Assembly (NCBI GenBank): GCA_021292105.1
Contig: CM037870.1
Span: forward strand, 7,971,558 to 8,035,557
Length of the DNA stretch: 64,000 bases
DNA from: Anadara kagoshimensis
Lineage: Eukaryota; Mollusca; Bivalvia; Arcoida; Arcidae
Direction: 5' to 3'
Positions 1 through 64,000 of this stretch are shown piece after piece. A model generated the notes under the pieces. The model saw only the letters and a program-made list of their open reading frames with translations. It made no database searches and was not told the DNA's origin. A program made the translations under genes and the position numbers. Within the stretch, counting starts at the first letter, position 1. Each line of letters starts with the position of its first letter.

Positions 1-55
1 CCGCCTCTTTCTAGGTAAAAGAATCTTGACTGGGTGTAAAACAAATTACCAAATG
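1..55 (+). repeat. 3' tail of a tRNA-derived SINE
   Basis: GAATCTTGACTGGGTGTAAA matches the ends of SINE copies near 28900-28925 and 38945-38965; the body is left of the window. I see nothing further supportable in 56-1060. Confidence 0.5.
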
Positions 56-1060
56 ACTAAATGATCTAGACCAGAATTTGACTAAATCATAGATATGACT
101 ACAAATCTATAGACATCCATATCAAAGCCATTACAATACTTCTGATGGATTGTATGCAGTGCTTTCACAGATGTGAATCAAAAATAATACTGTAAATCGC
201 TACATTTTCGCATCCGTTAATTTTCACGAGAGTCATCATTTAATGATATTGGCACACTTTTATTTTAGCATCGTCAGATGATGGTTAGTATAATTGTATG
301 GAAGTTATATCAAAATATTTACAATATGCAACTGTTTCGTTCTATGTAAACATTGTTACAATTTCCTTGTTTATTTCCCCATATAGTCTGTACAGAACGT
401 GCAGAAATGTGACGTCAAGAACAATTAGCATAGGAATACACGAGACAGAAATAGAGACGACCTTTGACCTTTCTATTTTTACAAACGCACATGTCTCTGT
501 CTCGCGAGAACGCGATGTTTACATACTGTAAAATAACGTTTCACAGTTAAGATAAACAAACTGAGGTACTAATTTCAGAATTTCTTATATATAAAATAAG
601 AACTATTTTGTTTGTTTGAACAAATGTAGGCCCCGAAACAGCACATGTATAATGATTGAAAAACATTGAAATAGGTCACGATGAAACATCAACAATGTGT
701 ATTGCAACGTGAAAGCACCGTGTTTGATGAATTACAGTATCTGATGTTTTGTTAAAATTGTAAATATAAGAATTCACGGAGCAGATTATGCTAAATTTGT
801 GCAGGCTTCACCGTCGTTTATCACCTCATAAACGACACAAAATTCTATGTCAATTCTTAAATAAAATATTCGTGAAAATTTTATTACCCACACAAATTTA
901 TGGGGGGAAAAAATAATGCCAAAATTTCCAGATCTACAGTATTTCTTAACAGTCACATGTAATCATAGTTTAATGTTTATTGTTATTGCAAGCTTAGGGT
1001 TTACAAGACTCTTAAAACACTTAATGGCCATCATAACACTATTGTTGATTAATAGAATCT

Positions 1061-1201
1061 TACACCAGTAACAGGGTAAGACAGAGATATCTCAAATGAG
1101 GATGAATATTTTCCTGTCCAGAATGAGCTTTAGTGAGTTCTAGACATTGAAAATATTCATCCGAGTTTAAGATATCTCTGTCTTACCCTGTTACTGGTGT
1201 A
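1061..1201. mobile_element. Short palindromic MITE
   Basis: Terminal inverted repeats of ~55 bp: TACACCAGTAACAGGGTAAG at the left and the reverse complement CTTACCCTGTTACTGGTGTA at the right. The interior is ~30 bp. TA ends suggest a Tc1/mariner-type target. Confidence 0.8.
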
Positions 1202-1539
1202 GGATTCTTTTTCTCACACATTTGCAACATAAAACATTATTTGTAAGCAAAAAATTGCATCAAAAGTTCAGTTTTCATGTCACCATCCGTGCCTGCTGAA
1301 AATGATGTAATCGATTTTTGTTGACCTTCTCACATAAAATGATTACGGCATCATCAATAACACGTGTGTAAGTGATTGTGACATTGAGAAATTGTTGGTT
1401 GACTTCGGAACTTTTCTCAACTTATTAGGTCCTCCCAACAATAAATCCAGAGCAGATATAACTATGCGGGAAATTCAGCGTGTAGCCTGTTTCAACCCTA
1501 GGGCGAGACAAGGAAATCCCACATGGGTAAAAACAAGGG

Positions 1540-1830
1540 ATTTCCATGTCACAGGTGTGAGAAAAGAACATGTATCATGGTATGATGTCTACATATCCAA
1601 AATTACCCTTGATATATTTGATGTCTCATAGTTTCCATGTTATTCACATTCTCAATTTAATGTGGCAGGTATAGCTAGCTTAATAGGAGTTGCCTACTCC
1701 TTCCAGAGCACCTGGCCTCACTTACATGGTGGAAGCTCACATTTTTAACTGAAATTTGCCAGTTTTCTTTTTGGATTGTGATTTTGTTGATGGACTGGTA
1801 TAATTTTGTTTGATTATTAATTTGTTCTCT
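1540..1830 (+). mobile_element. Retroelement 3' fragment (GTAGCTAGCT family)
   Basis: It begins with a degenerate coding end (ISKITLDIFDVS, stop) and continues in the shared non-coding segment with TAGCTAGCTTAATAGGAG and GAGCACCTGGCCTCACTT. Copies at 23850, 35100, 53385, 55925 and 63245 share the 3' part but start at different points, as 5'-truncated retrocopies do. Confidence 0.55.
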
Positions 1831-1979
1831 AGTTCTTACTGGAGAAGAACTGTAGAAAATGGCAGAAGACAGAGACAAGTGGAAAACTCTAGTCCTTGCC
1901 CTATGTGCCCCCGGGCAAAAAAGGACTAGGTAGGTAGGTCATTAATTTGTTATACAGATAATCCATATTTCAATTTTAG

Positions 1980-2181
1980 AATGAAGTACTGACCATGGTG
2001 AATGAAGATGTAGCTCGATCACGAGCTGAGGCAGCCAAAACAGCAACCAAAAACCAGAAAGAGGCTGAACTTCTGAAAAATATACCGCCAGTTGGTACAA
2101 GGGTTAGACGAGGCAAAGATTGGAAATATGACCCTATTGATGACAACGGTCCGGGAACAGTTACTGGACATAAGGGCAAAG
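1980..2181 (+). CDS. Gene 1 exon 1: N-terminal helix and start of MIB/HERC2 domain 1
   Basis: The acceptor is CAATTTTAG at 1971-1979 and the donor AAAG|GTAATG, ending in phase 1. The ATG at 1995 sits in ACCATGG, a good start context. The sequence after it is rich in Ala, Lys, Arg and Glu, and then reads PVGTRVRRGKDWKY and GTVTGHKGKG. Because the frame stays open back to the acceptor, this may be an internal exon of a longer gene that begins left of the window. Confidence 0.8.
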
Positions 2182-5100
2182 GTAATGCTAATTAAGTTCC
2201 CCATCAACCTGGACTATATGGGGATAACATTTGTGTAGAAATAATTTAATGACTACCATTGGTCTTAAAGATAAACATAATAAACATGCACAGCAATTAC
2301 TCACTATAAAAAGGCATTCATATGTTTTTTCCTCCAAGAGAATTTTCAAAAGTTGGCAGGTTTGATCTTTTCTACTAGTAATGAATTAAATTCTATTTCA
2401 AATTCCCAGAAGAATAATATTTTATTTCTAGAGAAAACATCAAATTATGAATTCCATATTCATTAAAAATATACTTCTGCATATAGAGTATATAATGTCA
2501 CATGGTATACATTGGGGAGATGCCTTTGGGTTTAAGCCTAATACTTTAACACCTCAGCCACTGAATACCAATATAAATTGAATGAAATATGATTGTTAAG
2601 TAACAATATTTAATCATACATATGTTTTTTTATTTCCTGTATAACAATGTTTAATCATACATCTATTTCCTTTGTACATCTAGGATGGGTTACTGTAGAG
2701 TGGTATAGTCACTCTGGTTTTCTCCAACATCCCTGAACAATGTTTAATCATACATCTATTTCCTGTGTACATCTAGGCTGGGTTACTGTAGAATGGTATA
2801 GTCACTCTGGTTTTCTCTACCATCCCTGAACAATGTTTAATCATACATCTATTTCCTGTGTACATCTAGGCTGGGTTACTGTAGAATGGGTATAGTCACT
2901 CTGGTTTTCTCTACCATCCCTGAACAATGTTTAATCATACATCTATTTCCTGTGTACATCTAGGCTGGGTTACTGTAGAGTGGTATAGTCACTCTGGTTT
3001 TCTCTACCATCCCTGAACAATGTTTAATCATACATCTATTTCCTTGTAATCTAGGCTGGGTTACTGTAGAGTGGTATAGTCACTCTGGTTTTCTCCACCC
3101 CTGAACAATGTTTAATCATGCATCTATTTCCTGTGTAATCTAGGCTGGGTTACTGTAGAGTGGTATAGTCACTCTGGTTTTCTCCATCCCTGAACAATGT
3201 ATAATCATACATCTATTTCCTGTGTACATCTAGGCTGGGTTACTGTAGAGTGGGATAGTCACTCTGGTTTTCTCCAACATCCCTGAACAATGTATAATCA
3301 TACATCTATTTCCTGTGTACATCTAGGCTGGGTTACTGTAGAATGGGATAGTCACTCCGGTTTTCTCCACCATCCCTGAACAATGTTTAATCATACATCT
3401 ATTTCCTGTGTACATCTAGGCTGGGTTACTGTAGAGTGGTAGTCACTCCGGTTTTCTCTACCATCCCAGAACAATGTTAATCATACATCTATTTCCTGTG
3501 TACATCTAGGCTGGGTTACTGTAGAGTGGTATAGTCACTCCGGTTTTCTCTACCATCCCAGAACAATGTATAATCATACATCTATTTCCTGTGTAATCTA
3601 GGCTGGGTTACTGTAGAATGGGATAGTCACTCCGGTTTTCTCTACCATCCCAGAACAATGTTTAATCATACATCTATTTCCTGTGTACATCTAGGCTGGG
3701 TTACTGTAGAATGGGATAGTCACTGGTTTTCTCCATCATTCCTGAACAATGTATAATCATACATCTATTTCCTGTGTACATCTAGGCTGGGTTACTGTAG
3801 AATGGGATAGTCACTACAGTTTTCTCTACCATCCCTGAACAATGTACAATCATACATCTATTTCCTGTGTACATCTAGGCTGGGTTACTGTAGAGTGGTA
3901 TAGTCACTCCGGTTTTCTCTACCATCCCTGAACAATGTTAATCATACATCTATTTCCTGTGTACATCTAGGCTGGGTTACTGTAGAATGGGATAGTCACT
4001 CTTTTCTCTCCATCCCTGAACAATGTATAATCATACATCTATTTCCTGTGTACATCTAGGCTGGGTTACTGTAGAATGGGATAGTCACTCCAGTTTTCTC
4101 TACCATCCCTGAACAATGTACAATCATACATCTATTTCCTGTGTACATCTAGGCTGGGTTACTGTAGAGTAGGATAGTCACTCCAGTTTTCTCTACCATC
4201 CCTGAACAATGTATAATCATACATCTATTTCCTGTGTACATCTAGGCTGGGTTACTGTAGAGTGGTATAGTCACTCCGTTTTCTCCCATCCTGAACATGT
4301 TTATCATACTCTATTTCCTGTGTACATCTAGGCTGGGTTACTGTAGAGTGGGATAGTCACTCCGGTTTTCTCCACATCCTGAACAATGTTAATCATACAT
4401 CTATTTCCTGTGTACATCTAGGATGGTTACTGTAGAGTGGTATAGTCACTCCAGTTTTCTCCAATCCTGAACAATGTTTAATCATACATCTATTTCCTGT
4501 GTACATCTAGGCTGGTTTACTGTAGAGTGGTATAGTCACTCCAGTTTTCTCCAACATCCTGAACAATGTTAATCATACATCTATTTCCTGTGTACATCTA
4601 GGCTGGGTTTGTAGAGTGGTATAGTCACTCCAGTTTTCTCCACCATCCTGAACAATGTTAATCATACATCTATTTCCTGTGTACATCTAGGCTGGGTTAC
4701 TGTAGAGTGGTATAGTCACTCCAGTTTTCTCCACCATCCTTGAACAATGTTTAATCATACATCTATTTCCTGTGTACATCTAGGCTGGGTTACTGTAGAG
4801 TGGTATAGTCACTCCAGTTTTCTCCACCATCCTGAACATGTTTAATCATACATCTATTTCCTTGTACATCTAGGATGGGTTTCTGTAGAGTGGTATAGTC
4901 ACTCCAGTTTTCTCCACCATCCTTGAACATGTTTAATCATACATCTATTTCCTTGTACATCTAGGATGGGTTACTGTAGAGTGGTATAGTCACTCCAGTT
5001 TTCTCCCATCCATGAACATGTTTAATCATACATCTATTTCCTGTGTACATCTAGGCTGGGTTACTGTAGAGTGGTATAGTCACTCCAGTTTTCTCCACCA

Positions 5101-8100
5101 TCCTGAACATGTTTAATCATACATCTATTTCCTGTGTACATCTAGGATGGGTTTCTGTAGAGTGGTATAGTCACTCCAGTTTTCTCCACATCCTGAACAT
5201 GTTTAATCATACATCTATTTCCTTGTACATCTAGGCTGGGTTACTGTAGAGTGGTATAGTCACTCCAGTTTTCTCCACCATCCATGAACATGTTTAATCA
5301 TACATCTATTTCCTGTGTACATCTAGGCTGGGTTACTGTAGAGTGGTATAGTCACTCCAGTTTTCTCCACCATCCATGAACAATGTATAATCATACATCT
5401 ATTTCCTGTGTACATCTAGGCTGGGTTACTGTAGAGTGGTATAGTCACTCCAGTTTTCTCCACCATCCATGAACAATGTATAATCATACATCTATTTCCT
5501 GTGTACATCTAGGCTGGGTTTCTGTAGAGTGGTATAGTCACTCCAGTTTTCTCCACCATCCTTGAACAATGTTTAATCATACATCTATTTCCTGTGTACA
5601 TCTAGGCTGGGTTACTGTAGAGTGGTATAGTCACTCCAGTTTTCTCCACCATCCTTGAACATGTTTAATCATACATCTATTTCCTTTGTACATCTAGGAT
5701 GGGTTTCTGTAGAGTGGTATAGTCACTCCAGTTTTCTCCACATCCTTGAACAATGTTTAATCATACATCTATTTCCTTGTACATCTAGGCTGGGTTACTG
5801 TAGAGTGGTATAGTCACTCCAGTTTTCTCCACATCCTTGAACAATGTTTAATCATACATCTATTTCCTGTGTACATCTAGGCTGGGTTACTGTAGAGTGG
5901 TATAGTCACTCCGTTTTCTCCACTATCCATGAACAATGTTTAATCATACATCTATTTCCTGTGTACATCTAGGCTGGGTTACTGTAGAGTGGGATAGTCA
6001 CTCCGGTTTTCTCTACATCCCATGAACAATGTTAATCATACATCTATTTCCTGTGTACATCTAGGCTGGGTTACTGTAGAGTGGTATAGTCACTCCGGTT
6101 TTCTCTACCATCCCAGAACAATGTTAATCATACATCTATTTCCTGTGTACATCTAGGCTGGGTTACTGTAGAATGGGATAGTCACTCCGGTTTTCTCTCA
6201 TCCTGAACAATGTAATCATACATCTATTTCCTGTGTACATCTAGGCTGGGTTACTGTAGAATGGGATAGTCACTCTGGTTTTCCTCATCCTGAACAATGT
6301 ATAATCATACATCTATTTCCTGTGTACATCTAGGCTGGGTTACTGTAGAATGGATAGTCACTCAGTTTTCTCTACCATCCCTGAACAATGTACAATCATA
6401 CATCTATTTCCTGTGTACATCTAGGCTGGGTTACTGTAGAGTGGGATAGTCACTCCGGTTTTTCTATCATCCCAGAACAATGTTAATCATACATCTATTT
6501 CCTGTGTACATCTAGGCTGGGTTACTGTAGAATGGGATAGTCACTCTGTTTTCTCTCCATCCCTGAACAATGTACAATCATACATCTATTTCCTGTGTAC
6601 ATCTAGGCTGGGTTACTGTAGAGTGGATAGTCACTCCAGTTTTCTCTACCATCCCTGAACAATGTTCATACATCTATTTCCTGTGTACATCTAGGCTGGG
6701 TTACTGTAGAGTAGGATAGTCACTCCAGTTTTCTCTACCATCCATGAACAATGTTAATCATACATCTATTTCCTGTTCATCTAGGCTGGGTTACTGTAGA
6801 GTGGTATAGTCACTCCAGTTTTCTCCACCATCCATGAACATGTTTAATCATACATCTATTTCCTGTGTACATCTAGGCTGGGTTACTGTAGAGTGGTATA
6901 GTCACTCCAGTTTTCTCCACCATCCATGAACAATGTATAATCATACATCTATTTCCTGTTACATCTAGGCTGGGTTACTGTAGAGTGGTATAGTCACTCC
7001 AGTTTCTCCACCATCCATGAACAATGTTAATCATACATCTATTTCCTGTACATCTAGGCTGGGTTACTGTAGAGTGGGATAGTCACTCTGTTTTCTCCAC
7101 CATCCATGAACATGTTTAATATACATCTATTTCCTGTGTACATCTAGGCTGGGTTACTGTAGAGTGGGATAGTCATCTGGTTTTCTCCACCATCCCTGAA
7201 CAATATTTAATAATACATCTATTTCCTGTGTACATCTAGGCTGGGTTACTGTAGTGGGATAGTCACTGGTTTTCTCCACCATCCTGAACAATGTATAATC
7301 ATACATCTATTTCCTGTGTACATCTAGGCTGGGTTACTGTAGAATGGGATAGTCACTCCAGTTTTCTCCACCATCCTGAACAATGTATAATCATACATCT
7401 ATTTCCTGTGTACATCTAGGCTGGGTTACTGTAGAATGGGATAGTCACTGGTTTTCTCCACCATCCTGAACAATGTTAATCATACATCTATTTCCTGTGT
7501 ACATCTAGGCTGGGTTACTGTAGAATGGGATAGTCACTCCGGTTTTCTCCACCATCCTGAACATGTTTATCATACATCTATTTCATGTGTACATCTAGGC
7601 TGGGTTACTGTAGAATGGGATAGTCACTCCGGTTTTCTCCACCATCCCTGAACAATGTTTAATCATACATCTATTTCCTGTGTACATCTAGGCTGGGTTA
7701 CTGTAGAATGGGATAGTCACTACAGTTTTCTCCACCATCCTTGAACAATGTTTAATCATACATCTATTTCCTGTGTACATCTAGGCTGGGTTACTGTAGA
7801 GTGGTATAGTCACTCCAGTTTTCTCCACCATCCATGAACATGTTTAATCATACATCTATTTCCTGTGTACATCTAGGCTGGGTTACTGTAGAGTGGGATA
7901 GTCACTCTGTTTTCTCCACCATCCATGAACATGTTTAATAATACATCTATTTCCTGTGTACATCTAGGCTGGGTTACTGTAGAGTGGGATAGTCAATTCT
8001 GGTTTTCTCCACCATCCCTGAACAATGTTTAATATACATCTATTTCCTGTGTACATCTAGGCTGGGTTACTGTAAATGGGATAGTCATCTTTTCTCCACC

Positions 8101-11100
8101 ATCCTGAACAATGTAATCATACATCTATTTCCTGTGTACATCTAGGCTGGGTTACTGTAAATGGGATAGTCAGTTTTCTCCACCATCCTTGAACAATGTA
8201 TCATACATCTATTTCCTGTGTACATCTAGGCTGGGTTACTGTAGAATGGGATAGTCACTACAGTTTTCTCCACCATCCTGAACAATGTAATCATACATCT
8301 ATTTCATGTGTACATCTAGGCTGGGTTACTGTAGAATGGGATAGTCACTACCGTTTTCTCCACCATCCTTGAACAATGTTTAATCATACATCTATTTCAT
8401 GTGTACATCTAGGCTGGGTTACTGTAGAATGGGATAGTCACTCCGGTTTTCTCCACCATCCTGAACAATGTTTAATCATACATCTATTTCCTGTGTACAT
8501 CTAGGCTGGGTTACTGTAGAATGGGATAGTCACTCCGGTTTTCTCCACCATCCCTGAACAATGTTTAATCATACATCTATTTCATGTGTACATCTAGGCT
8601 GGGTTACTGTAGAATGGGATAGTCACTCCGGTTTTTTCTACCATCCCTGAACAATGTATAATCATACATCTATTTTCTGTGTACATCTATGCTAGGTTAC
8701 TGTAGAATGGGATAGTCACTCCGTTTTCTCCATCCATGAACAATGTATAATCATACATCTATTTCTGTGTACATCTATGCTGGTTACTGTAGAATGGGAT
8801 AGTCACTCCAGTTTTCTCCACCATCCATGAACATGTTAATCATACATCTATTTCCTGTGTACATCTAGCTGGTTACTGTAGAATGGGATAGTCACTCCGG
8901 TTTTCTATACCATCCCTGAACATGTTAATCATACATCTATTTCATGTGTACATCTAGCTAGGGTTACTGTAGAGTGGTATAGTCACTCCGTTTTCTCCAC
9001 CATCCCTGAACAATGTATAATCATACATCTATTTCCTGTGTACATCTAGGCTGGGTTACTGTAGAGTGGTATAGTCACTCCAGTTTTCTCCACCATCCAT
9101 GAACAATGTTAATCATACATCTATTTCCTTGTACATCTAGGCTGGGTTACTGTAGAGTGGTATAGTCAATCTGGTTTTCTCCACCATCCCTGAACATGTT
9201 TAATATACATCTATTTCCTGTGTACATCTAGGCTGGGTTACTGTAAGTGGGATAGTCAATCTGGTTTTCTCCACCATCCCTGAACAATGTTTAATCAATA
9301 CATCTATTTCCTGTGTACATCTAGGCTGGGTTACTGTAAATGGGATAGTCACTCTTTTTCTCCACCATCCCTTGAACAATGTATAATCATACATCTATTT
9401 CCTGTGTACATCTAGGCTGGGTTACTGTAGAAGTGGGATAGTCATCTGGTTTTCTCCACCATCCTGAACAATGTATAATCATACATCTATTTCCTGTGTA
9501 CATCTAGGCTGGGTTACTGTAAATGGGATAGTCACTCCGGTTTTCTCCACCATCCCTGAACATGTTATCATACATCTATTTCCTGTGTACATCTAGGCTG
9601 GGTTACTGTAGAATGGGATAGTCACTCCGGTTTTCTCCACCATCCCTGAACAATGTTTAATCATACATCTATTTCCTGTGTACATCTAGGCTGGGTTACT
9701 GTAGAATGGGATAGTCACTCAGTTTTCTCCACCATCCTGAACAATGTTTAATCATACATCTATTTCCTGTGTACATCTAGGCTGGGTTACTGTAGAATGG
9801 TATAGTCACTCAGTTTTCTCCACCATCCTGAACATGTTTAATCATACATCTATTTCCTGTGTACATCTAGGCTGGGTTACTGTAGAGTGGTATAGTCACT
9901 CCAGTTTTCTCCACCATCCATGAACATGTTTAATCATACATCTATTTCCTGTGTACATCTAGGCTGGGTTACTGTAGAGTGGGATAGTCAATCTGGTTTT
10001 CTCCACCATCCATGAACATATTTAATAACATCTATTTCCTGTGTACATCTAGGCTGGGTTACTGTAGAGTGGGATAGTCAATCTGGTTTTCTCCACCATC
10101 CCTGAACAATATTTAATAATACATCTATTTCCTGTGTACATCTAGGCTGGGTTACTGTAAAGTGGGATAGTCATTCTGGTTTTCTCCACCATCCCTGAAC
10201 AATGTTTAATCATACATCTATTTCCTGTGTACATCTAGGCTGGGTTACTGTAGAATGGGATAGTCACTCCAGTTTTCTCCACCATCCTTGAACAATGTAT
10301 AATCATACATCTATTTCCTGTGTACATCTAGGCTGGGTTACTGTAAAGTGGGATAGTCATTCTGGTTTTCTCCACCATCCCTGAACAATGTATAATCATA
10401 CATCTATTTCCTGTGTACATCTAGGCTGGGTTACTGTAGAATGGGATAGTCACTACAGTTTTCTCCACCATCCTTGAACAATGTTTAATCATACATCTAT
10501 TTCATGTGTACATCTAGGCTGGGTTACTGTAGAATGGGATAGTCACTCCGGTTTTCTCCACCATCCCTGAACAATGTTTAATCATACATCTATTTCATGT
10601 GTACATCTAGGCTGGGTTACTGTAGAATGGGATAGTCACTCCGGTTTTCTCCACCATCCTGAACAATGTTTAATCATACATCTATTTCATGTGTACATCT
10701 AGGCTGGTTACTGTAGAATGGGATAGTCACTCCGGTTTTTCTACCATCCCTGAACAATGTATAATCATACATCTATTTTCTGTGTACATCTATGCTAGGT
10801 TACTGTAGAATGGGATAGTCACTCCAGTTTTCTCCACTATCCATGAACAATGTATAATCATACATCTATTTCCTGTGTACATCTAGGATGGGTTACTGTA
10901 GAATGGGATAGTCACTCCGGTTTTCTCCACCATCCATGAACATGTTTAATCATACATCTATTTCATGTGTACATCTATGCTAGGTTACTGTAGAATGGGA
11001 TAGTCACTCCGGTTTTCTATACCATCCCTGAACAATGTATAATCATACATCTATTTACTGTGTACATCTAGGCTGGGTTACTGTAGAGTGGGATAGTCAC

Positions 11101-14100
11101 TCCAGTTTTCTCCACCATCCCTGAACAATGTTTAATCATACATCTATTTACTGTGTACATCTAGGCTGGGTTACTGTAGAGTGGGATAGTCACTCAGGTT
11201 TTCTCCACCATTCCTGAACTATGTATAATCATACATCTATTTCCTGTGTACATCTAGGCTGGGTTACTGTAGAGTGGGATAGTCACTCTGGTTTTCTCCA
11301 CATTCCTGAACAATGTATAATCATACATCTATTTCCTGTGTACATCTAGGCTGGGTTACTGTAGAGTGGGATAGTCACTCTGGTTTTCTCCATCATTCCT
11401 GAACAATGTATAATCATACATCTATTTCCTTGTACATCTAGGCTGGGTTACTGTAGAGTGGGATAGTCACTCTGGTTTTCTCCATCATTCCTGAACAATG
11501 TTAATCATACATCTATTTCCTTTGTACATCTAGGATGGGTTACTGTAGAGTGGTATAGTCACTCGGTTTTCTCCACATCCCTGAACAATGTTAATCATAC
11601 ATCTATTTCCTTGTACATCTAGGCTGGGTTACTGTAGAGTGGATAGTCACTCGGTTTTCTCTACCATCCCTGAACAATGTTTAATCATACATCTATTTCC
11701 TGTGTACATCTAGGCTGGGTTACTGTAGAGTGGGATAGTCAATCCGGTTTTCTCCAATATCCTTGAACAATGTTTAATCATACATCTATTTCCTGTGTAC
11801 ATCTAGGCTGGGTTACTGTAGAATGGGATAGTCATAACAAAGGTAAATACAGATTTGGTGCAGAAGCTGCCATGGATGTAAAACCTGTTGATGAACCCCG
11901 ATATCTAAGTGATGGTGAAATGACCGCTGTGGGAGTAAGGGTACGAAGAGGTAAAATATTAGACACTTAACACAGATCACATGCTAAGACAAAAAAAATA
12001 TAATAACTTAACAACAACAAACATTTTAATGCTAAGACCTAAAAGCTAGAACCTTTTCAATGCCAAGTTTTATAAGTCACCAGCTATGAAACAAATATTT
12101 TATCACTGAAATACTAAAGTCAAACCTGTCTTTAAAGGCCACCCTAGGGAACCATTTAAAGCTACCTTTGTAGGCAGGTGGCCTTTATATACAGGTTTAA
12201 ATAGCATGAATAAAGAACAATTGGGATAAAATTGACTAGACTTTAAAAGCAGGTAATGGCTATATAGGCAGGTTGTACATTTCCAGTTCACGAGCTTTGA
12301 CCACAAAAAGAAATCATCACAAGTTTCACTGCTGATATGAATAAGTCTATGACCACAGCTATGACAACAACAAAAATAGATATTTCCTTCCTGATATCAA
12401 CAAGTAAACTGTTTGTTACTATGTTACTATAATATACTGCATCTCAAAATTCAGGTTATTTCTGTGGTTCCACATTTTAGCTCCACTGACTATATCCAGC
12501 TCAGTTTATGGCATGATGAGCTATGCATCTGTGTGTGTGTGTCTATGTTACATAGAGTAACTTCATCCTATGACCTCAGTCGGTTCAGACCACCTCGAGG
12601 GTCAGGTCTACAGTCTCATCAGTCAGCTAAACAACCTTGATGGTCACGTCCCTGGTCCTCATTTCACCATATTGACATCATATATAGTAAATAATTGTAT
12701 ACCGGTAATAATCATGATAATATAAATGTCAACCATTGCAGTCAGACAAGGTCTCAAGCCTGTGACCTCTAAAAAGATAGATGAGCGAAATATGAATTAA
12801 GCTAAAACCTCAGACCATTACCAATAGTCCATGAAATGTGTTTTGTATGATGTTTATAATCTTAAAGTCAAATACTTACAGGACCAGACTGGGAGTGGGG
12901 GAGCCAAGATGGAGGTGAAAGGGCAACAGGGGTCATATTCAAGATAGAGGATAGTGGTATAGTGCATGTAAGTACCAGTCCATGTATAGTGTTTAGGCTG
13001 AGCAATTTGACAAATTTATTTGTTTTTTGACGAATTTGTACCATAAAAATCGAAAAATGAATGAATAAAATAAAAAGTTCAAATTACACAAATTTTCCCC
13101 ATTTTGACAGTTTTTTAATTAAAAGTATCAGTACTAAAAAACAGGATTTTTGTATAGAAATTGTACTAAAATCAAACACTGAACAATAAAAGAGTACCTA
13201 AATGGCAACCTAGCACACTAAAAATGTACTGATCTGGACAAAAAAATAAATTTGATTTGTCAGCCTGAGTGTTGTTGACACATTTCAATACTTGATATCA
13301 ACTTCAGTAAAATATGTATGGATAAACATGAAAAAACATGAAAAAGACCACCCATGGTACTTCAGAAATATGGACTTTATAGACAGGTGGTCTTTACATA
13401 GAGGTTCTTATGGTTGAAATATAAAGCAAAGGGACCTTAATACACTGACACTGATCTTAATGAACAGATGGGTAAATGTATGTAGTCACTGTAGCAGGTT
13501 TTACTGTACTTAGTTTCCATTGTTTTCTCTGAAACTTTAAGATAGCCAGTCAAATATCATGAATATATAAACCATATCAAATTGGTATTTTTATCTGCAA
13601 ATGTCTTATCATCCTCATGCATGGGGCCTTGGTGGCTAGGTGGTCTAAAAAGTGTGCTTACAGATAACAGTGCCTTTCACATCCTCCCTGGGTTGAATCC
13701 CATTCGGGGCACATCTAGAGTGAGAAAATTGTGTTCACTTGCCAAGGGTTGGTTCTGTCTTAAGGCACTCCAGTTTCCTCTACCATCTATGAACTGACAG
13801 CATTAATATAAGTGAAAGAATCTTATTCTTTATCATCCTCAGTTTTTATAGAGATGTTTATTGAGTCATTTCTGATGATCTGCTAGTTTGCCAATATTAT
13901 AGAAATGAAATTATTTTCTTTTTGTTATGGAAGTATGAAAGAATTGACATATCGCCGACCACGCTTACAATGTTCCAACACTGGCCCCCATCACTGCACC
14001 AAAGCAGCGTCAAGGCAACTAATGATGTACTAGTGTCAGTGACATCATTAAATGGCACTATTCAGGCCGAGTTTTCATTCTTTTTTGCATGTAAATCAAG

Positions 14101-17100
14101 CATCCGGTCATTTGACGGAACATACTTCAGTAACAAAATATGAAAAATTGATTTCATTTCTTATAAGTAAATTTTTTAAAAATTTTCAACAACAAACCAA
14201 CAATTTAAAAAACAATATAGCTGTAGCAAGTAAACAAGGCTATGGTGTAGGAACTGAAATGCCTCTATAGGTCATCAATAATGAAATGATGTCACTGAGA
14301 GCCAATCCATTCATACAAACATAACAGAAAAAACTGACCAATCAAAATGCTTTTAACAAATCAGAATTGAATTATTGTGTGCTATTTTTAAACATAAAAT
14401 TGTTTTAATTTTGATTTAAATCTATTAAGTTGTAGCTGTACATCATATTTTGTCACCCTTCAAAGAAATTTTTGCATAGGGATTGGTTAACTTGCCGGGG
14501 TACATGGAACTATGTTCGGAAATCTGCTGGGGTACAGAACGCACGCGACGTTTAGCGGTAAAAGGGAAGTAACTCGTACATCACTGACGTCTAGTTACAG
14601 TAAACAAACATGGCGACGACGTACACAAGTCACACAAAATATGAAATGGAAGTTAAAAAGATCCAACTGGTAACGCTTTGAAGGATGACAAAAACGTTAT
14701 ACAGGGCTTTGGCAGGTTACACGGCCCCATGTACCCTGTCAAAGATTTATGTACCCTGAGCTGCATTATAGTATAGTACATGTGCACTTATTTATTTAGG
14801 TGAGATGGGACAATGGTAAAAGAGGAAATTACAGATTTGGATTATTTGGGAAGTTTGATGTAGAAATCTAGTAAGTATCAGATAAAATCTTCATTACTGT
14901 ACTGTGGTAATTAATCTTCATATGACAAATGTTTTAATTATCCACCGCCTTCCAAAGAAAGACGGAGATATTTTGTCTGAACTTCTGTCCTTCCATCCAT
15001 CCAGACACTTCTTGTCTTGAGTATATTAAGAACATCCTTTACATACACTTTATTGACGTTTCGCCAATAATGCCCACAATGTTCTGACACTGGCCGCCAC
15101 CACGGTACCAAAGCAGCGTCACGGCAACTAATGACGTTCTAGTGTCAGTGACATCATTAAACCGCACAATTCAGGTCGAGTTTTCATTCTTTTTTCGTGT
15201 AATTTAAGCATGTCAACCGTTAGTCGGAACATTGTGGGCATGACCGGCGATCCGTCAATTAATGTATTGCATGATAAAATATATTTGATTGAAATTTATC
15301 ATTTTTAGCTTAAAAAAGTCTGACTTTGTTATGACCTGCACACAAAAGGTCTCTATGTAGGTCATGACCTGCATTGCAGTTTTCATTACTTAAGAGCTCA
15401 GGAATTTTCTCCAAAATAATAAAGCACTGCATTATGAAACTTGGTGCAAAACATCAGCATTGATTGGAGATACACATCTCATTAACCCAAGTTGGATTGC
15501 TAATTTTCCTAGGAGTTATGGCCCTTTAAACATAAGTGTAAATCACAAAAAAGTACCTACTGGCAGGAGACCCTAATTCACTGAATTTGTTTGTAAATTT
15601 AGATTTTAATAATCAGTTTAAAGATAATCAAGGGGAAAGGATTATTGCACCTACATGTGTGGAAAGAATTCCATTTAATATACCTCCTTAGAAAAATATG
15701 ATCCGATCTGTAATTTGATTGGAACGTTGGATCATGTGATCAGGTTGAAGAAAACATCATGTATCCCTCTGAAAACATTATATCTCACCCCTTCAGAACA
15801 CACCATGACATCACAATGATGACATCATCGATGGAAAATTGATCACAACATTCTAGCGTTTGCCTCCGATGAGTTCTGATCGGAGAAAAATAAATGAATT
15901 GGAGAAGGGCTGATGTTATAACCTTCCAGGCTGTCTTTTTAAAAATATCTTTTCTTTCTTTCTGTCTTTCTTACTACCATGGTTATACTTCGGTATAATA
16001 AACAAGTTATTGCCTTTGTTTGTGCCCGGGCATATCATGCTTGTTGCGGATGAACAAATGTACATATATCCCTCACCCAATATATATACAGAATAAAGCT
16101 AAGTCTAATATAAAATAATACTATAAAAGGAAAGGGGAATAATATAGCATCTAAACCGGGACTCGACCCAATTCTGGTGGTACATTTGACTGACTTATCT
16201 ACCCAGCCCTATATTTAGTCGGGTCACATTCCCTACTTCCTTTTTCTTTCAATTCAGCTACTGTACCTCAATTGAAACTACGAGTTTCCTGTCTAGGACC
16301 AACTTATTGGATGGCTCATTCTCAGTGCCACTGTAACAGGGAAATAATACAGCATTACTGCGATCAAAATAGAATTTAAAATCTTTATCTTCCTAATACC
16401 AGTAGGGCACTCTACCAACTGGGTCATCTAGCCTCTCAAGATATAATTGATGATTGTCTAAGTTTAATAATTACATGTGGCCTGTAGGCCATTAGACAGA
16501 CTACAGATACGTTTCAGATACAATCAATTAAATGTATTTATATTTCAGTAATCCGGGACCTAATTCACAGACAGCCAGCAAAAATGAAGAATTACTAGGA
16601 GCTACAGGTTAGTTGTTTTAACTATGGTTTTATTATACTAGTTTGGGAGGGGGGGGGGGTAAATTGGAATCACCATGTCTTGTCTGTCTGTGTAAAATCA
16701 TGTCTGGGCCATAACTCATAATGGCTTTGTACAACTGTCATAAAACTTCACATGAATAATATCTATGGTCCAAAGGTGTTTCATGACCTTAAACCAAGGA
16801 CAGATTGGAAAGGTCAAGGTCGCAGGAAAACATTAATGTTGGGGCTCAAGAGACAGTTTTAGTTTCATTTAGGTTTTTGATTTGACAAAAAGACAAGAAA
16901 TAATAAGTCTATCTGTATCAGATGATTTATTTAACACTATGAAGACCACCAAAATGTAACCAATAAACATGGTCTTTATGGGCAGGTATCAGGAGAATAC
17001 TACCATTAAAGTCGAAATAAAAATCCTCTTGGAATGCATGGTAGGTAGTCTTTAAGGCAAATTTAAATATACAGTAAAACACGAATATAACGAACACGCT

Positions 17101-18151
17101 TAAAACAAATACATGGACAGTACAAAGTCAATTATTTGGCCAGACAGCTTCTCTATATAAGTCTATATATAACAATATAACGAAGTCACTATATATAATG
17201 AAGTTAAAAATAGAGTCCCTAGGGCTTCGTGATAAACATGTTTTACTGTAGTATGAAATGCAAAAAAATAAAAATCAATAAATAAATGAAAAATAAAATT
17301 AAACAAAGGGGGAAAGAAAGTTTTAAAACGGTTACTGTCAATTTGTCAATAATTTTAGTATTTCTGTTAGATAAATGCTGTTTCAGGCCTATGGCTAATT
17401 TCAGAGGAATGTTCACAACAATTTTGTCTTATTTTCTCTCTGTGTTTTCTATGGTAATGCATAATACAAATAATCATAGCCTTATAGTCCGTCAGCGATA
17501 TTGTGGCAGAGTGTTTATAAACACGGGCGAGTTTATTATACACAAAAGGTATTAATACCGTGTTATCATAAACATATATTCACGCCTTCATACAATCGTT
17601 TATCAATTCCACATTCATATATCCCTATCATAGGCTATCTACATTATATAGACTCTTCCGTGTTTATAAACACTCTGCCACAATATCGTTGATGGACTAT
17701 ACATATAATCTTTTTGTTTGTTTATCTACATTATTAGCCTCACCTCCTGTCTGTCCAACGAGGCCACAGTGGCAGTGGAAGGATGACAACACTAATCAGT
17801 GGCATGACCACAAACAGTCAGACTCGGACAGAATTGAAGCTTTACATAAAAAGGGAAAAGGAACCATTCTAGTAACATGTAATGAAGAGACGTAAGTAGG
17901 ATTTTTGTATTGTTAATATATAAATATTTAGTCAGTTGTGATTTATTCCAAAATCTATTTATTTATTTATTTATTTATTTATTTCTCTGACAAGATTCAC
18001 AATTTGATCATAATCATTAGCTTTTTTTATTTATTTATTTATTTATCTGACAAGATTCACATATTGATCATAATCATTAGCTTTTATTTATTTATTTACT
18101 TATTTATTATTTATCTGACAAGATTCACAATTTGATCATAATTATTAGCTT

Positions 18152-18199
<48 letters not shown>

Positions 18200-18664
18200 T
18201 TAGTTATTTAATCTGATGAAATTCTCAATCTTGGTATTTTTAGCTATCAAAAGTTGTAGGATAACTTTTGTCAGATGTAAGTAAATAAAAGTTATACACA
18301 TACATTTAAAAGGGAGATAATCACAGCTGTCCATAGTCCCAGATACATATGTACAACTATTTATGTACAACTAAAAGTATTATGGATTTTTTTTATTTCC
18401 AGGTTTAGAGTAGTGCCTCAAAGTCTTCATCAAAGAAATGTATCAAAAGGAATTACAAATGAAATACGCAGAAAAGGTAATTGTTCTCTTATATCAAGAA
18501 GAGATTAAAAAATATTTAAGAAATGACATTGATTTTAGGTCACTTCATGCTAGTATGATACCGGATGTTCCACATAGAAATTGCATGAAAAGCGAGCAAA
18601 TTTACTTCCTCTGTTGGTTTTAGTGCATCCTGGAACTGGTCTACCGTATCTCAATGAAGGATGA
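1980..18664 (+). CDS. MIB/HERC2-MIB/HERC2-WWE protein gene (gene 1), eight exons
   Basis: Exons assembled by hand: 1980-2181, 11807-11950, 12882-12967, 14800-14870, 16549-16607, 17738-17891, 18403-18476 and 18624-18664, all with AG/GT borders and compatible phases. From the ATG at 1995 the product is 271 aa. A Lys/Ala-rich helical-looking start is followed by MIB/HERC2 domain 1 (PVGTRVRRGKDWKY then WVTVEWDSHNKGKYRFG), domain 2 (VGVRVRRGPDWEWG then VRWDNGKRGNYRFG), a short linker and a WWE domain (WQWKDDNTNQW, GKGTILVT, FRVVPQSLHQRN, EIRRK). MIB/HERC2 domains occur in ubiquitin ligases and WWE domains bind (iso-)ADP-ribose; no RING or HECT is seen, so an adaptor role is inferred. Gene identity is not recognised beyond domains. 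The true start may lie further upstream, because the reading frame is open from the acceptor at 1979. Intron 1 holds a 9 kb satellite. Confidence 0.82.
2590..11806 (+). repeat. Satellite array 1: ~95-100 copies of a ~93-95 bp unit containing a 3' splice site
   Basis: Each unit reads: ATAATCATACATCTATTTCC, TGTGTACATCTAG, GCTGGGTTACTGTAGA, TGG(G/T)ATAGTCACTC, (C/T)GGTTTTCTCCACCATCC, CTGAACAATG. The middle part is identical to the intron-1 acceptor and first ~28 nt of gene 1 exon 2; the rest resembles the tail of the local tRNA-SINE. The array ends precisely at exon 2, whose acceptor belongs to the last unit. Units vary by small indels (about 85-95 bp) and by G/T at TGGGATAG. It is not coding: stops occur in every frame per period. 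Confidence 0.95.
11807..11950 (+). CDS. Gene 1 exon 2: end of MIB/HERC2 domain 1, start of domain 2
   Basis: 144 nt, phase 1 to phase 1. It encodes GWVTVEWDSHNKGKYRFG, a linker with DVKPVDEPRY, and VGVRVRRG at the donor (AGAG|GTAAAA). Its first ~28 bases and its acceptor (TGTGTACATCTAG) are the same sequence as the last unit of the satellite that precedes it, so the exon is the functional right end of that array. Confidence 0.88.
12115..12300. mobile_element. MITE of the CAAACCTGTCT...AAAGGCCA family
   Basis: AAGTCAAACCTGTCTTTAAA and GGTGGCCTTTATATACAGGT are inverted copies. Relatives lie at 13341-13410, 16917-17060, 30852-31006, 33306-33832 and 52450-52645. It lies in gene 1 intron 2. Confidence 0.65.
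12882..12967 (+). CDS. Gene 1 exon 3: MIB/HERC2 domain 2, first half
   Basis: 86 nt, phase 1 in and phase 0 out (CAT|GTAAGT). It encodes PDWEWGSQDGG and then TGVIFKIEDSGIVH, the expected continuation of VRRG from exon 2. The minus-strand paralogue has the same exon at 40372-40460 with the same phases. Confidence 0.88.
13621..13835 (+). mobile_element. tRNA-derived SINE A
   Basis: The box A-like GGTGGCTAGGTGGTCTAAA and box B-like GGGTTGAATCCCATT are tRNA promoter remnants. The tail reads CCAGTTTCCTCTACCATC and TATGAACTGACAGC. This tail is the likely source of half of the array 1 unit. Confidence 0.7.
13940..14125. mobile_element. MITE of the TTGACRTATCGCCG family, partial
   Basis: GAATTGACATATCGCCGACC at the left; the body (CACCAAAGCAGCGTCAAGG) is shared with copies at 15043-15262 and 52865-53084. 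The right terminus is degraded. Confidence 0.65.
14800..14870 (+). CDS. Gene 1 exon 4: MIB/HERC2 domain 2, second half
   Basis: 71 nt, phase 0 in and phase 2 out, acceptor TTTATTTAG and donor GTAAGT. It encodes VRWDNGKRGNYRFG then FGKFDVEIY, the conserved closing strands of the MIB/HERC2 fold. Confidence 0.9.
15043..15262. mobile_element. MITE of the TTGACRTATCGCCG family
   Basis: ATTGACGTTTCGCCAATAAT at the left and ATGACCGGCGATCCGTCAAT at the right form inverted termini around the shared body with ACCAAAGCAGCGTCACGG. Confidence 0.7.
15300..16460. other. Gene 1 intron 4: degraded repeats only
   Basis: Remnants of dispersed elements, including an antisense tRNA-like stretch at 16390-16440 (GGGCACTCTACCAACTGGG), but no exon with coding potential. 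Confidence 0.5.
16549..16607 (+). CDS. Gene 1 exon 5: linker between MIB/HERC2 and WWE
   Basis: 59 nt, phase 2 in and phase 1 out, acceptor TATATTTCAG. It encodes NPGPNSQTASKNEELLGAT, a polar linker with no recognisable domain. It is supported mainly by the phase fit and by the matching linker exon of the paralogue (37757-37818). Confidence 0.75.
16675..16862 (+). repeat. Dispersed repeat with AAGGTCAAGGTCGC
   Basis: A related copy lies in the opposite orientation at 37465-37680 (CATGTGAAGTTTTATGAC and its complement in each). Its type is not recognised. Confidence 0.5.
17070..17250. mobile_element. MITE with TACAGTAAAACAC termini
   Basis: TACAGTAAAACACGAATATA at the left and ACATGTTTTACTGTA at the right. 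A second full copy lies at 29748-29926 with the same interior (TAGAGTCTCTAGGGCTTCG type). Confidence 0.8.
17483..17701. mobile_element. MITE with 44 bp near-perfect TIRs
   Basis: TATAGTCCGTCAGCGATATT at the left and AATATCGTTGATGGACTATA at the right, with TIRs extending to GTTTATAAACACGG. TA-type ends. It sits directly before the WWE exon of gene 1. Confidence 0.85.
17738..17891 (+). CDS. Gene 1 exon 6: WWE domain, main part
   Basis: 154 nt, phase 1 in and phase 2 out (GAGAC|GTAAGT). It encodes RPQWQWKDDNTNQWHDH, a spacer with RIEALHKKGKG, and TILVTCNEET. The two spaced Trp blocks and the following IEALHKKG segment are the WWE signature. A 219 bp inverted-repeat MITE ends only 36 bp upstream of the acceptor. 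Confidence 0.9.
17950..18205 (+). repeat. (TTTA)n microsatellite with a ~70-80 bp higher-order repeat
   Basis: TTTATTTATTT runs alternate three times with CTGACAAGATTCACA and TTGATCATAATCATTAGC. It lies in the intron between the two WWE exons of gene 1. Confidence 0.85.
18403..18476 (+). CDS. Gene 1 exon 7: end of WWE domain
   Basis: 74 nt, phase 2 in and phase 1 out, acceptor TTTATTTCCAG. It encodes FRVVPQSLHQRNVSKGITNE then IRRK, matching the final strand and basic end typical of WWE domains (strand, polar loop, I-R-R). Confidence 0.88.
18624..18664 (+). CDS. Gene 1 exon 8: predicted short terminal exon
   Basis: The acceptor TGTTGGTTTTAG leads into a phase-1 continuation VHPGTGLPYLNEG and a TGA at 18662-18664. 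A second reading frame is open across 18624-18688 and ends in front of a GTAACC, so an alternative continuation to an exon near 21372-21442 cannot be excluded; it would need a different junction. Confidence 0.5.
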
Positions 18665-18847
18665 CATCATCGATGAGTGGGATGACGGGTAACCCTGCCT
18701 ACTTCCATTGATGAAAAATCATCAGTTCAAAAAGGTCAAACATACGTTTTCATAGACATATAAAGCAAATTTATAATGTTGTGAAATAGCTTTCATAGAC
18801 AGAAAATGGGTGCTATTGTAAATATGAGTGGAATTTAATGGAGCCTG

Positions 18848-19030
18848 GTATACCAGCGTAGCATTTGATATTCCTCATAACATTTGTGTGGAACTATTAT
18901 TTCACGTTAAGTTAACATTTTCTGTAAAAATGGTGATATTCAGAAAATTTATAAAATAAACATTTTCCTTATCATTCTGCACAAATGTTAAGAGGTATTG
19001 ATCACATAGTATTCTAGTAAATTCCATTGT
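18848..19030. mobile_element. MITE with GTACCACATGATCAA-type termini
   Basis: Inverted ends around TTTGATATTCCTCATAACAT and ATGTTAAGAGGTATTGATCA. Relatives: 27926-28125, 30130-30260 (end duplicated), 39715-39915 and 40498-40560. Confidence 0.6.
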
Positions 19031-19084
19031 GTTTTATACCCCAGTTCAGATCACATCACTCATATCGAGGTTGTCGCAAGATTT

Positions 19085-21244
19085 TTAGCTCACCTGAGCC
19101 CAAAGGCTCAGATGAGCTATTGCTATCTATCACCGTCCGTCGTCCGTCGTCCGTCGTTCGTCGTTCGTCGTCCGTCGTGCGTCGTGCGTAAACTTTACAT
19201 TTTAATCTTCTCCTCCAAAACTACTGAGCCAAGTTTGATGATACTTGGTGATTATTATGCCTGGGTAACAGGCTTTCAAAATTGTGTTCAGGGTTTGACC
19301 ACGCCCAACAATATGGCTGCCGTTACTATAAATAGCCAAAAGACAAAAAAATCTTCTTCTCTGAAACCAAAAGGTGCAGGCAAATTTTGATTGGATATTT
19401 GGATTCAGGATACCTAGATACACTATAATTGTGTTTTTCATGAAAATTGAACGAAAAATAGGTTACGCGTTTTTTGCGTAAAATTATGTAATTTTTAAAA
19501 TGAGACATTTATTGTTATAACTTCATAATGGCTGAAGATAATTGTATGGAGTTTTCACTGTTGATCTTGTCTTGCAATTTTCTTCCAATTGATGTCAAGG
19601 TCGAAGGTCAAGGTCATGTCCCAGTTGACCTTTGATAAAAAATGCTATTTTTTTAACATTTCTGGTGATAATGACGTAGGATTTTCAGTTATTTGTAGGT
19701 ATTGCCATGACGATCATTTTGATACATAGATCAGGGTCATGGGTTCAAAGGTCAAGGTCACAGATGTCCAAGAATACCAAAATAGTTAATTATCTGCAAA
19801 ACTATGAATATTTTGTATAGGCATGTATATCAGAATATTGTAGGTAATGGCACAATGGTCATTTTGATATATGAATAAAGGTCATGGGTTCAAAGGTCAA
19901 GGTCGCAGATGTAAACATGTACTGAAATGGTTAATTATCTCAAAAACTATAAACTTTTTGTATAGGCATGTATATTAGAATATTGTAGGTATTGGCCTAA
20001 CGATCATTTTGATATATAAATGAAGGTCATAGGTTCAAAGGTCAAGGTCATAGACACAAACGAATACTTAAATGGTTAATTATCTCAAAAACCATAAACT
20101 TTTTGTATAGGCATGTATATTGGAATATTGTAGGTATTAGCCTAATGATCATTTTGATATATGAATGAAGGTCATAGGTTCAAAGGTCAAGGTCATAAAA
20201 TTGAACGAATAATTAAATGGTTAATTATCTCAAAAACTATAAACTTTTTGTATAAGCATGTATATTGGAATCTTGTAGATATTGGCCTAACGATTATTTT
20301 GATATATGAATGAAGGTCATAGGTTCAAAGGTCAAGGTCATAGCTGCAAACGAATATTTAAATGGTTAATTATCTAAAAAACTATAAACTTTTTGTATAG
20401 GCATATTTATTAGAATATTGTAGGCATTTGCACAACGATCATTTTGATATATGAATGAAGTTCATAGGTTCAAAGGTCAAGGTCATAGATGCAAACGAAT
20501 ACTTAAATGGTTAATTATCTCAGAAACTATAAACTTTTTGTATAGGCATGTATATTAGAATATTGTAGGTATTGGCCTATCGATCATTTTGATATATGCA
20601 TGAAGGTCATAGGTTCAAAGGTCAAGGTCATAGATGCAAATGAATACTTAAATGGTTAATTATCTCAAAAACTATAAACTTTTTGTATAGGCATGTATAT
20701 TGGAATAAGGTACGTATTGGCGTAATGATCATTTTTGATATATGAATGAAGGTCAGGTTCAAAGGTCAAGGTCATAGATGTGAACGAATACTTAAATGGT
20801 TAATTATCTCAAAAACTATAAACTTTTTGTATAGGCATGTATATTGGAATATTGTAGGCATTTGCACAACAATCATTTTGATATATGAATGAAGTTCATA
20901 GGTTCAAAGGTCAAGGTCATAGATGCAAACGAATACTTAAATGGTTAATTATCTTAAAAACTATAAACTTTTTGTATAGGCATGTATATTGGAATATTGT
21001 AGGTATTGGCCTAATGCACATTTTAATATACAGATGTTTTAGCAGTTTATAAATAATATATTGTAGCTAGACTTTAGATTTATATAATAATTATTATATT
21101 AATTGCAAAAATACTTGCATATTATTGGCCCTTACTACTGAAAATTTTGATCTTCTCTTTTATTAATGTCATTGACCATTGAACCTCTGCATAAGATATG
21201 TACTCTTCCTCGGGTGAGCGTTAAGGCCCATGGGCCTCTTGTCC
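19085..21244. mobile_element. Non-autonomous element with internal 145 bp tandem repeats
   Basis: The left end is TAGCTCACCTGAGCCCAAAG, followed by CGTCCGT-type short repeats. The right end is CGGGTGAGCGTTAAGGCCCA then TGGGCCTCTTG. Inside, at 19735-21030, are about nine ~145 bp repeats, each with AAAGGTCAAGGTCA and ATGGTTAATTATCT. No protein-coding content. Confidence 0.75.
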
Positions 21245-22875
21245 TTGGAGTTATGGTCCTGTGAATGTAAGTGCAAATCACTTAAAAGAAATACCCACTA
21301 CTGATTCTTAGAATTTGCTTCTTCAATACATGGCAAATATTAACTTTTTTTGCTTTTTTTCCCTTATTTCAGAGATTCCAATTGGATGAAAACAAAGACA
21401 GATAATAGAAAGAATGAAAAAGACCAACTTACAAAAGTGTGATGTCATTGTTTATAATTCCATAATTTCTTGTATATTTTTGGACTTAAAAATTGTTTTA
21501 GAATGTATGAAATCATGTTTTACTAAGAATGTATTTTTGATCCATACATGTGTATATGTATTATATTTGTGCGAGGCTGTTATTTTCCTAGGATATGTAA
21601 TCACAATTTAATCTTATGTTTTTCTGTTACCAAAGCTCGTTACTACAGTAATCTTTCGAATTAGACTTCAAACTAAAGTTCTATGCCTCAGTGCATGGTA
21701 AAGCCACCTCTGTTTAGTTTGAAAAATGAGTTGGCCAGTTGGCCACCAACAGCCACAACAGAGGATGCTTGGAGCTAGAAGTGATTGAAAAAGACTGAGC
21801 AACAAGATGAAGAAAAAGTAAAAATTATGTTATTTGAGGAAAATGTGATGGTAATGTTTACCAAAAAGAGTATTAAAAAGATTGGTACAAAAAGTTAGTG
21901 TGTATTGAAGATGTAACCATATTACTGATAAAACCTTTCTGATCGAGTACTGTGATAGAAATGAAATAGCCTTGTACAGCTATAAGTGTGTATGTAATTA
22001 CTATGGTGATTGCCATGGTGGAATAATTTTTTAGACTTCTAAATTATTAAGTTTTCGTATTTTTAGTTTATACCATTTATCATATTTTAGCTCACCTGGG
22101 CAAAAAACCTTTATGTGGTCTTACAATTTAGTGAAGTCTTTTTATGTGCATGTGTCTGCATCATTTAGGCCTATTGTTTATTTTTTTATTAGTATTGGAA
22201 AGTTTTCCATGATGCGTGTCCAGCAAATTAACCATATTTGTGCAGTTTGAATTTATTTTTGTCATAACCATAATGATTGAAAGTAGGTCACTGGGCCCTA
22301 GTGGCTGTTACATCTTCCTCTCTGAAATTGATTGGAATACATTTTGCTAAGGATAAAATCAGCAGAATTTGATGCTTAATTATCTACCTTTAAGTGTGAA
22401 TTATATATTTGCAATGAACAGTGTCAGAATGCTAAAACCAATTAAATAATGTTAAATATTTTATTTACTCCAGTTTTTAAAAACATGTATATATGTGGAG
22501 TAACTATTGCATTGTCCATCTCATTGGAGTGAAGATATAAATAATTTTCACATTTTTATGAGCTTAGTAAAGAGTAAGGGTATGTTATCAGCACCTCGGC
22601 TGTTTAATCCGAAGTTATAGCTTTTCCGAATGTACCAGGTGAACATATCAGGCCCTTTGTTTCGAGTAGATTACTTCAAGTTATATTGAAAGTGGTCTAC
22701 TGAGTTTCGTTCTATTTAAGTGGCTACTGTGATACTAAAAAGTTACAAATTTGGGTTTTGTGATTCGTATTTATACTTTGTCAATAATGAAATGATAAGT
22801 GCTGCAAAATTGAGTTTAATTGTATCATTTTTCAAATTTATTTTATCAGAAATATAGCTAATATATCCATCTTGA
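21245..22875. other. Gene-poor stretch downstream of gene 1
   Basis: Only short spurious ORFs. A phase-compatible segment at 21372-21442 (acceptor CTTATTTCAG) was considered as a further gene 1 exon but lacks conservation evidence. A stub of the TAGCTCACCTG element is at 22088-22110. Confidence 0.5.
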
Positions 22876-22919
22876 GGCAGTATGTATATGTCAAAGCCTT
22901 TTGACAAATACATACTGCC
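22876..22919. repeat. Short near-perfect hairpin
   Basis: GGCAGTATGTATATGTCAAA pairs with TTTGACAAATACATACTGCC across a 4-base loop, with one mismatch. It may be a MITE core or a small hairpin RNA locus; there is no expression evidence. Confidence 0.45.
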
Positions 22920-23297
22920 CGAGTCTTCGGACCTTTGACTCGCAGTTCAAGGCAATGAAATGTAAAATTTTAATTTCTTATATTTGTTCAATATACCGTA
23001 TCCTGCATTTAACTTTGGTTGGTTTAGGTTGATTATTTCCCCATCTAATTTTTTTTCAAATTTGTTATTGTAAATAGATTTCTGAATATCATTATGTAAC
23101 AGGCAAGTCTTCATGGATTGTAACCATATTCAGATTTAGAAAAAAAAATTGTGGTAATTTTGACCAATTTTATTGTGATAATTTTGACCAATGTATGACT
23201 GTTTTATTACATAAGATTTGCTCTGATTAGTTTTAAAATTCATTATTTTACATTATGACAAATCTTGTTATTCATCCCAGACAGTAAAAACAAGCAC

Positions 23298-23820
23298 TGG
23301 TCCCAGTTTCACAATCATTCCTTAGCTAAGATTTTCCTTAACTTAAATCTGGCATAATTTCAAATCTTTATAATTTTGTTAATTTTCAAGATATTTAATT
23401 AGGAATTGAAGATGTTATTTTGAAGATCTATTCTACCTTATAACATTTGCACAAAGATTTGACAAAAAATTATTAATAGTTCCACAAAATAAAAAAACAC
23501 AAAAATTTGCTAAATTTAAGTTAAGGAAAATCTTAGCTAAGGGATGATTGTGAAACCGGGGTCAGGTTTAATTTTACAACCATTCTTTAACTAAGATTTT
23601 CCTGTACTTACATCTGACAATTTTTTGCAATATTTTATGATACTAAAAATAAAAAGTTTCAAGTTCTTTTTAATTAAAATATAGCTTAGTGTTATCTTCA
23701 AGAATGACACCATAAAGATTCACAAACATCTTCCAAACAAACAAAATTATTCAGATTTCAAACTTGCCAGATTTAAATAAAGGAAAATTTTGTTAAAGAA
23801 ATGATTGTGAAACCCTGTGA
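23298..23820. mobile_element. Two adjacent MITEs of the CCCAGTTTCACAATCATT family
   Basis: First copy 23298-23563: CCCAGTTTCACAATCATTCC at the left and GATTGTGAAACCGGGG at the right. A more diverged copy follows at 23563-23820. Other copies: 31300-31548, 34848-35082, 35452-35700, 35702-35965 and 63430-63655. TIRs are ~40 bp. Confidence 0.8.
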
Positions 23821-23849
23821 CTGGTTTAAAAAATTAGACATTGTAAATT

Positions 23850-24020
23850 GTGTAGCTAGCTAAACAGGAGGTGCTTATCCTTCCGGAGCACCCGGCCTCA
23901 CTTCCTTGGTGGAAGTTCACGTGTCTGGCCTAACTTGTCAGTTCCAAAGTTTTTACTTTGCTTCTGGAATGTGATTCGGACATGGATTAGTATGTTTGTT
24001 TTTGATTACCTCCTGACAAC
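23850..24020 (+). mobile_element. Retroelement 3' fragment (GTAGCTAGCT family)
   Basis: GTGTAGCTAGCTAAACAGGA, then GGAGCACCCGGCCTCACTTC, ending near GGACATGGATTAGTATG. It is truncated just upstream of the TAGCTAGCT segment. Confidence 0.55.
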
Positions 24021-25390
24021 GGGCAGCATATGTCAGCCTGGATTTTACTAACATCACAATCAGCAACAAAAGATTAGATCCTATTCCCAGCATACAGTGA
24101 TGTCACTTTAAATAAAACTGCCTGTACCACTCATTTGACTTGAATGGCTGTATTACCCATGCTACAGAGATGTTCCTTTTTTGCAAATTGAATCAACTTT
24201 TTAACTCACGAGAGTGAATGCTCAAGCTTAGCTATTACAATTCCTTTCTGTCTATAAACTTGTCACTTAAAGCAAATCAACAGTGATATTTTCTTTCTCA
24301 TACTGTTCAAGCTTGTGAAGTTGTTTGACCTTGAATAAAGTTCAAGGTCACAGTGCCTTAAATAGAAAACCCCATAAATAAGTGAAAGACCTAAAAGTTT
24401 GAAACTTCATATATATGTATATAAAATGTGCAAGAATCCCTACAAAGTTTGGAAAATTGGTTGACCTTGATCTTAAATCAATGTATTTTTCTTGACTTAA
24501 GACTAAACTACATGCAGTCTTGTATGTAACAGGAAAGGATTTGAACTCATAACCCTCACACTAAAGACTAGTGATCAACTGACTGATATAATGAACTATT
24601 AGGGTTACATTGGTATTCAGACTTTGGTCCCAAGTGCTGCAACAATTTAGCTAACTGTTGCCATGGTTACATACTCATTCCTTCCATTTTTTCAACTAAT
24701 GAGTTCCACCTCCAGCCAGACAAATCTGTTGATTCTGAAGGCCTCTGAATGTGAAAAGATGGAAAAACGAATTAAATTAATAAAGGACAGAGTAGAGTGT
24801 TGTTGCCTGGCTGAGAGTCTGTCATTTATTCACATGGGTTTATGAGTTTTTTGTTTAAATCTGAGGATCCAGTACACCCTTTGCTAGCATCCCTGTGTTT
24901 CTGTTTTGTAAAAAATAATTGGACCAGTACTTGAACCTATAACTAGTAAAGTTGCTCTATAGGTGAGTGCTCTAACGATGGAGAAAAATCAACGGAGGCT
25001 TAAACTTGGGACCCCTCACACTTATGGTGAGTGTTCTATCATTTTAGCTATACCTAGCAGACTGGTTCAATACAAATAATCATAATATCATTTGCCTTTT
25101 ATTCTAAAAAGGTTTGGTCTTATTTAAAGTTTTGTTGTACATTTTTAATGATAGATTGATGTGATGATTTTGTTTTTTATTATGATTATTATTATTATTC
25201 CATCATTTTATAGACAAAATGTAGAATTATAAGTAAGCATAAAACCTGTTTTATGATTACATGTGGATTTTATATTTTTATTATCAAGACTTTTGAGTAA
25301 TAAAAATGTAACATTTATGTGAGTATATCAATATAGTGTTCATGATTTTATCAGTGATCCTGGGAATGATTGTCCTGGGATTGGGTAGGA
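24021..25390. other. No gene seen
   Basis: Degraded antisense tRNA-like SINE pieces near 24530-24590 and 24900-25060, otherwise AT-rich unique-looking sequence. Confidence 0.45.
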
Positions 25391-25722
25391 GTTAAGTTGA
25401 GTAATGGTGTTTAACATCCCAGACTAGAATATTTCACTTATATCGAGATGTCACCAGCTATAGGCGAAAGTGCAGAAATTTTGCCTGTGCGTTGCGCTGA
25501 TGGCATTATACAGCAGGGTTATTTAGCATGCCATGCACAGTGACACAGGACCTTGTTTATTTTAAATTCCCATCCGAAAGTATCATGACTTTCATTTGGT
25601 AATGCCTAGTGCTTGGCAAAAGAACAATCACTACCCACTTTCAAGTCTTGGGTCAGACCCAGCAAGGTTTTGAACCAACAATCTCCCACTTACGGAGCAA
25701 GCACTCTACCAACTGAGGGGAT
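25391..25722 (-). mobile_element. tRNA-derived SINE B, antisense
   Basis: GAGTAATGGTGTTTAACATC at one end, and at the other an antisense tRNA head (AAGCACTCTACCAACTGAG). Copies in the same orientation: 26473-26680, 26821-27157, 29157-29448. Confidence 0.75.
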
Positions 25723-25996
25723 TGGGTAGGGATGCGGGGCTGGAATGTAATGATTCATACAGTAGATGTACATCAAGCATGTAGTTTTACTATACAAATT
25801 CTGTTTTTGTCCAGCACAAAAAAATGTGTCAAGCAACAACAATGTGGCATATTTCAAATATGCAAATTAGGCCACATTTTCAATACACTATAAACTCATT
25901 AAACCCTGATTTATTTTGACACCTCATTTGTGATATTCTTAAGTCAAAATAAAAATCTCATTTTCTGTTTTCAAGTCTCCATACTTTAAACAACTA

Positions 25997-26262
25997 GGAT
26001 AGCTCAGTTGGCAGAGCGCTGGCTCTGTATGCAAAAGTTTGAGGTTTGAACCCTGGCCAGTCTGACCAAATAGGTAGTGAGTGTTCTTTCACCAAGCACT
26101 CGGGATCTAGAAATGAAAGTCACAGGTCCTTCAGATTGAAACCTAAAAATCAACGTCCCTTGTAAGCATAGCACACTAAAGACCCCCCCTCCACCTGCAC
26201 ATTACCCTGGGCCCACTTGGCAAAGATAAAAATTTCTCCCACTTCACCTATGTCTGGTAAAG
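25997..26262 (+). mobile_element. tRNA-derived SINE B, sense
   Basis: GGATAGCTCAGTTGGCAGAG (A box) and GAGGTTTGAACCCTGG (B box) form the tRNA-like head. The body matches the SINE B copies in inverse orientation. Immediately downstream (26275-26440) lies a diverged antisense piece. Confidence 0.75.
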
Positions 26263-26472
26263 TATTTATGTCTTATGGTGAACTCAATTCAATTATTCAA
26301 GATTACATACATTTCAGTTATATTGAGATGTCACCAGTTGCAAAGGAAATTTCAGAAACTTGTACTTATACAATTTCACTGATGGTAATGAGAAGTTATG
26401 GTTCTTGTGCAATGTCTTCTTTGACACTGAAACATAAGGTTTTTTTCAAGATAAAGGACTTATAAAGAGTCA

Positions 26473-26680
26473 GGTTGAGTTGAGTAATGTTGTTAACGTC
26501 CCAGTCAAGAATATTTCACTTATATCGAGACGTTGTCAGCTTAAGGTGAAAGTGCAGAAATTTTGCCTGTGCGTTGCGAAAGAACAGTCACTACCCACTT
26601 TTAAGTCTTGGGTCAGACCCGATCTGAGTTTCTAACCTACAACCTCCCACTTACGGAGCAAGCACTCTTAACAACTTCGT
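26473..26680 (-). mobile_element. tRNA-derived SINE B, internally deleted
   Basis: GAGTTGAGTAATGTTGTTAA to GAGCAAGCACTCTTAACAAC. The middle part present in the other copies (the GATGGCATTATACAGCAG segment) is missing. Confidence 0.65.
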
Positions 26681-26820
26681 AAGTGGGAGGTCGTGGAACT
26701 TATAAAGAGCTAGACTATAAATGTATGGACAGGTCACAGTCACTTTAAACTTTTCTGTATGTAGCCTGGTCAGTGATTCTGAAGGTTTTGATGATGGACT
26801 GTTGCAGGGGGTGTATAATA

Positions 26821-27157
26821 ATGAGTTGAGTTGAGTAATGGTGTTTAACCTTCCAGTCAAGAATAATTCACTTATATCAAGACGCTGCCAGCTTTAGGCA
26901 AAGGTGCAGAAATTTTGCCTGTGCATTGCACTGATGGCATTATACAGCAGGATTCTTTATCGTGCTAAACCCACTGTGACACTGAGACCTTGTTTTTTTA
27001 AGTTCCCATCCGAAAGAAACAAGACCTTCATTTTGTAAAGCTGAGTAATGGCAAAAGAACAGTCACTTTAGGTCTTGGGTCAGACCCGGTTGTGGTCGGA
27101 ACCCATGACCTCCCACTTATGGAGCGAGCACTCTACCAACTGAGCTACTGCAGTGGT
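26821..27157 (-). mobile_element. tRNA-derived SINE B, near full length
   Basis: It ends in GAGCACTCTACCAACTGAGC and TACTGCAGTGG, the antisense of a tRNA A box, with GTCGGAACCCATGACCTCCC as an altered antisense B box. Confidence 0.75.
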
Positions 27158-27420
27158 TAGTGGTATTATAATAAGTTTTACTGAAGATTTTGGGAAAAGA
27201 ATAATAACAAAACATTTAAATCTTAGTTTGTATTTATTATGATAAAGCTTATAATAAACACATGGAGCATGAAGGCCCTGCTTGCTTTTGTAGATTCAAA
27301 ATAATATTGAACTGTCAAAGATGTAGAGGTCAATCAATTGATATCCTGATCAACATCAAACAAACTTGATGTTGCCAAAACAAATTCAGACAGAAAAGTC
27401 CATCCAAAATACTTAAAGTG

Positions 27421-27734
27421 TTAACCCTCTGGCTGCCAAAGGACATATGTGAACTCTACTAACAGCCTGCCACACGGACACATATGTCATTTCAATGAAA
27501 TTGACAACTCTTGGTTAAAATACTAAGAGATACTCAAATTATTTTGAAAAGTAAACAAAAATGTAAAATGTTGACTATTGAGATTATAATCTAACAATTA
27601 ACTAATGATGTTGTATGACTACAAGCGTGTCTGAAGTCTTATTCTATTGCTGACGTCATATCATTTCGCATTGTGAACTTCAATTTGGCGCTGCTAATGT
27701 TGTGCTAAAATTAATTTGGCAGCAAGAGGGTTAA
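27421..27734. mobile_element. piggyBac-like MITE
   Basis: The termini are TTAACCCTCTGGCTGCCAAA and TTTGGCAGCAAGAGGGTTAA. TTAA at both ends is the target duplication typical of piggyBac-type transposition. 314 bp, no ORF. Confidence 0.75.
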
Positions 27735-27925
27735 AACCAGTAAAACAAAAAAATGTGCTAAAAATGAAACCAAATTTTAAAATAACAAAATACTCTATGA
27801 CCAGAAATATTACCTAACTGTTGCTACAGAAGTAGTCTTAAACTTGAATATCCTCCTCCTAAAATATCTGTTTGGAGTAAAGTCACACAATGTTGCTGTG
27901 AGCCAAAATGGCAAAAACTTTGCAA

Positions 27926-28125
27926 TAGGATTCGCTGCTATACCATGTGATACCCTCTAACGTTTGTGTGGGACAATTATTTCCACTAAATATAGAAACA
28001 TATCAGTTCCAGTTTTCCCATTAAAATGACGTTAAATTATTCCTGGATTGTGACTTAAACATTTTCTGAAACTTCCAGCATAAACGTTAAGTGGTGTTGA
28101 TCGTATGGTACTGCAGCAAACCTCA
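27926..28125. mobile_element. MITE with GTACCACATGATCAA-type termini
   Basis: GCTGCTATACCATGTGATAC at the left is the inverse of GTTGATCGTATGGTACTGCA at the right. Confidence 0.65.
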
Positions 28126-28227
28126 TTTTCTGCCAAACTAATAGGATAGTGCCATTTAAATGATGTCATAATATATATGATGTAAGTTTAATGTTAAAGC
28201 CATTATTTTCTTACACAGACTACACAG

Positions 28228-28650
28228 ATGTGTAGATAACAAGTGGCCCAAAAGCGTCTGTAATGCTCAACTGGCAAAATTTGACCTACCGTAGTCAACA
28301 TAATTTGCTAAAATTGGGTCAATGAAAAATTTCTTGGGTAAAACCTATTGTATATGTAAAATGGCCAGGTTTCAACTTTCTATATTTCAAATTTGAAGAA
28401 AATCAGTGGAAAATTGGATGCACAATGGTCATTTTAATGATTTTGCTATTTATAGTAATGGCGGACATCTTGGATTTTGTATAGGGTCACCTTCTATTAA
28501 CTTTGATCTACTCAACCTAAAAACCTTCCACAGTAAATTTGGTTTCAATTGACCGAGTGGTTTCGGAGAAGAAGATCAAAGTTTACGGACGCACACACAC
28601 TTCACCAAGCCAAAAGCTCAGCTGCCTATAGCCAGTTGAGCTAAAAATCT
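28228..28650. mobile_element. Short relative of the TAGCTCA element
   Basis: ACAAGTGGCCCAAAAGCGTC at the left and CCAGTTGAGCTAAAAA at the right. The ends resemble those of the 19.1-21.2 kb element in reverse, without the tandem core. Confidence 0.5.
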
Positions 28651-28714
28651 GTAATTGACATTTTGGAATGGCAGACAGTATACTTGTAGTACTTTATCAT
28701 ATCTACTCCTTTAT

Positions 28715-28925
28715 ACTGTGGGGCACCTGCTTACATAACCTCTAACCACCTAGGTTCTAATCCCCATCACGAAAAATAAGTGCATGATTATAGCATGAGA
28801 GCTTGCCTGTTCAATTCTCAAAGGTCAGTGCTTTTCTCATGGCTTTCTCTGGTTTCCTCTACCATCCATGAATTGACCACCTTTATTGATACAAATAATA
28901 GAATCTTGACTGGGCTATAAAACTC
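28715..28925 (+). mobile_element. tRNA-derived SINE A
   Basis: CACCTGCTTACATAACC and AGGTTCTAATCCCCATCA as a degenerate tRNA head, then TCTGGTTTCCTCTACCATCC and GAATCTTGACTGGGCTATAA as the tail. Confidence 0.65.
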
Positions 28926-29116
28926 CATTATCTAACTCTGTTTAACTATACTTAAAGTTAATCACTGAAACCCCAATTCAAGTTTCAAATCTTATTCCGG
29001 AACATTTCTGGTTATATAGTATTTAATGAATTTATATAGCAAATAAAAATAATGAAAATAAAAATCATATGCTGTTAAAATGTTAAATAAAATATTTGAA
29101 ATATATTTTTTACAGT

Positions 29117-29741
29117 TACAGACCTGTGGAAAGTTTAACACTGATCTAACGTGGAAGAGTTGAGTTGAGTAATGGTGTTTAACGTCCCAGTCAAGAATAT
29201 TTCACTATGTGTTGCGCTGATGGCATTATACAACAGAGTTCTTTATTGTGCAAAGCCCACCGTGACACGAGTCCTCATTTATTTTAAGTTCCCATCTGAA
29301 ATAACCATGACTTACAATTCGTAATGCAGAGTGTTTGGCGAAAGAACAGTCACTACCCACTTTCAAGTCTTGGGTCAGACCCAGCCAGTGATAGAACTCA
29401 CAACCTTGCAATTATGGAGCGAGCACTCTACCAACTGAGCTACAGCAATGGTTACCTCTAATGTAGAGGAGTCAAAACTCTGCTTCTGAGGAAATTTTGA
29501 CTTTTTTATGGAAATTGTACCAAAATCAAACACTTAACGATAAAGACGTACCTAAATGGCAACCTTGCGCATTATTTCAAAAACATACCGTCCGGCGGAC
29601 CCAAATATGCTGTATAGTTAGCGGCAGAAAAGCTGTCAAGAGATAGGTAGCAGCTGCCAAGATATAGCTGACAGAGACTAGGATGAGCTGCCACTTCATC
29701 ACTTATTTGTTAGCTTAGTGTTAAACTTTTTACGTCTGTGT
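29117..29741. mobile_element. TIR element related to the 59.3-61.1 kb element, split by a SINE
   Basis: TACAGACCTGTGGAAAGTTT at the left and GTTAGCTTAGTGTTAAACTT at the right match the termini of the 59254-61110 element. SINE B is inserted at 29157-29448. There is no 25 bp array in this copy. Confidence 0.65.
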
Positions 29742-29747
29742 TATACA

Positions 29748-29926
29748 TACAGTAAAACATGAATATAATGAACACGCTTTAAATGAATACAGGGATAGTG
29801 TGAAGTCAATTATTTGACCTGACGGCTTCTCTATATAAGTCTATATATAACAATATAACAAAGTCGCTTTATAACGAAGTTAAAAATAGAGTCTCTAGGG
29901 CTTCGTTATAAACGTGTTTTACCGTA
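29748..29926. mobile_element. MITE with TACAGTAAAACA termini
   Basis: Second copy of the 17070-17250 element; GTGTTTTACCGTA at the right. Confidence 0.78.
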
Positions 29927-30465
29927 CATACATACAGGATTTCAATATTTCATGTATCTGTTCCTTCTTTTAATATGACTCAGTTCTTTTCTTAAAAAGA
30001 ACATTAAACAAAAAAAAGACTTAAAAGAATATTTAAAACAAATTCATTATCAAATACAATAAATTATACAAAGACACACTCTTCTTTGCTTCCTTGTTAT
30101 GTCAGTCTGACAGACAGACCATCTGGAATACCCCAGGGTTTGCCAGTATACCACATGATCAATACCTCATGACATTTACCAGAAATCTGACAGATAGACC
30201 ATCTGGAATACCCCAGGGTTTGCCAGTATACCACATGATCAACACCTCATGACATTTATGCAGAGTACCAAGTGATAGGACAAACACCAACATCTTCATA
30301 TTCCTGGAATAACATCATTATTAAAACAAAACACCAACTTATGTAACTCTATCTATAAACAACATAAATCATGTGATATCATATGTTACAGTGGTAAACT
30401 GTAACAACTATATCAGAAATCAAAAGGATTTATTTTAGATAAGGATTTTTAAAACGTCAAATATC

Positions 30466-30735
30466 CAACACCCAACGCTACTGGGACATAAAACATCATT
30501 ACCCCCCCTCCATCCAACACTACTGGGGCATAAAACATCATTACCCCACTCCACCCAACACTACTGAGGCATAAAACATCATTACCCCACTCAACCCAAC
30601 ACTACTGAGGCATAGAACATAATTACCCCACTCCACCCAACACTACTGAGGCATAAAACATCATTACCCCACTCCACCCAACACTACTGAGGCATAAAAC
30701 ATCACTATTCCACTCCATCCAACACTACTACTTAT
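30466..30735 (+). repeat. 43 bp minisatellite, about six copies
   Basis: The unit contains CAACACTACTGAGGCATAAA and ACATCATTACCCCACTC. It is not coding. Confidence 0.88.
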
Positions 30736-30851
30736 AAAGACCATCATTACATCATCCTGTTTCTTCTAAAACATACAATAAAACTTGTATAGTTTGAAGT
30801 CTATATTATCTGTTACCATGGTTACTTCCAAATCAGTGTTTGGTTCTCATA

Positions 30852-31006
30852 TTACAGTCAAACCTGCCTTAAAGGCCCTCTTGTTAGAATTTATTACAAT
30901 TGCTCTTTATTCATGTTATTTGAACCTGTATATAAGGGTCACCTGCCTATAAAGGCCACTTTTACTGGTTTCCTTTGGTGGCCTTTATAGACAGGTTTGA
31001 CTGCAT
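30852..31006. mobile_element. MITE of the CAAACCTG...AAAGGCC family
   Basis: ACAGTCAAACCTGCCTTAAA at the left and TTTATAGACAGGTTTGACTG at the right. Confidence 0.75.
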
Positions 31007-31299
31007 TTCTTTGTCATCTATTCAAATTTAATAACTCATAGATTAAGAAAACTAAAAAATTAAAATTAAACTCCATTGCATTTTGAATTATTGAAGAGTG
31101 CCTGTTTCACATGAATGGAAATCTTTAAATAGGTATCATCTGTTCATTAATAGCTGTGATTTGTGGATCCAATGCCAGACATTATGTAAGCTGATAAAGG
31201 CCAGATCACTGCTCTCCTTGGTGGTCTTATAATAAAATTTTCACTGTATTTCCATTATATAAGATGAATATTCTTTCCAACCTGGCATTATATTCACCT

Positions 31300-31548
31300 G
31301 GCCCCAGTTTCACGATCATTTCTTAACTAAAGTTCTTCTCAACTTAAATCTGGAATATTTGAAATCTAAATAATTTTGTTAGTTTTCAAGATATTCATGA
31401 GTTTATGTTGGCATTTCAAAACCACTCTAAGGTTATAACATCTATATTTCTAATTCTGTTGAGACTTTTTCCTTGTAGTCCCATAAAATATTGTCAGGTG
31501 TTGCCAGATTTGAGTTAATGAACATCTTAGTTCAGAAATGAAACTCAG
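31300..31548. mobile_element. MITE of the CCCAGTTTCACAATCATT family
   Basis: GCCCCAGTTTCACGATCATT at the left and a decayed inverse (TCAGAAATGAAACTCAGG) at the right. The 800 bp beyond it up to the gene 2 terminal exon show only imperfect local duplications (CAACAGGTGTT repeats). Confidence 0.65.
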
Positions 31549-32373
31549 GCTTGTGCATAAGGACAACATAATTAAAGGGTCTTTGAATCTTGTTATGTGA
31601 ATGTAATGAATTTGTGATTTCCAGATATACACAAACAAACAGAATAATCAGAAACTGTCAAATGATATGATTATTTCTATGTAATCCTCAACAACAGGTG
31701 TTTACCGACGTCAAATTGCAGTGAGTGTAACCTTATCAAAGATTTCAACTTTGTCAAATGATATCACTAATTGATTGATTATTTCAATGTTATCCTCAGC
31801 AACAGGTGTTCTCTAATGTCAAATTGATCTATATGCTATCATATCAAAGATTTCAACTGTGTCAAATGACGTCACTAAACAATTGATCATTTGATGTGAT
31901 TGTCAGCAACAGCTAGTCCCTGAAGTAAAATTGCTGTCGTTGCTTTTATATCTGCATACATTATTGGATTTCAAAAGATATATAATGCCAGTAAATTAAG
32001 ATTTATTCCCTTCCTTCTGATAGTTGATTGAGACCATATAAAGACAATTTACTTCTAAGTACCATTTTATCAGCAGTGTTCATTCTAGAATTTTTCAAAT
32101 GGTGCTATTTTCAACATAAATTCCTCTAAATCACAATAACATCAATACTTTTGCATCTAATATTAAATATGACCCATCAAGATCTTAACAATAGTAAATA
32201 AGAAATCAATGGCCCTGTGGCCAACTTCTAGAATGAACACTGTATCTTTTGATGATCCTTAAAGACAGGTTAGACTGTAAATGTTTCACTGTTCATGCTT
32301 GGATAATTTATTTAACCAATTAGATCTCACAAATCCTAGCTGACAGGTCAGATGACAAACAGAATTATGGAAG

Positions 32374-32435
32374 TTATCCCTGCAACATGAGTACTTCCAA
32401 AGAATGGAGGTCATTCAGTTCTGCCTGGGTTATCA
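32374..32435 (-). CDS. Gene 2 exon: predicted terminal exon
   Basis: The acceptor TTTTTATTTGCAG leads into a phase-1 reading MITQAELNDLHSLEV and LMLQG, then TAA. The phase fits, as in gene 1 exon 8, but the tail sequences are not alike, so this is a prediction only. Confidence 0.42.
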
Positions 32436-35400
32436 CTGCAAATAAAAAATGTAAATATTAATTTAATTAGTCAACATATTCTGATTCTTACAATGTCAAA
32501 TGGATGGTTGTTATGCTCACTGCAAATCAAATTTGAGTATCACTTTAGATAGTCAACATATTATGATTCTTCCAATGTCAAATGGATGGTTGTTATGCTA
32601 TACAGTAAATTATGTTAATTTTGAGATATCTGTTTAGGTGATTTTTTTAACCAAAAGCTTTAAAACTTGAAGTGTCAGTGAAGCTTGTTTATATGCCAAA
32701 TATGTTTTTCTTAGGTCATAACACTTGACATATGCAGCTGAATTTGGAATGTGACACATTTTCTCATGTTGGTTAACATTTGTGCCAAATTTGATCAAAA
32801 GTCATCCACAGGCATGGTCAATATGCAGTGGACATGATAATGGCACTGGACAACCAGACAGACGGACAGACAGACAGGGTGATTCCTATATACCCACTAC
32901 ACTTTGTTAGTATGGGTACAAAAACTGATGTATAGGTAAACAACTTTGACCTGTCCGTTTTACCTTTAACTTAAATATTTATTATGGGCGACTGCATTTA
33001 TATATAGGAATCACATGGGTTTATTTTGTATATATAATGAGAACACTAATCACTTATCTTGTGTACACATTATTAACTGCGAATCTTACTACTACCTATG
33101 TATAGGATGGACTCTTCTATATGAATATTCCTAATGAAAGGTCAAATGGACAGGTCAATGTTGTTTGCCGATAATATGATATGATTGTAATATCCTTTAA
33201 TCTAACACTACATGAACTTAATTTTTGTGCTGTTTATTTCCATAAAAAAAATCCTAAAGCAAAGATTATGTGATGAGATTTCTTCACTGCACCTACTGTA
33301 ATATACAATCAAACCTGTCTTAAAGGCCAACTCTATATAAGGGTCATCTGCTTTTAAAGGTCAGTAAATTTTGTTATCCCAATGAGATACATATGGCGGG
33401 AAACAGTATCAAGACCTCTTCGTGTCTGCGGGACAGTGAATTGCCACAGACTGTTCACATTTCACTGTTGATTACGTCACTGATACCACCAATCAAAAGA
33501 TGTATCAAGATCTTATAATTTTAATCTTAAATTATAAGATCTAAATAAATTTTTACTGTTTACATGAATTTTTAAGAAATATGCTTCCCTGAAAACCGAA
33601 GACATTGTGACGTAAATAGTGTTATCAGTGACGTAATCAACATCGAAATGTGAATAGTCTGTGGCAATTCACTGCCCCGCAGACATGAAGCGGTCTTGAT
33701 ACTGTTTCCCGCCAAATGTATCTCATTGCTCTTTGTTCACATTATTTGAACCTGTAAATAAGGGTCACCTGCCTACAAAGGCCACTTTTACCGATTTCCT
33801 TAGGTGACTTTTATAGACAGGTTTGACTGTACATGTTTGTTTTGATATTATATATTTTAAGTTTATCTCTCTGTGACATCCCCAAGGAAATGTACACCAT
33901 AGTTAACCTCACAGGGCTGTTATACCCTCTTTTTGGTAATGGGTCCGGTGCCCTTGCATGATATTCGGAAAATAGATGTGGTTTGCTGCAATTTTTAGGG
34001 GAAACTTGTGGAAAAGTAATAGTTTATTAGAAAAGTGAAAGTTACAATTCTGTTGTAAATTTATTCAAATTATTACAATTCATGAAAATACTAGTATTTG
34101 GGAAAATCATAGGTTTTGAATATTGGGAATGGGGTCCATTTGGTGCCAAAATTAAGCAGATCTACAGCCCCTGGTAAACCAAAAGGAAAAAAGCCAAAGA
34201 AAAAAATACCTCAGACACCAAGCTTTTAAAAGTTATCCACAGTCATAGACTTCAGATAAAAAATGCTTCTCATCAAAAATTTGTACAGAAATGACTTATC
34301 TTTCTTATTTTTACTTACTTATCCTCTGAAGTTGACCAATTTGTCCATTTTGACTGTACTTCATGCCAATGGGATCACATCTCATCCTTTTTTGTAAATG
34401 AAAAACAATTGTATTATTCAGTACGTGTACAAACAAACTTCACAAGGTTCAGATATATGTATCATTCTTGCACCCCAGATAGAAAAATCCATAAAAAGAG
34501 AGGTGCAAGATATCTCCATCTTGTACTCCTCTGTGCAAGATAGCCTACACACTTTTTTCCCGCAAAATTGTATCAACAAAACCAGAGGTATATCGATAAT
34601 TGAAGTTGTATTTTCTGGTGCAAGAAATAGAATCAATCCCTACTTGTGGACCAAATATATTAGAACTCGGGTTGAGATTTCCCTATCTTGCACTGCAAGT
34701 TGTGATAGATTCTATTATTCTTATACCTCAGATAGAAAAATCCATCTTAAATCACTCACCCCTCTGCCTACACACAAATTTTTCTGCAAAGATTAAATTT
34801 AACAAAGAAAAATCTTAGTTAAGGAACAATTGTGACAGTTGGACAATTGGCCCCGATTTCACATTCATTCCTTAACTTAAATTTAGCTAATTTTGACCAT
34901 TTTTTTAAACTAAAAATTTATATTTTTGACAAAAACTGAACACAAATGTTATAAGCTTGAAGTGATCTTAAAACTGACACCTTAAATAACTCAATATCTT
35001 AAAAATTAACAAAAATATTACAGTATCAAATGCAGATTAAGTTAAGGAAATTCTTAGTTAAAGAATGGTTGTGCAACGAAGTAGGCTGCTTGCAAATAAA
35101 TTGTTGACTCAGGGATATTGCAAGCCTAGGCTTACCAAGGCCCTCAAAAAGTTTTATGGCCGTCATCACAGTATTGTTGATAAGTTTGATGTTTCTGTGT
35201 CCAGGATTGCCCTGGATATATTTGACGTCTCATAGTTCCATGTTCTTTTCACACAATTTTGATTTAACACGTGGCGGGTGTAGCTAGCTAAACAGGAGGT
35301 GCTTACCCTTCTGGAGCACCCAGCCTCACTTCCCTGGTGGAAGTTCACGTGTCTAACCTAACTTGTCCGTTCCAAAGTTTTTACTTTGCTTCTGGATTGC

Positions 35401-38400
35401 GATTTGGACATGGATTAGTATGTTTGTTTTTGATTGTGAAACCAAGGCCAGGCTCAAGTTTCACAATCATTCCTTAGCTAAAATTTTCCTAAACTTAAAT
35501 GTAGCAAAATTAAATCCATTAATATTTTGTTAATTGTTAAGATATTGGTGAATTTATTGTGTCATTTTAAAGATCCTATCAAGCTCATGACATCTGCATA
35601 TAGTTTTGACAAAATATTTATTCATTTTTCCAAAAAAAGATTGTCAAAATTTGCTACACTTAAGAATAATCTGAGTTGAAGAATGCTTGTGAAACAAAGG
35701 CCTAGCCCCAGTTTCACAATCATTCCTTAGCTAAGATTTTCCTTAACTTAAATTTTTAGCAAATTTTTGTAATCTCTTTTTGAAACTACTGATGAATATT
35801 TTTGTCAAAACTAAACGCAAATGTTTTAATCTAGAATTGATCTTAAAAATGACACCTTAAATTCCTTAATATCTTTAAAATTAACAAAATTATTAAGATT
35901 TGAAATTTTGCAAGATTTAAGTTAAGGAAAATCTTAGCTAAAGAATGCTTGTGAAACCGGGGCCAGCTGCATTAACTAATTAACTTCTTTGAATACAATC
36001 AAATTAGTTTCCTAATGCAAAACTGATTTTTTTTTAAATATCATCACAATATCTATCAACTAAATTCCTACTCAGACAGATCCTAGTGTGAAAATTTTGT
36101 CATTTCACTTGATGGTGGTTTGTTTTTGCTTTGGGTACTATGGTTGCCCAACCACTTTAAAATGGTTTGCCTTGATATAAGTGAACCGAAGTCTAGTGCA
36201 AAAAATGCCATTTATCTATTGCTTTCTTTCAAAAAAGGATCCTTCCTTGATGAGTGGTCTAAAGCAGGTGCTTACGGTCCAAATAAAAAGAAGTCCGATG
36301 GACCGGACCAAACTTTCAGGGGCCCTCATTACTGACTACAGCACCTCTCACTGCCTAGGGTCAAACCCCACTCAGGCGGATTTTTCTTTGGGTACTCTGG
36401 TTTCCTCCACCATTCCAGAACTGTCAGCCTCGATATAAGAGAAGTGAAGACTGGTGCAAAAATGCCATTTACCTACTGCACTCTTTCGAAAAAGGATGTT
36501 GGTGGCTGAGTGGTCTAAACCAGGGGCTTACGGACCACAGCACCTCTCAATGCCTAAGATTGACCCCCACTCAGGGCAGATGCTTGCTGGCTGAGTGTTT
36601 GAAAGCAGGCGTTTTCTTCTAAGTTTGAAACCTACTCAGGCAGATCCTAGTGTGAGAAGTTCTGTCCGTTCACATGCTTATTGCTGGTGTTTTCTTTGGG
36701 TACTCTGGTTTCCTCCACACACCATTCCAGAACTGTCTGCCTCGATATAAGTGATATGAAGACTAGTACATTTATCTGAGTTACTCTTCCTAAAATATAA
36801 TATTACTCACTGTATATTGTAGTGTGTCACTAATATAGTTCCTTGTTTGTTATTCTGATGGTAATCTTCTAACTTGGCTGCTTCATCTTGTACTAGTGTT
36901 CTCCATTGATGAGTTGGGTCCTGCCATTGCCAGGCATATACTACTTCCTGACTACCAGGAGGAACTTCTATAAGAGATATTATTTATACATAACAATCAA
37001 GTCACCCAAAATCCTTTTATGTAGAGTTATCTCCCATAACAGTTGCTATCTATAGATAACAAATTTGAATAGAAAATTTGAATTTAAATCTAATTTTGCA
37101 ACTTTATTTTCAAAAACCATTTCATGGTATAACATTTTTGAAATATCTCAATCTGACACACACACACACACATACACACACACACACACTGTCCAAAAAT
37201 TGATTTCAAGCATAGAAAACATAAAGTTCTTATTTGAAAAATAAAACGACAAAAAAATCTTTCATTTTGTTATTTGCTCTAGCGCTTTTCAGCACTCTTC
37301 AGGAGAAAATGTTAACAAAGTACCCAAACAAACTGAACTTTCTATATTCTCGTAGAAAGTTACTGTTGCCAATTTTCTCAATCATGTTAATAGGCAGGTT
37401 TCATGTTATACAATACTATAGTTTATGGTAATTAACAGCTTCTTTAAGAGCCAATTAAAAACTAGAACTGTCTCTTGAGAGCCAAACCCGCATCCAACAT
37501 TTAATGTTTTTCCGCGACCTTGAACTTTATGATATGACCTTGGTTCAAGGTCATGATACACTTTTAGACCATGAAGATTATTCATGTGAAGTTTTATGAC
37601 TGTCATCCAAAGCAGCTATGAGATATGGCCCGGACACGATTTTAAACAGACCTCAAACTAGTTTGCGTGGGTATAAAAACCTGATGTAAAATTTACCAAG
37701 TTTATGTATCTATTTATAAAGTATCACAAGGAACATTATTTTTAATCTTCACATACCCACTGGGATAGATCCACTGGTATATCCTGTATCAGGCTCTGTG
37801 TTAGCATGTCCATTTACTCTATAACATTCAAATAACACTATTAAAAATATTTTCTTGAATTATGTTCTTTAATACATCCAATGGAAGCTCAGTTGAACAT
37901 GTGAAAAACGAACTCTCAGTAAACCTAGACCCTGTCTAAATTTATTTAACTTGGAACCACGAGTAAAAAGCTAGACTGGAAATTATAAAACAGGGAACCT
38001 TGAGTAAATCTAGATAATGTCTAAATTTATAGTTTTATTTTTTAAAATTGTTATAGTACATCGGCGGGCTCCATTCTTATACTAAACCTAATAGGAATTT
38101 TAAGTCTCATTTGACATCATGACTTTGTACACAGATAAGAAAACAGACTTTGATTGGATATGTTAAGGTCAGTTGTAGTGTTGGACCGATTAATCGATTT
38201 AATCGATATCTAATAGTTTGAGCGTCCGATTAGCGATAATCGATTCTAAAATCTAATAATCGATAGATTTCGATTTTTTTCTGAAGTTCGTTTGTGGAAC
38301 GTCTCTTATAAAATAAGTATGAAATTGTAGCTGAAATGAGTGTACTTGGAAAAGAAAACTAACACAAATGTAAGGAAGAGTAAATGATCAGATAAAATGG

Positions 38401-40460
38401 AGGACATTTTAAGTCTTAACTGAGACACAAATATCTTGCAAATATTATCAAGACTAAAAATTACAATTTAATCTAATTTATTTTGTAATTTCCGCTTCAA
38501 GTTATTAACCGATTAATATCGGAAAATCGATCAAAATCATCTTCCGATTATAACCGATTAATTGATTATGAAAATACAACCGATTCCCATCACTAGTCAG
38601 TTGTTTAGTGACACCTGTCCATGCAGATTCTAAGTTCTAAGTACTATCTATTTTTATTGTGCCCAGACCACTATGAAAGCTTAGTTTGGAAAGTGCTTGT
38701 TTCATATGTGGGAGGTCGTGGGTTTGGATCCCAGCTGGAGTCTGACCAAGACTGGAAATTAGGTAGTGCACCTGGCACTCGGAAATGAAAGTCACGAAGC
38801 TCTTCAAAAGAGACCTTTAAAATTGATGGCCCGTGTCATGACAGGCATGGCACATTAAAAAATTCCTACACATTGTCCTGAGGGCAATGCAAAGGTCAAA
38901 ATACCTTCTGCTTTACCTATAGCTGGTAACTTGTTAAAAGAAATTATTCTTGACTGGGTTGTAAAACCAATCAATCAATCAATCAATCTAAAGCCCAAAA
39001 ATCACGAATCATGGATGGTCAAATGAGTGAGTAATGGTGTTTAACATCCCAGTCAAGAATATTTCACTTATATCGAGACATGGCTGGTCAAATGATTAGT
39101 CCTGGTGGTACTATATATCATAAGATAAACAAAAGCAGATAAAGTAATACTTACACTTCTAATTCATATTTATTGTCTTGTCCGAAGGAATATCTCTCTA
39201 CAACTTGACTTGGCCATCGAACCTAGTGACATGAAAATTAAAGAATGGATAACAGAACAAGATCATGTATGGTTTTACTCATTTAAGTAAACATTTTACT
39301 TAAAAAGTTTCATAAATATCCTAAACCCTGTCTTCGTTAATAACACTAATAATAATTTTCAGGGAAAGGGAATGGAGAGGGGAGGGTAATGGCATTATAT
39401 TGGGGTTTGGCAGTGTACCACAGGGAAAGGTAATGGAGAGGGGAGGGTAATGGCATTATACATGCATTGGGGTTTGGCAGTGTACCACAGGGAAAGGTAA
39501 TGGAGAGGGGAGGGTAATGGCATTATATCGGGGTTTGGCAGTGTACCACAGGGAAAGGGAATGGAGAGGGGAGGGTAATGGCATTATATTGGGGTTTGGC
39601 AGTGTACCACAGGGAGAGGGAATGGAGAGGGGAGGGTCATGGCATTATATTGGGGTTTGGCAGTGTACCACAGGGAAAGGTAATGGAGAGGGGAGGGTCA
39701 TGGCATTATATTGGGGTTTGGCAGTGTACCATATGATACCCCATAACTTTTATGTGAAACAATTATTTCCATTGGAGATGTAATTGTTGCAATTCATGTT
39801 TTCCTGCAAAAATGATGTTATTCTGGGAAAGTTTGGCATAAACGTTTTCCAAAACATTTCACACAAACGATAAGGGCTATTGATCATGTGGTACATGTAC
39901 ACTGGCGAACTCCTACAATGAAATGGGGGGGGGGGGGGGGTGTCTTCTAGTAATATTACAACTTACCTACACATTACAAGTTGTGAGTGTTCTACTGAAC
40001 TGTTTTATGTTGTAATTTACAACATAAAACAGTTCAGTAGAACACCCATGTTCAGTGTTAGGAGTTTCAGGTTTAAGTATTCATCTGAACCTGTTTTTTT
40101 TAAATTTCTTGTTACTGTAAATGTATTTATGTTCCCGGTGTACTAATTTTCAATTTTTCCTATTTGTTTGTTTTGCGTGAAAATTAATACCGAGTGAAAA
40201 ATTATATTACGCTTATTGTGTTATGATGCATATTTAAAAACTGTGAAAATTTAACTATGCGGATATGTCTAAATTTCATATATCTCAAAAATAAATACAC
40301 ACAAAATTAAATATGTTTACATTATTAAATAAACATGATGTATATTACATTGTATACTGTGTTATACTTACAGATACAGTTTTGTCCCTGTGTTTTCTTA
40401 TGACTATACCCATGGTTCCACTTCCACCATCTTCATCAGAATTTGGATTCCAATTTACAC
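32374..40460 (-). CDS. MIB/HERC2-WWE paralogue (gene 2), 5'-incomplete, six visible exons
   Basis: Minus-strand exons in coding order: 40460-40372, 39222-39155, 37818-37757, 36967-36811, 34386-34319 and 32435-32374. The phases in/out are 1/0, 0/2, 2/1, 1/2, 2/1 and 1/stop, identical to gene 1 exons 3-8. The visible product is ~168 aa: MIB/HERC2 (VNWNPNSDEDGGSGTMG, VRWPSQVVERYSFG, YELEV), linker, and WWE (YAWQWQDPTHQW, NKQGTILVTHYNIQ, MRCDPIGMKYSQNGQ). Upstream exons equivalent to gene 1 exons 1-2 are not in the readable sequence; the 65 bp array at 41.2-50.9 kb carries the predicted donor edge of the missing exon 2. It lies tail-to-tail with gene 1. Function is inferred as for gene 1: an ADP-ribose/ubiquitin-linked adaptor without a visible RING. 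Confidence 0.75.
32932..33172. mobile_element. MITE with GACCTGTCCG...CGGACAGGTC termini
   Basis: ACAACTTTGACCTGTCCGTT and AAATGGACAGGTCAATGTTG are inverted. Copies at 57834-58085, 58133-58386 and 58818-59055. Confidence 0.78.
33306..33832. mobile_element. MITE (CAAACCTG family) interrupted by another MITE
   Basis: The outer ends AATCAAACCTGTCTTAAAGG and TTATAGACAGGTTTGACTGT belong to the family at 30852. Host sequence around TTATCCCAAT and TTGCTCTTTGTTC is separated by the guest at 33384-33724. Confidence 0.82.
33384..33724. mobile_element. Nested MITE with ~130 bp TIRs
   Basis: GAGATACATATGGCGGGAAA at the left and TTTCCCGCCAAATGTATCTC at the right. The TIRs extend through TCACTGATA, and the centre is the palindrome AGATCTTATAATTT / AAATTATAAGATCT. 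It is flanked by AT on both sides, absent from intact host copies as a doublet. Confidence 0.82.
34319..34386 (-). CDS. Gene 2 exon: end of WWE domain
   Basis: 68 nt, phase 2 in and phase 1 out (GGATAA|GTAAGT). It encodes MRCDPIGMKYSQNGQIG and QLQRI. Its length and phases match gene 1 exon 7 (74 nt), but similarity is weaker and the acceptor tract (TTTACAAAAAAG) is poor. Confidence 0.62.
34848..35965. mobile_element. Cluster of three CCCAGTTTCACA MITEs with an inserted retroelement fragment
   Basis: MITE copies at 34848-35082, 35452-35700 and 35702-35965. Between the first two, 35100-35440 is the longest copy of the GTAGCTAGCT retroelement 3' end, starting in a degenerate coding end (LKKFYGRHHSIVDKF, DVSVSRIALDIFDVS, stop). 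It lies in the intron between the two WWE exons of gene 2. Confidence 0.75.
36110..36790 (+). mobile_element. Tandem cluster of truncated SINE A copies
   Basis: TGGTTTCCTCCACCATTCCA and AGAACTGTC-type tails occur at ~36400 and ~36710, and GGTGGCTGAGTGGTCTAAAC with box B-like AAGATTGACCCCCACTC near 36490-36580. At least three partial copies follow one another. Confidence 0.7.
36811..36967 (-). CDS. Gene 2 exon: WWE domain, main part
   Basis: 157 nt, phase 1 in and phase 2 out (ATACA|GTGAGT). It encodes EVPPGSQEVVYAWQWQD, PTHQWRTLVQ, KLEDYHQNNKQGTILVT and HYNIQ. The Trp pair, the KLEDYHQNNKQG segment and TILVT match gene 1 exon 6 position by position. Confidence 0.88.
37157..37190 (+). repeat. 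(CA)n microsatellite
   Basis: ACACACACACACATACACAC, about 17 dinucleotides with one interruption, between the linker and WWE exons of gene 2. Confidence 0.9.
37757..37818 (-). CDS. Gene 2 exon: linker
   Basis: 62 nt, phase 2 in and phase 1 out, donor GTATGT. It encodes VNGHANTEPDTGYTSGS and IPV, a polar linker like the 59 nt linker exon of gene 1. Confidence 0.72.
38176..38595. mobile_element. hAT-like MITE with 8 bp target duplication
   Basis: The termini TAGTGTTGGACCGATTAATC and ATACAACCGATTCCCATCAC-TA are inverted and imperfect. The direct repeat GTCAGTTG flanks both sides (38168-38175 and 38596-38603), the 8 bp size expected of hAT transposons. The interior has many CGATTA motifs. Confidence 0.85.
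38661..38990 (+). mobile_element. tRNA-derived SINE B, sense, with (CAAT)n tail
   Basis: It runs from a degraded A box (AAGCTTAGTTTGGAAAGTGC) and B box (GTGGGTTTGGATCCCAG) to the tail TTCTTGACTGGGTTGTAAAA followed by CAATCAATCAATCAAT. An antisense end fragment of the same family lies at 39022-39080. Confidence 0.78.
39155..39222 (-). CDS. Gene 2 exon: MIB/HERC2 second half
   Basis: 68 nt, phase 0 in and phase 2 out. It encodes VRWPSQVVERYSFGQDN and KYELEV, aligned with VRWDNGKRGNYRFG in gene 1. The donor is GTAAGT and the acceptor GTCACTAG. Confidence 0.85.
39359..39731 (+). repeat. ~61 bp minisatellite, six copies
   Basis: The unit contains AATGGAGAGGGGAGGGTAAT, GGCATTATATTGGGGTTTGG and CAGTGTACCACAGGGAAAGG. 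Its edge coincides with the end of the GTACCACATGATC MITE (39715-39915), so the terminus of that element was amplified. Confidence 0.9.
39987..40045. repeat. Perfect 29 bp inverted repeat with 1-base loop
   Basis: GTGTTCTACTGAACTG then TTTTATGTTGTAA is followed after one T by the exact reverse complement. It lies in the intron between the two MIB/HERC2 exons of gene 2. Confidence 0.9.
40372..40460 (-). CDS. Gene 2 exon: MIB/HERC2 first half
   Basis: 89 nt, phase 1 in and phase 0 out (TCT|GTAAGT). It encodes GVNWNPNSDEDGGSGTMG and IVIRKHRDKTVS. The required upstream exon must end in phase 1, ideally in VRRG; that sequence is present in the adjacent satellite unit. Confidence 0.82.
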
Positions 40461-41179
40461 CTTTATAAATAGGAATAATTATATAATATATAATTAATGG
40501 GGTTCACCGCTGTACCACATGATCAATGCCTTTTAACTTTTGTGCGGGACATTTTGGAAAATAATACAACTACAGCTGTCATGATAGGACACATTCCTTT
40601 AGTGTGAATGGTCTTGGCATGCCATGACATTTAAGTTCTTTGCTGTTAGAGGGGGGGGGGGGTTATTAAACACTTGCAAGAAGTTGCCAAACAAGTTGGC
40701 CCTGGACTGGAACCGGATCAACCGGTCAATTCCAATAATACTAGTAATTGTGAGGGAGGATTGTAGAGTGGACTAATGACACATCCCAGCATTGGACTCT
40801 AAACACCCTTACAATTGATAGACACCTAGATCAAGGTTTTTCTGGGCATTTTGGAAAAAGGACCATTAGAATGTATTTAGAAAAAAAAGAAAAAAAATCC
40901 ACAGTTTGGGAAAAATGAAAAAAAAAATTCTTATCTATTCATTATACATCCTTTAATACCGTAATAATCTTGCAGTACTAAGTATACAATATGTTTCAAA
41001 TGAGAATGAGTTTATCCCTTGTACATTACCATATGACTGTGTACATTCAGGTTATTTTGAAGACACACAAATTAAACTGAAAATATGTTGTTTTTTGACA
41101 CTTTTTCTTGAGTTTCCCTCTCAACGCTTATGCAGAGTCAATTTCGAAATTTTTACCAACAAAATTTGAAAAAATGTAT
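40461..41179. other. Gene 2 intron part with no exon
   Basis: A MITE end at 40498-40560, a poly-G run near 40650, A-rich tracts at 40880-40930. No MIB/HERC2-like exon on either strand was seen before the array starts. Confidence 0.6.
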
Positions 41180-44100
41180 ACATATTGGTATTGAGAATAG
41201 GCCCTACTTGACTCTGTGAGTGGCCAGAAAAGACCCTGTTATCATACCTCTTCTAACAAGAATGGGCCCTACTGGACCCTGTGAGTGGCCAGAAAAGTCC
41301 CTGTTATCATATCTCTTCTAACTAGAATGGGCCCTACTGGACCCTGTGAGTGGCCAAAAAAGTCCCTGTTATCATACCTCTTCTAACAAGAATGGCCCCT
41401 ACTGGACCCTGTGAGTGGCCAAAAAAGTCCCTGTTATCATACCTCTTCTAACAAGAATGGCCCCTACTGGACCCTGTGAGTGGCCAAAAAAGCCCCTGTT
41501 ATCATACCTCTTCTAACTAGAATGGGCCCTACTGGACCCTTTGAGTGGCCAAAAAAGTCCCTGTTATCATACCTCTTCTAACTAGAATGGGCCCTACTGG
41601 ACCCTGTGAGTGGCCAGAAAAGTCCCTGTTATCATACCTCTTCTTACAAGAATGGCCCCTACTGGACAGTGTGAGTGGCCAAAAAAGTCCCTGTTATCAT
41701 ACCTCTTCTAACAAGAATGGGCCCTACTGGACCCTGTGAGTAGCCAGAAAAGTCCCTGTTATCATACCTCTTCTTACAAGAATGGCCCCTACTGGACCCT
41801 GTGAGTGGCCATAAAAGTCCCTGTTATCATACCTCTTCTAACTAGAATGGGCCCTTTTGGACCCTGTGAGTGGCCAGAAAAGTCCCTGTTATTATACCTA
41901 TTCTAACTGGAATGGGCCCTACTGGACCCTGTGGGTGGCCAGAAAAGTCCCTGTTATCATATCTCTTCTAACTAGAATGGGCCCTACTGGACCCTTTGAG
42001 TGGCCAAAAAAGTCCCTGTTATCATACCTCTTCTAACTAGAATGGGCCCTACTGGACCCTGTGAGTGGCCAGAAAAGCCCCTGTTATTATACCTATTCTA
42101 ACTGGAATGGGCCCTACTGGACCCTGTGGGTGGCCAGAATAGTCCCTGTTATCATATCTCTTCTAACTAGAATAGGCCCTACTGGACCCTTTGAGTGGCC
42201 AAAAAAGTCCCTGTTATCATACCTCTTCTAACTAGAATGGGCCCTACTGGACCCTTTGAGTGGCCAAAAAAGTCCCTATTATCATACCTCTTCTAACAAG
42301 AATAGGCCCTACCCAACTGGACCCTGTGAGTGGCCAGAAAAGTCCCTGTTATCATACCTCTTTTAACAAGAATGGGCCCTACTGGACCCTTTGAGTGGCC
42401 AGAAAAGTCCCTGTTATCATACCTCTTCTAACAAGAATGGGCCCTACTGGACCCTGTGAGTGGCCAGAAAAGTCCCTGTTATCATACCTCTTCTAACAAG
42501 AATGGGCCCTACTGGACCCTTTGAGTGGCCAGAAAAGTCCCTGTTATCATACCTCTTCTAACTAGAATGGGCCCTACTGGACCCTGTGAGTGGCTAAAAA
42601 GTCCCTGTTATCATACCTCTTCTAACTAGAATGGGCCCTACTGGACCCTTTGAGTGGCCAAAAAAGTCCCTGTTATCATACCTCTTCTAACTAGAATGGG
42701 TCCTACTGGACCCTTTGAGTGGCCAGAAAAGTCCCTGTTATCATACCTCTTCTAACAAGAATGGGCCCTACCCTACTGGACCCTGTGAGTGGCCAGAAAA
42801 GTCCCTGTTATCATACCTCTTCTAACTAGAATGGGCCCTACCCTACTGGACCCTGTGAGTGGCCAGAAAAGTCCCTGTTATCATACCTCTTCTAACTAGA
42901 ATGGGCCCTACTGGACCCTGTGAGTGGCCAAAAAAGTCCCTGTTATCATACCTCTTCTAACTAGAATGGGTCCTACTGGACCCTTTGAGTGGCCAAAAAA
43001 GTCCCTATTATCATACCTCTTCTAACAAGAATGGGCCCTACCCTACTGGACCCTGTGAGTGGCCAGAAAAGTCCCTGTTATCATACCTCTTCTAACAAAA
43101 ATGGGCCCTACCCTACTGGACCCTGTGAGTGGCCAGAAAAGTCCCTGTTATCATATCTCTTCTAACTAGAATGGGCCCTACTGGACCCTTTGAGTGGCCA
43201 AAAAGTCCCTATTATCATACCTCTTCTAACAAGAATAGGCCCTACCCAACTGGACCCTGTGAGTGGCCAGAAAAGTCCCTGTTATTATACCTCTTCTAAC
43301 AAGAATGGGCCCTACTGGACCCTGTCAGTGGCCAGAAAAGTCCCTGTTATCATACCTCTTCTAACAAGAATGGGCCCTACTGGACCCTGTGAGTGGCCAG
43401 AAAAGTCCCTGTTATCATACCTCTTCTAACTAGAATGGGCCCTACTGGACCCTTTGAGTGGCCAGAAAAGTCCCTGTTATCATACCTCTTCTAACTAGAA
43501 TGGGCCCTACTGGACCCTGTGAGTAGCCAGAAAAGTCCCTGTTATCATACCTCTTCTTACAAGAATGGCCCCTACTGGACCCTGTGAGTGGCCATAAAAG
43601 TCCCTGTTATCATACCTCTTCTAACTAGAATGGGCCCTTTTGGACCCTGTGAGTGGCCAGAAAAGTCCCTGTTATTACCTATTCTAACTGGAATGGGCCC
43701 TACTGGACCCTGTGGGTGGCCAGAAAAGTCCCTGTTATCATATCTCTTCTAACTAGAATGGGCCCTACTGGACCCTTTGAGTGGCCAAAAAAGTCCCTGT
43801 TATCATACCTCTTCTAACTAGAATGGGCCCTACTGGACCCTGTGAGTGGCCAGAAAAGCCCCTGTTATTATACCTATTCTAACTGGAATGGGCCCTACTG
43901 GACCCTGTGGGTGGCCAGAATAGTCCCTGTTATCATATCTCTTCTAACTAGAATGGGCCCTACTGGACCCTTTGAGTGGCCAAAAAAGTCCCTGTTATCA
44001 TACCTCTTCTAACTAGAATGGGCCCTACTGGACCCTTTGAGTGGCCAAAAAAGTCCCTATTATCATACCTCTTCTAACAAGAATAGGCCCTACCCAACTG

Positions 44101-47100
44101 GACCCTGTGAGTGGCCAGAAAAGTCCCTGTTATCATACCTCTTCTAACAAGAATGGGCCCTACTGGACCCTGTGAGTGGCCAGAAAAGTCCCTGTTATCA
44201 TACCTCTTCTAACAAGAATGGGCCCTACTGGACCCTGTGAGTGGCCAGAAAAGTCCCTGTTATCATACCTCTTCTAACAAGAATGGGCCCTACTGGACCC
44301 TTTGAGTGGCCAGAAAAGTCCCTGTTATCATACCTCTTCTAACTAGAATGGGCCCTACTGGACCCTGTGAGTGGCCAAAAAAGTCCCTGTTATCATACCT
44401 CTTCTAACTAGAATGGGCCCTACTGGACCCTTTGAGTGGCCAAAAAAGTCCCTGTTATCATACCTCTTCTAACTAGAATGGGTCCTACTGGACCCTTTGA
44501 GTGGCCAGAAAAGTCCCTGTTATCATACCTCTTCTAACAAGAATGGGCCCTACCCTACTGGACCCTGTGAGTGGCCAGAAAAGTCCCTGTTATCATACCT
44601 CTTCTAACTAGAATGGGCCCTACCCTACTGGACCCTGTGAGTGGCCAGAAAAGTCCCTGTTATCATACCTCTTCTAACTAGAATGGGCCCTACTGGACCC
44701 TGTGAGTGGCCAAAAAAGTCCCTGTTATCATACCTCTTCTAACTAGAATGGGTCCTACTGGACCCTTTGAGTGGCCAAAAAAGTCCCTATTATCATACCT
44801 CTTCTAACAAGAATGGGCCCTACCCTACTGGACCCTGTGAGTGGCCAGAAAAGTCCCTGTTATCATACCTCTTCTAACAAGAATGGGCCCTACCCTACTG
44901 GACCCTGTGAGTGGCCAGAAAAGTCCCTGTTATCATATCTCTTCTAACTAGAATGGGCCCTACTGGACCCTTTGAGTGGCCAAAAAAGTCCCTATTATCA
45001 TACCTCTTCTAACAAGAATAGGCCCTACCCAACTGGACCCTGTGAGTGGCCAGAAAAGTCCCTGTTATTATACCTCTTCTAACAAGAATGGGCCCTACTG
45101 GACCCTGTGAGTGGCCAGAAAAGTCCCTGTTATCATACCTCTTCTAACAAGAATGGGCCCTACTGGACCCTGTGAGTGGCCAGAAAAGTCCCTGTTATCA
45201 TACCTCTTCTAACTAGAATGGGCCCTACTGGACCCTTTGAGTGGCCAGAAAAGTCCCTGTTATCATACCTCTTCTAACTAGAATGGGCCCTACTGGACCC
45301 TGTGAGTGGCCAAAAAAGTCCCTGTTATCATACCTCTTCTAACTAGAATGGGCCCTAATGGACCCTTGAGTGGCCAAAAAAGTCCCTGTTATCATACCTC
45401 TTCTAACTAGAATGGGTCCTACTGGACCCTTGAGTGGCCAAAAAAGTTCCTATTATCATACCTCTTCTAACAAGAATGGGCCCACCCTACTCGACCCTGT
45501 GAGTGGCCAGAAAAGTCCCTGTTATCATACCTCTTCTAACAAGAATGGGCCCTACCCTACTGGACCCTGTGAGTGGCCAGAAAAGTCCCTGTTATCATAC
45601 CTCTTCTAACAGAATGGGCCCTACCCTACTGGACCCTGTGAGTGGCCAGAAAAGTCCCTGTTATCATACCTCTTCTAACAAGAATGGGACCTACCCTACT
45701 GGACCCTGTGAGTGGCCAGAAAAGTCCCTGTTATCATACCTCTTCTAACAAGAATGGGCCCTACCCTACTGGACCCTGTGAGTGGCCAGAAAAGTCCCTG
45801 TTATCATACCTCTTCTAACAAGAATGGGCCCTACCCTACTGGACCCTGTGAGTGGCCAGAAAAGTCCCTGTTATCATATCTCTTCTAACTAGAATGGGCC
45901 CTACTGGACCCTTTGAGTGGCCAAAAAAGTCCCTATTATCATACCTCTTCTAACAAGAATAGGCCCTACCAAACTGGACCCTGTGAGTGGCCAGAAAAGT
46001 CCCTGTTATTATACCTCTTCTAACAAGAATGGGCCCTACTGGACCCTGTGAGTGGCCAAAAAGTCCCTGTTATCATACCTCTTCTAACAAGAATGGGCCC
46101 TACTGGACCCTGTGAGTGGCCAGAAAAGTCCCTGTTATCATACCTCTTCTAACTAGAATGGGCCCTACTGGACCCTTTGAGTGGCCAGAAAAGTCCCTGT
46201 TATCATACCTCTTCTAACTAGAATGGGCCCTACTGGACCCTGTGAGTGGCCAAAAAAGTCCCTGTTATCATACCTCTTCTAACTAGAATGGGCCCTACTG
46301 GACCCTTTGAGTGGCCAAAAAAGTCCCTGTTATCATACCTCTTCTAACTAGAATGGGTCCTACTGGACCCTTTGAGTGGCCAAAAAAGTCCCTATTATCA
46401 TACCTCTTCTAACAAGAATGGGCCCTACCCTACTGGACCCTGTGAGTGGCCAGAAAAGTCCCTGTTATCATACCTCTTCTAACAAGAATGGGCCCTACCC
46501 TACTGGACCCTGTGAGTGGCCAGAAAAGTCCCTGTTATCATACCTCTTCTTACAAGAATGGCCCCTACTGGACCCTGTGAGTGGCCATAAAAGTCCCTGT
46601 TATCATACCTCTTCTAACTAGAATGGGCCCTTTTGGACCCTGTGAGTGGCCAGAAAAGTCCCTGTTATTATACCTATTCTAACTGGAATGGGCCCTACTG
46701 GACCCTGTGGTGGCCGAAAAGTCCCTGTTATCATATCTCTTCTAACTAGAATGGGCCCTACTGGACCCTTTGAGTGGCCAAAAAGTCCCTGTTATCATAC
46801 CTCTTCTAACTAGAATGGGCCCTACTGGACCCTGTGAGTGGCCAGAAAAGCCCTGTTATTATACCTATTCTAACTGGAATAGGCCCTACTGGACCCTGTG
46901 GGTGGCCAGAATAGTCCCTGTTATCATATCTCTTCTAACTAGAATGGGCCCTACTGGACCCTTTGAGTGGCCAAAAAAGTCCCTGTTATCATACCTCTTC
47001 TAACTAGAATGGGCCCTACTGGACCCTTTGAGTGGCTAAAAAAGTCCCTATTATCATACCTCTTCTAACAAGAATAGGCCCTACCCAACTGGACCCTGTG

Positions 47101-50100
47101 AGTGGCCAAAAAAGCCCCTGTTATCATACCTCTTCTAACTAGAATGGGCCCTACTGGACCCTTTGAGTGGCCAAAAAAGTCCCTGTTATCATACCTCTTC
47201 TAACTAGAATGGGCCCTACTGGACCCTGTGAGTGGCCAGAAAAGTCCCTGTTATCATACCTCTTCTTACAAGAATGGCCCCTACTGGACAGTGTGAGTGG
47301 CCAAAAAGTCCCTGTTATCATACCTCTTCTAACAATGGGCCCTACTGGACCCTGTGAGTAGCCAGAAAAGTCCCTGTTATCATACCTCTTCTTACAAGAA
47401 TGGCCCTACTGGACCCTGTGAGTGGCCATAAAAGTCCCTGTTATCATACCTCTTCTAACTAGAATGGGCCCTTTTGGACCCTGTGAGTGGCCAGAAAAGT
47501 CCCTGTTATTATACCTATTCTAACTGGAATGGGCCCTACTGGACCCTGTGGGTGGCCAGAAAAGTCCCTGTTATCATATCTCTTCTAACTAGAATGGGCC
47601 CTACTGGACCCTTTGAGTGGCCAAAAAGTCCCTGTTATCATACCTCTTCTAACTAGAATGGGCCCTACTGGACCCTGTGAGTGGCCAGAAAAGCCCCTGT
47701 TATTATACCTATTCTAACTGGAATGGGCCCTACTGGACCCTGTGGGTGGCCAGAATAGTCCCTGTTATCATATCTCTTCTAACTAGAATGGGCCCTACTG
47801 GACCCTTTGAGTGGCCAAAAAAGTCCCTGTTATCATACCTCTTCTAACTAGAATGGGCCCTACTGGACCCTGTGAGTGGCCAGAAAAGCCCCTGTTATTA
47901 TACCTATTCTAACAAGAATAGGCCCTACCCAACTGGACCCTGTGAGTGGCCAGAAAAGTCCCTGTTATCATACCTCTTCTAACAAGAATGGGCCCTACTG
48001 GACCCTGTGAGTGGCCAGAAAAGTCCCTGTTATCATACCTCTTCTAACAAGAATGGGCCCTACTGGACCCTGTGAGTGGCCAGAAAAGTCCCTGTTATCA
48101 TACCTCTTCTAACAAGAATGGGCCCTACTGGACCCTTTGAGTGGCCAGAAAAGTCCCTGTTATCATACCTCTTCTAACTAGAATGGGCCCTACTGGACCC
48201 TGTGAGTGGCCAAAAAGTCCCTGTTATCATACCTCTTCTAACTAGAATGGGCCCTACTGGACCCTTTGAGTGGCCAAAAAAGTCCCTGTTATCATACCTC
48301 TTCTAACTAGAATGGGTCCTACTGGACCCTTTGAGTGGCCAGAAAAGTCCCTGTTATCATACCTCTTCTAACAAGAATGGGCCCTACCCTACTGGACCCT
48401 GTGAGTGGCCAGAAAAGTCCCTGTTATCATACCTCTTCTAACTAGAATGGGCCCTACCCTACTGGACCCTGTGAGTGGCCAGAAAAGTCCCTGTTATCAT
48501 ACCTCTTCTAACTAGAATGGGCCCTACTGGACCCTGTGAGTGGCCAAAAAAGTCCCTGTTATCATACCTCTTCTAACTAGAATGGGCCCTACTGGACCCT
48601 TTGAGTGGCCAAAAAAGTCCCTGTTATCATACCTCTTCTAACTAGAATGGGTCCTACTGGACCCTTTGAGTGGCCAAAAAAGTCCCTATTATCATACCTC
48701 TTCTAACAGAATGGGCCCTACCCTACTGGACCCTGTGAGTGGCCAGAAAAGTCCCTGTTATCATACCTCTTCTAACAAGAATGGGCCCTACCCTACTGGA
48801 CCCTGTGAGTGGCCAGAAAAGTCCCTGTTATCATATCTCTTCTAACTAGAATGGGCCCTACTGGACCCTTTGAGTGGCCAAAAAAGTCCCTATTATCATA
48901 CCTCTTCTAACAAGAATAGGCCCTACCCAACTGGACCCTGTGAGTGGCCAGAAAAGTCCCTGTTATTATACCTCTTCTAACAAGAATGGGCCCTACTGGA
49001 CCCTGTGAGTGGCCAGAAAAGTCCCTGTTATCATACCTCTTCTAACAAGAATGGGCCCTACTGGACCCTGTGAGTGGCCAGAAAAGTCCCTGTTATCATA
49101 CCTCTTCTAACTAGAATGGGCCCTACTGGACCCTTTGAGTGGCCAGAAAAGTCCCTGTTATCATACCTCTTCTAACTAGAAAGGGCCCTACTGGACCCTG
49201 TGAGTGGCCAAAAAAGTCCCTGTTATCATACCTCTTCTAACTAGAATGGGCCCTAATGGACCCTTTGAGTGGCCAAAAAAGCCCCTGTTATCATACCTCT
49301 TCTAACTAGAATGGGTCCTACTGGACCCTTTGAGTGGCCAAAAAAGTCCCTATTATCATACCTCTTCTAACAAGAATGGCCCTACCCTACTGGACCCTGT
49401 GAGTGGCCAGAAAAGTCCCTGTTATCATACCTCTTCTAACAAGAATGGCCCTACCCTACTGGACCCTGTGAGTGGCCAGAAAAGTCCCTGTTATCATACC
49501 TCTTCTAACAAGAATGGGCCCTACCCTACTGGACCCTGTGAGTGGCCAGAAAAGTCCCTGTTATCATACCTCTTCTAACAAGAATGGGACCTACCCTACT
49601 GGACCCTGTGAGTGGCCAGAAAAGTCCCTGTTATCATACCTCTTCTAACAAGAATGGGCCCTACCCTACTGGACCCTGTGAGTGGCCAGAAAAGTCCCTG
49701 TTATCATACCTCTTCTAACAAGAATGGGCCCTACCCTACTGGACCCTGTGAGTGGCCAGAAAAGTCCCTGTTATCATATCTCTTCTAACTAGAATGGGCC
49801 CTACTGGACCCTTTGAGTGGCCAAAAAAGTCCCTATTATCATACCTCTTCTAACAAGAATAGGCCCTACCAAACTGGACCCTGTGAGTGGCCAGAAAAGT
49901 CCCTGTTATTATACCTCTTCTAACAAGAATGGGCCCTACTGGACCCTGTGAGTGGCCAGAAAAGTCCCTGTTTCATACCTCTTCTAACAAGAATGGGCCC
50001 TACTGGACCCTGTGAGTGGCCAGAAAAAGTCCCTGTTATCATACCTCTTCTAACTAGAATGGGCCCTACTGGACCCTTTGAGTGGCCAGAAAAGTCCCTG

Positions 50101-50928
50101 TTATCATACCTCTTCTAACTAGAATGGGCCCTACTGGACCCTGTGAGTGGCCAAAAAAGTCCCTGTTATCATACCTCTTCTAACTAGAATGGGCCCTACT
50201 GGACCCTGTGAGTGGCCAAAAAAGTCCCTGTTATCATACCTCTTCTAACTAGAATGGGTCCTACTGGACCCTTTGAGTGGCCAAAAAAGTCCCTATTATC
50301 ATACCTCTTCTAACAAGAATGGGCCCTACCCTACTGGACCCTGTGAGTGACCAGAAAAGTCCCTGTTATCATACCTCTTCTAACAAGAATGGGCCCTACC
50401 CTACTGGACCCTGTGAGTGGCCAGAAAAGTCCCTGTTATCATACCTCTTCTTACAAGAATGGCCCCTACTGGACCCTGTGAGTGGCCATAAAAGTCCCTG
50501 TTATCATACCTCTTCTAACTAGAATGGGCCCTTTTGGACCCTGTGAGTGGCCAGAAAAGTCCCTGTTATTATACCTATTCTAACTGGAATGGGCCCTACT
50601 GGACCCTGTGGGTGGCCAGAAAAGTCCCTGTTATCATATCTCTTCTAACTAGAATGGGCCCTACTGGACCCTTTGAGTGGCCAAAAAAGTCCCTGTTATC
50701 ATACCTCTTCTAACTAGAATGGGCCCTACTGGACCCTTTGAGTGGCCAAAAAAGTCCCTATTATCATACCTCTTCTAACAAGAATGGGCCCTACCCTACT
50801 GGACCCTGTGAGTGGCCAGAAAGTCCCCTGTTATCATACCTCTTTCTAACAAGAATGGGCCCTACCCTACTGGACCCTGTGAGTGGCAGAAAAGTCCCTG
50901 TTATCATATCTCTTCTAACTAGAATGGG
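41180..50928 (-). repeat. Satellite array 2: ~150 copies of a 65 bp unit containing a 5' splice site of gene 2
   Basis: The plus-strand unit is TACTGGACCCTGTGAGTGGC, CAGAAAAGTCCCTGTTATCA, TACCTCTTCTAACAAGAATG, GGCCC. Read on the minus strand (the coding strand of gene 2) it contains CCAGTAGGGCCCATTCTTG then TTAGAAGAG|GTATGA. That encodes PVGPILVRRG and a phase-1 donor, exactly what must precede the first visible gene 2 exon (G|VNWNP). A common variant carries a 5 bp CTACC insertion, giving 70 bp. Near-identical blocks recur (see the higher-order repeat finding). The right end runs into the N gap. Confidence 0.93.
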
Positions 50929-51928
50929 NNNNNNNNNNNNNNNNNNNNNNNNNNNNNNNNNNNNNNNNNNNNNNNNNNNNNNNNNNNNNNNNNNNNNNNN
51001 NNNNNNNNNNNNNNNNNNNNNNNNNNNNNNNNNNNNNNNNNNNNNNNNNNNNNNNNNNNNNNNNNNNNNNNNNNNNNNNNNNNNNNNNNNNNNNNNNNNN
51101 NNNNNNNNNNNNNNNNNNNNNNNNNNNNNNNNNNNNNNNNNNNNNNNNNNNNNNNNNNNNNNNNNNNNNNNNNNNNNNNNNNNNNNNNNNNNNNNNNNNN
51201 NNNNNNNNNNNNNNNNNNNNNNNNNNNNNNNNNNNNNNNNNNNNNNNNNNNNNNNNNNNNNNNNNNNNNNNNNNNNNNNNNNNNNNNNNNNNNNNNNNNN
51301 NNNNNNNNNNNNNNNNNNNNNNNNNNNNNNNNNNNNNNNNNNNNNNNNNNNNNNNNNNNNNNNNNNNNNNNNNNNNNNNNNNNNNNNNNNNNNNNNNNNN
51401 NNNNNNNNNNNNNNNNNNNNNNNNNNNNNNNNNNNNNNNNNNNNNNNNNNNNNNNNNNNNNNNNNNNNNNNNNNNNNNNNNNNNNNNNNNNNNNNNNNNN
51501 NNNNNNNNNNNNNNNNNNNNNNNNNNNNNNNNNNNNNNNNNNNNNNNNNNNNNNNNNNNNNNNNNNNNNNNNNNNNNNNNNNNNNNNNNNNNNNNNNNNN
51601 NNNNNNNNNNNNNNNNNNNNNNNNNNNNNNNNNNNNNNNNNNNNNNNNNNNNNNNNNNNNNNNNNNNNNNNNNNNNNNNNNNNNNNNNNNNNNNNNNNNN
51701 NNNNNNNNNNNNNNNNNNNNNNNNNNNNNNNNNNNNNNNNNNNNNNNNNNNNNNNNNNNNNNNNNNNNNNNNNNNNNNNNNNNNNNNNNNNNNNNNNNNN
51801 NNNNNNNNNNNNNNNNNNNNNNNNNNNNNNNNNNNNNNNNNNNNNNNNNNNNNNNNNNNNNNNNNNNNNNNNNNNNNNNNNNNNNNNNNNNNNNNNNNNN
51901 NNNNNNNNNNNNNNNNNNNNNNNNNNNN
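50929..51928. other. Assembly gap, exactly 1000 N
   Basis: The round length suggests a placeholder, not a measured size. It begins inside array 2 and ends in an (AG)n tract. Missing pieces expected here are the 5' exons of gene 2 and the signal-peptide exon of lectin 1. Confidence 0.98.
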
Positions 51929-52164
51929 AGAGAGAGAGAGAGAGAGAGAGAGACTTTTTTGAACTGTTTTATTTTTATTTCAAGTAATGTTTGCTAAATT
52001 GAAAGTACACTACACGAATTTAAAATATTTAAATTTTCCTTAGAATGTATAGTCAAATTATAACCTAATGTAATTATTTAATTATTAAATTAATTAAATT
52101 AATTAAATTAAACAAATGCGCTTCAGTGTCGTGCCATAATGATAATGATGTTCTTTTATTAAAG
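51929..52164. repeat. (AG)n microsatellite and AT-rich flank before lectin 1
   Basis: About 12 AG units at 51929-51953, then AT-rich sequence with a TTAAT/AATTA repeat near 52075-52110. No exon is seen before the acceptor at 52164. Confidence 0.8.
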
Positions 52165-52428
52165 ACATCAACAGCTGTCCTCCACAGTTACACAGGACAA
52201 AGTATTTAGTTGCATATAAAAACAGTACCTGCCTAGAGATTCATACGTCATCATACAAATGGGTCAATGCGAGAAAGGACTGCCAGAGCCGACATGGAGA
52301 TCTTGTACAGATACCAACGGCGGAAAAACAGAGCTTCATAATGTCACAACTTAAACGGCTTTATGCTGGGAAGGTGTGGATTGGTGCTACGGATAGGGAC
52401 CAAGAAGGCAAATGGCTTTGGGTATCAG
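52165..52428 (+). CDS. Lectin 1 exon: CTLD first half
   Basis: 264 nt, phase 1 to 1. It holds the first three Cys, the DAR/NAR-type W..ARKDCQS motif and WIGA. It has exactly the same length as the homologous exon of lectin 2 (62651-62914), and both begin D-I-N-x-C-P-P. Confidence 0.92.
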
Positions 52429-55400
52429 GTATATACGATACAATTATACAGTCAGACCTGTCTATAAATGCCACCCAAGGGAACTAATGAAAGTGGCCTT
52501 TATGAGCAGGTGACCTTTATGAGCAGGTCACTTTTATATACAGGTTAAAATAATGTGAATAAAGATCAATTGGGATACATTTCAACTGGCCTTTATCAAC
52601 AGGTTGTCCTTATATAGAGGTGGCCTTAAAGGCAGGTTTGTCTGTATTTTTAATGCAACGTTCGATTTTCTTAATTTTACGAACATTTTTATGTTTTCTA
52701 TGTATTAAGCGATGTATATTAAGTTGTTCTTAAAGGCGTTTCGACGTTGTAATTAGAGTAACGTCAAGTTTTCTGCAGCAAATGTATTTACTAAACGACA
52801 ACAATTCTTCTTGTAAATTCTGTGTTGTAGCGGTACGTTTTCTTAATATTGCGAGACTTCTTACAATTGACGTATCGCCGGTCACGCCTGCACCTGTAAT
52901 GTTCCGACACTGGCCGCAATCACGCTACCAAAGCAGCGTCACGGCAACTGATGACGTTCTGGTGCCAGTGACGTCATTAAATGGCACAATTCAGGTCGAG
53001 TTTTCACTCTTTTTGTGTGTAATTCAAGCATGACTGGCCTTTGTCGGGACATTAATTGTGGGCGTGGCCGGCGATATGTCAATTCTTATAAATTCTGTTT
53101 TGTTGCGTTAAGTTTTCTTGTGATTGCGAGACTTCTTACAATTCTACTATCTTTGAATTTTCTGTATTTGATTTCAGGTCAAGTTATGAACGGTCATTAT
53201 GGAAACTGGAGGTCTGGACAAGGTCCGACACAGTCAGGGTTTTTATTTTGGAATGGAATGTTTGAAGACTGTGCTTTGTTAGACTATTCAGATGCCGGTA
53301 GATGGCATGACTACATGTGTAATTCTTTACTTCATCGGTTTGGGTATATATGTGAATATAGTAAGTAATTAAAATATAAGTATGATATCTCTGAATCCAA
53401 AATTACCCTGGATATATTCGACGTTCCATAGTTTCATGTTCTTTTTATTCTCAATTTGGATTGCACGTGGTGGGTGTTACTAACTGAACAGGAGGTGCTT
53501 ACACTTTCGGAGCACCCGGCTTCACTTCTCTAGTGGAAGTCCACGTGCTATAAATAAATTTTTCCATTTTCAAAGTTTTTGATTGTGGTTTCTAAAAACG
53601 ATGATCGGTATGTTTGTTTTTTATTTGAAAGGGACATGTACATGCATTTTAAGTGAAATAAAACTTTTAACCTCATTTTATCTATTTCTTTGTTTTTGTC
53701 TTTTTAACAGGAAAATATAGCATGTACACTATTATTCTAATGTAGCTTTAGTTATAATTATACAGTGTTTTACTGAAAATATCTAATTTCCAAATGTATT
53801 AGTTTTCTAGTATACTGGATTAAAACATGTGGACTTTGACTGCAAGAACGGCCGAACTTCTTTTGTCGTGTCGGAAGCCATTAAAATTTTTGGGAGGTTT
53901 TGTGATGAAACCATTTTGGAAAAAAAAATGTTGGACGACAAAAGGGGTTTACTTTGGAAAGATATCTTCTCTATATTCTACTTACAGACCAGCTTGGCCA
54001 GTCTGATGTTTTGCCTTCAAAAACAACCAAAGCCCAGATGCCAAACACAAGAATAACGTCTCGTCTTACAAAACAGAGTGTTCGTGGTCAACATACGACC
54101 AACAGGAAAGCCATACAAACAACCAAACTCTCCGTTCTCAAAACGAGCACGACTAGAAGGACCTCATCGCCGACAACTGTTAATTTAAGTACAACCAAGA
54201 CTGCTGCTGTCCAAACATCTAGTTTAAAACCTGGAACTGGTACTAACACAACAACTCCTTCACAGAGCTCCAACAAATCGAGAACGCCAAAACCTACAAA
54301 TAAGCTTCCATTTGGACATAGCGTTAACACAAAGACAACACAAAAAAGTAAACAAAGTTCTGTCCAACAGCAAAACGGGAAAAAGTCAACATCAACAAAA
54401 GCAACTGTAAAGCCACAAAATGGAGTAGGTAAGGCGGATTTTAGATAATGGTGTTGTTATCTAAATAGGTTTGACAATACAACACAGAAAATTGTATTAT
54501 GTAACATGTATTATGATTTTATTTCGTTACGTCATGTAATGCTTGATACATTTACTACGGATCCTGTAAGGTTAAGTGTGAAAAATAGTTATTTTGAAAT
54601 TTCGAATTAGTATTTCGCTATTCGAAATAGTATTTCATTATATTTGCTATAGATATTTCGTATTTTGGAATATTCAGACTACTATTAGTATTTCGAAAAT
54701 ACGAAATAAGTAATGCGAAAATACGAAACCACTTTTGTGAAAAAACCCGAATTAATTATACGAAAATTACGAAATAACTTTTTAAGAACGTCAGTTTACT
54801 GGCTTAATAGTTTAACTCGCATGCTTAGCTAATCACAGTGTCTCTCACTACTTACGTCAGAATTCCGCTTTGGACGATCATAGTACGGTGAGAAAAGCAA
54901 AGTTTGCTTGTAGAAGGAAGGTAGCTTTCTCAAGTTTCAATTTTTCTTTTTCTCATACTGCAATAAAATATTCAACTTGAAAAAAACCACTCAGGTTTCC
55001 TCCAAGAACTGGCTTTCTCAATAGTAAATAGATATTGACTGGGACCTTAAACTAAAACCTAAAACCTCATTACTGCACTACACACCATTGCAGTATACCA
55101 GTAAAGTTGTTTTGTTTTAAAATATGTAATTATTTATATGTATATGAATTAATAGGCGAGCGTCATCTTGTTTTTTGTATGTTGTAGTTGCCCATCAAGC
55201 ACAGAACAAAAAGAATGATTCAACAAAAGGTGAGCTATTTAAAATACTAAATGAGTAACACATATACATGCCGGGTTGCTGTTTGGTAAAGTATTTGTGG
55301 GTGCCACTGGCTGGTAAATAGCGGAATGTCCCCCAAAAACACTTTATGCTATGATATCCGAATAATGTGCAATATTGACCATAAGTAGGTAGTTTGAATA

Positions 55401-55627
55401 GTTTCAGTTGTCTCAATATTTTTAGCGCATCTAGTTTTATTGTCCCTCTGTTGCTTTTTGTTTTTCTATTGCTTTTTGTACTCTGTTGCATTGCCTACAG
55501 CCAAGTATGTATATCTTGAATATAAATAAATGTCAAAGACCCATAAATAGATTCATGTCCGTGTTTTAGATTTAACGAGTTTCCAGTTATTCATCCTTTC
55601 ACGCCTTGAATCCAAAATGTATAAATA

Positions 55628-55669
<42 letters not shown>

Positions 55670-56478
55670 CAATATTCAAACTTAAATCCAGAAACTCTAC
55701 TAAAATATTTTTATTTCTATTTCAGTTTCAAAAGGATTGATAATTGGTGTTACACTTGGAAGTGTTGTGTGTGTTGCTTGTATTGCAGCTACAATTATTA
55801 TCCTTATAAGGTAAGTGCTAGTGTAACTTGGTTTCCCCGAATAATTTTTGTTTTGGTTTGTTTTTTCTATTTGTTTTAATATTTTAGTATACTATACTAT
55901 ACTATACTATACTATACTATACTATACTTTAGTTCCATGTTCCTTTCACACAATTTTGATTACACACTCGGCGGGTGTAGCTAGCTAAACAGGCGGTGCT
56001 TACCCTTCCGGAGCGCCCGGCCTCACATCCCTGGTGAAAGTTCACGTGTCTAACCTAATTTGTCAGTTCCAAAGTTTTTACTTTGCTTCTGGATTGTGAT
56101 TCGGACATGGATTAGTATTTTGTTTTTTATACTTAACTACATGGAAAGATACACCGTATATTTTGGAAAATCTTATTTTTGTTTTTAATTCCGGAATACG
56201 ACAGGTATTTCCAATCGTTGGAACAGTCAATCTTTGACGTAACGCGTAAACAAAAGCAATAAAGTAGTGACGTCATTTTAGAAAATATTATATAGTCCTA
56301 TAATTACATTTGGTCTCAAACAGAGTTTCATATAATAAAACAATAATAATGTAAATATATATTATATGTTATATTTAAATAATGCAATTTATTTTGTAGC
56401 GACGACGACGACGATCAGGAGACAGTATTGGAATTGAAAATCCAATTTACCCCGTGCCTGATACATTCTGATACGTAA
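52165..56478 (+). CDS. Membrane C-type lectin with Thr/Ser-rich stalk (lectin 1), 5'-incomplete
   Basis: Exons: 52165-52428, 53178-53360, 53988-54428, 55188-55229, 55726-55810 and 56400-56478, with phase-1 junctions up to the TM exon. The CTLD comes first: SCPPQ, TCLEI, KWVNARKDCQSRHGDLV, VWIGATDRDQEGKWLWVSG, FEDCALL, RWHDYMCN and FGYICEY. This gives six Cys, the long-form CTLD pattern. No EPN or QPD triplet is present, so classic Ca-dependent mannose or galactose specificity is not supported. A 147-codon Thr/Ser/Lys-rich stalk follows with N-x-S/T sites (NTT, NKS, NLS), then a spacer and a ~25-residue hydrophobic segment (IIGVTLGSVVCVACIAAT). The product is a type I membrane receptor-like lectin, probably for immune or self/non-self recognition (inference). 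The signal-peptide exon is missing, presumably in the N gap. Confidence 0.85.
52450..52645. mobile_element. MITE of the CAAACCTG...AAAGGCC family
   Basis: CAGTCAGACCTGTCTATAAA at the left and CTTAAAGGCAGGTTTGTCTG at the right, with GAGCAGGTGACCTTTATGAG inside. In lectin 1 intron. Confidence 0.75.
52804..53143. mobile_element. MITE (TTGACRTATCGCCG family) between two ~63 bp direct repeats
   Basis: The MITE is 52865-53084 (AATTGACGTATCGCCGGTCA and GGCGATATGTCAATT). The flanks 52804-52867 and 53081-53143 are diverged direct copies sharing ATTGCGAGACTTCTTACAAT and TAAATTCTG. In lectin 1 intron, just before the second CTLD exon. Confidence 0.8.
53178..53360 (+). CDS. Lectin 1 exon: CTLD second half
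   Basis: 183 nt, phase 1 to 1, acceptor GTATTTGATTTCAG. It encodes GQVMNGHYGNWRSGQGPTQS, then FEDCALLDYSDAGRWHDY, MCN and YICEY. The usual Ca-site triplet position reads around GPTQSG and the WND position reads RWHDY. Confidence 0.92.
53385..53630 (+). mobile_element. Retroelement 3' fragment (GTAGCTAGCT family)
   Basis: It begins ISESKITLDIFDVP in the coding-end part, then AACAGGAGGTGCTTAC and GAGCACCCGGCTTCACTTC. Confidence 0.55.
53711..53745 (+). CDS. Possible alternative terminal exon of lectin 1
   Basis: A strong acceptor (TTTGTCTTTTTAACAG, ending 53710) follows the CTLD exon. Joined in phase 1 it would add RKYSMYTIILM and stop at TAG 53743-53745, giving a lectin without stalk or TM. 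This rests on the splice signal only. Confidence 0.25.
53988..54428 (+). CDS. Lectin 1 exon: Thr/Ser/Lys-rich stalk
   Basis: 441 nt, phase 1 to 1, acceptor CTATATTCTACTTACAG, donor GTAAGG. It is rich in Thr, Ser, Lys, Gln and Asn with no Cys and no hydrophobic core, as expected of an O-glycosylated stalk. The upstream part of the long open frame (from 53954) is intron. Confidence 0.85.
54585..54790. repeat. Degenerate TTTCGAA/TACGAAA-rich tract
   Basis: Many ATTTCGAA, AATACGAAAT and GAAATA blocks, imperfectly palindromic. Type not recognised; in lectin 1 intron. Confidence 0.5.
55188..55229 (+). CDS. Lectin 1 exon: short juxtamembrane spacer
   Basis: 42 nt, phase 1 to 1, encoding VAHQAQNKKNDSTK. 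It is symmetrical, so it can be skipped without a frame change. Confidence 0.65.
55631..55667 (+). repeat. (CT)n microsatellite
   Basis: About 18 CT units upstream of the lectin 1 TM exon. Confidence 0.92.
55726..55810 (+). CDS. Lectin 1 exon: transmembrane segment
   Basis: 85 nt, phase 1 in and phase 2 out. It encodes VSKGLIIGVTLGSVVCVACI and AATIIILI, a single hydrophobic helix followed by a basic stop. Acceptor TTTCTATTTCAG, donor ATAAG|GTAAGT. Confidence 0.85.
55888..55928 (+). repeat. (ACTAT)n pentanucleotide repeat
   Basis: About eight ACTAT units, abutting a GTAGCTAGCT retroelement fragment (55925-56125) in the intron before the lectin 1 tail exon. Confidence 0.9.
55925..56125 (+). 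mobile_element. Retroelement 3' fragment (GTAGCTAGCT family)
   Basis: TTTAGTTCCATGTTCC, GGCGGGTGTAGCTAGCTAAA and GGAGCGCCCGGCCTCAC. It starts after the coding-end portion, showing a different 5' truncation point. Confidence 0.55.
56400..56478 (+). CDS. Lectin 1 terminal exon: cytoplasmic tail, frame uncertain
   Basis: With the visible junction the tail reads S, five Asp, then QETVLELKIQF, ending at TAA 56476-56478. The same bases read one frame away give five Arg, then SGDSIGIENPIYPVPDTF and TGA at 56469-56471. That frame has a basic juxtamembrane patch and an NPxY motif, which looks more like a real receptor tail. A one-base assembly or reading difference at the junction may hide the true frame. 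Confidence 0.6.
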
Positions 56479-57833
56479 TAGTTTAATTGTTTTGACTACA
56501 ATTCAGTCTTGTACATAATGATGTAAATATTTACCAGTGTATGGAACATGTATATAGATAGGAACAGTTTGTGTTGTGTTGTTTAAAACTAGTGTGTTCT
56601 TAGTCAGAACGTAGAAACTGAAGTGTGTGCAATTTTTCCGTACTGGGAGTTTTGAGCCGAACATTCAATGATGTAAGTCTCAAAGTGAATACAATATCAT
56701 ATGGTCAGTGTACATTATCGACTTAAACATTATCATCAAATACAAATCCTATATCGCACGGAGGACATATTTTATTTCTATTGTCATATATCTTCTTTTT
56801 AAAAAATATCATTCAATAATTCAAAAATAATAAATAATTCTATGAATAAATCACTGAAAATTACAAAAATATCATTGTTTGTAAAATGTTACCATTACCT
56901 GAGAAAAAGAAAGAAAATAAGAAATGTGACTTTTACATCGATAGAGGGTATGCAATATTAACATACAATTTTCTTGTTTTGTTTTCAATGGACTTTCTGC
57001 TGTTGTCGTCCCAGACACTCTTAGACATTACGATTTTTAGAACCATCCTCTGGAATTTTTTCCCGAAGAGTTTGTTAAACATTTCGATTTTAGGACCAAC
57101 TCCCGAGATTTGTTTCGAAGATTTTCTTGGTTTGTATCATTGTAAAATGTTTAGACAATCTGGCCATTAGTATATGTCCATTAAAACAATATCGTGATAT
57201 TTAAACCTGCTAATAATACTCATTTACATGTAGATTTGTTGTTGCATTTAAATAAAATTGTTTTGTTACCAGTATTTTATTGATTGGAAATGTTTGATGT
57301 AACAGATACTTTCATAGATTAGGTATATATCAACAATAAATATATATATAATGTTCCCAGCTGAAGCCATGTACATGTAAATGCATTTCAATTGCAAATT
57401 TCTTTTCTCTATTATTAAAAAAGTTTTACAGAAAATATATGTTTGGTTACTTAAAAACTGAATTGACTCAACACACTTTAAAGAATCAATGGAATTATTT
57501 TTTGCGATGACTTATCCATCAAGTGAGGTTAGGATGAGACTCAAAGAAAACTGGGACATTTCTTTAATTGAACAAGCTGGTGTAAATAAGTGTTTTTTTT
57601 ACTTTGCTTTTGGGTTGTAATTTGACCAAGGACAAGTTTGACCTCTTAATGCACTTCTATTTGAATCTAATTATTACAGGGTTTTGAAGTTCTATCGGCG
57701 TCATTAATGTCTTATTAACTTAAGTGTATATAAATTTTAACAGTGTTTGCAATCGTCTAAGATAGTTCGTATCACACCGCGAAGCACACGGAAGTACCTG
57801 TGCTTGGCTTAGCCTTGTGCGACCACAACATTG
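56479..57833. other. 3' region of lectin 1, no further gene
   Basis: AT-rich with several AATAAA-like signals (for example near 56829 and 57252). The 94-codon ORF at 56886-57170 shows no domain, and its sequence looks like UTR or intergenic DNA. Confidence 0.5.
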
Positions 57834-58085
57834 TATAGATAAATAACTTTGACCTGTCCGCTTGACCTTTCATTTAAATATTTATCACGGACCAAGTACA
57901 TGTGTGTATAGGTAACACAGGTATACATCTGTATATATCGGTCATGAGATATACTCACCTCATAGAGTACACCTGTGTACTGTGTTTATCAAGTTGGATC
58001 TTAACACTACCGATTTATTGGGTAGACCCTCCTATATGAATATTCCTAATGAAAGGTCAAACGGACAGGTCAATGTTGTTTACCT
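57834..58085. mobile_element. MITE with GACCTGTCCG termini
   Basis: AACTTTGACCTGTCCGCTTG at the left and CAAACGGACAGGTCAATGTT at the right. Confidence 0.8.
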
Positions 58086-58132
58086 TTTTTATATTTATAT
58101 AGATTATATATCGGTATCAAAATACAAACATA

Positions 58133-58255
58133 TAAGTAAATAACATTGACCTGTCTGATTGACCTTTCATTACTGAGGAACATGATGATCATCCAACATA
58201 TGGGTAGTATTAAGATTTGCTGTTAATACATACATCTATGCAATTCATGTTTAAC

Positions 58256-58303
<48 letters not shown>

Positions 58304-58386
58304 ACATGCTACCTATTCATAAATGAACTGGTCCATATTATTGTTTAAATTAAAGGTCAAGTGGACAGGACAATGGAGTTTGCCTG
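58133..58386. mobile_element. MITE with GACCTGTCCG termini containing poly-A
   Basis: ACATTGACCTGTCTGATTGA and GTGGACAGGACAATGGAGTT flank a body interrupted by a 43-base A run (58259-58301). Confidence 0.75.
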
Positions 58387-58499
58387 TATGTTTGTTCAAA
58401 TCACAACTCCAAATGCACAGTATGAAAACTTTGATAGACGATTATCAGTAGTTTAATTAGATAATATATTTGAGTCATAATAAAGCGAACCAATTAATG

Positions 58500-58710
58500 A
58501 ATATTGAATGAATTACGTTTTACGTCCCAGCCATGTATTTTCACTTACATCTAGATGTAACCAGCTATTGATGAAGTTGTAACAGATACCTTTAACGTAT
58601 TTTATGACAATGAACAATATCACGCCTACTGTAACACGTGATCATGTCTCAATCGGGTTGCAATGTATCACCCGGAGAAAAATCAAATTGACTAGCCGCA
58701 AAGGGGTCAC
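58500..58710 (-). mobile_element. Diverged SINE B-like fragment
   Basis: AATTACGTTTTACGTCCCAG corresponds to the antisense SINE B end (GGTGTTTAACGTCCCAG). The head is not clear. Confidence 0.4.
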
Positions 58711-58817
58711 CGCTCGGGTTCAACAAATGGACATGCTAAATTTTTTTATCAATGGCTCATCAACCCGATGACTTAAAATCAATTGCTACTAAATATTTGT
58801 AAACATTACACTCCCCA

Positions 58818-59055
58818 TATAGACAAACAACATTGACCTGTCCGCTTGACCTTTAATTTAAGTAAACGCGTACATGTATTTATTATAGATAAGGTTATTT
58901 ATTTATAGAAAACACAATTGTTAATTTCGTCTACCTAATGGAAAATATTTTCAAAGAGTAAACATGTGCATTGTTTATATATTAACTTCGAATACTAACA
59001 CTACCAGTGTATTGGTGGATCTCCTTAATTAAAGGTCAACAGGACAGGTCATATG
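58818..59055. mobile_element. MITE with GACCTGTCCG termini
   Basis: AACATTGACCTGTCCGCTTG at the left and GGTCAACAGGACAGGTCATA at the right. Confidence 0.75.
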
Positions 59056-59117
59056 TATATGTCCATACACAGAAACCTTTCCTTCAACCGACGTTAAGTG
59101 CAATACACACTAATTAT

Positions 59118-59232
59118 CACAATGATAACACGTTATGAACGACGGGTATCTTTACCTATTTGATAACACGTTATGAACGGGTATCTTTACATATTTGATA
59201 ACACGTTATGAACGGGTATCTATCTTTACATA
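59118..59232 (+). repeat. ~36 bp repeat, three copies
   Basis: GATAACACGTTATGAACG and GGTATCTTTACATATTT repeat in tandem just left of the TIR element. Confidence 0.85.
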
Positions 59233-59253
59233 TTTAGCTGTATCATTATTCAC

Positions 59254-61110
59254 TACAGACCTGTCGAAAGTTAAACACTAAGCTCACGAATAAGTGTCGA
59301 TTTACGGCCCCTCGATAAGTGTCCATTCACGGTCCCTCAATAAGTGTCCATTCACGGTCCCTCAATAAGTGTCGATTTACGGCCCCTCGATAAGTGTCCA
59401 TTCACGGTCCCTCAATAAGTGTCCATTCACGGTCCCTCAATAAGTGTCGATTTACGGCCCCTCGATAAGTGTCCATTCACGGTCCCTCAATAAGTGTCCA
59501 TTCACGGTCCCTCAATAAGTGTCGATTTACGGCCCCTCGATAAGTGTCCATTCACGGTCCCTCAATAAGTGTCCATTCACGGTCCCTCAATAAGTGTCGA
59601 TTTACGGACCCTCGATACGTGTCCATTCACGGTCCCTCGATAAGTGTCCATTCACAGTCCCTCAATAAGTGTCGATTTACGGTCCCTCAATAAGTGTCGA
59701 TTTACGGCCCCTTGATCATAAGTGTCCTTTCACGGTCCCTCAATAAGTGTTGATTTACGTCCCCTCGATAGGTGTCCATTCACGGTCCCTCGATAAGTGT
59801 CCATTCACGGTCCCTCGATAAGTGTCCATTCACGGTCCCTCAAAAAGTGTCGATTTACGGCCCCTCGATAAGTGTCCATTCACGGTCCCTCGATAAATGT
59901 CCATTCACGGTCCCTTTATAAGTGTCCATTCACGGTCCCTTGATAAGTGTCCATTCACGGTCCCTCAATAAGTGTTGATTTACGTCCCCTCGATAGGTGT
60001 CCATTCACGGTCCCTCGATAAATGTCCATTCACGGTCCCTCGATAAGTGTCCATTCACGGTCCCTCGATGAGTGTCCATTCACGGTCCCTCGATAAGTGT
60101 CGATTTACGGTCCCTCGATAAGTGTCCATTCACGGTCCCTCAATAAGTGTCGATTTACGGCCCCTCGATAAGTGTCCATTCACGGTCCCTCAATAAGTGT
60201 TGATTTACGTCCCCTCGATAGGTGTCCATTCACGGTCCCTTGATAAATGTCCAGTCACGGTCCCTCGATAAGTGTCCATTCACGGTCCCTCGATAAGTGT
60301 CGATTTACGCCCCCTCGATAAGTGTCCATTCACGGTCCCTCGATAAGTGTCCATTCACGGTCCCTCGATAAGTGTCCATTCACGGTCCCTCAATAAGTGT
60401 CGATTTACGGCCCCTCGATAAGTGTCCATTCACGGTCTCTCGATAAGTGTCGATTTACGGTCCTCGATAAGTGTCCATTCACGGTCCTTCGATAAGTGTC
60501 CATTCACGGACCCACAATAAGTGTCCATTCACGGTCCCTCGATAAGTGTCGATTTACGGCCCTCGATAAGTGTCGATTTACGGTCCCTCGATAAGTGTCG
60601 ATTTACGGTCCCTCGATAAGTGTCCATTCACGGTCCTTCGATAAGTGTCCATTCTCGGTCCCTCAATAGTGTCCATTCACGATCCTCGACAAGTGACGAT
60701 TTACGGCCCTCGATAAGTGTCCATTCACGGTCCCTCAATAAGTGTCGATTTACGGCCCCTCTTTAAGTGTCCATTACGGTCCCTCGATAAGTGTCCATTC
60801 ACGGTCGTGGATAAGTGCGATTTACGGCCCTTCTTTAAGTGTCCATTCACGGTCCCTCAATAAGTGTCGATTTACGGCCCCTCTTTAAGTGTCCATTCAC
60901 GGTCCCTGGATAAGAGTCCATTCACGGTCCCTCGATAAGTGTCCATTCACGGTCCCTCGATAGCTAAATCTCGACAGATTTTCGGAAGCTGCTATGCATC
61001 TCTCTATGTAGCCAGTTTTCGTGCAATAGCTATCCATGCCTTGGCCACTCGGAAGCCGGGCGTAGACCCGTTTTTCGTTAGCTCAGTGTTAAACTTTCGA
61101 CAGATCTGTA
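59254..61110. mobile_element. TIR element carrying ~67 copies of a 25 bp repeat
   Basis: The ends TACAGACCTGTCGAAAGTTA and TAACTTTCGACAGATCTGTA-type inverse (GTGTTAAACTTTCGACAG at the right) are ~30 bp inverted repeats. Between 59295 and 60963 runs a 25 bp array of two unit types, GTCCATTCACGGTCCCTC and GTCGATTTACGGCCCCTC, initially in a B-A-A order of 75 bp. A ~120 bp unique core follows. Similar in architecture to bivalve elements with tandem cores; no ORF. Confidence 0.85.
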
Positions 61111-61149
61111 CTCCGTGTATGGTTAGATAAAATTTAACACATGAAGTTG

Positions 61150-61156
61150 TATAAAG
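61150..61156 (+). promoter_or_regulatory. Candidate TATA box of lectin 2
   Basis: TATAAAG lies 47 bp upstream of the lectin 2 start codon, leaving room for a transcription start near 61180 and a very short leader. Just 40 bp further upstream is the edge of the TIR element with the 25 bp array. Confidence 0.4.
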
Positions 61157-61196
61157 ATAACAAGACAATCAGACAAAAACAAGAGAGAAAAACAGA

Positions 61197-61251
61197 ATGA
61201 AGAGGTTAACAATATTGACAACATTGGTACTACTTGCTGGAACTTTGGCTG
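61197..61251 (+). CDS. Lectin 2 exon 1: signal peptide
   Basis: The start codon follows ACAGA. The peptide has a basic n-region (MKR), a hydrophobic core (ILTTLVLLAG) and the small residue Ala at -1. The donor GCTG|GTAAGA is phase 1 and joins cleanly to exon 2. Confidence 0.85.
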
Positions 61252-62914
61252 GTAAGAATATTATGAAGGCCGTAAAACATAGTCCAAAGGCTAATATACC
61301 GTCCGAAACTTCAATTTATTATCGGGGGTAAATTAGATACTTTAGTCAATATATTCTTCTTTTGCACCTTCAACTAAATTTTTAATTTTGACTGAAAAAA
61401 CCAAAAATGATGGAATAAAGGAAATATGAACAATTCTGTGATGAAAGAAATAAAAATTGACATAGAATTTAATGGATGCGTGTACAATTGTATTTAAATT
61501 TTGCACCATTTATACGGTACACAGAACAGGCATATTTATATATTAATGCATTTCAATGGTAAATGATGTGAAACGCTTGCTGATATTCCATAGAATAATC
61601 AGGACACCAATTAACACCGCGTGTAAATATTCTGTTATATGTTTTAGTATTAATTTTTTAATCTCTTCTCCATCATCGCCCAAAAAGACACTGACGCAAA
61701 ATTGAGAAATTGATTGATAACCTTCATTTTGTTGATGTATTCAGACATGGAAACAATGACGAATGTCTCAGTATGCGAATGTTATGTTTGCTTATGTTAA
61801 AGTTTTAACTGTATAAACCTCTATAAAAATCTTTAATAGACAATATACAAGGCGCCTTCACCCGAACAGTTCTTCAGGAAAATTCTCTAATTATGTGTTA
61901 TCTCAGTCAAAAGATAATCATAATCGGATGTCTTTTATAAAAGAAACCCTATTTTGTTATTTTTATGTCTGGTGATTGTCTAGAGTCGGGAGATTTATGT
62001 CTAGAATCTTGGTGGGGGTAGGGGGGGGATGTTGTTATGCCTAGAGTCGGAGGAGGTTATGTCTAGAGTCGGGGTGGTGGGTTGGTCGGTAGTAAGGGGT
62101 GGGGGTGTTGTTATATCTATAGTCGGAGGCGGTTATGTCTAGAGTCGGAGGTGGGGTAGGGGGTGGGTGTTGTTATGTCTAGATACGGGGGATTTATGAT
62201 CGGTGGTCTCAATACTAATTTCCCGCAAAGTTTGTTATTCTACTTAACCAGAAAGCGTCTAGTTCTTTACCGTGGAATGCGTCAATGTACAATCTAGATT
62301 TTATATAAACCAACTAGATAATAATCATCTTTAGTAAACTTATTGATAAATGTCATTCCGGTACATATAACATTTTGTTTTTTAAAACTTTACTTTCTAA
62401 ATACATGTAGTTATTTTGATCATTTCTTTGTCTTATTGCTTTTCTTGACTTTAACCCCAGTGTTCGTTCAAAGTCATGAGATCCCAAATAATGTTTGTCT
62501 TTCTGGAGCTTGACCCGTTTTGTTGTTTCTTTCAATAACTTGTATTGTGTTCATGATTGTATTAGCTGTTACCAAATTCACATTTTAAAAATGTTCCTCG
62601 AGTTTGTAATTTATTAGAGTAAATCCATTTATTTGTTTTATTCTTTGCAGATATAAACAATTGCCCACCAAATCTTCCACGTAACAAATACCTGTCCATA
62701 TACAAAACATCTTGTTTACAAATTGTTACCACAAGTAAAACTTGGACAGATGCCAGAAAATATTGTCAGAGCAACCATGGTGACCTAGTTACGATAACTA
62801 ACTTTGATAAAGAGGTATATGTTATGTCTCAGCTTCGAAGTCAAAACAGACACCACAAGACATGGATAGGCGCCACTGATCAGGTGTCAGAAGGGGACTG
62901 GAAATGGGTAACGG
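61197..62914 (+). CDS. Secreted or membrane C-type lectin (lectin 2), 3'-incomplete
   Basis: Exon 1 (61197-61251) encodes an 18-residue signal peptide, MKRLTILTTLVLLAGTLA, with a good cleavage site before DINN. Exon 2 (62651-62914, 264 nt, phase 1 to 1) encodes NCPPNLPRNKYL, SCLQI, TWTDARKYCQSNHGDLV, VYVMSQLRSQ and TWIGATDQVSEGDWKWVTG. This is the first half of a long-form CTLD with its first three Cys and the WIGA core. The second CTLD exon is not in the window, so whether it has a stalk and TM like lectin 1 is unknown. It is a close tandem paralogue of lectin 1 in the same orientation. Confidence 0.88.
61985..62210 (+). repeat. G-rich degenerate repeat
   Basis: Repeats of TTATGTCTAGAGTCGG and GGTGGGGGTGTTGTTAT with runs of four to eight G. 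In lectin 2 intron 1. Confidence 0.85.
62651..62914 (+). CDS. Lectin 2 exon 2: CTLD first half
   Basis: Acceptor ATTCTTTGCAG, donor ACGG|GTAAGT. It has the same length and phases as lectin 1 exon 52165-52428. DARKYCQSNHGDLV and WIGATD are shared, while the region before the first Cys pair differs. Confidence 0.92.
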
Positions 62915-62948
62915 GTAAGTATACGCCATACAAAACAATTAATTGAAA

Positions 62949-63240
62949 ACAAACATAGCAATCCATGTCCAAATCACAATCCCAAAGCAAAGTAAAAACA
63001 AACATATCAGTCCATGTCCAAATCACAATCCCAAATAAAGTAAAAACAAACATAGCAACCTATGTCCAAATCACAATCCCAAATAAAGTAAAAACAAACA
63101 TAGCAACCTATGTCCAAATCACAATCCCAAAGCAAAGTAAAAACAAACATACCAATCCATGTCCAAATCACAATCCCAAACAAAGTAAAAACAAACATAA
63201 CAACCTATGTCCAAATCACACTCCCAAAGCAAAGTAACAC
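62949..63240 (+). repeat. ~48 bp minisatellite, six copies
   Basis: The unit contains AACAAACATAGCAACCTATG and TCCAAATCACAATCCCAAA. It starts 35 bp after the lectin 2 exon 2 donor. Confidence 0.92.
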
Positions 63241-63244
63241 AAAA

Positions 63245-63415
63245 CTAATTTGTAGCTAGTGAATTATGTCAAATACGAAATTCCACCAGGGAAGTGAGGC
63301 CGGGTGCTCCAGAAGGAAAGTTCTTCCTGCTTAGCTAGCTACACCCGCCACGTATGTAACAAAAGTTCAGAGTGAAAGGAAATGAAACTATTGGGCGTCG
63401 AATAAATCCGGGACA
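63245..63415 (-). mobile_element. Retroelement 3' fragment, antisense
   Basis: CACCAGGGAAGTGAGGCCGG and TTAGCTAGCTACACCCGCCA are the complement of the GTAGCTAGCT family. Confidence 0.55.
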
Positions 63416-63429
63416 ATTTAATCACTTTA

Positions 63430-63655
63430 GACCCCAGTTTCACAATCATTTCTTAACTAAGTATTTGAAGGCTGAATAATTTTGTTGCTTTCAATATATT
63501 CAGATAGTTAAGCGTCAATTTGAAGATCATTCTAAGCTTATTACATCTATACTCAAATTCTCCTGATATTTGTAATATGTAGTACTATAAATATTGTTAA
63601 AACTTGCTAGAAAGGAAAATTTGGAAAAGAATGATTGTGAAAATTGGGACAGGTT
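63430..63655. mobile_element. MITE of the CCCAGTTTCACAATCATT family
   Basis: ACCCCAGTTTCACAATCATT at the left and AATGATTGTGAAAATTGGGA at the right. The rest to 64000 shows no exon or repeat that I can support. Confidence 0.75.
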
Positions 63656-64000
63656 TTGTCTTCCCGTTTTGCTGTTTCAGATTTCGTGTAATTATGCTCT
63701 ATTATATCTTCTCATACCGGTTTTTCTACAGCGTACGCTGAGTATAACTTAATGAAGTGAAACAAGCAATGCTGTAGTATCACCGCCTAGCATAAGAGAT
63801 CAGCCAGTAAATTCAAAATTTGTGACAGTTACTGAAATATGCCAGGGTTTTTTCCCTCAACTGCTATGGAATGTGCTTGTCAGAACTTTCAAACCCACAT
63901 ATTCAATTCTTCCCGTTCACAACATATTTGTAACTACGCTGCAGATCAGCACTGCAGTACTATGTTTATCTTAATATTCCGGATTTTCACAATAATTACG

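Follow-up and report, generated by a model that had tools for sequence, protein, structure and literature searches.

A 65-bp tandem array at the upstream side of a predicted MIB_HERC2-WWE gene of the bivalve Anadara kagoshimensis, here called gene 2, is probably a 5′-boundary "mirage" minisatellite, that is, the product of a TIR transposon insertion next to a splice donor, duplication of the exon-intron junction and expansion of the duplicated segment, with splicing retained at the exon-proximal site. The array unit is chimeric: 44 bp of it derive from the transposon, and the rest would be 12 nt of exon followed by 9 bp of intron. The array looks to carry more than 100 copies of what is apparently one splice site. 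The window, the whole stretch of 64,000 nucleotides that was analyzed (C14:7971558-8035557), lies on one 72.7-Mb contig of a 1.1-Gb assembly of 36 contigs. Positions refer to the window unless another locus is named, and a slash in a sequence marks the junction.

TRF analysis placed the array at 41194-50928 on the minus strand, with a period of 65, 147.1 copies and 92% match, and the array was also supported by unit alignment and donor counts; the first-pass annotation had proposed about 150 copies. The minus-strand unit obtained from the alignment was TTGTTAGAAGAG/GTATGATAA followed by CAGGGACTTTTCTGGCCACTCACAGGGTCCAGTAGGGCCCATTC, as quoted in that annotation. The base 5′ of GTT, however, was A in 79 of the 146 units and T in 66, with CTAGTTAGAAGAG slightly commoner than the quoted CTTGTT and Leu encoded by both. 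Donor and acceptor blocks of the arrays were located by fuzzy match, with search patterns that include the splice site itself. This search gave 147 donor blocks in the gene 2 array, with GT kept in 130, LVRR encoded by 131 and the exact GTTAGAAGAG/GTATG present in 107. The complete units (146) comprised 58 distinct sequences in a recurring order, which is a mark of block duplication; 39 of them were 69-71 bp long, and the long units that were read carried an extra TAGGG within the PVGPI-coding part. At its high-coordinate edge, the array abuts an assembly gap of 1000 N (50929-51928), the sole run of at least five N in the 184 kb read.

The low-coordinate end of the array faces the exons of gene 2, all on the minus strand. 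The first visible exon (40372-40460) encodes the first half of the second MIB_HERC2 domain. It begins GT/GTA AAT TGG and therefore requires a preceding phase-1 G (VNWNPNSDEDGGSGTMGIVIRKHRDKTVS), so the need for a phase-1 partner, pointed out in the first-pass annotation, was real. It is followed by the exon for the second half of the domain (39155-39222, VRWPSQVVERYSFGQDNKYELE), a linker exon (37757-37818, VNGHANTEPDTGYTSGSIPV), a WWE exon (36811-36967) and a next exon (34317-34384, ends approximate, MRCDPIGMKYSQNGQIGQLQRIS) that matches residues 284-315 of the Tegillarca granosa (blood clam) protein P0017. In a protein search among proteins of about 283-900 aa, P0017 was the best match to gene 2, and a separate search for protein fragments from the same species found none. 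The two orthologues were identical at 86 of 125 residues, and residues 169-315 of P0017 were matched in order from 40460 downstream (at 40470-40369, 39222, 37832, 36959 and 34412). Pfam searches gave PF06701 with 2.8e-4 for exon 40460 alone, the query carrying an assumed VRRG in front, and with 1.4e-7 and 31.8 bits, under the cutoff of 33.5, for the partial domain made of this exon and the next one without VRRG. WWE (PF02825) was matched over its first half only, with 9.1e-4 and 20.0 bits against a cutoff of 21.1. The assignment of gene 2 as a predicted MIB_HERC2-WWE gene, with Pfam scores just under the cutoffs, rests also on P0017 and on the Ostrea protein P0018.

The exon upstream of 40460 was looked for in several ways. 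Residues 1-168 of P0017 had no minus-strand match upstream of 40460, to 80 kb beyond the window. These tblastn searches gave no candidate on that side, whether P0017 and P0018 were run over the window (among the matches listed), over the window with flanks (E up to 5, rows of the 93-bp array described below dropped) or to 80 kb past the high side (E up to 3). The missing exon probably lies in the N gap.

About 44 of the 65 bp of the unit proved to come from one end of a TIR transposon that is dispersed in 10 copies at at least eight other loci. When a 401-bp query from the array was searched against the same assembly, at least eight matches of 34-57 bp each were obtained, all on other contigs; the best candidates were scored, common words were skipped and the array itself was not among the matches listed, so that this search cannot show the 21 bp left over from the unit to be absent elsewhere. 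Two of the loci hold two element copies each, and the resulting 10 copies were aligned with their flanks. All share the start CAGGGA[TC]TTTTCTGGCCACTCACAGGGTCC...CCCATTC, then a longer common body, and the flanks on the other side of the start are unrelated. In an alignment of the unit with a majority sequence that was read from these copies by eye, 42 of 47 columns were identical, and three of the other five were gaps. Also by eye, the termini of the source element were recognized as inverted repeats, CAGGGA[TC]TTTTCTGG, and 5-bp target duplications were seen in five of the six other element copies printed (AGTCA at L001, ATGTG at L002, AATAG at L004b, AAGGA at L007 and CAAAC at L006), the sixth being without its far end. 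The element copy at the array has GATAA on the left and ATCTA on the right (GATCT if one base was lost), with no clear match between them. The last array unit, at the low-coordinate end, passes unbroken into the element body of about 410 bp, which runs on the minus strand from 41239 to about 40831, supplies the 44 bp per unit and matches L001, L002, L005 and L007, the longest aligned pieces reaching 433 bp with 70-77% identity. The 21-bp remainder, TTGTTAGAAGAG/GTATGATAA, was absent from the flanks of all 10 dispersed copies read. The possibility that these 21 bp are an inherent part of the element was rejected, because the flanks differ at the 10 copies.

The 21-bp part reads LVRRG with a phase-1 donor, and both the phase and the strand of this donor fit exon 40460. 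The corresponding junctions of the homologues are EVGCCVKRG/QDWNPNSEEDGG in Tegillarca P0017 and EVGCSVKRG/PDW in Ostrea P0018 (the latter placed by alignment), and the paralogue gene 1 has AVGVRVRRG/gt at a phase-1 intron. With six arrays masked, the V[KR]RG/GT motif, as defined from the homologues, was present at a single one of 220,796 positions on the two strands of 134 kb, and that occurrence is the gene 1 donor. VxRG/GT occurred at eight sites, and the seven besides 11941 are without MIB context, except for a VG at 62077 (+). A profile was built from 20 distinct MIB_HERC2 domain-start segments of the 18 proteins found. With its five residues before the junction, LVRRG ranked second to the true donor of gene 1 among the 3,248 G/GT sites that the two strands of 184 kb contain once ten arrays are masked. 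With the full eight residues the unit was ordinary, 6 of 3,247 background sites reaching its score, which would be expected with about five residues from the exon and the remainder from the transposon. The spacing in the family is VG-2-V and that in the unit is VG-3-V, and the unit peptide alone had no Pfam match. On this comparison, the 12-13 nt before the donor look like the end that the homologues predict for the missing exon, which itself was not seen.

Two arrays of the same architecture can be read to their exons in gene 1, a plus-strand gene with Pfam matches over both cutoffs (PF06701, 2.2e-29; WWE, 4.1e-10). The exon with the start of its first MIB_HERC2 domain (1980-2181) contains PVGTRVRRGKDW (from 2088) internally and not at its end, where the first-pass annotation had put it. 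It is followed by an array of 101 copies of a 93-bp unit (2643-11834, plus strand), composed of an intron 3′ end, an acceptor AG/GC, the exon start that codes for GWVTVEWDSH and a fragment that resembles another dispersed repeat. The final unit passes directly into the real exon GWVTVEWDSHNKGKYRFGAEAAMDV...AVGVRVRRG/gt (11807-11950), which ends at 11950/11951 with the sequence given in the first-pass annotation and is homologous to the exon missing from gene 2; the exon after it (12882-12967, PDWEWGSQDGG...) is the paralogue of the exon at 40460. The acceptor blocks, found by fuzzy match, read AGGC in 87, AGGA in 8, ATGC in 4 and AGCT in 2 of 101 copies, and part of the unit (ACTCCGGTTTTCTCCACCATCCCTGAAC) resembles other sites of the region and L001, with 72-86% identity over 28-47 bp. 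Use of the site in a unit copy would lead to an in-frame stop after HP.

The second array, 46 copies of a 94-bp unit, lies at the upstream edge of gene 1, just left of the window (L014:5361-9700). In its unit, the 79 nt at the end of a predicted exon are joined to the 15 bp that open the following intron (GTAAGTATTGTATAG), and its left edge continues from that exon, ttttatag/ACAATAACTGCTAAG...CTGATA/gtaagt. GTAAGT is intact in all 46 blocks, and use of the array donor would lead to an in-frame stop after QYLIVSIV. The frame of the predicted exon is open, and its phase of 0 fits the exon that follows; it matched no Pfam family and none of the 18 proteins convincingly. Since the edges of both gene 1 arrays run into exons, their units span a splice junction and the authentic site stands at the edge nearest to the exon. 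We infer a like arrangement for gene 2, in which the exon-proximal edge falls in the gap.

Arrays of other kinds were also present. A 68-bp array left of the vWA exons of gene 1 is purely intronic. Beside a vWA exon, at about -8688 to -8313, 11 copies of a 34-bp unit include GTAAGT; this array starts about 40 bp inside the intron and was therefore not counted as boundary-spanning. Of eight arrays longer than 400 bp in the 134 kb scanned, two span a splice junction demonstrably and one, that of gene 2, by inference, a proportion of three in eight that is suggestive and too small a sample for a rate.

The formation of the gene 2 array can be pictured in steps. A short TIR transposon would have entered the intron downstream of the missing exon, 9 bp from the donor junction. 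Tandem duplication would then have affected a stretch of 65 bp that begins with the final 12-13 exon nucleotides, crosses the donor and its 9 bp of intron and takes in 44 bp from the start of the transposon. Its expansion to about 147 copies proceeded by repeated block duplication, as the unit variants and their block order show. The authentic exon and donor are expected at the upstream (high-coordinate) edge of the array, inside the N gap. Splicing would take place at this exon-proximal donor and leave about 130 GT-bearing copies as intronic decoys. A unit donor of gene 2, if used, reads into an in-frame stop after VRRGMITGTFLATHRVQ, so that decoy use would be unproductive and the array, which adds about 10 kb of intron, would otherwise be tolerated. 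The array probably just lengthens the intron. Neutral amplification of a junction with splicing at the exon-proximal site is the best reading of these sequences, and gene 2 would be a putative case of it.

An unlikely alternative is that the array is a purely transposon-derived intronic minisatellite, in which the 21 bp are random intron at the insertion site and LVRRG/GT is coincidental. It is favored by the share of transposon in the unit (44 of 65 bp), by the invisibility of the missing exon and by the 68-bp array of gene 1, a nearby purely intronic example. The strength of the unit donor points the same way: its pairing with U1 (-5.8 kcal/mol) is weaker than that of all 10 predicted gene 1 and gene 2 donors tested (-6.6 to -8.3 kcal/mol), although only 6.4% of 2,999 random GT sites are as strong. 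However, apart from the true donor of gene 1, none of 3,247 G/GT sites scored as high as the unit on the five-residue profile. Phase, strand and position of the unit all fit, and gene 1 offers two arrays built alike that can be read.

A functional role of the arrays as decoys appears more doubtful still. Here, over 100 U1-binding donors in gene 2, or acceptors in gene 1, would titrate splicing factors, or hold back or slow the transcript, and so regulate the paralogues. The retention of GT in 130 of 147 and of GTAAGT in 46 of 46 donor blocks would suit this idea, as would the in-frame stop that follows use of a unit site in each of the three arrays. In the unit alignment, however, conservation of the donor columns (G 90%, T 100%) was no higher than at other unit or transposon positions, many of the latter reaching 100%, and no functional claim is made on that account. 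In amphioxus, moreover, mirages reportedly leave splicing undisturbed (PMC3087553). Finally, it is most improbable that all 65 bp of the unit come from the end of the exon and the start of the intron and that PVGPILVRRG is coding throughout, as the first-pass annotation had it, for although the literal translation is correct and its VG resembles the VGxxVxRG of the family, CCAGTAGGGCCCATTC, translated as PVGPI, is the subterminal part of the element dispersed at at least eight other loci, the spacing departs from that of the family and the eight-residue score is ordinary.

PVGPI was accordingly rejected as exon, being transposon sequence in the dispersed element copies. What survives of that proposal is LVRRG with its phase-1 donor, which fits the homologue-predicted end. 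Likewise, the description of the unit as the donor edge of the missing exon is supported for 12-13 nt of the right phase and strand, and not for the 9 bp of intron and 44 bp of transposon.

Junction amplification as proposed here for gene 2 has counterparts in other animals. A human minisatellite that repeats a donor site was reportedly described by Turri et al. in 1995; its short unit is said to lie at an exon edge and its donors to be used in the transcript, and the tandem repetition of a donor site is what it shares with the present array.

Amphioxus mirage minisatellites have been reported in Adh3, the globins BflGb6 and BflGb9, PGBD5 and TnC, as repeats across 5′ or 3′ exon-intron boundaries with units of 10-160 bp (PMC3087553, PMC3902484). 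The arrays described here agree with those accounts in that many units keep splice signals and in that the tandem repeats of gene 1 span junctions, as those of gene 2 would on the evidence of profile and phase. They differ in copy number, with 46, 101 and about 147 copies here against 3 and 6 reported for two BflGb6 haplotypes (PMC3087553), in that the gene 2 unit, and partly the 93-bp unit, is chimeric with dispersed repeats, and in the host, a bivalve and not a cephalochordate. Instability of copy number is given as a trait of the amphioxus mirages, whereas the present arrays come from a single assembled haplotype. Human duplicated genes with variable boundary repeats, which are reported sometimes to give new introns through activation of cryptic splice sites (PMC2812944), are alike in that recent paralogues have tandem repeats where exon and intron meet. 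Transposon-derived satellites of bivalves and other animals (PMC6947457, PMC12628747, PMC8268682) are alike in the expansion of a transposon terminus into a tandem array; the gene 2 unit differs from those described in that it would also hold host exon and a splice site. Among the papers listed by narrow word searches of the literature, none described a molluscan splice-junction array. The present case differs in its scale, the transposon chimera, the taxon and the presence of three arrays in a pair of inverted paralogues, where the homologous exon is approached by one array on its upstream and by another on its downstream side.

Three kilobase-scale junction arrays in two inverted paralogues, with two flanking the homologous exon, raise the thought that a junction-linked process may build them, for which co-transcriptional breakage and RNA-templated copying may be candidates. 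That runaway tandem amplification favors the exon-intron junctions of this genome or gene family, and that the hundreds of decoys may affect expression, is a speculative extension that we consider improbable at present. If the junction origin of the gene 2 array is correct, the mirage process would be wider than amphioxus and able to reach 10 kb, and insertion of a transposon beside a splice site would be a way to seed a satellite. The locus would then allow a direct test of how the spliceosome chooses one authentic site among a hundred near-identical neighbors.

The plus-strand MIB_HERC2-WWE gene (gene 1) carries a tandem array at a predicted donor lying to the left of the window. This array comprises 46 copies of a 94-bp unit with 97% match (flanking stretch L014:5361-9700, window coordinates about −4639 to −300), and each unit consists of the final 79 nt of an exon predicted in gene 1, together with 15 bp including its GTAAGT donor. 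The predicted exon continues into the left edge of the array, which is a clean 5′-boundary mirage, the amphioxus name for a minisatellite whose tandem unit spans an exon-intron boundary, located beyond the window. At a gene 1 acceptor, the 93-bp array (2643-11834) contains about 101 copies of the acceptor and the start of the exon that comes next at 11807, the final unit being the real exon.

A GTAAGT motif was also found within the unit of a 34-bp × 11 array (L014:1312-1687, window coordinates −8688 to −8313), with nine exact copies across the array, which starts about 40 bp into the intron 3′ of a vWA exon. Farther left, a 68-bp × 89 array (flanking stretch L015:336-6313, window coordinates −19664 to −13687) is preceded about 60 bp upstream by an open frame that has GTAAGT as its donor; judged by eye, the array unit resembles one of the locus's dispersed repeats.

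Past the 1000-N assembly gap, two plus-strand open frames (52149-53368 and 62623-62946) are presumably C-type-lectin-like, judging from their sequence. Within this region, inspection of both edges of a 25-bp × 67 array (59290-60962, 85% match) revealed no relation to an exon. To the right of the window, a 27-bp × 40 array (flanking stretch L011:586-1658, window coordinates 84586-85658) is contained in an apparent threonine/proline-rich reading frame and is possibly coding.
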